Shown: positions 1-38,243, numbered from the stretch's first letter. The stretch is 38,243 nucleotides of DNA from Alphaproteobacteria bacterium SS10 (GCA_019192455.1 JAHCML010000007.1:60383-98625), one strand, 5' to 3'. Made by a program: numbers and translations. The notes: generated from the letters alone by a model not told the origin.

Positions 1-619
1 GACATCCCTGTTTAACCCGGTTGCCCTCTTGGTTGACCGTGACGCGGACACGCCGGAGCAGGTTCTGGGCGTGCCGGTTGCTGATCTCTCCAGCTTTAAT
101 GACGATCAGATGCCAGTCTTGCTCGCTGTTGGTGATCCGATGGGTAAAGAGTTGATCACCCGTCGTGCTGAGGTGCAGGGATTTAATTGGGCTAGCTATG
201 TCGATCCACGGGCCCATATCTCGGGTTTTGCGAAGATAGGGAAGGGCAGCATCGTTGCCCCCTTTGCCGTGGCGGCTGGTGATTGCCAAATCGGTGATTT
301 TTGCTTGCTGAATGCCTTTACCGGTGTCGGCCACGATGCCCGGTTATGCGCCTTCTGCAGCCTGATGCCTGGGGCTACCGTTACCGGTGGCGTTACCCTG
401 GGCGAGGCCGGGTTCATTGGCCCGAACGCCACCATTACCCCTGATCTGACACTGGGTGATCGCTGTCGCGTGTCGGCCGGCACGACGGTTTTCAAAGATG
501 CGGAAGCGGACCATTTGATCGCCGGATCGCCAGCAATGGCTCATATCGATGTGTTCTCCCTCAAAGAGCGCAAACGCCATGGCCTACCGCCGGGCGATGC
601 CAAGGCGGGTGGGGCCTGA
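1..619 (+). CDS. NeuD/PglD-like sugar O/N-acetyltransferase, 5' partial
   Basis: The reading frame stays open to the first base of the window, with codons before the TTG at 29 and no stop, so the N-terminus lies outside. The visible part has the end of a nucleotide-binding-like N-terminal domain followed by a left-handed beta-helix of hexapeptide repeats (for example IGKGSIVAPF, IGDFCLLN, VTLGEAGFIGPNATI). A VGHDARL segment resembles the catalytic-histidine region of PglD/NeuD acetyltransferases. The family transfers acetyl from acetyl-CoA to an amino or hydroxyl group of a nucleotide sugar in the cytosol. It is followed 5 bp later by a methyltransferase gene and heads (or sits within) a glycan-decoration operon. 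The fold is clear; the acceptor sugar cannot be told. Confidence 0.8.
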   Translation, partial: TSLFNPVALLVDRDADTPEQVLGVPVADLSSFNDDQMPVLLAVGDPMGKELITRRAEVQGFNWASYVDPRAHISGFAKIGKGSIVAPFAVAAGDCQIGDFCLLNAFTGVGHDARLCAFCSLMPGATVTGGVTLGEAGFIGPNATITPDLTLGDRCRVSAGTTVFKDAEADHLIAGSPAMAHIDVFSLKERKRHGLPPGDAKAGGA

Positions 620-624
620 TCTAG

Positions 625-1434
625 ATGTCTCAACAAGCCCGCGATCTTGATCGATGCATGGTGTGTGGAAGTCCCGCCGACTTCTATTTTGAAAAGGACT
701 TTGCCGGGCGGCACGATCTTGGGGTTGTTCGCTATGATCGTTGCCGATCTTGCGGCTTTGTCTATTCGCGTACCCATCAGGAAATGTCTGATGAGGTGTG
801 GGGCAAGCTGAACATCGATGTTCATTCAGCCTATCAAGGCATTGACGACAATCCGGAGGATCCGAACTGGATCCCAAGGATGAAGGCCCAGGCCTCAGCG
901 CTCAACCTGCTCGCCACACAAGGGGTAATCCCACAGGATAATCCTTGGGTTGATTGGGGCGCTGGCGATGCGACCCTAACCAAGTTCACGGCTGAGCATG
1001 GGCTCGATCTAAAGCCCTATGACAAATACATCAGCCAGCCGGGCTTCCTGACCGATGAAGAGCTGACCCCTGGCGGTTTTGACCTGGTGATCAGCACATC
1101 CCTGCTTGAGCATGTGATGGATTTGAGTGTGCTTGATGGCATGTCAGATCTGGTGTCGTCCAAGGGCATTCTGGCGGTCCATACCCTCGTTCGGGAAGAG
1201 GTGCCCAAGGACCCAAGCTGGTTCTATCTGGTCCCGGTTCACGTCTCGATGTTCACAAACAAGAGCATGCAAATCCTCTTTGATCGTTGGGGATATGCCT
1301 CATCGATCTACCATGTGCCATCACGGCTTTGGTTCTTCTTCCGTGACCCGGCTGTGAAGGTTGAGGAGATTGCCGCCCAGGACCCTGAGGCCTTCTTCGC
1401 CAAGCGTGGTTTTATGGATTATTGGAAGCTTTGA
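625..1434 (+). CDS. Zinc-ribbon class I SAM-dependent methyltransferase
   Basis: A 269-aa protein. The N-terminus has two CxxC pairs (C11/C14 and C40/C43), the putative zinc-binding domain found in front of sugar C-methyltransferases (Methyltransf_13 type). A Rossmann SAM-binding motif follows at about residues 109-115 (VDWGAGD), with an acidic post-motif stretch (FDLVISTSLLEHV). Family members methylate nucleotide-linked sugars or related small molecules. It lies 5 bp after the acetyltransferase gene and about 90 bp before the acyl carrier protein, all on the same strand, so co-transcription is likely. Substrate is unknown; O-, N- and C-methylation are all possible, but the zinc domain favours a deoxysugar-type substrate. 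Confidence 0.75.
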   Translation: MSQQARDLDRCMVCGSPADFYFEKDFAGRHDLGVVRYDRCRSCGFVYSRTHQEMSDEVWGKLNIDVHSAYQGIDDNPEDPNWIPRMKAQASALNLLATQGVIPQDNPWVDWGAGDATLTKFTAEHGLDLKPYDKYISQPGFLTDEELTPGGFDLVISTSLLEHVMDLSVLDGMSDLVSSKGILAVHTLVREEVPKDPSWFYLVPVHVSMFTNKSMQILFDRWGYASSIYHVPSRLWFFFRDPAVKVEEIAAQDPEAFFAKRGFMDYWKL

Positions 1435-1524
1435 TAGCGTTTGGTTAATCGAAACCCGCTTGCTCAGGGATTCCTTAACACTTATACACCAAGATACTGT
1501 TTTTCTTCTCTGGCGAGGCAAGTT

Positions 1525-1773
1525 GTGGCCGTGGCTACGGTAGATATTTCCGCCCTTCGCGATGTTTTTCAGAAGACCCTAGGCGTTGACCCCGAGCTGG
1601 TGACCGAGGCGGCGGGCCCCGATGATATTCCGGGCTGGGATTCACTCGGCCATATGACCTTAATGACCGCGCTTGAGCAGCATTTCGGTATATCCCTTTC
1701 CATCGATGACATCATGGAAATGGACACCATCGCGGCGATCCTAACGGTGTTGAAGCGGAACGCCGAAGGCTGA
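1525..1773 (+). CDS. Acyl carrier protein
   Basis: An 82-aa acidic helical protein with the phosphopantetheine attachment motif GWDSLGHM (Ser40 with this start). Its length matches stand-alone acyl carrier proteins. The open frame runs back to a TTG at 1441, but the GTG at 1525 is preferred: it has a GAGG ribosome site six bases upstream and gives a normal ACP length. A second GTG at 1531 is also possible. The gene lies 11 bp before an AMP-dependent acyl ligase and upstream of LuxE- and LuxC-like genes. This suggests a dedicated carrier on which an acyl group is loaded and then reduced or transferred, rather than the housekeeping AcpP of fatty-acid synthesis. Confidence 0.85.
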   Translation: MAVATVDISALRDVFQKTLGVDPELVTEAAGPDDIPGWDSLGHMTLMTALEQHFGISLSIDDIMEMDTIAAILTVLKRNAEG

Positions 1774-1784
1774 TTTAGGGCGCC

Positions 1785-3248
1785 ATGGGATCCGCTAACT
1801 TCGCCGCCTATCTCTTTGCGAATCGTTCTTTAGCGCCGGCCCTTATCGATGCGGCCGATGGCCGTGAGGTAACCGACCTCACCACAACCGTCGGACAGGC
1901 AGCGGCCTGGCTTGAGAGTGCCGGACTGAAGCCTGGCGATCGTCTGGTTCTCATCAGCACGTTAAGTCTCGACTGCGCCGTGGCCTATTTGGCCGGTCTT
2001 TGGGCTGGGTTGACCGTTGTTGCGGTTCCCGATGCGGTTGCCGCTGAGATTTCCAGAACGGTTGAGGCGCGGGCGATCTGGACGCCTAAGGACCCAGCGA
2101 AATTAGGCTGGGGTACCGATGCCCTTGTCTTCACCGGTATGCCCCAGGCTGATGGCGCTTGCGATGTTGCTGATCGGCAGGTCGATGATCCAGCGTTGCT
2201 GGTCGCAACCTCCGGCAGCTCAAGGACAACCCCGGATTTGGTCCAGCTGACCCATGGTAATCTGGTGACCAATATCGGTGCGGTGATTAAGTCCCAGGAC
2301 CTAGTCGTCGATGACCGCGCGCTGCTGTTCCTGCCACTGCATTATTGTTTCGGCGTCAGCGTGTTTCTGAGCCACCTCGTGGTTGGTGGCAGCGTGGTCC
2401 TGGATCGGCAATTCATGTTCCCGCAGCGGGTGGTCGATAGTGCCGTTGCCCATAGCTGTACGACCCTGGCTGGCGTGACCACCCACTACCGGTCATTACT
2501 TGAGCATACGCGGTTTGCCGAGACGCCGTTGCCCAGTCTTAGGCGGCAATTGCAGGCCGGCGGGCCGATTGATGAGGATCTGGCCTCACGCTTACAGGCA
2601 GCACACCCAGGGGCTGGCCTCTACTCCATGTATGGCAAGACTGAAGCTACCGCGCGCATCTCAACGCTCCACCCGAATGACCGGGCGAAGTTTAAAGGAT
2701 CGGTTGGCAAACCGGTTGAGGGTGTTGAAATCAGTCTCAGGCCACTTGATGCCGATACCCCCGATGGTGAAGGGGAGTTGATGATCCGTGGCCCATCCGT
2801 GGCGCCCTGCCTTTGGGGGCAGGCGGGTGGTGTTGTGGATGATGATGGATGGCATGCCACAGGCGATTATGCGGCCATTGATGCCGATGGGTTCATCTGG
2901 ATTAAGGGGCGGCTATCCAACTTCACGAAGCTATCGGGCGAGCGGGTTTCATTTGAAGAAGTTGAGGACCGGGTGCGTTGGTTAAAGCTGGCCCATGACG
3001 TGGCCGCCCTGACCACGCGGAATGTTGCAGGCGATGAACAACTGGTCATCCTGCTGGAGGTTGGTGAAGGATCAGGGACGCCATCTGAGAAACCGGACGA
3101 CGCAGCACAACAAATTAGATTTGCGCTACCCCGAAACTGGCCCATCGATTGCGTGCAATGGGTTGATGCACTTCCCCGCACCTCAAATGGCAAGCTGGCG
3201 CGGCGTAACTTGCCGTCGATGATCAGCAAGGAACCTGGCGATGCGTGA
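1785..3248 (+). CDS. AMP-dependent acyl ligase (ANL superfamily)
   Basis: A 487-aa adenylate-forming enzyme. Recognisable motifs: YSMYGKTEA (the YGxTE adenylate-binding motif), DGWHATGDYA (the TGD motif), GRLSNFTKLSGERV (hinge) and PRTSNGKLARR with the C-terminal catalytic lysine. It would activate a carboxylic acid as acyl-AMP and load it on the adjacent carrier protein or on CoA. The phosphate-binding loop near residues 142-149 reads TSGSSRTTPD and lacks the usual second glycine and lysine (TSGSTGxPK), which is odd. It starts 11 bp after the ACP gene and overlaps the next gene by 8 bp, indicating translational coupling. The specific acid is unknown. Confidence 0.8.
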   Translation: MGSANFAAYLFANRSLAPALIDAADGREVTDLTTTVGQAAAWLESAGLKPGDRLVLISTLSLDCAVAYLAGLWAGLTVVAVPDAVAAEISRTVEARAIWTPKDPAKLGWGTDALVFTGMPQADGACDVADRQVDDPALLVATSGSSRTTPDLVQLTHGNLVTNIGAVIKSQDLVVDDRALLFLPLHYCFGVSVFLSHLVVGGSVVLDRQFMFPQRVVDSAVAHSCTTLAGVTTHYRSLLEHTRFAETPLPSLRRQLQAGGPIDEDLASRLQAAHPGAGLYSMYGKTEATARISTLHPNDRAKFKGSVGKPVEGVEISLRPLDADTPDGEGELMIRGPSVAPCLWGQAGGVVDDDGWHATGDYAAIDADGFIWIKGRLSNFTKLSGERVSFEEVEDRVRWLKLAHDVAALTTRNVAGDEQLVILLEVGEGSGTPSEKPDDAAQQIRFALPRNWPIDCVQWVDALPRTSNGKLARRNLPSMISKEPGDA

Positions 3249-4350
3249 CGACGCGGCTACCAATGATCAGATCCAGGAGATCTTAAAGCGTCCGGTCTAT
3301 GACCGGGATGACGGCGCGGTGCTTGACCTCTTTCGCACCCATATTGAGCGCGGGATGGCGTTGAATGAGGGGTACCGGAACTTTGTCGAGCATTGGCCAA
3401 AAGATTTTGCCAGCGCTGAGTTGGCGGACTTTCCCTATCTGCCAGTTGGCATCTTCAAACGCGAAGTGCCGTTGGCACTCTGTGAGCCGGATAAGATCAC
3501 CCGTGTGATTAGGTCGAGTGCCACAACTGGCCAGCAACCAGCCGCCATACCCATTGATTTGCAGACCGGTCGCACAATGGCAAAGAGTGCGTCCCTGATT
3601 TTCCAGTCTATCCTGGGTCCGGATCGGCGGCCCTTCCTGGTTATTGATGCGGCATCAGTGAACGCGGCACAGGCCGACCTCAACGCGCGCGGTGCCGCCA
3701 TCCGCAGCTTGATGCCGTTTGCCAAGACGGTGACCTACGGCCTCTCAGATGATGATCTTGAGCCGCTGATTGATCAGCTGAGCGTCTTCTCAGAAGAGCA
3801 TGGTGATGAGGATGTGCTGGTCTATGGCTTTACCTGGGTGCTCTGGGCCCGGTTGGTTGACCAGCTTCAGGATAAGGGGATTAAGCTCAACCTTAAGAAC
3901 GCCAAGGTGCTGCATTCCGGTGGCTGGAAGAAGCTGACAAGCGAGGCCGTGGACAAAGCGACCTTCAATCAAAGGGTGGCCGAGGTGGTGGGCTGCACCC
4001 CTGCCGATGTCATCGATTTCTACGGCATGGTTGAGAATTTGGGTGTGGTCTATCCCGATGGGCCAACCGGGTTTAAGCATCCGCCGATCTTTGGTGGGGT
4101 GGTGATCCGTGATCCGTTGACGTTAGAGCCGGTATCACCCGGTGAAACCGGTCTACTGCAGGTTTGTAGCATCGTGCCGACCAGCTTTCCGGGCTGGCTC
4201 TTGCTGACCGATGATATGGCAGAGCTGGTGGGATACGATGACCCTGAAAGCCGCCGGCCGGGACCCTACTTCCGATTGAAGGGCCGTGCGCCAAAGGCCG
4301 AAATTAGAGGGTGCGGTGAAGTCATTGCCAAGCGTTTTGCCAATGCATAG
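3241..4350 (+). CDS. LuxE-like acyl-protein synthetase
   Basis: A 369-aa member of the LuxE/PaaK-like acyl-protein synthetase family. It has an RSSATTGQQP phosphate-binding loop at residues 91-100 and the family's LHSGGWKK and DFYGMVE segments. In bioluminescent bacteria LuxE activates a fatty acid as acyl-AMP and passes the acyl group to the LuxC reductase. Here no luciferase genes accompany it; instead it sits between an acyl ligase/ACP pair and a LuxC-like reductase inside a glycan locus. The ATG at 3241 lies inside the end of the preceding gene (8-bp overlap). The family call is firm; the acyl substrate is unknown and probably not the tetradecanoyl group of luminescence. Confidence 0.8.
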   Translation: MRDDAATNDQIQEILKRPVYDRDDGAVLDLFRTHIERGMALNEGYRNFVEHWPKDFASAELADFPYLPVGIFKREVPLALCEPDKITRVIRSSATTGQQPAAIPIDLQTGRTMAKSASLIFQSILGPDRRPFLVIDAASVNAAQADLNARGAAIRSLMPFAKTVTYGLSDDDLEPLIDQLSVFSEEHGDEDVLVYGFTWVLWARLVDQLQDKGIKLNLKNAKVLHSGGWKKLTSEAVDKATFNQRVAEVVGCTPADVIDFYGMVENLGVVYPDGPTGFKHPPIFGGVVIRDPLTLEPVSPGETGLLQVCSIVPTSFPGWLLLTDDMAELVGYDDPESRRPGPYFRLKGRAPKAEIRGCGEVIAKRFANA

Positions 4351-5617
4351 CGATGGCCCGAACATGGTTCTGCGCCCGCAATCCGCCGAGGATGTTCGGG
4401 CGGCGGTGGCACCACTGACCCGGGTCGATTTTGAGCCTGAGCGGGACATCCAAGCCCTGGCCGCCTTTGGCGATGCGCTTGAGAAGGCGACGGACCTTCA
4501 CACCATCCCAGGCTTTGTGTTCCTGCGCCTTTGGCTGCGCCAGGCGTCACTTGAACGGGTGATCGAACAGGATTTTGGGACAGACCAAACGCAAGCCGAC
4601 AGCATCGTGATGCCACTTGGTGTGGTCAGCTGCTGGCCGGCTGCAAATGTTGAGATCCAGCCGCTCTTAGCAGCCTCAACCATCTTGCTGTCCGGCAATG
4701 CCTGTGTTCTGCGCGTACCTAGCGATCTAGTTAAGATCACGGAGCTGTTCTTAAAAACGCTTCGTGAGTCTGACGCTTGGCCCGTATTTGAGAACCGGTT
4801 GGTTGCCATGGCAATTGATCGGTCAAATACCGAGCTGCTCGGGGCCATGGCGGCGACGTCTGACGGCGCATCGATTTGGGGTGGTGCCGAGGCAATCAAT
4901 GCTGTTCGTGCCTTGCCCTTCCGACCCGGCGCACGGTTTGTTGTGTTTGGCCCACGTTACTCAGTCGGCGTGGTGTCCGCTGATATGCTGGGCCGTCCGG
5001 ATACCCATCAGCTGATCTGTGAGAGGTTGGCCCGGGATGTTTGGCCATTTGAGCAGAATGCCTGCTCCTCGCCCCATGTGCTTTATGTTGAGGCACCGGA
5101 GCAGGAACCTGGCGGTGCTTTAGGGGCGGCGGCAACCGGTTTTCTGGATACCCTGAAAGATGCGTTTGAGCGTGAGGATCGGTACCACCCGCGGGAGGTG
5201 TTGGAGCCTGTTATGGCGACCTCAGTCTCACTGGTGCGGGCCGAATGGTTGATGCGTGATCAGAACCATGTCGCGGTTCAATCGAGCGCCCCGTCTTGGA
5301 CGATCCTCGCTGGTTCGTCGCCTGTATCCATGCCCACCTCTGGTTACCGGGTTTTGGTGACGTTGTTCGTCAATAACCTCGATGACGTTGTCGGCACGCT
5401 AGACCCTGATGTTCAAACAGTCGGCATGGCCTGCGGCGATGAGGGGCGAGAGCGAAAGCTGGCGCGAAGCCTTGCCTGCCGCGGCGTTGACAGGATTGTC
5501 CCGTTTGGGCAAATGCATATCTTCGATACACCTTGGGATGGACATGCAGTCTGTGCATCATTGACCCGCATTGTTCGCCATAATCTTTCAACCACTGCCT
5601 TCGGGAGCCAATCATGA
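4343..5617 (+). CDS. LuxC-like acyl-CoA/acyl-protein reductase
   Basis: A reductase of the LuxC family, distantly related to aldehyde dehydrogenases. It has the nucleotide-binding PLGVVSCWPAANVEIQP segment, a second conserved region (PFRPGARFVVFGPRYSVGVV) and the active-site cysteine in QNACSSPH (Cys241 with this start). LuxC takes an acyl group on this cysteine and reduces it with NADPH to an aldehyde. The ATG at 4343 overlaps the LuxE stop by 8 bp, like the preceding gene pair. An upstream GTG at 4286 with a GAAGGG-like ribosome site is the alternative and would add 19 residues and overlap luxE by 65 bp. The gene ends in an ATGA overlap with the next methyltransferase. The aldehyde's fate is unknown. 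Confidence 0.8.
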   Translation: MHSDGPNMVLRPQSAEDVRAAVAPLTRVDFEPERDIQALAAFGDALEKATDLHTIPGFVFLRLWLRQASLERVIEQDFGTDQTQADSIVMPLGVVSCWPAANVEIQPLLAASTILLSGNACVLRVPSDLVKITELFLKTLRESDAWPVFENRLVAMAIDRSNTELLGAMAATSDGASIWGGAEAINAVRALPFRPGARFVVFGPRYSVGVVSADMLGRPDTHQLICERLARDVWPFEQNACSSPHVLYVEAPEQEPGGALGAAATGFLDTLKDAFEREDRYHPREVLEPVMATSVSLVRAEWLMRDQNHVAVQSSAPSWTILAGSSPVSMPTSGYRVLVTLFVNNLDDVVGTLDPDVQTVGMACGDEGRERKLARSLACRGVDRIVPFGQMHIFDTPWDGHAVCASLTRIVRHNLSTTAFGSQS

Positions 5618-6519
5618 TGGATGGTTGCGCGTTCTTCTTGGACGCCGTCAAAACCCACGCAAAGCTATTCTATGGTGAGGCTGAGAAGGCGGTTAACGCC
5701 GATCGCGAGGTGGCCGGTTGGCTGCTGGATCCGCTCGCAACCTGGGCGGTTGACGCCTATGGCGACGAGATCGCGAAGCCAGCCGCCCAGGGCTATGCGA
5801 CCTACGCGCTGCACGTCGCGAAATCCCAACAGGCCTATGAGGCGAATGGTTCGTTCAACGATCTGGAGTTGGATGAGATCGTGAACTCCGTCTATGACGA
5901 GCCCGGCTACATGGTCCCGTATATGTGGGCGGCGATCCTGATCTATGGCCTGTGGCCGACAATGCAGCCGCATCTGCGCCTGTTCCGCGATGATTTCCTG
6001 GCCCATCTACCAGAGGGCGCGACCGTTTCTGAGATTGCCTGCGGCCACGGTGTCCTGTCACTCCTGGCGCTGCAGAGCCGCCCAGATATCACGGTTATTG
6101 CCCAGGATATCTCACCCTCAGCGCTGAAGATTGCTGAACGCCTGTCTGCCAGCGCCGGCCTGACAGAGCGGATCGAACTCAGTGTTGGTGATGCAACCGC
6201 GCCGACCGATGACCCGCCGGTTGATGCGGTGATCGCGGGCATGCTGGCAGAGCATTTGCCCGAGCCACAGAAGATGTTCCATGGCGTAGCCGACCGATTG
6301 AAGCCAACCGGCACAGCGTTCATCGGTGCCGCGTTAGAGTCAGCGCAGCGCGATCATATCTATGAGTTCCACCGGGAGAGTGAACTCGTCGTCATGGCGG
6401 AGACGGCAGGTTTAAGGGTCGAGAAGCTGCTGTCCGAACGTGCCAAGCATCGTAATCGCGGTAAGTTCTCACCTCGTGCCTTGGCTATGACGGTTGAGAA
6501 GTTCCCGTTGAACGCATAA
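5614..6519 (+). CDS. Class I SAM-dependent methyltransferase
   Basis: A 301-aa protein. An N-terminal helical part of about 125 residues precedes a Rossmann methyltransferase domain with motif I VSEIACGHGVLS, an acidic residue after the second strand (VIAQDIS) and VDAVIAGMLAEHLPEP. Its start overlaps the LuxC-like stop as ATGA, so it is translationally coupled to the acyl-reduction module and probably acts on the same product or on the glycan carrying it. The substrate cannot be read from sequence. Confidence 0.7.
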   Translation: MMDGCAFFLDAVKTHAKLFYGEAEKAVNADREVAGWLLDPLATWAVDAYGDEIAKPAAQGYATYALHVAKSQQAYEANGSFNDLELDEIVNSVYDEPGYMVPYMWAAILIYGLWPTMQPHLRLFRDDFLAHLPEGATVSEIACGHGVLSLLALQSRPDITVIAQDISPSALKIAERLSASAGLTERIELSVGDATAPTDDPPVDAVIAGMLAEHLPEPQKMFHGVADRLKPTGTAFIGAALESAQRDHIYEFHRESELVVMAETAGLRVEKLLSERAKHRNRGKFSPRALAMTVEKFPLNA

Positions 6520-6566
6520 CGCCAGCCCAAACCGCGTTCTGCTGTTTCCCCATCTGAATGTGACCC

Positions 6567-7637
6567 ATGACAACTCTAGTATTTCCAAGCAGCACGCCAG
6601 AAAGTCATCGCTACCTTCAGGAGGCGGTGAACAGAGGTGAGCCGGTTGTTGCGGCATCCTCTGTTAAGGCGTCGCTCGATATTGATGGTCTAACGGATCA
6701 TGCCTTACCGCTAATCAATCAAGACGGGTTTGATGAGGCGCTGATCGCCTTGGTTAAGGCCAATGGGGTAAAGCGAGTTTTCTCACCCTCGGCGGTTGTC
6801 TATGTGCACCTTCGCAAACTGATTGAGCGTGAGAATTTACCGCTCCAATTTGTCCAACTGCCACCGATCTATCAGGAGATGGAGCGGCAGACCGATGAGG
6901 CAGCAGCGGCAAGGCTGGATATTGAGTATGCGTCCCAGTTTCTGAACGGTGGTGACTTCCTCACCGCGCCACAGCTGCAGGCCCTATTGCGGGCTGCTTT
7001 TGGGATTTACGGTGAGTCTTACCGCCATAAGTTGGTTGCACTGGCGGCCTGCGCGTTTACCGCGCCAGCCGGTGACTATGTTGAGATTGGGTGCCTTTAT
7101 GGCCGGTCCTGTAGCGTGATTGTGCAAGCGCTGAAGATGGCAGGTCGTTCGGATGCCGTGCTTGCGATTGATGCCTGGGCTAGTGATGTCGCCCACCAGA
7201 CCTCTTTGTCTGATGATCTCGCCGATGAATGGCTATCCCGGGACCTAACCCCCATCGCTGATGCGTTTGATGCCAATCTGATGCCACTGGCAACCAGGGG
7301 GCAGTTTAACCGTTTGCGGCTACCCTCAGCGGAGGCACGCCCGCAATATGGTCCCAAGGCGGTCATCTCAACCGATGCATTCGGACCGACCCAGTACACT
7401 GGCCAGATCGGTTTTCTGCACATTGACGCCAATCACGATTATGAGGCGGTTAAGGCCGATCGCGATCTGTGGTGCCCACTTGTTAAGCCTGGCGGTTGGA
7501 TCGTCTTTGACGATTATAATTGGCGCCATGGCGCGGGGCCTGGCCAAGCCGCTGATGAATTTTGCGCGGCGCGTCAGGATGATATCGAGCGATGCGTGTT
7601 CTTGGATGGCGCGCTGTTTATCAAGCTTGCCGCCTGA
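6567..7637 (+). CDS. Two-domain protein: pre-ATP-grasp-like N-terminus plus SAM methyltransferase
   Basis: A 356-aa protein. The first 100 or so residues (VFPSSTPES, a GVKRVFSPSA stretch) resemble the N-terminal Rossmann-like domain of ATP-grasp or carbamoyl-phosphate-type enzymes, but no ATP-grasp catalytic domain follows. The C-terminal part is a Methyltransf_24-type domain: GDYVEIGCLYGRSCS is motif I, then AVLAIDAWASD, IGFLHIDANHDYEAV and GGWIVFDDYNW, the last two with acidic residues that in TylF-like relatives bind a metal. It lies 47 bp after the previous methyltransferase and ends 10 bp from the convergent aminotransferase gene. Probably glycan modification; the role of the N-terminal part is unclear. 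Confidence 0.65.
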   Translation: MTTLVFPSSTPESHRYLQEAVNRGEPVVAASSVKASLDIDGLTDHALPLINQDGFDEALIALVKANGVKRVFSPSAVVYVHLRKLIERENLPLQFVQLPPIYQEMERQTDEAAAARLDIEYASQFLNGGDFLTAPQLQALLRAAFGIYGESYRHKLVALAACAFTAPAGDYVEIGCLYGRSCSVIVQALKMAGRSDAVLAIDAWASDVAHQTSLSDDLADEWLSRDLTPIADAFDANLMPLATRGQFNRLRLPSAEARPQYGPKAVISTDAFGPTQYTGQIGFLHIDANHDYEAVKADRDLWCPLVKPGGWIVFDDYNWRHGAGPGQAADEFCAARQDDIERCVFLDGALFIKLAA

Positions 7638-7647
7638 GGGGCGCCGG

Positions 7648-8766
7648 TTAGTTGAGCGCCGTACTGAGTGTTGAGCAGACAATTTCCACTTGCTCATCAG
7701 TCAGGTCGATTGAGAACGGTAGGCCAATCGTCGTTGTCGCCAACGCCTGCGTCGCGGGCAGCGGGTCCCGCGCGATGCCCATATATCCCGGATGGGTATG
7801 ACAGCCGCCGCGCCACCAACGCCTCGTGTCGATGCCATGGTCATTCAAACGCTTGGCAACCCGGTGGCCATCCCCTTTGACCCGGACACAGCAATAGGAT
7901 GAGACCCAGCCATCACCATAGGCAGGATGCAGCGAGACGTTATCCATCGAGCCTAACAGCTCTTGATACTTATGCGTGACGCGTTCCCAGGCGACGCGTT
8001 TATCCGGCCAATTATCCATGCAGGCCATGCCGACGGCGGCCGCATACTCACTCAACTTGGCATTCCAGCCGCTAATCTGTGCGACAGAGATTTGGTAGAA
8101 GCCAAAGTTACCGATCTGCCGGGCGCGTTGGACAAGATCACTATCGGTGCAGACGATAAAACCGCCCTCACCAACGCCAAAGGTCTTGGTGGCGTGTAGG
8201 CTAACCGCCATAGGCGTTGGTCCCGGCTTCATCATCTCAGTACTGGCAATGGCATCGAAGGCTGCCGCCGCATCGATCACCACAGGAATGCCGGTTTGTT
8301 CGGTAAACCGATCCCAGGCGGCCCGGTCGAGCGGCGCGCCAAATGGGGCGACGGTGACGACGGCGCCGATCTCATCCAGATCATTGCGGTCATAAAGCTG
8401 GTCTGGGGTTAGGGCCCAACTATCAATATCCACATCGACAAAGTACGGCTCCAATCCGGCCGTAATCACCGCCGATACGGTGCCCACAAAGGTCCAGGAT
8501 GGCATCAGGCATTTGCGGCCAGGGACTGCACCCGCCGCTGTTAGGGCAACGGTGATTGCCAGGGTTCCATTTGAGACGCAGGCAATACCCTCTGGGATGA
8601 CATTGACCGTGTCCGCAATCCCTTGCTCAAACTCAACCAACAAGGGGCCACGGTTGCTGTACCAACGGGTTTCGTCGATCCGCTGAAGATAAGGCAGGAT
8701 CGCTTCCGCTGGCGGCAGCAGGGGTTTTAGGACGGGGATGCGATTGTTCTTATTGCCGTCGGCCAT
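7648..8766 (-). CDS. DegT/DnrJ/EryC1/StrS-family PLP aminotransferase
   Basis: A 372-aa fold-type I aminotransferase of nucleotide-sugar metabolism. The PLP lysine is K194 in SLHATKTFGVGEGG. VIDAAAAF (D165, interacts with the PLP pyridine nitrogen), SNGTLA and PSWTFVGT are typical of the family. These enzymes transfer an amino group, usually from glutamate, to a keto-sugar or aldehyde to give an amino sugar. It is the last gene of the minus-strand glycan operon, 60 bp after the glycosyltransferase-like gene. Either a 4-keto or 3-keto sugar nucleotide, or conceivably the aldehyde from the facing LuxC operon, could be its substrate; the second option is speculation. Confidence 0.85.
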   Translation of the reverse strand: MADGNKNNRIPVLKPLLPPAEAILPYLQRIDETRWYSNRGPLLVEFEQGIADTVNVIPEGIACVSNGTLAITVALTAAGAVPGRKCLMPSWTFVGTVSAVITAGLEPYFVDVDIDSWALTPDQLYDRNDLDEIGAVVTVAPFGAPLDRAAWDRFTEQTGIPVVIDAAAAFDAIASTEMMKPGPTPMAVSLHATKTFGVGEGGFIVCTDSDLVQRARQIGNFGFYQISVAQISGWNAKLSEYAAAVGMACMDNWPDKRVAWERVTHKYQELLGSMDNVSLHPAYGDGWVSSYCCVRVKGDGHRVAKRLNDHGIDTRRWWRGGCHTHPGYMGIARDPLPATQALATTTIGLPFSIDLTDEQVEIVCSTLSTALN

Positions 8767-8826
8767 TGTCTTCTCACCTATATGACGATGATCCAGCCAC
8801 GGGCTGGTTCTCGTCTTTTCCTCAGA

Positions 8827-10044
8827 TTAACCCCAGCGCGCTTCTGCCCCGGCGATAAAATCATCGGCAAAATGGGTCATCAGATGTCGATCAAAGATAC
8901 GACGTCGTGTCTCTGCACCCATCGTCGCAATCTTCGTGCCATCATATTCGTCGAAGATTGAGGCAGCGGATCGGTCCGTTCCATTCACCCAATCATCGCC
9001 CAGCTCTTTAACGAGAACCGGGGTGTGGTCACTGATGACCATGCAACCATAAGCACCAGCATTCACCACCCGCTCATGCAGGCATTCGGTCAGGTTGGGG
9101 TGAGAGTTCACCACTGCCTTCGACCGACCCATCAAGTCACAGAGCTGATCGGCGGGCAGTGCGCCGTGATGTTGAATGCCCGGTTGGGCAGCCGCGGGAA
9201 TGTCGGAAAAGTCGCCAACCATATGAATACGGAGGTCGCCGATATCTTGCAGCAGCGCATTCACCAACTGTCGGCGCCGCTCATTTCGTGTCACGCGGTC
9301 AAGCTGGCTAAGCATTTGAAGCATCCCAAAGCCGGCATTCTTGTTCCGTGTAAAGAACTCCGGGAAAGCCATGTTTAAGGTCTGCTGGAACGCTTCGTTG
9401 AACAGATCAAAAGCTGGCCGCTCAACGGGTTTGCGCATCAGTTGGTAAGCAGCGTCCAGTACAGCCGATGCTTCCCTGTTCGACTGATACTGCTGTACCA
9501 AGTTGTCAATGGGGTTGCTTACCGTGTTGCCGAGGGGGATCAGAACATCAATATCCCGATCCTCATGGGGCAGATTGGTTATCTCTTTATCCTGGATAAG
9601 GGGCGTGTTGCAGAACCTGAAATGTTTCAAGCCGGGCTGTAGCAGCTGCGCCTGCGGTACGAAGGCGGTCTCGACAACCTGGATCAGCGTCTCTGGGTGG
9701 CAATTGCCGACCCGCTCCCACATGAAGTTGATGAAGGGCTGATCGGCGACAAACGCCATCGTCTTACAGGGGAATAGATCGTTCAGCCGGGCGTTCTGGA
9801 AGTGCTGATGCGCGGTTACCCGCAGGTCCATGAAGAAGTTGGTGTAGTAGATCAGGGTTTCCGGGTCCTGCGCCGCGGTGAACAGCCTGGGCAGGAAGTC
9901 CGGTTCGGTGACATAGGCCACCTCTGCTGTCAGGCCGCGCTGACGCAACGCCGATGATAGGCCCTCGGCAAACACACCGATGATATTGTTGTTATTGCCC
10001 AGACTTGGAACCAGGCTCAGAACCTTGCCGAAGCTACTGGGCAT
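8827..10044 (-). CDS. Glycosyltransferase-like protein (GT4/CgeB-like C-terminus)
   Basis: A 405-aa soluble protein with no signal peptide or membrane segment. The C-terminal third carries a glycosyltransferase group 1-type nucleotide-sugar site: SKAVVNSHPNLTECLHERVVNAGAYGCMVIS, cited here only for its HERVVNAGAYG core, is close to the arrangement in CgeB-like proteins. The N-terminal half starts with a beta-strand-loop unit (VLSLVPSLGNNNN) consistent with a GT-B fold. It overlaps the preceding GT-like gene by 11 bp and probably acts on the same glycan. Donor and acceptor are unknown; family assignment is from pattern only. Confidence 0.55.
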   Translation of the reverse strand: MPSSFGKVLSLVPSLGNNNNIIGVFAEGLSSALRQRGLTAEVAYVTEPDFLPRLFTAAQDPETLIYYTNFFMDLRVTAHQHFQNARLNDLFPCKTMAFVADQPFINFMWERVGNCHPETLIQVVETAFVPQAQLLQPGLKHFRFCNTPLIQDKEITNLPHEDRDIDVLIPLGNTVSNPIDNLVQQYQSNREASAVLDAAYQLMRKPVERPAFDLFNEAFQQTLNMAFPEFFTRNKNAGFGMLQMLSQLDRVTRNERRRQLVNALLQDIGDLRIHMVGDFSDIPAAAQPGIQHHGALPADQLCDLMGRSKAVVNSHPNLTECLHERVVNAGAYGCMVISDHTPVLVKELGDDWVNGTDRSAASIFDEYDGTKIATMGAETRRRIFDRHLMTHFADDFIAGAEARWG

Positions 10045-10963
10045 GGCTTGGGCTCTCCATGTTCATGGTCTTGGCGAACTCGGTAAACCGGTCAAACTGT
10101 TGATCGTAGATCCGCTTCATCCAAAAGCTGAGCTTCAGCTTCTCCCAGTTAAACTGGCGGTCCAGGAACTGGTCATATAGAGCGTGCCAGTCGTCAGGTG
10201 ATTGGCCCAAGAACTCATCCCAATCATCGATAAGCAGGACCGGCAGGTCTTCCAGCTCGCCCATGAAAACCGCCTCCCGCTTAACCACGGGAATAACGCC
10301 TAGATAGAGGCAATCCCACATGCGGAAGCTTTCAATGCCATTGCCTCGAGGGCTGATGGCAAACTTCGACCGCGATAGCCGATCAAAGAAATCCGCACGG
10401 GAGAGGGAGTACTTCATGAACGCACCCATATGTTCGCACAGGATATCGGGTGCCTCGACCAGGCGCTCTGCCAGGGGTGGTCTGCTTGGGTGGGTGTTCA
10501 CCGAGAAGTTGGCGTAGCAGAGGATATCCCGCTCCTCAGGTGTGCGGGGCTTAATCGACTGGGCTTCCGTTCTAGACCGGAAGTCGCATCCCATGGGCAG
10601 ATACAACGCCCTTGGGTCGGTTGTGTTCACGCTACAGCCAGCGATCAGCACAACATTCGGTGGCAGCATGGCCATGAACGCATCATCGATCTCAAAATCG
10701 CTTTTGCCCATGATGATTGAGTATATGCCCTGGGCCTGGCCGACCGCTTGGAAGGCTGGTGCCAAGCCACGGACATTGTTCTGCACCAGGGCGTCCAGGC
10801 TTACATCCGCTGAGCCGACGAACAGCATCTGTTGACCGGTTGGCACTTGTTTGTGCTGCGCCAAATCGATACCAGCCCGGAGGTAGAAATACTTGTTCTG
10901 GAGCGTGTAGATCCGCTCCTCATCCGGGAATGGTGGCTGCTGAATGAAGTCGCGAAGTTTCAT
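10034..10963 (-). CDS. Exostosin/GT47-like glycosyltransferase
   Basis: A protein of about 309 aa. The region SKFAISPRGNGIESFRMWD followed by LYLGVIPVV matches the exostosin (GT47) donor-site pattern of a proline-glycine turn, an arginine helix and a GxIPVV strand. It starts at the ATG at 10963, 7 bp past the decarboxylase stop; a TTG three bases upstream is possible. It overlaps the downstream glycosyltransferase-like gene by 11 bp. With a UDP-xylose-forming enzyme directly upstream, a pentose or glucuronate-derived sugar is a reasonable donor guess, but this is inference from neighbourhood only. Confidence 0.6.
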   Translation of the reverse strand: MKLRDFIQQPPFPDEERIYTLQNKYFYLRAGIDLAQHKQVPTGQQMLFVGSADVSLDALVQNNVRGLAPAFQAVGQAQGIYSIIMGKSDFEIDDAFMAMLPPNVVLIAGCSVNTTDPRALYLPMGCDFRSRTEAQSIKPRTPEERDILCYANFSVNTHPSRPPLAERLVEAPDILCEHMGAFMKYSLSRADFFDRLSRSKFAISPRGNGIESFRMWDCLYLGVIPVVKREAVFMGELEDLPVLLIDDWDEFLGQSPDDWHALYDQFLDRQFNWEKLKLSFWMKRIYDQQFDRFTEFAKTMNMESPSHAQ

Positions 10964-10969
10964 CAATGA

Positions 10970-11926
10970 TCACGCGTCGCGCAGCATCTGCTCAAAATAG
11001 GCGATGGTTTTGGCCAACCCTTCATCCAAAGGCACCTTCGGCTCCCAATCCAAGTCTTGCTTAGCTTTGGTGATATCCGGGCGGCGCTGCAGTGGATCGT
11101 CAGTAGGCAGTGGTTTGAACACCAACTCGGACTTGCTGTTGGTTAGGTCAATAACCTTGTCGGCCAGCTCGCGGATTGTCATCTCAGCCGGGTTGCCGAC
11201 ATTGATCGGGCCGGTGAAGCCGGGCGGCGTATTCATCAACCGCAGCATGCCGTCGATCAGGTCGTCAACGTAACAGAAGCTGCGGGTCTGGTTGCCCTCA
11301 CCATAGATCTCAATCGGGTCATTATTCAGCGCGCGCATGATGAAATTGGATACCACCCGTCCGTCGTTGGGGTGCATCCTAGGCCCGTAAGTATTGAAGA
11401 TCCGTAAAACCTTAACGTCGACATTATGCTGCCGGTAATAATCGAAGCAGAGCGTCTCAGCGCAGCGCTTACCCTCATCATAGCAAGCGCGCGGGCCAAT
11501 TGGATTGACGTTGCCCCAGTATTCTTCCGGCTGCGGTGAGACGGTGGCGGTGCCGTAAACCTCAGAGGTTGAGGCTTGCAGGAACTTCGCACGGGTCCGC
11601 TTGGCAAGGCCTAGCATATTGATGGCGCCATGCACCGATGTCTTCGTCGTCTGCACCGGGTCGAACTGGTAATGCACCGGTGACGCTGGGCAGGCGAGGT
11701 TGAAAATCTGGTCCACCTCAACATAGAGCGGGAAGGTCACGTCGTGACGCATCAGCTCAAAATTCGGGAGATCCATAAGGTGCTCGATATTCGCCCGGCG
11801 ACCGGTGAAGTAGTTATCGACGCACAGGATCTCATGCTTACTCTCGGTCAGCCGGTCGCAAAGATGGCTGCCCAAGAACCCGGCACCGCCGGTGACAAGC
11901 ACGCGGTTGCTGGTAAGGGATGTCAT
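10970..11926 (-). CDS. UDP-glucuronate decarboxylase (UDP-xylose synthase), extended SDR
   Basis: An NAD-dependent epimerase/dehydratase-type protein. It has the NAD-binding [14 protein letters not shown], the catalytic YDEGKR (YxxxK), STSEVYG, and a C-terminal [13 protein letters not shown] typical of UXS enzymes, which turn UDP-glucuronate into UDP-xylose through a 4-keto intermediate. The ATG at 11926 gives 318 aa, in line with bacterial UXS, and places the glycine motif at the N-terminus. The frame continues upstream to a start at 12070 (366 aa), but that extra segment is basic/polar and non-conserved in appearance. It is the first gene of the four-gene minus-strand glycan operon. UDP-glucuronate-4-ketopentose-type or 4,6-dehydratase-like activity is the main alternative. 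Confidence 0.85.
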
Positions 11927-12073
11927 AGAGTTTGAGGATTGGGTCACGTCGCGGGAGGTGACCTCCTGATCCTTTGACCAGGTCATAGCGCTTAGACGGG
12001 TATCACGGGTTACAAGCGGGAATGAGGGTACCCCCATCGGCAGGCGGGGCGAAAGCGAAAAGCCAAGCACTCA

Positions 12074-12922
12074 ATGAAACCGTTTTGGTGTCGCCACAAT
12101 TTTGGTAAGCCCAGCGAAATCAATCTTCAGATAGTGACGAAGCCCGTGGACCCACTAGATACCAAGCCGGTCACCAGTGACCCGCGCTCGCTATACATCA
12201 ATCTGCTGCTGCGTACCGTGGCCAATACCATCTATCGCGACCGCCCGCAGGTCGATAACCCGGACGTTCAGTTCGATATGACCGCGCGCGCAAATGGTGT
12301 CGATTGGCCGTCGGTCGCCCACACCATGATTGGCATCAAGCGACTGAATAGCCTACGCGCGCTATGTGAACAGGCCATTCAGGAGAATATTCCCGGCAAT
12401 TTCATGGAAACCGGTGTTTGGCGCGGCGGCGCCTGCATCTTGATGCGGGGCATCCTCGCCGCCTATGGCGATACGGAGCGCAAGGTGATCGTGGCGGATT
12501 CTTTTGAGGGGCTGCCAGCGCCGAATGCTGAGCAGTTCCCCCATGATGCCGGCGGCACCTATCATGAGTTTGATGAGCTCAAAATCTCGATGAAGACAGT
12601 GGCGTCAAACTTTGCCCGCTACGGTCTTTTGGACGATCAGGTGGTGTTTCTGCCTGGCTGGTTCTCAGACACCCTGCCCAAGATGCGTGATCAGCAGTTC
12701 GCAGTGCTACGACTTGATGGTGACATGTATGAGTCGACCATCGTGGCGCTCGATAATCTGTATGACGGGCTCTCCCCCGGCGGGTTCATCATCATCGATG
12801 ATTACGGCAACATTCCCGAGTGTAAGAAGGCGACAGACGATTTCCGTGCCACCCACGGTATTGATGCCGAACTTCACCAGGCTGACTGGACCGGTGTGTG
12901 GTGGCGCAAGCCATTGAGTTGA
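12074..12922 (+). CDS. TylF/MycF-family O-methyltransferase
   Basis: A 282-aa protein with the family signature: METGVWRGGACI (SAM motif I), VADSFEGLPAP, and the metal-binding acidic set RLDGDMYEST and IIIDDYG. TylF and MycF O-methylate deoxysugars in antibiotic biosynthesis, and many homologues lie in bacterial polysaccharide loci. It is divergent from the UXS operon; the two start codons are about 150 bp apart (or closer with the longer UXS start), so the space can hold both promoters. It is the fourth methyltransferase in the first 13 kb. Most likely methylates a hydroxyl of a sugar in the same glycan. Confidence 0.8.
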   Translation: MKPFWCRHNFGKPSEINLQIVTKPVDPLDTKPVTSDPRSLYINLLLRTVANTIYRDRPQVDNPDVQFDMTARANGVDWPSVAHTMIGIKRLNSLRALCEQAIQENIPGNFMETGVWRGGACILMRGILAAYGDTERKVIVADSFEGLPAPNAEQFPHDAGGTYHEFDELKISMKTVASNFARYGLLDDQVVFLPGWFSDTLPKMRDQQFAVLRLDGDMYESTIVALDNLYDGLSPGGFIIIDDYGNIPECKKATDDFRATHGIDAELHQADWTGVWWRKPLS

Positions 12923-13015
12923 TTGCCCAATGGTAAGCTGGTGTGTAGTCTCGTAAGCGTCGAGCTTCGCAGGCGCATCCGCGCCCTCTCTCACCCAAGA
13001 ATTGCGGCATCTTCC

Positions 13016-13339
13016 ATGAAATCTCTGTTGGTCCTCTTGGCCTTCTTTCTCACATCTTTGCCGCTTACCAGCGCGTCTGCGACTAGCTCCACGGACTTCC
13101 TGATTTGCCAGGCCAAGCAGCTTGAGGATGTGGCGCGGGTGGCGCCCGGGATTGATGAGCCTGCCGCCTTCATCGTTGAGGTGCTGTGTCGGGATGAGGC
13201 TTTGGCTGTGGCCCGAACCTTGGCTGCTAGCAACGCAGACCTTAAGGCACTCCCGCGGGATGAGGCCTTGGATCAGGCCATGGATTTGGTCCTGCGGCAG
13301 ACCCGCTTGCGTATCTATGAGTATCGGCGAAATCGCTGA
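13016..13339 (+). CDS. Small exported protein of unknown function
   Basis: A 107-aa protein starting with a clear Sec signal peptide: a lysine, a hydrophobic leucine/phenylalanine core and a likely cleavage after ASA near residue 22. The mature part is about 85 residues with one CQAK and one RRNR-type end, acidic helices and two cysteines (FLICQ and EVLCRDE) that could form a disulfide. The ATG at 13016 is chosen because it places the signal peptide at the N-terminus; the frame is open back to 12923. I do not recognise the family. It lies about 20 bp before the SGNH hydrolase gene and may be co-transcribed with it. Confidence 0.55.
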   Translation: MKSLLVLLAFFLTSLPLTSASATSSTDFLICQAKQLEDVARVAPGIDEPAAFIVEVLCRDEALAVARTLAASNADLKALPRDEALDQAMDLVLRQTRLRIYEYRRNR

Positions 13340-13359
13340 CCCGCCAACTCCGGTTCGGC

Positions 13360-14070
13360 ATGATTATCCAAACACTTAGGGCGCTGCTGCTCTTACCTGT
13401 GATTATCCCTCAGGCAATTTGGGTTCGGCGTAACGCAACCCGGATGCCAGAAGCGGCGGGACCCCGCCATGGCATGCGCGGCAATGGCCCACCCTTACGC
13501 ATCCTTGTCATCGGTGACAGTTCGGCCGCTGGGGTTGGGGCGGAGCATCAGGATCAGGCGCTCACTGGCCAGTTGGTGCGACAGCTTGAGGCTAGTCATC
13601 AAGTTACCTGGCGGATTATCGCTAAGTCTGGCGGTACCGTTGCCTCAACGCTTGAGATGCTGACGCCAGTGCCCGCTGAAGCATTTGATGTGGCGGTCAC
13701 CGCGCTCGGCGTAAACGACGCCAAGAATGGTGTTTCAATGGCCACCTGGCAGCGAGAGTATGGTGAGCTGCTCGACCTGCTTGAGCACCGCTTTGGCGTG
13801 ACCAAAACCATTGTGTCGGGACTGCCGCCGGTTCGGCATTTCCCACTGCTGCCCTGGCCCCTGAAGCTAGTGCTGGGGGAGCGGTCTGAGCAGTTTGATC
13901 GCGCACTCGCCAAACTCGCTGATAAGCGTGAAAAGGCTGCCTATCTGCCGCTTAACTTCACCCTGGATATTTCGCATATGGCGAGCGATGGCTTCCATCC
14001 GGGGCCCGCGATCTATGCCGAATGGGCTGAAGGCGTGGCGGCGCTGATCGAGGCTGAGCGGACCACCTAA
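13360..14070 (+). CDS. SGNH/GDSL-family hydrolase
   Basis: A 236-aa protein. Block I is VIGDSSAAG with nucleophile Ser54, block II is KSGGTV, block III is LGVNDAKN (residues 117-120 GVND) and block V is SDGFHPGP with Asp210 and His213 completing the triad. The first 22 residues are hydrophobic and followed by RR, which suggests an N-terminal membrane anchor rather than a cleaved signal. The family hydrolyses esters or thioesters of lipids, sugars or peptides. It is convergent with ycaQ, overlapping by 4 bp at the ends. Confidence 0.85.
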   Translation: MIIQTLRALLLLPVIIPQAIWVRRNATRMPEAAGPRHGMRGNGPPLRILVIGDSSAAGVGAEHQDQALTGQLVRQLEASHQVTWRIIAKSGGTVASTLEMLTPVPAEAFDVAVTALGVNDAKNGVSMATWQREYGELLDLLEHRFGVTKTIVSGLPPVRHFPLLPWPLKLVLGERSEQFDRALAKLADKREKAAYLPLNFTLDISHMASDGFHPGPAIYAEWAEGVAALIEAERTT

Positions 14071-15269
14071 GGGGAGGCACGTAACCAATCTTCGGTGAAC
14101 TCGACGCTCGTTGCGCCTGTTAGGCCCAGCAGGCGATCCAGCTCTTTGCCTAGGCCATTTGTCCTGGCCTTACCCATTCTCACTTTGGCCTCTGGCCAGA
14201 AGGCACGGACGGCCAGGACCTCATCCTCACGCTTCACATCCAACCGGCCGATTAGCTTGTCACCCTGCAGTATCGGGAAGACGTAGTAGCCATATTGGCG
14301 CTTGGCCTCCGGCACAAAAATCTCAATGCGGTAGTGGAAGCCAAACAGCCGCTCAGCCCGTTTTCGGTCACGAAGGGCTGGGTCAAAGGGTGATAGCAAG
14401 CGCACACGAGAGGATGGTTCGGGCAATCCCTGTGCCTGATCCAGGATAGCCTCGGTGGTGAAGCTGCGCCTTAAGGCGCCATCCGCCATCTCGATATCAA
14501 TCTCAATGATGCGCCCGCTGGCGAGGGCATCCTGGCACCAGGCCTTTGCCTCGTCCTTGGTGATAATCTCAAAGAACGCCGCCATCTCACCACTGGTCGC
14601 AAATCCCAGACGATCAAGCGCGGCACTCATCGCCCAATCGATGATCTCATCCTTATCCAGCCGCTGGTTCAGATAGCTGCCCGGGATCACTCGCTCGGTA
14701 AGGTCATAGTATTTCCGAAAACCCCGGCGATGACAGATTGCCAAGCGGCCCGAGCGCCAGAGAAATTCCAGCGCGGTCTTGCTCGGGTGCCAATCCCACC
14801 AGCCGCCAGAATTGCGCTTCTCATCCTCCCCCACATCAAGGGAGCTGGTGACGCCATTTTCGTCCACATGGCGCAGTACCTTCTCAACCTCCGCCTGCCA
14901 GGCATCACGTCGCTGGGTTTGCCAACGATCCCTCATCCGCTGCTCATCCCGGGCGAATTTTAGGCGCCACTTAGGGTAAGCGGTCATCGGAATGACCGAG
15001 GCATCATGGGTCCAATGCTCGAACGCCGTCCGGTCCTTTGCCACCAGGCGCTGAAGAGCCGTTGGTCGGTATTGCTGACGGCGTGACCAGAGGATCAGGT
15101 CGTGGGCCCGGGCCAGGGTGTTAACGCTATCCACCTGCACAAAGCCAAGCCGGTCCAAGACCCCATCCAGATCGCGCCCCTTACCGGGCCCGGACTCTGA
15201 CCGCAGCAATAAATGCCGATCCAGGAACAGCCGCCGGGCCTGCTGATTAGTTAGATTGGGCGTGGTCAT
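14067..15269 (-). CDS. ycaQ: YcaQ-family winged-helix DNA glycosylase
   Basis: A 400-aa protein of the HTH_42 family. The conserved FVQVDSVN (Q45, D47) matches the QxD catalytic motif of E. coli YcaQ/AlkX and Streptomyces AlkZ. It is followed by RAHDLILWSR and FEHWTHDASVIP, other hallmarks. E. coli YcaQ excises alkylated bases and unhooks DNA interstrand crosslinks. AlkZ-type relatives protect producers of DNA-alkylating compounds, but no such biosynthetic genes are near here, so a housekeeping repair role is more likely. It stands alone on the minus strand. Confidence 0.85.
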   Translation of the reverse strand: MTTPNLTNQQARRLFLDRHLLLRSESGPGKGRDLDGVLDRLGFVQVDSVNTLARAHDLILWSRRQQYRPTALQRLVAKDRTAFEHWTHDASVIPMTAYPKWRLKFARDEQRMRDRWQTQRRDAWQAEVEKVLRHVDENGVTSSLDVGEDEKRNSGGWWDWHPSKTALEFLWRSGRLAICHRRGFRKYYDLTERVIPGSYLNQRLDKDEIIDWAMSAALDRLGFATSGEMAAFFEIITKDEAKAWCQDALASGRIIEIDIEMADGALRRSFTTEAILDQAQGLPEPSSRVRLLSPFDPALRDRKRAERLFGFHYRIEIFVPEAKRQYGYYVFPILQGDKLIGRLDVKREDEVLAVRAFWPEAKVRMGKARTNGLGKELDRLLGLTGATSVEFTEDWLRASP

Positions 15270-15329
15270 GGCTCTTTGTCGCTAAGGCGGCGGCAACGGC
15301 CAGTAGGGTTAAGTGGCTGGCGCCTGATC

Positions 15330-15815
15330 TCAACCGAGGGTTTTGGCGAATTCAGCCATTTTGTCAAAGGCCTGATTCCAACCGCCATCGCCAGCGGTGC
15401 CCGCAACAACACCTTTATGGACCATGATCATGCGGGTCTTGTCGCCAGCTTCTGTTAGCTCAACAATCACTTCTGTGATGTCGGGGAAGTCGTTCGGCAT
15501 ACCCATGGCCTGTGGTGACAGGATGTTGCCCGCCTCATCGCACATACTCTCTGTGTAGATTAGGCGATTAGGCGCGCTCACCTCTTTATAGACGCCGGTG
15601 AACCACATCGTCATTGAGCGTTCCGGCGTCTCCATCGCCATACAGACCTTGCGTGTTCCGCCGATGCGCACATCCATCTCAGCAACGGGCACAGACATGC
15701 CACGCGGTCCGTACCACTGTTTAAACAAAGAGGGATCAGTCCATAGCTGCCAAACCATGTCGATTGGGGCATCAAACTCACGTTCGATCCGAACCCATTC
15801 CGGTTCATCATTCAT
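15330..15815 (-). CDS. AHSA1/SRPBCC-domain protein
   Basis: A 161-aa protein of the Bet v1-like AHSA1 family: REFDAPIDMVWQLWTDPSLFKQWYG at its start (cited for the DAPxxxVWxxWTDP pattern), a middle strand VRIGGTRK and a C-terminal GGWNQAFDKM helix. Such proteins bind hydrophobic ligands in a cavity. The start overlaps the stop of the ArsR gene as ATGA. This ArsR-AHSA1 pairing is widespread and suggests the regulator controls the AHSA1 gene. The ligand is unknown. Confidence 0.85.
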   Translation of the reverse strand: MNDEPEWVRIEREFDAPIDMVWQLWTDPSLFKQWYGPRGMSVPVAEMDVRIGGTRKVCMAMETPERSMTMWFTGVYKEVSAPNRLIYTESMCDEAGNILSPQAMGMPNDFPDITEVIVELTEAGDKTRMIMVHKGVVAGTAGDGGWNQAFDKMAEFAKTLG

Positions 15816-16147
15816 GATGTCTTATCTTTCATCTCGCTAAGCAGCAGATCCATCTTCTGCAGCCGAGCATCCCAGATGTGGCGATACTGGTCGGTCCAAC
15901 TCGCCACCGCTTTCAATTGTTCTGTTTCAAGATTGCACGGGCGGAACTGTGCTTCCCGCGCCTGGCTGATAAGGCCAGCCGCCTCCAAGACTTTGATGTG
16001 CTTCGACACGGCAGGAAGTGACATCGAGAATGGCGCCGCCAACTCATTCACTGTTGCTGTCCCCTCAGCCAGCCGCGCCAGAATGGCCCGTCTTGTCGGG
16101 TTGGCGAGGGCGGCAAAAGCCGCATCGAGTGCTTGGTCATCCGTCAT
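15812..16147 (-). CDS. ArsR-family transcriptional regulator
   Basis: A 111-aa winged-helix protein. ALANPTRRAILARLAEG is the typical ArsR first helix, and TVNELAAPFSMSLPAVSKHIKVLEAAG holds the recognition helix (cited for SLPAVSKHIKVLE). No cysteine metal-binding ELCVCDL motif is present, so it is not a classic metal sensor. It is coupled to the AHSA1 gene. It probably represses its own operon from an AT-rich dyad directly upstream. Confidence 0.88.
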   Translation of the reverse strand: MTDDQALDAAFAALANPTRRAILARLAEGTATVNELAAPFSMSLPAVSKHIKVLEAAGLISQAREAQFRPCNLETEQLKAVASWTDQYRHIWDARLQKMDLLLSEMKDKTS

Positions 16148-16151
16148 ATCT

Positions 16152-16162
16152 GTTTAATAAAC
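16152..16162. promoter_or_regulatory. AT-rich dyad before arsR, candidate autoregulatory operator
   Basis: GTTTA-A-TAAAC is an 11-bp dyad with perfect 5-bp arms, five bases upstream of the arsR start codon. On the minus strand a TTGCTT hexamer and a TATTAA hexamer lie 16 bp apart across this segment and could be a weak promoter that the dyad overlaps. ArsR proteins bind such dyads over their own promoters; the assignment here is by position only. Confidence 0.35.
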
Positions 16163-16299
16163 TATCTGGTTAATTAAGCAAGTGGTTAAAAGATGGCTGA
16201 GCCAGATCACCTGATGCTGAAGTGCTGTGATTGGCCTGTTCAGCTGATCAATGCAAAACTACGAGTTGGTAGAGGATCGGCACTGGGAAAGATGATTTG

Positions 16300-17679
16300 A
16301 TGCGGTCGAAATCTGGTTGGTTAACGCGCCTGGTCCTAATGGTGCTGTTGGCCCTGGTTCCTTTGTTCCAGGCTGATCCTGCACAGGCTGACAAACCGTT
16401 ATCGCCCCATGTGATTGAGCAGTTTGGTGAGCCGCCAGCCATCCCAACCGGGCCGTTATCTGATGACCTGCAACGGGCGGTTCGGGTCGTCTTCATGGAT
16501 AGTTTGGAGCAATCATCCTGGGGGCGTGATCAGGTGATCGCCTTGCATGAGTTATCGGAATCTGGTGACCCCAGAATTGCTTGGGTGATCAGCGATATGA
16601 TGCGGTTTACCTGGCGGCGGGAGTTTGATGACGCACTTGCCAATGCGGCGGCCAACCTGCTGCAGATTGAGTTCACCTCCCCACGCCGCTGGGATGACAT
16701 TACCAACCATCTAATCGCCTGGGATATCCCGGCCTATCCAGGGTATCTCGAGGCAAAGCGCGCGATTTTCACCCAGTTTGTGCCGGGGTGGGAGGAGATC
16801 TTTATCGAGGGTGAGATCGACTGGCGCATGGTTTCCTGGGGTGGGGTGCTGATCGATAACCGCCCCTATGACACGACGGACCAGGTCTGTAACTGCATCC
16901 CCGCCGCTGATAACCCGGAGGTCAGCAGCGCCGATGATGCCGATTGGCTGGATGATGACGACATCGTCTTTGGCGTGGTGGTGAATGGTGAGGCCCGCGC
17001 TTATCCGCGCCAGATCATGGAAGTGCGTGAGATGGTGAACGACACCCTGGGCGGTCGCGACCTTGGCATTCCTTACTGCACCCTTTGCGGGGCCATGCAG
17101 GCCTATTTCACCGACCGCCTGCCTGAAGGGGTGGAGCGGCCAATCCTACGCACCTCTGGTCTGCTGATCCGCTCAAACAAGGTGATGTATGACATCCAAA
17201 CCTATTCGGTGTTCGACACCTTCCTAGGCCATGCGGTGACTGGCCCCTTGGCTGAAAAAGGGGTGAAGCTAGACCATGCCACGGTGATCACCACGGATTG
17301 GGCAACCTGGAAGGATAAGTACCCAGAGACCACCGTATTGGTTGAGCGCCTTGCCCTTGGTCGCGACTTCGATTTCCGGAATGGCCGTGATGCCAATGGC
17401 CCGATCTTCCCGGTTGGTGACGTGGATCCACGCCTTTCCGTGCATGAGGATGTGATCGGCGTGATCACCGCCTCAGGCAAGCCGGTCGCGTTCCAGCGCA
17501 GCACTGCCTTTGCCGCGCTTAAAGATGGCGCCGAGATCGCGTTTGAGAATGTGCGCCTTGAGCTTGATGCCGGGGGCATCCGCGCGGTGGATGCGGATGG
17601 TTCGGACCTTGGCAGCCATCAGGCCTTCTGGTTCGCCTGGTCACAATTCCATCCCGGTACTGAGCTCTGGTCACCGTGA
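16300..17679 (+). CDS. DUF3179-domain exported protein
   Basis: A 459-aa protein with an N-terminal signal peptide (basic start, leucine-rich core, likely cleavage near AQA at about residue 30). The DUF3179 core is seen in FGVVVNGEARAYPRQIM, GIPYCTLCGAMQAY with a CTLC pair, and YSVFDTFLGHAVTGPLAEKG. The family is secreted or periplasmic and of unknown biochemical role. Start is the ATG at 16300 with a GGAAAGA ribosome site; a TTG one codon upstream is the alternative. It is divergent from arsR. Confidence 0.8.
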   Translation: MRSKSGWLTRLVLMVLLALVPLFQADPAQADKPLSPHVIEQFGEPPAIPTGPLSDDLQRAVRVVFMDSLEQSSWGRDQVIALHELSESGDPRIAWVISDMMRFTWRREFDDALANAAANLLQIEFTSPRRWDDITNHLIAWDIPAYPGYLEAKRAIFTQFVPGWEEIFIEGEIDWRMVSWGGVLIDNRPYDTTDQVCNCIPAADNPEVSSADDADWLDDDDIVFGVVVNGEARAYPRQIMEVREMVNDTLGGRDLGIPYCTLCGAMQAYFTDRLPEGVERPILRTSGLLIRSNKVMYDIQTYSVFDTFLGHAVTGPLAEKGVKLDHATVITTDWATWKDKYPETTVLVERLALGRDFDFRNGRDANGPIFPVGDVDPRLSVHEDVIGVITASGKPVAFQRSTAFAALKDGAEIAFENVRLELDAGGIRAVDADGSDLGSHQAFWFAWSQFHPGTELWSP

Positions 17680-17764
17680 AATTGAGGGCTTAACAGCCTG
17701 ATGTTTGCCCGGGCCCGCCATTGGGCGTAGAAGTCAGCGCATACCCCGCGCTGAAGGAACCCCC

Positions 17765-18373
17765 ATGGCATCACTCTTGGTCTATTACGCCCATCCCGGG
17801 CACCAATCCTCACGGGTTAACCGACCCATGGCCGAGGCCGCGGCAGCTGTTGAGGGCATCACCTTCATTGACCTCTATCATGCCTATCCGCGCCACCACA
17901 TTGATGTGAGTTTGGAGCAGGAGCGCCTGCTTGCTGCTGATGTGGTGCTCTTCCAGTTTCCGCTGTTTTGGTACTCCACCCCATCGCTGGTTAAGGAGTG
18001 GATCGACCTGGTTCTTGAGCATGGCTTTGCCTATGGCTCAGGCGGTGATCGCCTGGCCGGTAAGACCATGATGCTGGCCCTAACCGCCGCGGGTCCGGAG
18101 GATGCCTACACGCCCGATGGGTATCAGAATTTTCCCCTTCGCACCTTCCTGACACCGCTGGAACAGACCGCGCGCCTTTGCCAGATGCGGTTCACCGCAC
18201 CCTATGTCCTGCACGCCTCTCTCAAGGCACCGGTGGATGGTGAGGTTGCCCCCCATGTGGCGGGGTATGAGCGGCTGCTGACCGCCATCCGCGACGACAA
18301 TTACGATTTTGATGCTGCCGATGCCCTGCAATCGGTGACTTACGCAACCCTGCCAATTCGGGGGACCAAGTAA
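17765..18373 (+). CDS. KefF-like NAD(P)H-quinone oxidoreductase (flavodoxin fold)
   Basis: A 202-aa protein of the NQO/KefF/MdaB family: LLVYYAHPGHQSSRVN (the flavin-phosphate-binding start), VLFQFPLFWYSTPSLVKEWID and LTAAGPEDAYTPDG. KefF is the ancillary subunit that activates the KefC potassium efflux system and reduces quinones. The ATG at 17765 has an AAGGAA site six bases upstream; the frame is open upstream to 17705 without support. The stop overlaps the antiporter start as TAATG, so the two are coupled, matching the KefF-KefC partnership. Confidence 0.88.
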   Translation: MASLLVYYAHPGHQSSRVNRPMAEAAAAVEGITFIDLYHAYPRHHIDVSLEQERLLAADVVLFQFPLFWYSTPSLVKEWIDLVLEHGFAYGSGGDRLAGKTMMLALTAAGPEDAYTPDGYQNFPLRTFLTPLEQTARLCQMRFTAPYVLHASLKAPVDGEVAPHVAGYERLLTAIRDDNYDFDAADALQSVTYATLPIRGTK

Positions 18374-20394
18374 TGGGTGAACTGCTTTTCCTCGCCTTCG
18401 TCTTCCTGGTGGCCGGTGTGATTGCGGTGCCGATTGCCTCGCGCCTCGGCCTCGGTTCTGTGCTTGGCTATCTGATCGCCGGTATCGCGATCAGCCCGTT
18501 ATTGGCCGCGTTCAATGTGGATGTGGTGAGCATCCAGCACTTCGCCGAGTTTGGCGTCGTCATGATGCTGTTCCTCGTCGGTTTGGAGCTTGAGCCAAAG
18601 GTCCTTTGGGAACGGCGGGCCAAGCTGTTGGGCCTTGGCGGTTTGCAGGTTGGCGCTACGGCGGCATTGGTCGCCGGGATCGGTATGGCTCTTGGCCTGT
18701 CCTGGAGTGTGGCGGTGGCCGTTGGTCTTGTCCTCTGTCTCTCCTCGACCGCGATTGTGTTGCAGACCTTGAGTGAGAAGGGGCTGATGAAAAGCGATGG
18801 CGGGCAGAGCAGCTTCTCGGTCCTGCTATTCCAGGACATCGCCGTCATTCCGATGCTGGCGCTGATCCCATTGCTCGCCCTGCCAGAGCTTGCGGATACC
18901 ATGGCATCCGGAGCTCCCGCTGATCTCCATGCCGATCCCCATGCAGCCATGCCGACCGGTGAGTCCCATGGCGGTGATCATGGTCACGATCACGGACATG
19001 GTCATGGTGGCGGCCATGATGATCATGGCGGCCATGGTTCCATGAGCCTGGTTGATGGCCTGCCCGCCTGGGCCCAGGCTCTGGTCACCCTTGGCGCCAT
19101 TGCGGCCGTTATTCTGGGTGGATCGCTGCTGACCCGTCCGGCTTTTAACTTCATCGCGGTTGCCCGGCTGCGTGAAATATTGGTCGCTGCTGCGCTGCTT
19201 TGGGTGATCAGTGTTGCCTTGCTGATGACCCTTGTCGGACTATCGCCAGCCCTCGGCACTTTTCTTGCCGGTGTGGTGCTGGCCAATAGCGAGTACCGCC
19301 ATGAGCTGGAGAGCAATATTGAGCCGTTTAAGGGGCTGTTGCTCGGCCTGTTCTTTATTACCGTTGGGGCCAGCATCGACTTTGCCCTGTTGGCTGAGGG
19401 CTGGGATCAAACCCTGCTGCTGACCTTTGGTCTGATGGTCCTGAAGGCTGCCGTGCTGTTCGTGCTCGCGGTGATCTTTAAGGTGGGTGGGGCTGATCGC
19501 TGGTTGTTCACGTTGGGCCTTGCCCAGGCTGGTGAGTTTGGCTTTGTCCTTCTATCCCTCACCGTTGCCAGCTCGGTTGTTCCGCAGCCTTTGGCCGATC
19601 AGCTCTTGCTCGTCGTTGCCCTTTCCATGCTGCTGACCCCTGGTTTGTTTATTCTCTATGACCGGGTTATTGCGCCCATGTTCACCGCGGAGGAGGTCGA
19701 GGAGGATGGTGAGGCGCCGCATCAGGGTTCGATCATCATCGCTGGCCATGGTCGGTTTGGTGGAATCATAAACCGCATGCTGCGCGGCCTCGGCTATGAA
19801 ACCGTGGTGGTCGACTACAGCTCAGCCCAGCTGAACCTTATTCGTACCTTTGGTATCCGCGCCTATTTCGGCGATGCCACGCGGCCTGATTTGCTGGAAG
19901 CGGCGGGGATTGAGCATGCGAAGGTGCTGGTCGTCGCCATTGATGGCAAAGAGCAGATCACCCAGCTGGTGCACTACGTTCACAAGGCCTATCCGCATGT
20001 TCATGTGGTCGCGCGGGCGGTGGACCGACCCCATGTCTACGAGCTCTATGCCGCCGGTGCCCGGGATATCATTCGGGAAACCTTTGATAGCGGTGTGCGT
20101 GCCGCCCGCTCAACGCTTGAGGCCATGGGCGTGCACCCGTTCCAGGCTGAGCGCAAAGCCCGACAATTTGTCGATTATGACCGGCAAACCATCGCGGCGC
20201 TTGCCAGCGTTTATGACCCGGACATCCCGCTCCATGAGAACAAGACCTATATCGAGCTTGCCAAGGAGATCGGCCTCGCCAATGACGAGATGATGCGGGG
20301 TAAGGATACGGCCTTTGCCGCCCGCTCAGACCGTGGCTGGAACCCACCGACCCTGGCCGATGTTGAGGCGGTCACTAAGAATGCAGAGGGTTAG
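18373..20394 (+). CDS. KefC-like CPA2 cation:proton antiporter with RCK domain and histidine-rich loop
   Basis: A 673-aa membrane protein. About twelve hydrophobic segments form a CPA2 exchanger core with the family motif FGVVMMLFLVGLELEP. A C-terminal RCK/TrkA-N domain follows with NAD-binding AGHGRFGG (residues 458-463) and YFGDATRP. In KefB/KefC this domain senses glutathione adducts and gates potassium efflux. Between two membrane segments, residues about 185-222 form an inserted loop with 11 histidines among aspartates and glycines, a candidate metal-binding stretch not expected in KefC. Coupled to the KefF-like gene upstream; ends 17 bp from the convergent comC-like gene. Confidence 0.88.
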   Translation: MGELLFLAFVFLVAGVIAVPIASRLGLGSVLGYLIAGIAISPLLAAFNVDVVSIQHFAEFGVVMMLFLVGLELEPKVLWERRAKLLGLGGLQVGATAALVAGIGMALGLSWSVAVAVGLVLCLSSTAIVLQTLSEKGLMKSDGGQSSFSVLLFQDIAVIPMLALIPLLALPELADTMASGAPADLHADPHAAMPTGESHGGDHGHDHGHGHGGGHDDHGGHGSMSLVDGLPAWAQALVTLGAIAAVILGGSLLTRPAFNFIAVARLREILVAAALLWVISVALLMTLVGLSPALGTFLAGVVLANSEYRHELESNIEPFKGLLLGLFFITVGASIDFALLAEGWDQTLLLTFGLMVLKAAVLFVLAVIFKVGGADRWLFTLGLAQAGEFGFVLLSLTVASSVVPQPLADQLLLVVALSMLLTPGLFILYDRVIAPMFTAEEVEEDGEAPHQGSIIIAGHGRFGGIINRMLRGLGYETVVVDYSSAQLNLIRTFGIRAYFGDATRPDLLEAAGIEHAKVLVVAIDGKEQITQLVHYVHKAYPHVHVVARAVDRPHVYELYAAGARDIIRETFDSGVRAARSTLEAMGVHPFQAERKARQFVDYDRQTIAALASVYDPDIPLHENKTYIELAKEIGLANDEMMRGKDTAFAARSDRGWNPPTLADVEAVTKNAEG

Positions 20395-20411
20395 GGGCGC
20401 AGGCCGTGCCA

Positions 20412-21440
20412 TTAGGTCAGGTCTAGGCATTCCTGATGCAGATGGGCTGGGATCGTGACGCCCTGTTGCTTTGCCTTAGCGCGCTTATCCGCGCGACCGA
20501 TACCGGGTAGTCTAACGCCGTCCTGTTCCGTCATGGCGGTCAACAGGACCTCTAGCTTTGGCCCAAAATCATGGGTTGCGATGCCACCCGGATCAAAGGC
20601 GATGATGGTGTGGCCAACGCCTGGGGGCGCACCCTCAGCATCGAAGAATGAGCTTGCCTCAAATGACTGATTGGCGCCGGTCAGGGTGGCGCAAAGGATC
20701 TCAACCATCAGGGCCAGCATCGCGCCCTTGGCATCCCCCGCCGGTAGCATCGTGCCGGCTAGGGCCGCTTCAGCATCGGTTGTTGGGTGGCCATCAATAT
20801 CCAGCGCCCAGCCTTCTGGAATTGGCTTGCCCTGCTTGGCTGCCGCCATAACTTTGCCGCGTGCAACCTTCGAGATTGAGAGGTCAATCACCAGCGGCAT
20901 CTCACCCAGTCGTGGGGCAGCGAAGGCGATCGGGTTGGTGCCAAAGAACGGTTGAGAGCCACCCCATGGCGCAATCGCTGGTGGGGCATTGGAGACCATT
21001 ATGGCGACCAATCCTTCTTCAGCCAGACGTTCCACATGGGCGCCCAACTGCCCGCAATGGTGGGAGCGGCGGATTAGGGCAGCGGCAACACCGGTGGTTG
21101 GCGCAACCTCCACTAATTGGTCGATCACGGCATCAATTGCCGGGAAGGCAAAACCATGCTGCGCATCGATGGTCAGCAAGGCCGGTTTGGGACGATCGAT
21201 AATCGGCTGTGCTTGCCCATCAACCTTGCCCGACTTGGCTTGGGCGGCATAGGCCTGAACGCGGGAGAAGCCATGACCAGCCTGTCCATCAATCTCAGCC
21301 GCAACCAGGGCCCTGGCGACGCTAAGCGCATTGGCCGCTGAGACATTGTTCGACTTCAGCGCGCTGACGATCAGCTGCTCCGCCTCTGCAACTGGCAGCG
21401 AGATCGTGTCTAGACCACTACCGGCGGATGGGGTCGTCAT
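20412..21440 (-). CDS. comC: Ldh2-family oxidoreductase, probable (R)-sulfolactate dehydrogenase
   Basis: A 342-aa member of the malate/L-lactate/ureidoglycolate dehydrogenase (Ldh2) family: AAEIDGQAGHGFSRVQAY, a RSHHCGQLGAH segment holding the catalytic histidine, FFGTNPIAFAAP and a C-terminal PGIGRADKRAKA. ComC of this family reversibly converts (R)-sulfolactate and sulfopyruvate using NAD(P). Family membership is firm; the sulfolactate substrate is inferred from its position as the last gene after suyAB and the exporter. Its start overlaps the exporter stop as ATGA. In Chromohalobacter a second dehydrogenase (SlcC) completes a racemising pair; none is seen here. Confidence 0.7.
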   Translation of the reverse strand: MTTPSAGSGLDTISLPVAEAEQLIVSALKSNNVSAANALSVARALVAAEIDGQAGHGFSRVQAYAAQAKSGKVDGQAQPIIDRPKPALLTIDAQHGFAFPAIDAVIDQLVEVAPTTGVAAALIRRSHHCGQLGAHVERLAEEGLVAIMVSNAPPAIAPWGGSQPFFGTNPIAFAAPRLGEMPLVIDLSISKVARGKVMAAAKQGKPIPEGWALDIDGHPTTDAEAALAGTMLPAGDAKGAMLALMVEILCATLTGANQSFEASSFFDAEGAPPGVGHTIIAFDPGGIATHDFGPKLEVLLTAMTEQDGVRLPGIGRADKRAKAKQQGVTIPAHLHQECLDLT

Positions 21441-22447
21441 AGGGTGACCAACCCACTCTTCACCGCCAGGATGGCGGCACCCAACAGGAAGAGTGTCTCG
21501 GCCACAACGACGGCGATATGGCGCCAGCCGAGTTCGCCCATCGCCTTAATGCTGGTTTTCACGCCGAGCGCTGAGATCGCGGTGACCAGAAGCCAGGAGG
21601 ATAGGGAGACCGCCGCCTGCGCCACCTGTTCAGGAATAATGCCGAAGCTGTTGGCAGCGGCGACGAGCACAAAGCCGATAACAAAGGCTGGCAGCTTGAT
21701 GGTGCCGCCCTCACGCGGAGAGGTTGCAAGCGCCAGAACGATGATCAACAGGACCACCGGCAACATGGTGACCCGAAGCAGTTTCACGATGGTGGAGGTA
21801 TCCCCTGCCTCAGTTGAGATTGAGTAACCGGCACCAACCACTTGGGCCACGTCATGGATGGTGGCACCGATGAGGAACCCACTTTCCATCTCCGACATAC
21901 CGATGAGGGAGAACAGGATCGGGTAGACGATCATCGCCACGGTGGAGAGCGTGGTTACCGCCACCACGGTGAACAGCGTGTTGCGTTCGGTCTTATCGTT
22001 TTGCGGAATGACCGAGGATAGGGCGAGCGCAGCAGAGGCACCGCAGATCGCGACCGCACCGCTGGTTAAAAGGCCAAAACGCCAACCCCGGTTAAACAGC
22101 CGCGCGCACACAAAGCCAAAGGCGATGGTCAGGCCGATTAGGCTGATCACGGTAACCAGACCGGTAATGCCGATCGAGGCAATATCGCTGAAGGTAATGC
22201 GCGCACCCAGCAAGACGATACCGGCCCGCAGCAACGTCTTGGATGATAGATCGATACCCGGCTTACAGCGGGTGTCGGCGGCGAGGAAGTTGAAGGCCAT
22301 GCCCAGCAACAGGGCAAACAGCATCACCGGTGCTGCGTAATGCCCGGCCAGAAACATCGAGGCAGCCGAGATCGTGACCGCCAGCATTAAGCCTGGGAAG
22401 AGGGCCACAACACGGTCGCGGGCAGAGGTGATTGATAGGTTTGGCAT
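21437..22447 (-). CDS. suyZ: SuyZ-like sulfite/sulfate exporter (YeiH/PSE family)
   Basis: A 336-aa membrane protein with about ten hydrophobic segments. Family-typical stretches are LLRAGIVLLGARITFSDI, SGAVAICGASAALA and GATIHDVAQVVGAGYS, marking the putative sulfate exporter (TIGR00698, YeiH) family. In sulfolactate degraders the family member SuyZ lies beside suyAB and is thought to remove the sulfur anion released from the sulfonate. The ATG at 22447 lies three bases after the T-run of a terminator-like hairpin, and the only purine-rich ribosome site is the G-run of that hairpin. Coupled to the downstream dehydrogenase by ATGA. Confidence 0.8.
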   Translation of the reverse strand: MPNLSITSARDRVVALFPGLMLAVTISAASMFLAGHYAAPVMLFALLLGMAFNFLAADTRCKPGIDLSSKTLLRAGIVLLGARITFSDIASIGITGLVTVISLIGLTIAFGFVCARLFNRGWRFGLLTSGAVAICGASAALALSSVIPQNDKTERNTLFTVVAVTTLSTVAMIVYPILFSLIGMSEMESGFLIGATIHDVAQVVGAGYSISTEAGDTSTIVKLLRVTMLPVVLLIIVLALATSPREGGTIKLPAFVIGFVLVAAANSFGIIPEQVAQAAVSLSSWLLVTAISALGVKTSIKAMGELGWRHIAVVVAETLFLLGAAILAVKSGLVTL

Positions 22448-22450
22448 GGC

Positions 22451-22492
22451 AAAAAAAGCCCCCCACCGACTAGCGAACCAGCCGGTGGGGGC
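22451..22492 (-). terminator. Rho-independent terminator or attenuator between suyB and suyZ
   Basis: On the minus strand a GC-rich inverted repeat (CCCCCACCG at 22491-22483 and CGGTGGGGG at 22468-22460) with a 14-nt loop is followed by seven T (22457-22451). This is a textbook intrinsic terminator, 13 bases after the suyB stop. It ends three bases before the suyZ start codon, so suyZ and comC would be read only by readthrough, and the hairpin would also hide the suyZ ribosome site. Confidence 0.85.
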
Positions 22493-22504
22493 TAGGTTAC
22501 GCAG

Positions 22505-23686
22505 TTAGGCGCTGCGATAGAGTTTAGTCATTGAGAACTCGCGGTGACCAAGAGCTTCAGCAGCGGTGAAACGGCCATTCGCGGTGCGGCGGATCATGTC
22601 TATCAACTCGTCCCCCGCCTCATCAATGGTCATCTCCCGGCGTAGGATGCCCGAGACATCAACATCGACATGCTCACTCATCGTACGAACAGTACGCGGG
22701 TTCGCGGTGATCTTGATCACCGGCACGATGGGGTTACCAACCACATTGCCCTGCCCGGTTGGGAAGGTGTGGATGACATAGCCACCGGCCGCCATCAGGG
22801 TCACGCACTCAGCCGCGGCTGACGAGCTATCCATGAAATACAGGCCCTTACCTGATTTCGGGATCTCCGCTGGCTCCAGGATATCGATGTATTTGGAGGT
22901 GCGGCCGATCTTCTCGAGGTTGCCGAGAGCTTTTTCCTCGATGGTGGTTAGGCCACCCTCAATATTGCCCTTGGTCGGCTGGCTGTCTGAGAGATCATCG
23001 GTCTGGTGGGCGAAGATCACCTCATCTTGATAGGCCTTCCACATCTTGTACCAACGCTCGCCCACCTCATCATTGGCGGCACGCTTTTGGCAGATATGCT
23101 CAGCGCCGGTGATCTCTGACGTCTCACCAAAGACGCCGTAGATGCCCTCTGGCAGCAACTTGTCATACATGTTGCCAACGGTCGGGCAGGAGCCGAGGCC
23201 AGTGGTCGTGTCACTCTCACCGCATTTGGTTGAGACCCAAAGCTCGGAGATTGAGCACTCTTCCTTCTCAAGCTCGGATGCCCAATGGACGAAATCCTTC
23301 GCCGCCCAGCTGGCAGCGCGGATGGTCTCGAAATCACCTTTCTGCTCGATTGAGAACTCAGCGACGGGCTTACCGGTTTCGCGGATGCCATCGGCGATCT
23401 TCTTGGTCCAGCCGGGTTCAATCCCGATGACCACCACGGCGGCCACATTGGGGTTTGAGCCGGTGCCGATCATGGTCCGGAAATGCAGTTCCAGATCTTC
23501 GCCGAATTGCAGGCGGCCGTAGGCGTGTGGGATCGCAAGCGTGCCCTTCACATTGTTGGCCACTGCCTCACAGGCGGCGTTGGAGATATCATCAACCGGG
23601 AGGATCACCACATGGTTGCGGACACCGACCCGATCATTCTCACGCCGGTATCCTTTAAAGGTCATGTTTGAGTATTTTGACGCCAT
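22505..23686 (-). CDS. suyB: (R)-sulfolactate sulfo-lyase large subunit SuyB
   Basis: A 393-aa protein of the UxaA/altronate dehydratase C-terminal family: [19 protein letters not shown] at the start, [20 protein letters not shown] in the middle and [14 protein letters not shown] near the end. SuyAB, an iron-dependent lyase, cleaves (R)-3-sulfolactate to pyruvate and sulfite. The large and small subunits are separate adjacent genes, as in characterised suyAB loci, and the neighbours (HpsN, exporter) support sulfolactate over altronate or galactarate. Ribosome site GGAGA precedes the ATG at 23686. The gene is 12 bp after suyA. Confidence 0.87.
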
Positions 23687-23698
23687 CGGTCCGTCTCC

Positions 23699-23989
23699 TT
23701 ACCAGCGTTTGGTTTTGCAGTTATGGGTGTGGACGTGGCGTCCCTGTGGGATGTCGGCGATGATCTTGCCGATATCCTCGCCATACTTGATGGCGGTGTC
23801 GTCCGTCTTCAGATCGACCAGCGCGATCTTATGGCCGATCGGCACATCATCCCCGGCCTTCAATCGGAAGGTTGAGTTGTCATGGGTGATGCAGCACAGC
23901 ATATCGGTGCCAGCTTTCAGCCCTTCAACAACGACGACGCCGACATTGTCGGCCTTCTCATGCACCAGAAGATGCGGGGTTTCAGACAT
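23699..23989 (-). CDS. suyA: (R)-sulfolactate sulfo-lyase small subunit SuyA
   Basis: A 96-aa SAF-domain protein: VHEKADNVGVVVVEGLKAGT, DDVPIGHKIALVDL and AIKYGEDIGKIIADI are the conserved stretches of the small subunit of UxaA-type lyases. It forms the active enzyme with SuyB. The ATG at 23989 has a strong AGGAGAT ribosome site. It ends HVHTHNCK, as in other SuyA/UxaA N-terminal subunits where the histidines lie near the active site. It sits 14 bp after the alcohol dehydrogenase gene in the hps/suy operon. Confidence 0.87.
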   Translation of the reverse strand: MSETPHLLVHEKADNVGVVVVEGLKAGTDMLCCITHDNSTFRLKAGDDVPIGHKIALVDLKTDDTAIKYGEDIGKIIADIPQGRHVHTHNCKTKRW

Positions 23990-24003
23990 TGGGTGATCTC
24001 CTG

Positions 24004-25005
24004 TCAGTCCTTGGGATTTAGAATGATTTTGGGTGCGGCGGCGCGACCGTCCCGGATATCAGCAAAGGCCGAGGCGCCATCGGATAGGGGGCGCACCTCA
24101 AACCAATCGAGGGCGCCAAGCCGACCGCTAAACATCGCGGCCGCTGTCTCACGGAAGTCTTCCGGGGTGTAGGTATAGGTGCCGATAAAGGTGATCTCTT
24201 GCAGCGTTAGGCGCCGGATATCGAGGCCGCCTGAACCGCTGCCAAGGCCGATATGGACGATGACGCCGCCCGGCTTTGCCATGCGTGATGCAGCGGCGCG
24301 GGTTGCTTCAAAGCCGACGGCATCAACCACCACATCGATCTGGCCATAATCGCCATCTGAACGTTCGCTTGGATCAAAAACGGTGAACGGTCCGGCCTGC
24401 TGCAAGGGGGCATGTCGGAGGGTATTGGTCTCGGCAATCTCAATCCGCTCAGCGCCTGCGGCAGCAAGTGATAAGGCCGATGCGAGGCCGATGGCACCGC
24501 CACCTATGACAACACAACGTGCCTCAGTTAGCGGGATGGCCGATGCCTCACCGGCCAACCGCACGGCATGCCAGCCACAGGCGAGGGGCTCGGCGAGTGC
24601 GGCCTTCACCAATGGGAAATCATCGGGCACGGTCACCAAGTTCTCTGGTGGCATGGAAACATATTGGGCAAATGCGCCGGGCCTCGGCGGCATCGAGATA
24701 ATCTCGCGATAGGCGCAAAGGTTGTTACGACCAGCAAGGCAGGCCGAGCATTTGCCACAGGTGACCAGTGGGTTGATGGTCACGCGTCGGCCCTTATCAA
24801 GTCCGGAGACCACAACACCAGCCGCCTCATGGCCAAGGATCAACGGCGCTGGTCGCCGCTCATCATGACCGAAATAGGCATGCATGTCCGAGCCGCAGAT
24901 ACCCGCGGCATCGACCTCAATCAGCATCTCGCCATCGCGTTCGGAGGCATCAACCTCGTCCCGGTATTCGAGCGCTTCTTTGCCGGTGTAAACGAGTGCC
25001 TTCAT
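24004..25005 (-). CDS. Zinc-dependent alcohol dehydrogenase, probable DHPS 2-dehydrogenase (HpsO/HpsP-like)
   Basis: A 333-aa medium-chain dehydrogenase. The catalytic zinc region is GICGSDMHAYFGHD with GHEAAGVV, the structural zinc set is CGKCSACLAGRNNLC, and the NAD site is GGGAIGLASALSLAAAG. In the known 2,3-dihydroxypropane-1-sulfonate (DHPS) pathway two 2-dehydrogenases, HpsO and HpsP, interconvert the enantiomers through a keto intermediate. The adjacent SDR is the natural partner. Start overlaps the SDR stop as ATGA. The MDR family is certain; the sulfonate substrate is inferred from the operon. Confidence 0.78.
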   Translation of the reverse strand: MKALVYTGKEALEYRDEVDASERDGEMLIEVDAAGICGSDMHAYFGHDERRPAPLILGHEAAGVVVSGLDKGRRVTINPLVTCGKCSACLAGRNNLCAYREIISMPPRPGAFAQYVSMPPENLVTVPDDFPLVKAALAEPLACGWHAVRLAGEASAIPLTEARCVVIGGGAIGLASALSLAAAGAERIEIAETNTLRHAPLQQAGPFTVFDPSERSDGDYGQIDVVVDAVGFEATRAAASRMAKPGGVIVHIGLGSGSGGLDIRRLTLQEITFIGTYTYTPEDFRETAAAMFSGRLGALDWFEVRPLSDGASAFADIRDGRAAAPKIILNPKD

Positions 25006-25760
25006 TTCGCGGTGAACCCGCCATCAACGAACAGCACCTGACCGGTCACGTAGTCTGAGGCCGGGGAGCAGAGGAAGAGCAGCGGCCCCTCGATATCGCT
25101 GAGCTCGCCATTCCGACCGATACAGGTTTGCGCCGCGTTGCGGGCCGAGCGCTCAGCATCGGAGAAGACAGGGCCGGTCAATTCGGTTGGGAAGAAGCCG
25201 GGCGCCAGCGCATTGGTGTTGATGCCAGATGATGACCACGCCTCTGCCATGGCCCGGGTCAGCTGCTCAACGCCGCCCTTAGAGGCGCCATAGGCAATAC
25301 CGCCAGGGAAGGCCCGACGTGATTGCAAAGAAGCGAAATTGACGATGCGACCCCAGCCACTCTCCACCATGGCGCCAGAGAATTCTTGGGCCAGGAAGAA
25401 GGGAACGGTGAGGTTCACATGGATGGTTTGGTCCCAGCCCTCAGCGGTTACGTCATCGGCGCTTTCGCGCAGATTGACCCCGGCGGCGTTAACCAGAATG
25501 TCGGGCGCACCAAAGCAATCGGCCACCTGTAGGCAGATATCTGGCAAGGCGTCCCGGTCACCAAGATCGGCTGCAATGGCTACGGTTTCACCCTGTGTTT
25601 CCGATCGCCAGGCTTCCAATGCATCCGCGCGGCGCGCCAGGCCAATAACCTTGGCGCCAGCGCGTGCCAGCATGGTGGCTGCAGCGCGGCCCAGGCCGCT
25701 GCTCGCGCCGGTGACGCAAGCGACCTTACCCTCAACCGAGAATACCGGGCTGGTTGCCAT
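25002..25760 (-). CDS. SDR oxidoreductase, probable DHPS 2-dehydrogenase (HpsO/HpsP-like)
   Basis: A 252-aa classical short-chain dehydrogenase: cofactor motif TGASSGLG (residues about 17-24), NAAGVN, the active-site FASLQS serine and YGASK (YxxxK), and a C-terminal GQVLFVDGGFTAK. Start is the ATG at 25760 with a GAGG site eight bases upstream; a GTG three codons earlier is possible. It begins 10 bp after hpsN and is coupled to the zinc alcohol dehydrogenase. Two dehydrogenases of different families side by side fit the HpsO/HpsP racemising pair of the DHPS pathway; which is O and which is P I leave open. Confidence 0.8.
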   Translation of the reverse strand: MATSPVFSVEGKVACVTGASSGLGRAAATMLARAGAKVIGLARRADALEAWRSETQGETVAIAADLGDRDALPDICLQVADCFGAPDILVNAAGVNLRESADDVTAEGWDQTIHVNLTVPFFLAQEFSGAMVESGWGRIVNFASLQSRRAFPGGIAYGASKGGVEQLTRAMAEAWSSSGINTNALAPGFFPTELTGPVFSDAERSARNAAQTCIGRNGELSDIEGPLLFLCSPASDYVTGQVLFVDGGFTAK

Positions 25761-25770
25761 TCCCGTCACC

Positions 25771-27078
25771 TCACTCCACTGCCGTAAGGTCGAAATTGGT
25801 CTCCGGGAAGTACTTCTTCAGACGGATGTCGGCGGTGCGGGCATGACCCTCCATCCCCTCAAGGCGAGAGATGCGGGCGGTTGCCTCGGCCACTGGTCGG
25901 GCACCGTCTTCGGTTGCCTGCTGCCAGGTGACGATCTTCATGAATTTGTGCACTGACAGGCCGCCGGTGTAACGCGCCGCGCCTGAGGTCGGGAGCACGT
26001 GGTTCGTCCCCGACGCCTTGTCCCCAAATGCTACAGTCGTCTGCTCACCAAGGAACAACGAGCCGTAGCATTTAAGGCGCCCAAGCCACCAAGGGAGGTC
26101 GTTGGCCTGAACGCTTAAATGTTCTGGTGCATATTCATCTGACGTTGCCGCCATCTCTTCGCGGTTGTCGCAAAGGATGACCTCTGCGTAATCGCGCCAA
26201 GCAGCTTCCGCATTCTCACGGTTAAGGTCAGGCAGGGTGGCGATTAGCTTTGGCACCAGGTCGATGACCTTCTCTGCCAGCGCTTCACTATCGGTCACCA
26301 ACCAGACGGGTGAGTTGTAGCCATGCTCTGCCTGCCCGACGAGGTCGGCAGCGGCAATCTCTGGATCGGCATCAGCGTCAGCCAGGATCAGGCTATCCGT
26401 GGGGCCCGCGAACATGTCGATGCCCACACGCCCAAACAGGATGCGCTTTGCCTCGGCAACGAACTGGTTACCGGGGCCAACCAGGATGTCCGACTTCGGT
26501 ACACCGAACAGGCCGAACGCCATGGCGGCGACACCCTGGACCCCGCCAAGGGCAAGGATGCTGTCGGCGCCGCAAAGGTCAGCGGTATAGAGGATGGCAG
26601 GATTGATCCCTACCTCTGGCCGGGGTGGGGAGCAGACCGCGATATGTTCACAGCCTGCAACCTTGGCCGTTGTCACCGTCATTACCGCAGAGGCAACGTG
26701 GCTGTAGCGGCCGCCGGGCACGTAGCAACCCGCAGCCTGACAGGGGATGGATTTTTGCCCAGCGGTTAGTCCCGGCACGACCTCCATCTCAAAATCCTGC
26801 AGCGTCTTACGCTGTGCTTCTGCGAAGCGGCGGACATTGTCATGGGCGAATTGAATATCGTCCTTCAGCTTCTGCGGCAGCTTCTCCGCCGCCTCACCGA
26901 TTTCATCCGGCGTGACGACTAGATTGCCCTCATACCGGTCGAACTTCTCCGCGAAGCGCTTTGCCGCATCCTCGCCGCCATCCTCAATCTCGTTGAGGAT
27001 GGACTGCACGGTTTCGGTTACTGATCCGGCATCCGTCGTGGAGGTCTTCTCAGCCTTTTTCAGATACTTCCGAGGCAT
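25771..27078 (-). CDS. hpsN: Sulfopropanediol 3-dehydrogenase HpsN (histidinol-dehydrogenase family)
   Basis: A 435-aa protein of the histidinol dehydrogenase fold: AGCYVPGGRY, GPGNQFVAEAKR, AGPTDSLILADADADP, the zinc-ligand region QAEHGYNSP, YAPEHLSVQ with the catalytic Glu-His pair and LPTSGAARYTGGLSVHKFMK. HpsN oxidises (R)-DHPS at C3 to (R)-sulfolactate with NAD. No histidine genes are near and suyAB, two dehydrogenases and a TRAP transporter are in the same operon, so HpsN is preferred over HisD. The ATG at 27078 has an AGGAGGG site eight bases upstream; the frame extends to 27138 but that part overlaps dctM. Confidence 0.83.
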   Translation of the reverse strand: MPRKYLKKAEKTSTTDAGSVTETVQSILNEIEDGGEDAAKRFAEKFDRYEGNLVVTPDEIGEAAEKLPQKLKDDIQFAHDNVRRFAEAQRKTLQDFEMEVVPGLTAGQKSIPCQAAGCYVPGGRYSHVASAVMTVTTAKVAGCEHIAVCSPPRPEVGINPAILYTADLCGADSILALGGVQGVAAMAFGLFGVPKSDILVGPGNQFVAEAKRILFGRVGIDMFAGPTDSLILADADADPEIAAADLVGQAEHGYNSPVWLVTDSEALAEKVIDLVPKLIATLPDLNRENAEAAWRDYAEVILCDNREEMAATSDEYAPEHLSVQANDLPWWLGRLKCYGSLFLGEQTTVAFGDKASGTNHVLPTSGAARYTGGLSVHKFMKIVTWQQATEDGARPVAEATARISRLEGMEGHARTADIRLKKYFPETNFDLTAVE

Positions 27079-27091
27079 CAACAAAACCCTC

Positions 27092-28423
27092 CTAGCGATA
27101 GATTTCAGGCAGCAGCGTCGTCGAGATTGCTGGCACATAGGCGATCAGCAAGGTGACGATCAGCATGAACAGCACGAACGGAATAGCGCGGTAGGCGATC
27201 TTCAATATCGACTCCCCGGTTAATCCCGAGACGACGAACAAGTTCAGTCCAAGTGGTGGGGTAATGAAACCAACGCCAAGCGCGGTGATCATCATCACGC
27301 AGAACTGGATCTCGTTCATGCCGATGCTGTCGGCCAGCGGCTTCAGGATCGGTGCCAGGATCACGATGTTTGGGGTCGTCTCCATCACGCAACCGGCGGC
27401 GATCAGGATGAACACCATCATCATGATCAGGATCCACGGCTCACTGCTGACTGAGGTCGCAACCGCCACAAAACCCTGCGGCACGCCAAGGATGGCGAGC
27501 GCCTGCGCCAGCGGGAGGGAGAAGGCGATGATCGGCAGGATCACACCATTCACCTTAGCCGAGCTGACCAGCATTGCGGGGAAGTCACTAAGCTTCAGCG
27601 TCTTCAGGATGAAGCCCATGCAGATGGTGACCACCACGGCAACGGCACCGGCCTCGGTCGGCGTCAGGCGGCCAGAGAAGATGCCGTAGAAGATGATGCC
27701 CGGCACGATGAAGGCATACCAACCGGACTTAAGCGCCCGGACGACATTGCTACCCCATTCAGCAAAGCTCAGATTACCACCACCTTCCCAGCCGGTTAGG
27801 CGGTTCATGATGATGTTGGTTGCAAGGATTGAGAGCAGGATCGCGACGCCTGGGATCACCGCTGCGATAAACAGGGTGGAGGCCGAGATACCAAGGACCA
27901 GACCAATAATGATGTAGGCGATCGAGGGCGGGATCAGAATGCCGGTACAGGCACCAGCAGCAACCAACGCACAGGCATAGGGGCGCGGGTATCCAGATTC
28001 CACCAGACGCGCGATGGTCATCCGACCAACCGCCGCCGCCCCCGCAGCGTCAGAGCCAGAGATGGCCGAGAACATGCCGCATACCAAAACGGTGGCAGAG
28101 CCAAAGCCGCCCTTGGCGAACTGGGTTAGCGCTTCCGCTACATCGAGGAACTTACGGCTCAGCCCGGTCCGGACCAGCACGTCACCGGTCAGGATGAACA
28201 GTGGAACCGCCGTCAGGGCAAAGTGATCGATGCCGTGAAACAGGCTCTCACCAACCAGAGAGAGCGGCAGGGCGCCAGACATGATCAGCATCAGAATGGC
28301 GGAGGCACCGATGGAGGCCCAAACCGGAACGGCGAGGGCAATCAGCACCACAAAGAGCATCACCGGCGCATAGAAGTCCCAGCCAAGCTCGATGGTTTGA
28401 GTTTGAAGTTGATTCCAAAGCAT
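27092..28423 (-). CDS. dctM: TRAP transporter large permease (DctM-like)
   Basis: A 443-aa membrane protein with about twelve hydrophobic segments and the DctM motifs HFALTAVPLFILTGDVL, SGSDAAGAAAVGRM (the gate-like SG(S/T)xxAxxxA) and ALVAAGACTGILIPPSIAYII. It is the sodium-coupled transport subunit of a TRAP importer. The gene begins 9 bp after dctQ and ends 13 bp before hpsN. In DHPS degraders the HpsKLM TRAP system imports the sulfonate, the most likely role here. Confidence 0.9.
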   Translation of the reverse strand: MLWNQLQTQTIELGWDFYAPVMLFVVLIALAVPVWASIGASAILMLIMSGALPLSLVGESLFHGIDHFALTAVPLFILTGDVLVRTGLSRKFLDVAEALTQFAKGGFGSATVLVCGMFSAISGSDAAGAAAVGRMTIARLVESGYPRPYACALVAAGACTGILIPPSIAYIIIGLVLGISASTLFIAAVIPGVAILLSILATNIIMNRLTGWEGGGNLSFAEWGSNVVRALKSGWYAFIVPGIIFYGIFSGRLTPTEAGAVAVVVTICMGFILKTLKLSDFPAMLVSSAKVNGVILPIIAFSLPLAQALAILGVPQGFVAVATSVSSEPWILIMMMVFILIAAGCVMETTPNIVILAPILKPLADSIGMNEIQFCVMMITALGVGFITPPLGLNLFVVSGLTGESILKIAYRAIPFVLFMLIVTLLIAYVPAISTTLLPEIYR

Positions 28424-28432
28424 GGCGGTTCC

Positions 28433-28948
28433 TCAATCAAAGAGCTTGTCGCCCTCGTACACCTCACGCCCGCCGAGCAGGTCTTTGATGTCACGAAGGA
28501 AAGATTGGAAAAGGCGAAGCATCACCAGCGCAAAGCCGATGGGTACCGCCGAGAGGAACCAGACCTGGGAGATCCGCAGGCCATGGGTAACTGATCCGAA
28601 CTTCGCCGAGACGAGCACCGTCTCAAACGACCAGTAGAGCGCCACAATCGCGACCCCGAACATGACCAGATCACCGAAGATGTAGAGCAGGGCCTTAACC
28701 CGCCGCCCGACATATTGGAGGATCACATCAATCCGGATATGCGCCCGCTCACGCACCGCCGAGGCAGCACCGATCCAGGCAAGGTAGATAAAGGAATATC
28801 GGACGATCTCCTCACCCCAGATGGATGAGTAGGCAAAGACTTCGCGTCGTACGACTTCGATGAACATCGTTGCGACCAGCATTGAGTAGAAGACGAGCAG
28901 GGCCCATCGTTCTGCATTGCGGTCCAACGCTGCGATAAAGCGCGGCAT
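28433..28948 (-). CDS. dctQ: TRAP transporter small permease (DctQ-like)
   Basis: A 171-aa protein with four membrane segments; RREVFAYSSIWGEEIVRYSFIYLAWIGAASAVRE contains the family's W(x)EE and FxYLxWIGA pattern. It binds the DctM subunit in the inner membrane. A GGAGAG ribosome site precedes the ATG at 28948. It is separated from dctP by about 100 bp with two hairpins. Confidence 0.88.
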   Translation of the reverse strand: MPRFIAALDRNAERWALLVFYSMLVATMFIEVVRREVFAYSSIWGEEIVRYSFIYLAWIGAASAVRERAHIRIDVILQYVGRRVKALLYIFGDLVMFGVAIVALYWSFETVLVSAKFGSVTHGLRISQVWFLSAVPIGFALVMLRLFQSFLRDIKDLLGGREVYEGDKLFD

Positions 28949-28989
28949 GGGACTCTCCAGTTAAGCGGAGCGGTTTTTTGGCAAGCACA

Positions 28990-29042
28990 CCCGCCATTCT
29001 TCGGGCGGGGAAGAGTGGGGCCGGCAAACTAGCGCCAGCCCC
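28990..29042 (-). other. Two tandem hairpins between dctP and dctQ
   Basis: Reading the minus strand, an inverted repeat of 9 bp (29042-29034 with 29025-29017, one G-U pair, 8-nt loop) starts eight bases after the dctP stop, followed by a second 6-bp GC stem (29009-29004 with 28995-28990, 8-nt loop). Neither is followed by a T-run, so they are probably not terminators. They resemble 3' stabilising or processing structures that let the binding protein be made in excess over the permeases. Confidence 0.6.
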
Positions 29043-29050
29043 GAACTCAC

Positions 29051-30202
29051 TTAGGCATCGTGAACGTAGAAACGTCCCTTGGTGCTTGCGGCTTCTTCAA
29101 GCTTGGCAAAGGTATCCATGGAACCAGCAAGGTCGACCTTGAATTTGTCCCATTCGGAACGCTGGTAACCACCAGCTTCTTGCCACTCACCCAACTGATC
29201 TTGGTTCAGCTGGTGGAACTCAACACTGGCTTTCGCCAGCTCTGCCATCGCGTAAGCGCGGGCCGATGGAACCTTGGCGAGGTTCTGGTGGGCGGTTAGC
29301 TCACCGGCGAACTCGATACCAGCTTGAACATCAGCCGGCAGGGAGTTGAACCATTCCAAGTTCACCGAGAAGACCTGGCTGTCAGGCACAGCCTGGGTAA
29401 AGGTCACATGGCTCAGGATGTCTTTGAAGCCAAAGACAAACAGCGCACCAACCGATGGATCAAGGGCATCAGCGACACCTTGCTTGATCGCCGATGGGGT
29501 CTCACCCCAGGCAACTGGCGTCGGGTTGGCACCGACCATCCGGTAGTATTGCTGCAGCATAGCTGAGCCTGGAACGCGGAACTTAACGCCCGACAGATCA
29601 CCAGGGGTCAGGACCTTGTTGCCGCCACGGCGAACCGCAACAACCCGTGGGTCGATCACTACATAGAACAGGGCCTTAAAGCCGGAGGCTTCAATCTTCG
29701 GGTGCACCTCAGTCTTCCACGCATCGGAGGAGACCAAGTTGGTGAAGCGCTGATTGGAACCGCAGAAATACGGCATGTTGATCAGGTCAACGACGCTGGC
29801 AAAGGGTGCGAAGTTGGACAGGGAGTGCTGGGCACATTGGATCGTGCCGGTCTGCACGGCCTGGGCCAGGGCACCACCGGCGCCGAGCTGACCACCGGGG
29901 GCAAGCTTCACATAGACTTTGCCGTTGGTGGCGTTCTGAATGTTCTCTTTAAGGTCGAGCTGCATGATCGGATAGCTGCGCGATGCCCCGAGGACATAGG
30001 CAGTTGCAATCGTCATGGTGTGCTCAGCGGCGCTCTCACGCTCCCGCTCTTCTTTAGCGGTTTGCGCGGCGGCTTCTTCCGACCACAGCGTACCCGCTGC
30101 GCCAGCAACCAAGGCCGCGGTAAACGCGCCGGTGCTGCTCAGCTTTAGGAAATTACGCCGCTCGGCTGATTGAATGTTATCCGGTGACCTCTTGTCGGTC
30201 AT
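29051..30202 (-). CDS. dctP: TRAP transporter substrate-binding protein (DctP-like), Tat-exported
   Basis: A 383-aa periplasmic binding protein. The N-terminus has a twin-arginine signal (RRNFLKLSSTG, then a hydrophobic stretch and AAA cleavage region near residue 47). The mature protein has DctP-family segments such as KLAPGGQLGAGGALAQAVQTGTIQ, and GVKFRVPGSAMLQQYYRMVGANPT containing the arginine (KFRVPG) that binds a carboxylate or, here, probably a sulfonate. GGAGGA lies eight bases before the ATG. It overlaps the upstream 83-aa gene by 26 bp. The substrate is inferred from the operon to be DHPS or sulfolactate. Confidence 0.88.
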   Translation of the reverse strand: MTDKRSPDNIQSAERRNFLKLSSTGAFTAALVAGAAGTLWSEEAAAQTAKEERERESAAEHTMTIATAYVLGASRSYPIMQLDLKENIQNATNGKVYVKLAPGGQLGAGGALAQAVQTGTIQCAQHSLSNFAPFASVVDLINMPYFCGSNQRFTNLVSSDAWKTEVHPKIEASGFKALFYVVIDPRVVAVRRGGNKVLTPGDLSGVKFRVPGSAMLQQYYRMVGANPTPVAWGETPSAIKQGVADALDPSVGALFVFGFKDILSHVTFTQAVPDSQVFSVNLEWFNSLPADVQAGIEFAGELTAHQNLAKVPSARAYAMAELAKASVEFHQLNQDQLGEWQEAGGYQRSEWDKFKVDLAGSMDTFAKLEEAASTKGRFYVHDA

Positions 30203-30428
30203 TTTGGTTCTCCTCCCTGTTTGGAATATCGGTGCCGTCGGCGCTGTTCATGCGCTCTAGTATCAGCACGCCAATCACGAAAGAGACGCAGGCCCCGAAC
30301 AGGACCACCATTTCTGTGACATCACCGAGGAAGCCCGATTTAAACGCGGCACCCATGGTGACGTTGCCCACAAAGACGGCGAACAGGATGCCAGCGATGA
30401 CGAAAGCCAACCCTTTTCCCTGTTTCAT
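30177..30428 (-). CDS. Small two-helix membrane protein, first gene of the hps/suy operon
   Basis: An 83-aa protein with two hydrophobic segments (about residues 8-24 and 39-57) and a polar C-terminus (NREENQNDRQE). The ATG at 30428 has an excellent AAGGAG ribosome site, six to seven bases away, and lies directly downstream of the operator/promoter region, which makes it the leader gene of the operon. Its end overlaps dctP by 26 bp. I do not recognise the family; a TRAP-associated accessory membrane protein is possible but unproven. Confidence 0.65.
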   Translation of the reverse strand: MKQGKGLAFVIAGILFAVFVGNVTMGAAFKSGFLGDVTEMVVLFGACVSFVIGVLILERMNSADGTDIPNREENQNDRQEVTG

Positions 30429-30458
30429 TATTCTTCTCCTTGGCTTCGTGATCTGAGC

Positions 30459-30487
30459 TTTGTAAGCGCTTACATTGCCTGATGCAA
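30459..30487 (-). promoter_or_regulatory. Candidate promoter of the hps/suy operon
   Basis: On the minus strand TTGCAT (30487-30482) and TACAAA (30464-30459) are 17 bp apart, a sigma-70-like arrangement with four matches in the second hexamer. Both hexamers overlap the two palindromes assigned to the LacI-family regulator. The 83-aa gene starts about 30 bp further on. Confidence 0.45.
30461..30474. promoter_or_regulatory. LacI-family operator O1 (perfect palindrome)
   Basis: TGTAAGCGCTTACA is a perfect 14-bp palindrome with the central CG typical of LacI/GalR operators (AANCGNTT-like core). It lies between divergent lacI-type regulator and the hps/suy operon, overlapping the candidate -10 region of the operon. 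Confidence 0.8.
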
Positions 30488-30496
30488 GCGCTTACA
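30483..30496. promoter_or_regulatory. LacI-family operator O2 (one mismatch)
   Basis: TGCAAGCGCTTACA repeats O1 with one base changed. Its centre is exactly 22 bp from that of O1, two helical turns, so two repressor dimers would sit on the same face of the DNA. It overlaps the candidate -35 region of the operon. Confidence 0.78.
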
Positions 30497-30551
30497 TTAG
30501 AAATGCTTGCTCCTTATTCACATCCACGCCCGCGCTCTTTAGTTTCAAGGA

Positions 30552-31565
30552 ATGGCTCAAGCCCAGAAACCAACCATCAATGATGTCGCCCGCGCCGCCG
30601 GTGTCTCCACGGCGACGGTCTCGCGCTGCGTGAATGAACCCGACCGGGTGTTGAGCGCTACCCGCGATAAGGTGATGAAGGCGGTTGAGCAGCTTGGCTA
30701 CACACCGGATTTTGGCGGCCGGGCCCTCGCATCCCGGCGCACCAACACCGTGGGCGCGGTCATCCCGACGATGGAGAACGCGATCTTCGCCCGGGGCGTT
30801 CAGTCGTTTCAGGAAGTGTTGTCCGATGCCGGGGTCACCCTACTGGTCGCCAGCTCCGGTTATGATGAAGAGCAGGAGATGGCGCAGATTAAGGCGCTAA
30901 TCGCCAGGGGGGCTGACGGCCTTCTGCTTATTGGCACTGCCCGACCCCAGACGACCTATGATTTCCTCCGCCAGCGGGGCGTGCCCTATGTGCTGGCCTG
31001 GAATATGGGTAAGACGGATGAACATTTCGTTGGCTTCGACAACGCCCGGGCTGCCGCTGACCTGACGGCCAAGGTCATTGGCCTCGGCCATAAGCGGATT
31101 GCGATGATCGCCGGCCTAACAGCGATGAATGATCGGGCCGCTGACCGGGTGCAGGGGGTGTGCGACGGCATGCGGCTGGCTGGCCTTGATGCCACCGCAC
31201 TCCGGGTGATTGAGGCGCCCTATACCTTCCAGGATGGCAGCGAAGCCTTTGATCAATTGATGAAGTCCAGCCAACGCCCAACCGCTGTGATTTGCGGTAA
31301 CGATGTGCTGGCCGTGGGTGCGATTAGCCGGGCGAAAGAGCTCAAGCTTCGCGTGCCAGAGGATGTGTCCATCACCGGCTTCGATGACATCGACATCTCC
31401 ACCTTTGTTGAGCCGGCATTAACCACTGTCCATGTCCCCCATCGCCGCATGGGGTGGGCCGCGGCCGAACAATTGCTGCACCTGATCAATGGCGAGCCGG
31501 CAACGTCAAAAGTCGAAATCGAAACCGAAATCATCATGCGCCAATCCCTAGGTCCAGTTGGCTAA
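30552..31565 (+). CDS. LacI-family transcriptional regulator of the sulfonate operon
   Basis: A 337-aa regulator. Residues 8-56 form the LacI helix-turn-helix and hinge (TINDVARAAGVSTATVSRCVN, with the YxPDFGGRALAS hinge helix region), followed by a periplasmic-binding-like ligand domain (GAVIPTMENAIFARGVQ, GFDNARAAADLTAKV, SITGFDDIDISTFVEPALTTV). It is divergent from the hps/suy operon with two operators in between, so it most likely represses that operon until a pathway intermediate such as DHPS or sulfolactate binds. The inducer is inferred. The ATG at 30552 follows AAGG directly, a close ribosome-site spacing. Confidence 0.9.
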   Translation: MAQAQKPTINDVARAAGVSTATVSRCVNEPDRVLSATRDKVMKAVEQLGYTPDFGGRALASRRTNTVGAVIPTMENAIFARGVQSFQEVLSDAGVTLLVASSGYDEEQEMAQIKALIARGADGLLLIGTARPQTTYDFLRQRGVPYVLAWNMGKTDEHFVGFDNARAAADLTAKVIGLGHKRIAMIAGLTAMNDRAADRVQGVCDGMRLAGLDATALRVIEAPYTFQDGSEAFDQLMKSSQRPTAVICGNDVLAVGAISRAKELKLRVPEDVSITGFDDIDISTFVEPALTTVHVPHRRMGWAAAEQLLHLINGEPATSKVEIETEIIMRQSLGPVG

Positions 31566-31605
31566 GACACTAGCCTTCCGCCGCGCGAGAAGAGGAAACC
31601 ATCCC

Positions 31606-32010
31606 ATGTACAAAAAGATCATCGTCGCCCTATCGCTTGAGCATCAGATCGCCGATCGTGCCCTCACCGCCGCAAAGGCGCTGGCCGATGATGGGGCCGA
31701 AATCATCGCGGTTCATGTCACCGAACCATTGCAGGGATCAGTCCGGGTTTTCATCTCGGATGAGGATTTGGGCAAGGTGCAGGCGGCAACGGCCGACATG
31801 CTAGCCGAACGCCTACAGGGCCATACCGGCATCACCTCTGTGATCTTGGAAGGCAAGGCTGGCCAAGCGCTGTCGGATTATGCGGCCAAGGTCAGCGCCG
31901 ACTGCATCGTCGTCGGCTCGCACAAGCCAGGATTAAGCGATCACCTGCTGGGCTCCACCGCCTCCCGCATCGCCCGCCACGCCCCCTGCTCGGTGCATGT
32001 GCTGCGTTAG
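31606..32010 (+). CDS. Universal stress protein (UspA family)
   Basis: A 134-aa UspA-fold protein: MYKKIIVALSLEHQIADRAL at the N-terminus and VVGSHKPGLSDHLLGSTASRI at the C-terminus, the G-2x-G-9x-G(S/T) ATP-binding motif (cited for its glycine/serine spacing), ending HAPCSVHVLR. Start is the ATG at 31606 with AGAGGAAA upstream; the frame extends back to 31558 and overlaps the regulator. It lies 40 bp after lacI and may be co-transcribed. It is the last host gene before the integrated element. Confidence 0.85.
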   Translation: MYKKIIVALSLEHQIADRALTAAKALADDGAEIIAVHVTEPLQGSVRVFISDEDLGKVQAATADMLAERLQGHTGITSVILEGKAGQALSDYAAKVSADCIVVGSHKPGLSDHLLGSTASRIARHAPCSVHVLR

Positions 32011-32034
32011 TCGTCGATGACTGGGCAAATGGAG

Positions 32035-32053
32035 TGGCGTCCCCGGCGGGATT
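32035..32053 (-). repeat. Candidate attachment site: tRNA-Arg 3'-end remnant
   Basis: TGGCGTCCCCGGCGGGATT reads on the minus strand as the last 19 bases of a tRNA: a T-stem half CCCGC, acceptor half CGGGGAC, discriminator G and CCA. This end fits alphaproteobacterial tRNA-Arg(CCU), whose 5' acceptor is often GTCCCCG. The homology stops before the T-loop, and no tRNA body follows, as expected for an att duplicate. It lies between the last host gene and the integrase. From recall of tRNA sequences, not a search. Confidence 0.5.
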
Positions 32054-32082
32054 GTCATGTGGGTTTTAAGTTATTGTTTTAT

Positions 32083-33144
32083 CTAGTCTTTTCCGGCTGC
32101 GTGTCGCACTTTTTCGGAAAGGTGCGACACTTTTTTGATTTTATCCATGGCGGAATTGGCGATCCGGTCGCGTCGGGCGGCCTTGGTGTAGCGCTGAACC
32201 TCGGCGATTGTCTGGTGGCCGGTGACGCTCATAACCTCGTGGTCGGTGCCGCCAGCCTCGGCGATTGTGTCCGACATGGATTTGCGCAAACCGTGGGCCG
32301 AGCAGTGGTTTAGCCCGGCGGCATCACATACCGCGCGGAAGTAATTCCCGAAGCCAGCATCGGAAAACGCCTTGCCCGATTGGGTGACGAGAAACGTCAA
32401 TCGATCGGCCGGCACCTGATCCAATTCATGTTGCAAGGCCGGGTGAATGGGGACACTGACCCGTTGTTTGGTCTTATGCTGTTTGTAGTCGATCCGACCG
32501 TTCTTTACGTGCTGGCGACCCATGCGGACGACATCACCGCGACGGGCGGCGAGATAGTAGAGCAGCGCATAGGCCAAGCGCTCGCGTGATCCACTCGGCC
32601 AGTGGCGTTCGAATTGCGCGCGCTCGGCCGGGGTCCAGCTATGGAAGCCGTCGGTCTTGGCGGAGAACCGCTTTACTGATTTGGCCGGGTTGTGTTCGAG
32701 GTAATCCTGTTCGCATGCCCAATCGAAGAGGACCGATAGCGCCTTTAACATGGCGTTACCCATGGATGGGGTCGCCGAACGTTCATCGCGCCAGCGGCGG
32801 ATATGGCGAGGCTTTAGCAGTTTGATCGGGTTCTCTTTCCCCGGTATCTCGTTATAGAAGCGGGTGCGCTGTTTCTTGGTTGCATCACCCAGTGCGGCCC
32901 AGGCGGCCGATTGGTAGTATTCGCGGATCAGCCAGCCGAGCGAGCCCTTGACGACGCCCTGTTCGCGGCCCCCTTGGCCGTCAAGGCAACGTTGGTATTC
33001 GCGCGCGAAATCAGGGTCGCCCGGGGCCGGTAAGCGGATGCGGTTTTGGCCGCGCTTCCTGAAATAGTAACGATCGTTGCCGTGTCGATCCGGCTCGAAC
33101 GATACGTATTTGATGCCGATTTTGCCCATTAGCTCGCGTCCCAC
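32083..33144 (-). CDS. int: Tyrosine recombinase (phage integrase)
   Basis: A 353-aa integrase. The catalytic set is visible: box I arginine at R201/R202 (LAARRGDVV), lysine in KTKQRVSVP, H284xxR287 (HGLRKS), H310 (GHQTIAEV) and the tyrosine nucleophile Y319 in QRYTKAA. The N-terminal part (residues 60-160) looks like a SAM-like core-binding domain. The GTG at 33144 has an AAGGGGG site six bases upstream; the ATG at 33129 overlaps the preceding stop as TAATG and is the alternative. It would insert and excise the element at the attachment site. Its last 17 codons hold a terminator-like hairpin on the other strand. Confidence 0.92.
   Translation of the reverse strand: MGRELMGKIGIKYVSFEPDRHGNDRYYFRKRGQNRIRLPAPGDPDFAREYQRCLDGQGGREQGVVKGSLGWLIREYYQSAAWAALGDATKKQRTRFYNEIPGKENPIKLLKPRHIRRWRDERSATPSMGNAMLKALSVLFDWACEQDYLEHNPAKSVKRFSAKTDGFHSWTPAERAQFERHWPSGSRERLAYALLYYLAARRGDVVRMGRQHVKNGRIDYKQHKTKQRVSVPIHPALQHELDQVPADRLTFLVTQSGKAFSDAGFGNYFRAVCDAAGLNHCSAHGLRKSMSDTIAEAGGTDHEVMSVTGHQTIAEVQRYTKAARRDRIANSAMDKIKKVSHLSEKVRHAAGKD
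32101..32136 (+). terminator. Terminator-like hairpin inside the integrase 3' end
   Basis: GTGTCGCAC (32101-32109) and GTGCGACAC (32122-32130) form a perfect 9-bp stem with a 12-nt loop, followed by TTTTTT (32131-32136) on the plus strand. It would stop plus-strand transcription arriving from lacI-uspA before it runs antisense into int. On the minus strand no T-run follows. The same bases encode the KVSHLSEKVRHAA end of the integrase. Confidence 0.7.
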
Positions 33145-33359
33145 GGATTGCCCCCTTCATCAAAGAAACAATCGAGAGCCGCGTCAAGCTTCCGCCGGCA
33201 CCAGACCAGTTCGCCGCGTTTCGTACGCCGGCCCTTCGGGAACTCACCCTCGGCGACATACTCGTCGAACTCCGCCAACCCGAACCCGCAATACATCGCC
33301 GCCTGAATGCGGTCGAGACCCCGGGGATCTAGCTTCGGTTTGGTGCGGGGTGTGGGCAC
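33129..33359 (-). CDS. Excisionase/AlpA-like DNA-binding protein next to integrase
   Basis: A protein of about 76 aa with a small helix-turn-helix pattern: LDRIQAAMYCGFGLAEFDEYVAEGEFP, then KGRRTKRGELVWCRRKLDAAL and a GGNPWD end, the layout seen in short MerR/AlpA-type proteins beside integrases in alphaproteobacterial prophages. The frame is open to 33491, but the upstream part overlaps the 64-aa membrane gene; a GTG at 33359, five bases after that gene's stop, is a sensible start, though no good ribosome site is seen. Likely role is recombination directionality (Xis) or control of int. Overlaps the integrase start. Confidence 0.65.
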   Translation of the reverse strand: MPTPRTKPKLDPRGLDRIQAAMYCGFGLAEFDEYVAEGEFPKGRRTKRGELVWCRRKLDAALDCFFDEGGNPWDAS

Positions 33360-33364
33360 GGGCG

Positions 33365-33559
33365 CTATGAAGCCGCGACGATCGTTGCGAGGTTCCCGAA
33401 TTGCGCCAAGCCGACAAGGCCGGCCGCGAGCCAACTCCAACCGGCCTGCGTGACGAGAACGTAAGGCAACCAAAGGAAGGACGTTCCCCAAAAGAGGCCG
33501 ATCGCCACCAAGATCAACAAGCCGGCGAGGCCCATGGTTTTGCGAAATGGGTTCAGCAT
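33365..33559 (-). CDS. Small phage membrane protein (64 aa)
   Basis: Two strongly hydrophobic segments (about residues 10-33 and 38-60) in a 64-aa protein with a basic start (NPFRKT). The ATG at 33559 has a GGAAGGA ribosome site eight bases upstream, so it is a real gene. It lies 13 bp after the helicase gene and just ahead of the Xis-like gene. No family recognised; size and position resemble holin-like or exclusion membrane proteins, without proof. Confidence 0.6.
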   Translation of the reverse strand: MLNPFRKTMGLAGLLILVAIGLFWGTSFLWLPYVLVTQAGWSWLAAGLVGLAQFGNLATIVAAS

Positions 33560-33572
33560 GTGTTTATCCTTC

Positions 33573-34955
33573 CTACCGTTGAGGTGTTTGTCGGATGCGC
33601 GCGGCGTCGCTGACCGCGGCGAGCAGTGCTTGTTGGGTTCGGTCTTTGGTTTTCAGCGATTGGAGGACCGCCGCGTCGATCGTGTCGTCGGCGGCGATGT
33701 AGTAAATCCGGGTCGGTTTGGTTTGGCCCTGGCGGTGGAGCCGGGCGTTAAACTGATCGTGCAGTTCGAGCGACCAGTTCAGGCCGTACCAGATCAGGAT
33801 TGAGCCGCCGGCCTGTAGGTTGAGCCCGTGACCGGCACTGGCCGGGTGGGCGATCAAGATCGGGATTTCGCCCGCATTCCAGGCGTCAATTGTCGCCTTG
33901 CGCTTATCCAGCACACGGGCCTGCGGAAACTCAGCTAAGATCGCGTCTTTATCGAATTGGTAGTTATAGGCGACGAGAACTGGTTCACCGGCGGCGGCGT
34001 CGATCAATTCGCGCAAGGCATCCAGTTTCGCCCGGTGGATGCGCTCAACCCCGCCATCATCGGGTAGGTAAAACGCCCCATTGGCCGCCTGTAGCAGTTT
34101 GCCCGCCAGCACGCCTTGGGTGACGGCCGTCACCACCTCGTCATTATCGAGATGGAGCAGGAACTCGCGTTCCAGCGTGTCGTATTGCTTGCGCGCCTTT
34201 GCCGGTAATTGAACCCGTTCGATGTGATCGATCCGGGGTGGCAAATCGAGGTAATCATCGGCCGAGAGCCGCAAGACAAGGTCAGACACCTTGTTGTGGA
34301 TCATCGCCGCGGCGGTGTCTTTCAACGTCCAGTTGAAGCCGGAATAATCCTGATCGAAATACCGGCCCTTATATTGGGTCATGGTCTTGCCCAGGCGTTC
34401 GCCGCGATCGAGCAAATAGAGTTGCGACCAGATATCGAGCAAGCCGTTCGGCGCCGGGGTGCCCGATAACTCCACCAGGCGATGGATTTCGGGTAAGACC
34501 TTGCGCAGATCCTTAAACCGTTTGGCGCTTGGCGATTTGAACAGCGACGCCTCGTCCAAGACGACCATGTCATAGGGCCAGCGGCCTTGCCGACGCGCAT
34601 GGGCGACCAGCCAAGATAGGTTTTCGACATTGATAATCGCGACATCGTGGGGGCTCGCCAAAAGCGCCTCACGTTTGCCCTTGGGCGCGCCCGCCATATT
34701 GACGACCCGGCCTAGATCGATGTGATCCCAGGCGGCGATTTCATCGGGCCAAGTAAACCGCGCGACCCGAAGCGGTGCCACGATCAGCACCTTGGCGATC
34801 GCCACGCAATCGCGCAAATCTTGGAGGGCGGTTAAGGTCGAGACGGTTTTCCCCAAGCCCATATCAACCCAGAGGGCGCAATAGGGGTTGCGGTCAATGA
34901 AATTGGCCGCGCGCTCTTGGTAGCTATGTAGGTGGGAGCGGTTAAGCGAGGCCAT
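33573..34955 (-). CDS. SNF2-type helicase/ATPase (phage)
   Basis: A 460-aa superfamily 2 protein. Walker A is DMGLGKT (residues 31-37), motif II is VVLDEAS, motif III is ELSGTPAPN, and the C-terminal helicase domain ends with QFNARLHRQGQTKPTRIY (motif VI) followed by AADDTIDAAVLQSL. This compact SNF2 protein is common in phage replication modules with family A polymerases and VRR-NUC nucleases. It overlaps the nuclease gene by 14 bp. It should act on branched or forked DNA during phage replication or recombination; the exact substrate is unknown. Confidence 0.87.
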   Translation of the reverse strand: MASLNRSHLHSYQERAANFIDRNPYCALWVDMGLGKTVSTLTALQDLRDCVAIAKVLIVAPLRVARFTWPDEIAAWDHIDLGRVVNMAGAPKGKREALLASPHDVAIINVENLSWLVAHARRQGRWPYDMVVLDEASLFKSPSAKRFKDLRKVLPEIHRLVELSGTPAPNGLLDIWSQLYLLDRGERLGKTMTQYKGRYFDQDYSGFNWTLKDTAAAMIHNKVSDLVLRLSADDYLDLPPRIDHIERVQLPAKARKQYDTLEREFLLHLDNDEVVTAVTQGVLAGKLLQAANGAFYLPDDGGVERIHRAKLDALRELIDAAAGEPVLVAYNYQFDKDAILAEFPQARVLDKRKATIDAWNAGEIPILIAHPASAGHGLNLQAGGSILIWYGLNWSLELHDQFNARLHRQGQTKPTRIYYIAADDTIDAAVLQSLKTKDRTQQALLAAVSDAARIRQTPQR

Positions 34956-35232
34956 CTATAAACGCCTTTCCGTCCTCGATATTGTCGACCACCGTGACCT
35001 GAAATTGCAGGCCCAAAAGCTTACGGATGATGAAGCCCTGTAGCTCGGTGGGTTTTTTCCCGAAACGCTTAAATTCGATGAAGACGATCCGGCCCGGCGC
35101 CTTCACCAACATCCGGTCAGGCATGCCGCGATTTGAAGGCGAGGATAGTTTCAAACACCACCAACCAAGCTTGGTCGCATGGGCGCAAACCTCGCGTTCG
35201 ATCTTGCTTTCAGGGACGGCGCGCAGGTTCAT
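34942..35232 (-). CDS. VRR-NUC domain nuclease (phage)
   Basis: A 96-aa protein, just the VRR-NUC domain: ESKIEREVCAHATKLGWWCLK, then GMPDRMLVKAPGRIVFIEFKR with the conserved aspartate and the ExK of the restriction-endonuclease-like active site, and KPTELQGFIIRKL. Such stand-alone domains are PD-(D/E)XK-like nucleases; related domains (FAN1) cut branched DNA. It is coupled on both sides, with the 54-aa gene (ATGA) and the helicase gene (14-bp overlap), suggesting joint action. Confidence 0.88.
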   Translation of the reverse strand: MNLRAVPESKIEREVCAHATKLGWWCLKLSSPSNRGMPDRMLVKAPGRIVFIEFKRFGKKPTELQGFIIRKLLGLQFQVTVVDNIEDGKAFIDGLA

Positions 35233-35393
35233 GACGGCACGTACTCGGTCAGCCCGTAAAAAATGCTGAGGGCGAGGAAAAACCAGCCGCCCGCCAACTT
35301 TGCGAACCGTTGCCTCGGTTTCGTTTCAAGGTCAGCCGCGAGGAAGAACACCGCCGCAAGGGTTGTATGCTGTACGACGTAAATATCGGTCAC
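35229..35393 (-). CDS. Very small phage membrane protein (54 aa)
   Basis: Starts at a GTG at 35393 overlapping the methyltransferase stop as GTGA, and stops with a TGA that overlaps the nuclease ATG as ATGA. The protein has two hydrophobic stretches (LAAVFFLAADL and GWFFLALSIFYGL) split by a basic linker. The coupling at both ends leaves no gap in the operon, which is the main reason to accept it. No family is recognised. Confidence 0.55.
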   Translation of the reverse strand: MTDIYVVQHTTLAAVFFLAADLETKPRQRFAKLAGGWFFLALSIFYGLTEYVPS

Positions 35394-36778
35394 GGTGCCA
35401 CCGCCTTAGCGATACGCTCGCCGATCCAGCGCACCACGGTTACGGCCTTGGAATTGCCCAGGGCCTTATAGCGCGGGCCGTCGGGGCAGTTATCGGCCGC
35501 CTTGTTTCGGTAGGGAATTTGGGTGAAGTCGTCGGGGAAGCCCATCAACCGCTCGCATTCGCGGGGCGTCAGGCGACGGACGCCGATAGCGGTGCCGACG
35601 CCGTGTTGGGCGCCCGCCTGCAAGGTATACATCGGGTCGGTCGCCGCGCCGACACCGAGCCCAGCGCGCTTATCGTCTGTGCTTTTCCCGGTTCGCTTGC
35701 CCACTTCGAGAAGCGGATAAGCGACTAGTTGCGCGTTTCGGTCAGTGCCGGTCGTAAGCGAGCCGACCTGATCGCCGGTTGGGTAGGCGCCGTCATTGCC
35801 TGTTGTTCGAAAGGCCACCACGGCGGGGGTCCGGCCTGTGCCATCTTCGCTAGATTGCTTACCGTTATTGGCCGCCGTCACTGTCGGGGCGATATCCCCT
35901 GTCACAGATTGGGCGATGAAGGTGTCGGTTTCGAAATCTAGCCGGCCGGTGCCGGACCCGTGGGCGGTTAAGGAACTGGCGACGTCCCGTGGGCCGCTGG
36001 TTCGGTTGCCGCCATAGGCCACCTGCACGCCGCCCGCTAAGTCGAGATCGGTTCCGAGGCCGCCACCGCCTTTAGTGCGCGCTGTAAGAGTGCCGGTAAC
36101 GTCTTGCCCCGTTTCGCGGCGCGGCGCAGTATCCCGGCGGCCGCCTTCGAACTCAAAAAGTATTTGGGCGGGGTCGATGGTTCCAGAACTTGCGACAACG
36201 AACACACGGCGGCGGCGTTGGGCCAATCCGAAAAATTGGGCGTCGATTTGTCGCCAAGCGATTGACCTTTCGGGTCCAGACACACAACCAGCGCGCGTCC
36301 ATTTTTTCCCTGGCGGTTCGAGTGCGCAATCTTCGCCGGCAAGGCCGCCAAGGAAACAACCGAAGGCGTTGTCTTTGGTGTTGAGGACACCGGGCACGTT
36401 TTCCCAGATGATGATGGGGTCGCGCCCCGATCGATTTCGGACATGGTCGCAGAACTCCACGAATTTGAGGGTGAGATTGCCCCGATCATCGTCAAGACTG
36501 CGCCGCGCGCCGGCGACGCTGAACGCCTGGCACGGCGTGCCGGCGACGATGATATCGGGCCAGGGGATGCCGTCGGCGGCAATCTGGTCGACGGTGAGAT
36601 CATTGAAGTCGCCGTAAAGGCGCGGGCCGTTGCCGCCAGTTTCACTGGCGCCGTAGCGGTGTTTCAGCACCTCACGGGGAAACGCCTCAATCTCGCATTG
36701 CAAGACGGTTTGCCAGCCGAGCGGATGCCATGCCGTGGCCGCCGCATCGATGCCGGAACAGATAGACCAGACAATCAT
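35390..36778 (-). CDS. DNA (cytosine-5) methyltransferase (phage)
   Basis: A 462-aa C5 methyltransferase. Motif I is SICSGIDAAATAW, motif IV is GTPCQAFSVAGARRS with catalytic Cys83, motif VI is ENVPGVL (126-132), motif VIII is QRRRRVFVV, and motif X includes LTPRECERLMGFPDDF and KALGNSKAV. The variable region between about residues 220 and 375 is glycine- and threonine-rich with repeated LTA-type segments (GTLTART, SSLTAHG, PTVTAAN, GSLTTGT). No restriction enzyme gene is near, so it probably protects phage DNA. The ATG at 36778 overlaps the stop of the 64-aa gene and has GGGGGAAAGA upstream; an ATG at 36790 is possible. Confidence 0.9.
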   Translation of the reverse strand: MIVWSICSGIDAAATAWHPLGWQTVLQCEIEAFPREVLKHRYGASETGGNGPRLYGDFNDLTVDQIAADGIPWPDIIVAGTPCQAFSVAGARRSLDDDRGNLTLKFVEFCDHVRNRSGRDPIIIWENVPGVLNTKDNAFGCFLGGLAGEDCALEPPGKKWTRAGCVSGPERSIAWRQIDAQFFGLAQRRRRVFVVASSGTIDPAQILFEFEGGRRDTAPRRETGQDVTGTLTARTKGGGGLGTDLDLAGGVQVAYGGNRTSGPRDVASSLTAHGSGTGRLDFETDTFIAQSVTGDIAPTVTAANNGKQSSEDGTGRTPAVVAFRTTGNDGAYPTGDQVGSLTTGTDRNAQLVAYPLLEVGKRTGKSTDDKRAGLGVGAATDPMYTLQAGAQHGVGTAIGVRRLTPRECERLMGFPDDFTQIPYRNKAADNCPDGPRYKALGNSKAVTVVRWIGERIAKAVAP

Positions 36779-36804
36779 TCTTTCCCCCATCGTTGGGCCT
36801 CGGC
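36775..36804 (-). repeat. 30-bp direct repeat, copy 1 (end of 64-aa gene)
   Basis: Identical to 36966-36995. On the minus strand it contains the final EAQRWGKE codons, a GGGGGAAAGA ribosome site and an ATGA stop/start overlap for the methyltransferase gene. Confidence 0.9.
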
Positions 36805-36969
36805 CTTGGCTTCGTAAGATTTAGCCCGTCGCTCTAAGATGCGAATGTCGTTGCCTAAGACCGCGTAGAACGGGTGCGTCGCGCCAATGAGGCCGCGGGC
36901 TTCGCGGAGCCTTAAACACGCTCGCCGTAAATCGGAAACCGCGTTCGACAGGGTTTCGCCGTGGCTCAT
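36775..36969 (-). CDS. Small phage protein of unknown function (64 aa)
   Basis: A 64-aa charged, helical protein (DLRRACLRLREARG, RILERRAKSYEAKAEAQ), likely coiled. It starts at the ATG at 36969 overlapping the polymerase TGA, and ends in the same eight residues EAQRWGKE as the polymerase. Both gene ends share a 30-bp identical segment, so the tail and coupling signal look copied. The frame is open to 37029, but that part lies inside the polymerase gene. No family is recognised. Confidence 0.6.
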   Translation of the reverse strand: MSHGETLSNAVSDLRRACLRLREARGLIGATHPFYAVLGNDIRILERRAKSYEAKAEAQRWGKE

Positions 36970-36995
36970 TCTTTCCCCCATCGTTGGGCCTCGGC
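36966..36995 (-). repeat. 30-bp direct repeat, copy 2 (end of polymerase gene)
   Basis: Identical to 36775-36804, 191 bp apart. It encodes the last residues of the polymerase and the ribosome site and ATGA overlap that start the 64-aa gene. Confidence 0.9.
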
Positions 36996-38243
36996 GCCGG
37001 CGGCGGCTAGGGGTAGGCCAACGGCCCAAGGCGGGTTGGTGGCCATGATGGCCGCCAAATCCTCGACCCGTTTATCGGGGTCGCATTCGGAGACGATTTC
37101 GTCATGGACGGTGAGGACAATGTCGAAGCCCGCCGCCTCAGCGATTGGCATGGCGTGGGCCATGACATCGCGGGCGATGGATTGGCACGCATTCTCAACA
37201 AACAGGCCGCCATAGAGTTTGCGGCGCGCCCATTGTTTGGTGAGCGGGTCGACGGCAAAACAGGTGACGTCGCCGGTCTTGCTAATCTCTGGTTCGAAAT
37301 AGGCGCAAAGCTGGCCGGATGGCAGGCGCATGATCAGATAGCGTCGGCCCTTATGGGTGCGGGTTTGGAAGCGTAGGAACTGCCCCGCGCCGAACACCGC
37401 GCCGGGCTTTTCGATGGCGGCTTTCGCGTTCTCATTACAATCGCCCCAAAGCCGATCGATTTGCCGGTGGCGGTCGCGCCAGGCGAGTTTGATCGCCTCA
37501 GACGCTAACCATTCCTCACGCCCGATATATTTCTCGTCGCCATATTTTCGGACGTCTTCATTGTGTCGCTCTTCCCCCCAAGTGTCCCAATTCCATTCGG
37601 CGCGGGCGATCACCTCAGCGTCGAGGCCCTGTTCGATCAGGTGCCAGTAATCGACGATTTTGATCCCGAACTTACCGGCGAAGGTTTGGACAGCACCAAC
37701 GCCGCCCTGATAGCCCAAGGCCAGTTCAGGGATTTTGCCCATAATCTGGCGTTCCGAACCGGTGACGCCGTCGGGGGTTTTGGCCAAGAGGCCGGCGGCC
37801 GTGACCTTGTACAAATCCGGCCCCTCGCCCCGGTCGAAGGCGGCGAAGGCGTCCAGCTTCCACCGCTCACCGGCGAGCCAGGCATTTACCCGCCCCTCAA
37901 TGTTGGAGAGATCAGCGAAGGCCAGTTTACGGCCGTCGGGCGCCACCAGGGCACCGCGCAAGGCGGCGGAAGCGAAAGTCATGGTGTCGTCGACGACCAG
38001 ATCGTCGAACCCTTCCTTCGCCGCCAGGATGAAGGCGTCGACATCCTCGGTCGGCGGCAGGCCGATTGAAGGCAGGTTTTGCGGTTGGAAGGTGCGGCCC
38101 GACCAGCGGCGGGTGCGGGCGGCCCCACAATATTGCAGGCCGCCACGGAACCGGCCATCGGCACTGGTCGCGCTTTCCAGCTTAGTGAATTTGGCCACGG
38201 ATGATTTGGTCGCGGCGATAAACACCTCAATCAATCGGCGGGC
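36966..38243 (-). CDS. Family A DNA polymerase (phage), 5' partial
   Basis: At least 425 residues; the frame is open through the right edge, so the N-terminal part is missing. Motif A is LAFADLSNIEGRVNAWL (D and E of the DxSxIExR pattern), motif B is RQIMGKIPELALGYQGG (R, K and YG-like) and motif C is LTVHDEIVSE (HDE). The C-terminal LPLAAAGAEAQRW resembles other phage polymerases of this class. No 3'-5' exonuclease can be judged as that region would lie outside. It replicates the phage or element DNA. Its stop overlaps the 64-aa gene. Confidence 0.9.
   Translation of the reverse strand, partial: ARRLIEVFIAATKSSVAKFTKLESATSADGRFRGGLQYCGAARTRRWSGRTFQPQNLPSIGLPPTEDVDAFILAAKEGFDDLVVDDTMTFASAALRGALVAPDGRKLAFADLSNIEGRVNAWLAGERWKLDAFAAFDRGEGPDLYKVTAAGLLAKTPDGVTGSERQIMGKIPELALGYQGGVGAVQTFAGKFGIKIVDYWHLIEQGLDAEVIARAEWNWDTWGEERHNEDVRKYGDEKYIGREEWLASEAIKLAWRDRHRQIDRLWGDCNENAKAAIEKPGAVFGAGQFLRFQTRTHKGRRYLIMRLPSGQLCAYFEPEISKTGDVTCFAVDPLTKQWARRKLYGGLFVENACQSIARDVMAHAMPIAEAAGFDIVLTVHDEIVSECDPDKRVEDLAAIMATNPPWAVGLPLAAAGAEAQRWGKE

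What the first reader, a model, noticed from the sequence alone, without database searches (positions are those of the whole stretch)
1525..5617. LuxE-LuxC aldehyde-forming module without luciferase in a glycan locus
ACP, acyl ligase, LuxE-like synthetase and LuxC-like reductase follow each other with 8-bp overlaps, and LuxC keeps the QNACSSP cysteine. With two activating enzymes and a carrier but no luxAB, the module appears to make a specific aldehyde from a carrier-bound acid beside sugar-modifying enzymes. The aldehyde may become an alcohol, an amine (through the facing aminotransferase) or be attached to a sugar. I know of no defined pathway that uses this set, so it is the best candidate here for an undescribed biosynthetic system.
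Basis: partly seen in the sequence, partly recalled or inferred. Interest (0 to 1): 0.75.

Follow-up and report, generated by a model that had tools for sequence, protein, structure and literature searches.

The report
Hydroxy-acid maker for decorating surface sugars
These genes most likely make a small hydroxy-acid and hang it on a surface sugar, as the cholera bacterium is thought to do for its O1 coat; the gene set is widespread and partly described, so this is a variant of a known kind of pathway, not a new system.

Summary
ACP, AMP-ligase, LuxE and LuxC lie head to tail (8-bp overlaps) with all catalytic residues, and the genome has no bacterial luciferase. The claim that no defined pathway uses this set does not hold. 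The Vibrio cholerae O1 tetronate genes (rfbKLMNO, VC0248-0252) contain carrier, ligase and a LuxE-bearing protein, and Vibrio genomes searched here carry ACP-ligase-FeADH-LuxE/LuxC in that order. The same ACP-(reductase)-ligase-LuxE-LuxC set is published for flagellin-glycosylation islands of Aeromonas and Enterobacteriaceae. A scan found at least 558 LuxE relatives; of the best 80 loci 77 carry the ligase, 76 LuxC, 71 the ACP and none luxAB. Just upstream of the window lies a FabG-like reductase, and the first window gene is a PerB/VioB-type N-acyltransferase. Best reading: LuxE+LuxC+reductase turn one carboxyl of a short dicarboxylate into an alcohol, the ligase loads the other carboxyl on the ACP, and the acyltransferase puts the hydroxyacyl on an amino sugar. 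In nine Clostridium loci the same genes lie near 4-hydroxybutyryl-CoA dehydratase, which independently points to C4 acids. The window belongs to a subclade in which a methyltransferase follows LuxC. Substrate and product remain unproven.

The parts
29..619 (+). PerB/PglB/VioB/NeuD-type left-handed beta-helix N-acyltransferase (gene starts 67 bp before the window); proposed to transfer the carrier-bound acyl group to an amino sugar
   Evidence: Hexapep 1.8e-19; NeuD/PglB/VioB subfamily 134 bits, cut-off 160.8; best solved relative perosamine N-acetyltransferase 4ea7, E 5e-21, then PglB-type and VioB 7txp. A FabG-like SDR lies directly upstream (L007:19189-19911, i.e. 811 to 89 bp before the window)
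625..1434 (+). SAM methyltransferase (cluster c27), also beside the module in Magnetococcales
   Evidence: Methyltransf_23 1e-6; homologue in L056/L100
1525..1773 (+). Acyl carrier protein
   Evidence: PP-binding 3e-9; attachment Ser conserved in 100/100 module ACPs
1785..3248 (+). AMP-forming acyl ligase, proposed to load the acid on the ACP
   Evidence: AMP-binding 4e-45; Glu of YGxTE, Asp of TGD and C-terminal Lys conserved in 108/108; ligase gene in 77 of the 80 best LuxE loci
3241..4350 (+). LuxE-type acyl-protein synthetase, proposed to activate the carboxyl that is reduced
   Evidence: LuxE 1.6e-55; solved relative 7xc6_E 2.8e-13; acyl Cys358 invariant
4343..5617 (+). LuxC-type acyl reductase, releasing the aldehyde
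   Evidence: LuxC 4.4e-47; Cys241 invariant; model matches 7xc6_A, TM 0.81
5614..6519 (+). SAM methyltransferase 'MT33' that follows LuxC in the window's LuxE clade; proposed to methylate the product
   Evidence: 4-bp overlap with LuxC; present downstream of LuxC in all members of the 11-row clade; fold resembles small-molecule methyltransferases at low TM
6567..7637 (+). Second downstream methyltransferase-like gene; role unknown
   Evidence: Methyltransf_24 8e-18
7648..8766 (-). DegT-family sugar aminotransferase, probable source of the acceptor amino sugar
   Evidence: DegT 1.1e-55; DesI-like 158 bits, cut-off 650; solved relatives 3ju7 and 2po3

Best explanation
The genes form a tetronate-type N-acyl pathway. 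A short dicarboxylate (most likely C4, such as malate or succinate) has two carboxyls, which explains the two activating enzymes. LuxE activates one carboxyl as acyl-AMP, takes it on its Cys358 and passes it to LuxC Cys241, which reduces it to the aldehyde. The FabG-like SDR just upstream reduces the aldehyde to an alcohol. The AMP ligase loads the other carboxyl on the ACP, either after the reduction or before it, in which case the reduction happens while the substrate is tethered. The PerB/VioB-like acyltransferase moves the hydroxyacyl group to the amino group of a 4-amino sugar made by the DegT aminotransferase. The methyltransferase behind LuxC probably caps a hydroxyl. Shown: the genes, their intact residues, their conserved order and the absence of luciferase. 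Inferred: the substrate, the order of steps, the acceptor sugar and the methylation.
For: Set conserved in 80 named loci: ligase 77, LuxC 76, ACP 71, SDR 53, DegT 37, luxAB 0; ACP+ligase+LuxC on one strand close to LuxE in 64/80. Vibrio loci carry ACP-ligase-FeADH-LuxE/LuxC fusion (825-827 aa) in the tetronate-pathway order; tetronate role of VC0248-VC0252 (PMC3441752), RfbL activating 2,4-dihydroxybutanoate for CoA or RfbK (PMC12208996), LuxE domain in RfbN (PMC4772473). A reductase-type partner (SDR, FeADH, transketolase set or AbfD set) is found in 64 of 80 loci. The window's acyltransferase is closest to perosamine N-acetyltransferase. Independent pointer to C4 acids: nine Clostridium loci carry AbfD near the module and seven also 4-hydroxybutyrate CoA-transferase (1u8v E 2e-243; 3eh7 E 8.5e-176 and 3gk7). 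Aeromonas piscicola, from a group whose islands carry ACP-SDR-ligase-LuxE-LuxC, has a 376.14-Da pseudaminic derivative; Pse5Ac7Ac with one acetyl replaced by dihydroxybutanoyl is 376.148 Da.
Against: No enzyme of this clade has been assayed in anything I could read. The V. cholerae pathway is itself largely proposed from sequence. The window is not in the RfbN clade, lacks the FeADH and has split LuxE/LuxC. In Clostridium the four genes occur without the sugar acyltransferase, so the ligase+ACP may belong to the reduction step rather than to transfer onto sugar. The 376-Da match is a composition match only and other isomers fit. 16 of 80 loci show no recognised reductase partner within the DNA held. 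The acceptor sugar of the window is not identified.
Confidence: 0.62

Rival explanations
1. Liposugar: the module makes a fatty aldehyde or fatty acyl group that is put on a glycan, as suggested for the Aeromonas and enterobacterial islands.
For: LuxE and LuxC of luminous bacteria make fatty aldehyde; authors of PMC7874193 and PMC4875605 proposed a liposugar.
Against: Scores far below the fatty-acid equivalog cut-offs (LuxE 56.6 vs 550, LuxC 32.1 vs 750). Linked genes handle C4 acids in Clostridium. The mass reported for A. piscicola fits a small polar group. No LuxD-type gene was found beside the module in the 80 loci.
Confidence: 0.12
2. Carrier-tethered carboxylate reductase: ACP, ligase, LuxE and LuxC are one four-part enzyme. 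The ligase loads a dicarboxylate on the ACP by one end, LuxE and LuxC reduce the free end on the carrier, and the product is used for different purposes (sugar acylation here, 4-hydroxybutyrate metabolism in clostridia).
For: The four genes are kept together in Clostridium loci without a sugar acyltransferase; FabG- and FabZ-type ACP enzymes recur beside the module; the order ACP-ligase-LuxE-LuxC is nearly constant.
Against: Gene adjacency cannot show tethering; LuxE could equally act on the free acid. This is a refinement of the best explanation more than a contradiction of it.
Confidence: 0.18
3. The aldehyde is aminated by the facing aminotransferase or joined to a sugar by carbon-carbon bond formation.
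For: A DegT gene faces the operon; in 12 of 80 loci split transketolase genes accompany the module, which would suit an aldehyde acceptor there.
Against: The window DegT protein is closest to sugar 4-aminotransferases; no transketolase or other ThDP enzyme was seen among the window proteins scanned.
Confidence: 0.05

Closest known systems
[quoted passage not shown]
   Same: Carrier, acid-activating ligase, LuxE and LuxC activities, a reductase and an N-acyltransferase for a 4-amino sugar
   Different: Window: SDR instead of iron alcohol dehydrogenase, LuxE and LuxC as separate genes, a methyltransferase behind LuxC, LuxE in a separate clade
Flagellin glycosylation island set of Aeromonas group II (orf1 ACP, orf2 SDR, orf3 ligase, luxE, luxC) and Enterobacteriaceae
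   Same: Same five activities, in a sugar locus, no luciferase
   Different: There tied to pseudaminic acid genes or to flagellin genes; the window genome has no NeuB and its flagellins lie on another contig
Luminous-bacteria fatty acid reductase LuxCDE
   Same: LuxE and LuxC families, catalytic cysteines, LuxC fold
   Different: No luxAB, no LuxD-like gene; a dedicated ligase and ACP instead; far below the equivalog cut-offs
Magnetococcales locus JADGCL010000005.1 (L100 = L056) and Acidobacteria loci L094-L098
   Same: Closest module relatives: LuxE 46-49% identical, methyltransferase after LuxC; Magnetococcales also has the acyltransferase, SDR and second methyltransferase, with flagellin nearby
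   Different: Acidobacterial members often add a FabZ-type dehydratase, which the window lacks

Membership tests
V. cholerae O1 rfbKLMNO tetronate pathway | ACP, ligase, LuxE and LuxC together in one operon | tested here: met
V. cholerae O1 rfbKLMNO tetronate pathway | Iron-type alcohol dehydrogenase between ligase and LuxE/LuxC | tested here: not met
   No FeADH in the window locus; an SDR lies upstream instead
V. cholerae O1 rfbKLMNO tetronate pathway | LuxE-LuxC fused in one protein and grouping with the Vibrio fused proteins | tested here: not met
   Separate genes; separate clade in the LuxE tree
V. cholerae O1 rfbKLMNO tetronate pathway | Hexapeptide-repeat N-acyltransferase for a 4-amino sugar | tested here: met
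   Closest solved relative is perosamine N-acetyltransferase; use of acyl-ACP as donor not tested
V. cholerae O1 rfbKLMNO tetronate pathway | Perosamine as acceptor (GDP-mannose dehydratase plus DegT aminotransferase) | tested here: inconclusive
   A strong GDP-mannose-dehydratase-family match lies on another contig, C9 (530 bits), DegT in the window; no proof that they act together
V. cholerae O1 rfbKLMNO tetronate pathway | Product 2,4-dihydroxybutanoyl amide | not testable with these tools
   Needs biochemistry or glycan mass data
Flagellin glycosylation island module (Aeromonas group II) | ACP, SDR, ligase, LuxE, LuxC | tested here: met
   published set
Flagellin glycosylation island module (Aeromonas group II) | Linked to pseudaminic acid genes or flagellin | tested here: not met
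   No NeuB in the genome; flagellins on contig C3
Bacterial bioluminescence fatty-aldehyde system | luxAB luciferase | tested here: not met
   No PF00296 match in the genome; 0 of 80 relatives have LuxAB beside LuxE
Bacterial bioluminescence fatty-aldehyde system | LuxE and LuxC reach the long-chain equivalog cut-offs | tested here: not met
   56.6 vs 550 and 32.1 vs 750 bits

The most novel reading that the evidence does not exclude
ACP, ligase, LuxE and LuxC are the core of a widespread carrier-tethered reductase that converts one carboxyl of a short dicarboxylate to an aldehyde while the other end sits on a carrier protein. It has been recruited for surface-sugar decoration (window, Vibrio, Aeromonas-type islands) and for 4-hydroxybutyrate metabolism in Clostridium. 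The window's clade adds a methyl cap.
Probability: 0.3. Interest if true: 0.65.

Novelty: new variant of a known kind. Interest (0 to 1): 0.42.

Why it matters
If right, a gene set repeatedly annotated as 'fatty acid synthesis' or 'liposugar' in flagellin and surface-glycan loci would instead be a maker of small hydroxy-acyl groups, a clear and testable reinterpretation. It would suggest an identity for unexplained masses such as the 376-Da pseudaminic derivative and perhaps the 102-Da moiety of Aeromonas flagellin. It would also link surface glycans to a short-chain dicarboxylate reductase that clostridia appear to keep near 4-hydroxybutyrate genes; the open-access library I could search held no paper making that link.

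Tried and rejected
Search of viral contigs with LuxC: nothing. Phmmer of LuxC against solved structures: nothing; the relation to 7xc6 appeared only by fold. A second 'LuxC' family hit in the genome (C6, 21.2 bits, at the cut-off) was taken as a general aldehyde dehydrogenase and not followed. The Shewanella sfmABCDE operon was considered and set aside: it has an SDR and a ThDP enzyme but no LuxE/LuxC. Pseudaminic or legionaminic acid as the window's sugar was rejected: no NeuB in the genome. The fold search of the methyltransferase gives only general small-molecule methyltransferases (TM about 0.5) and does not name a substrate. Literature search linking LuxE to 4-hydroxybutyrate: three papers hold the words, none by title or abstract on the subject, and I did not read them.

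Full report
Observation. ACP 1525-1773 (longest frame from 1441), AMP ligase 1785-3248, LuxE 3241-4350, LuxC 4343-5617 (longest frame from 4286) and a methyltransferase 5614-6519 lie on the plus strand with gaps of 11, -8, -8 and -4 bp. Pfam assigns all five at E 3e-9 or better. The catalytic residues are present: ACP serine 100/100, ligase lysine 108/108, LuxE Cys358 125/125 and LuxC Cys241 120/120 in alignments of relatives. The AlphaFold model of LuxC (pLDDT 88) has LuxC of the Photobacterium fatty acid reductase 7xc6 as top structural match (TM 0.81). The genome (G000, 3.19 Mb) has no bacterial luciferase family member.

Surroundings. The operon starts outside the window. A FabG-like SDR lies 811 to 89 bp upstream (L007:19189-19911) and the acyltransferase gene begins 67 bp before the window. 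This acyltransferase belongs to the PerB/PglB/VioB/NeuD group of amino-sugar N-acyltransferases; its best solved relative is perosamine N-acetyltransferase. The facing DegT protein resembles sugar 4-aminotransferases such as DesI. Further genes include two weakly assigned glycosyltransferases, a dehydratase/epimerase-family protein, a TylF-type methyltransferase and a GDSL hydrolase. The genome has no NeuB, so it does not make nonulosonic acids by the usual route; it has a strong GDP-mannose-dehydratase-family gene on another contig. Flagellins are on a third contig.

Relatives. Scored with profiles built from the first loci, 77 have the ligase, 76 LuxC, 71 ACP, 53 an SDR, 37 DegT, 20 NeuB, 12 split transketolase, 4 flagellin and none LuxAB. 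ACP, ligase and LuxC lie close to LuxE on the same strand in 64 of 80. In the LuxE tree (122 rows, SH-aLRT) the window falls in an 11-row clade (support 99) whose members all carry the MT33 methyltransferase behind LuxC: Acidobacteria, Verrucomicrobiota, Gammaproteobacteria and Magnetococcales. Clostridium loci form another group (93) and the fused LuxE-LuxC proteins a third (91). Long branches make the deep order unsure, and L056 is the same sequence as L100, so the clade has ten distinct rows.

Known precedent. The genes VC0248-VC0252 of V. cholerae O1 are assigned to tetronate synthesis, the tetronate acylating the amino group of perosamine (PMC3441752). RfbL (VC0249) is described as activating 2,4-dihydroxybutanoate for CoA or for the carrier RfbK (PMC12208996), and RfbN carries a LuxE domain (PMC4772473); the original pathway proposal is Morona et al. 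1995, cited there and not read by me. Four loci of the same genus retrieved here (L194-L196, L203) show ACP, ligase, FeADH and an 825-827-aa LuxE-LuxC fusion in this order. That RfbM is an iron alcohol dehydrogenase and RfbO a hexapeptide acyltransferase is from my own knowledge. Separately, the five-gene set ACP, SDR, ligase, LuxE, LuxC is published for Aeromonas flagellin islands (98 strains, PMC7874193), for Enterobacteriaceae (PMC4875605) and, with transketolase halves, for Dickeya zeae (PMC7575072); the first two read it as fatty acid or liposugar synthesis.

Mechanism. A dicarboxylate needs two separate activations if one end is to become an alcohol and the other an amide. That is what a LuxE/LuxC pair plus a ligase/ACP pair supply, with the SDR (or FeADH) reducing the aldehyde. 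Support for short acids comes from Clostridium: AbfD (4-hydroxybutyryl-CoA dehydratase, 1u8v E 2e-243) lies near the module in nine loci, and 4-hydroxybutyrate CoA-transferase (3eh7, 3gk7) in seven. At least one of these loci also has a CoA-acylating aldehyde dehydrogenase (L119), so the role there is not settled. Because these loci lack the sugar acyltransferase, ACP and ligase may take part in the reduction itself; I keep this as a rival refinement. For Aeromonas piscicola the reported linking sugar of 376.14 Da equals Pse5Ac7Ac with one acetyl replaced by a dihydroxybutanoyl group, 376.148 Da, and the same group has 102.03 Da. This is a composition match and isomers such as O-methylglyceroyl fit equally.

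Verdict. The claim of an undescribed system is reduced to a variant of a known kind: it works like the tetronate pathway but is not filed as a member of it, because the FeADH and the fused LuxE-LuxC were tested and not found. What I have not seen described is the size of the family, the methyltransferase subclade, and the Clostridium link to C4 acids. No step has been shown biochemically in this genome.

Noticed in passing
L103, L105-L109, L117, L119, L122 (Clostridium): ACP-ligase-LuxE-LuxC lies near 4-hydroxybutyryl-CoA dehydratase in nine loci and near 4-hydroxybutyrate CoA-transferase in seven; a sigma-54 type regulator accompanies most. Possible succinate-reducing route.
   Followed up: partly
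L052, L065, L070, L126, L134, L142, L157, L163, L165, L172 and others: Split transketolase (N and C halves) accompanies the module in 12 of the 80 loci and in several others, often with two SDRs; the LuxC aldehyde could be extended by a two-carbon unit there.
   Followed up: partly
window 20412-30202: TRAP transporter, histidinol-dehydrogenase-like, SDR, Zn-ADH, altronate-dehydratase-like and Ldh_2 genes in a row, resembling a sulfonate (DHPS/sulfolactate) degradation cluster; assignment from Pfam plus memory only.
   Followed up: no
L006:6191-17995 (upstream in the same contig): A single open frame of 3934 aa of unknown type.
   Followed up: no
L069, L088, L089: Fused LuxE-LuxC of about 820 aa with FeADH and ligase in another family; in L069 a GDP-mannose-dehydratase-like gene follows.
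   Followed up: partly
L120:7698-8105: A holo-ACP synthase gene directly precedes the module ACP in a Methanomassiliicoccus bin.
   Followed up: no
L095, L096, L098, L099, L101, L102: A FabZ-type dehydratase follows the MT33 methyltransferase; not explained by the simple tetronate scheme.
   Followed up: no
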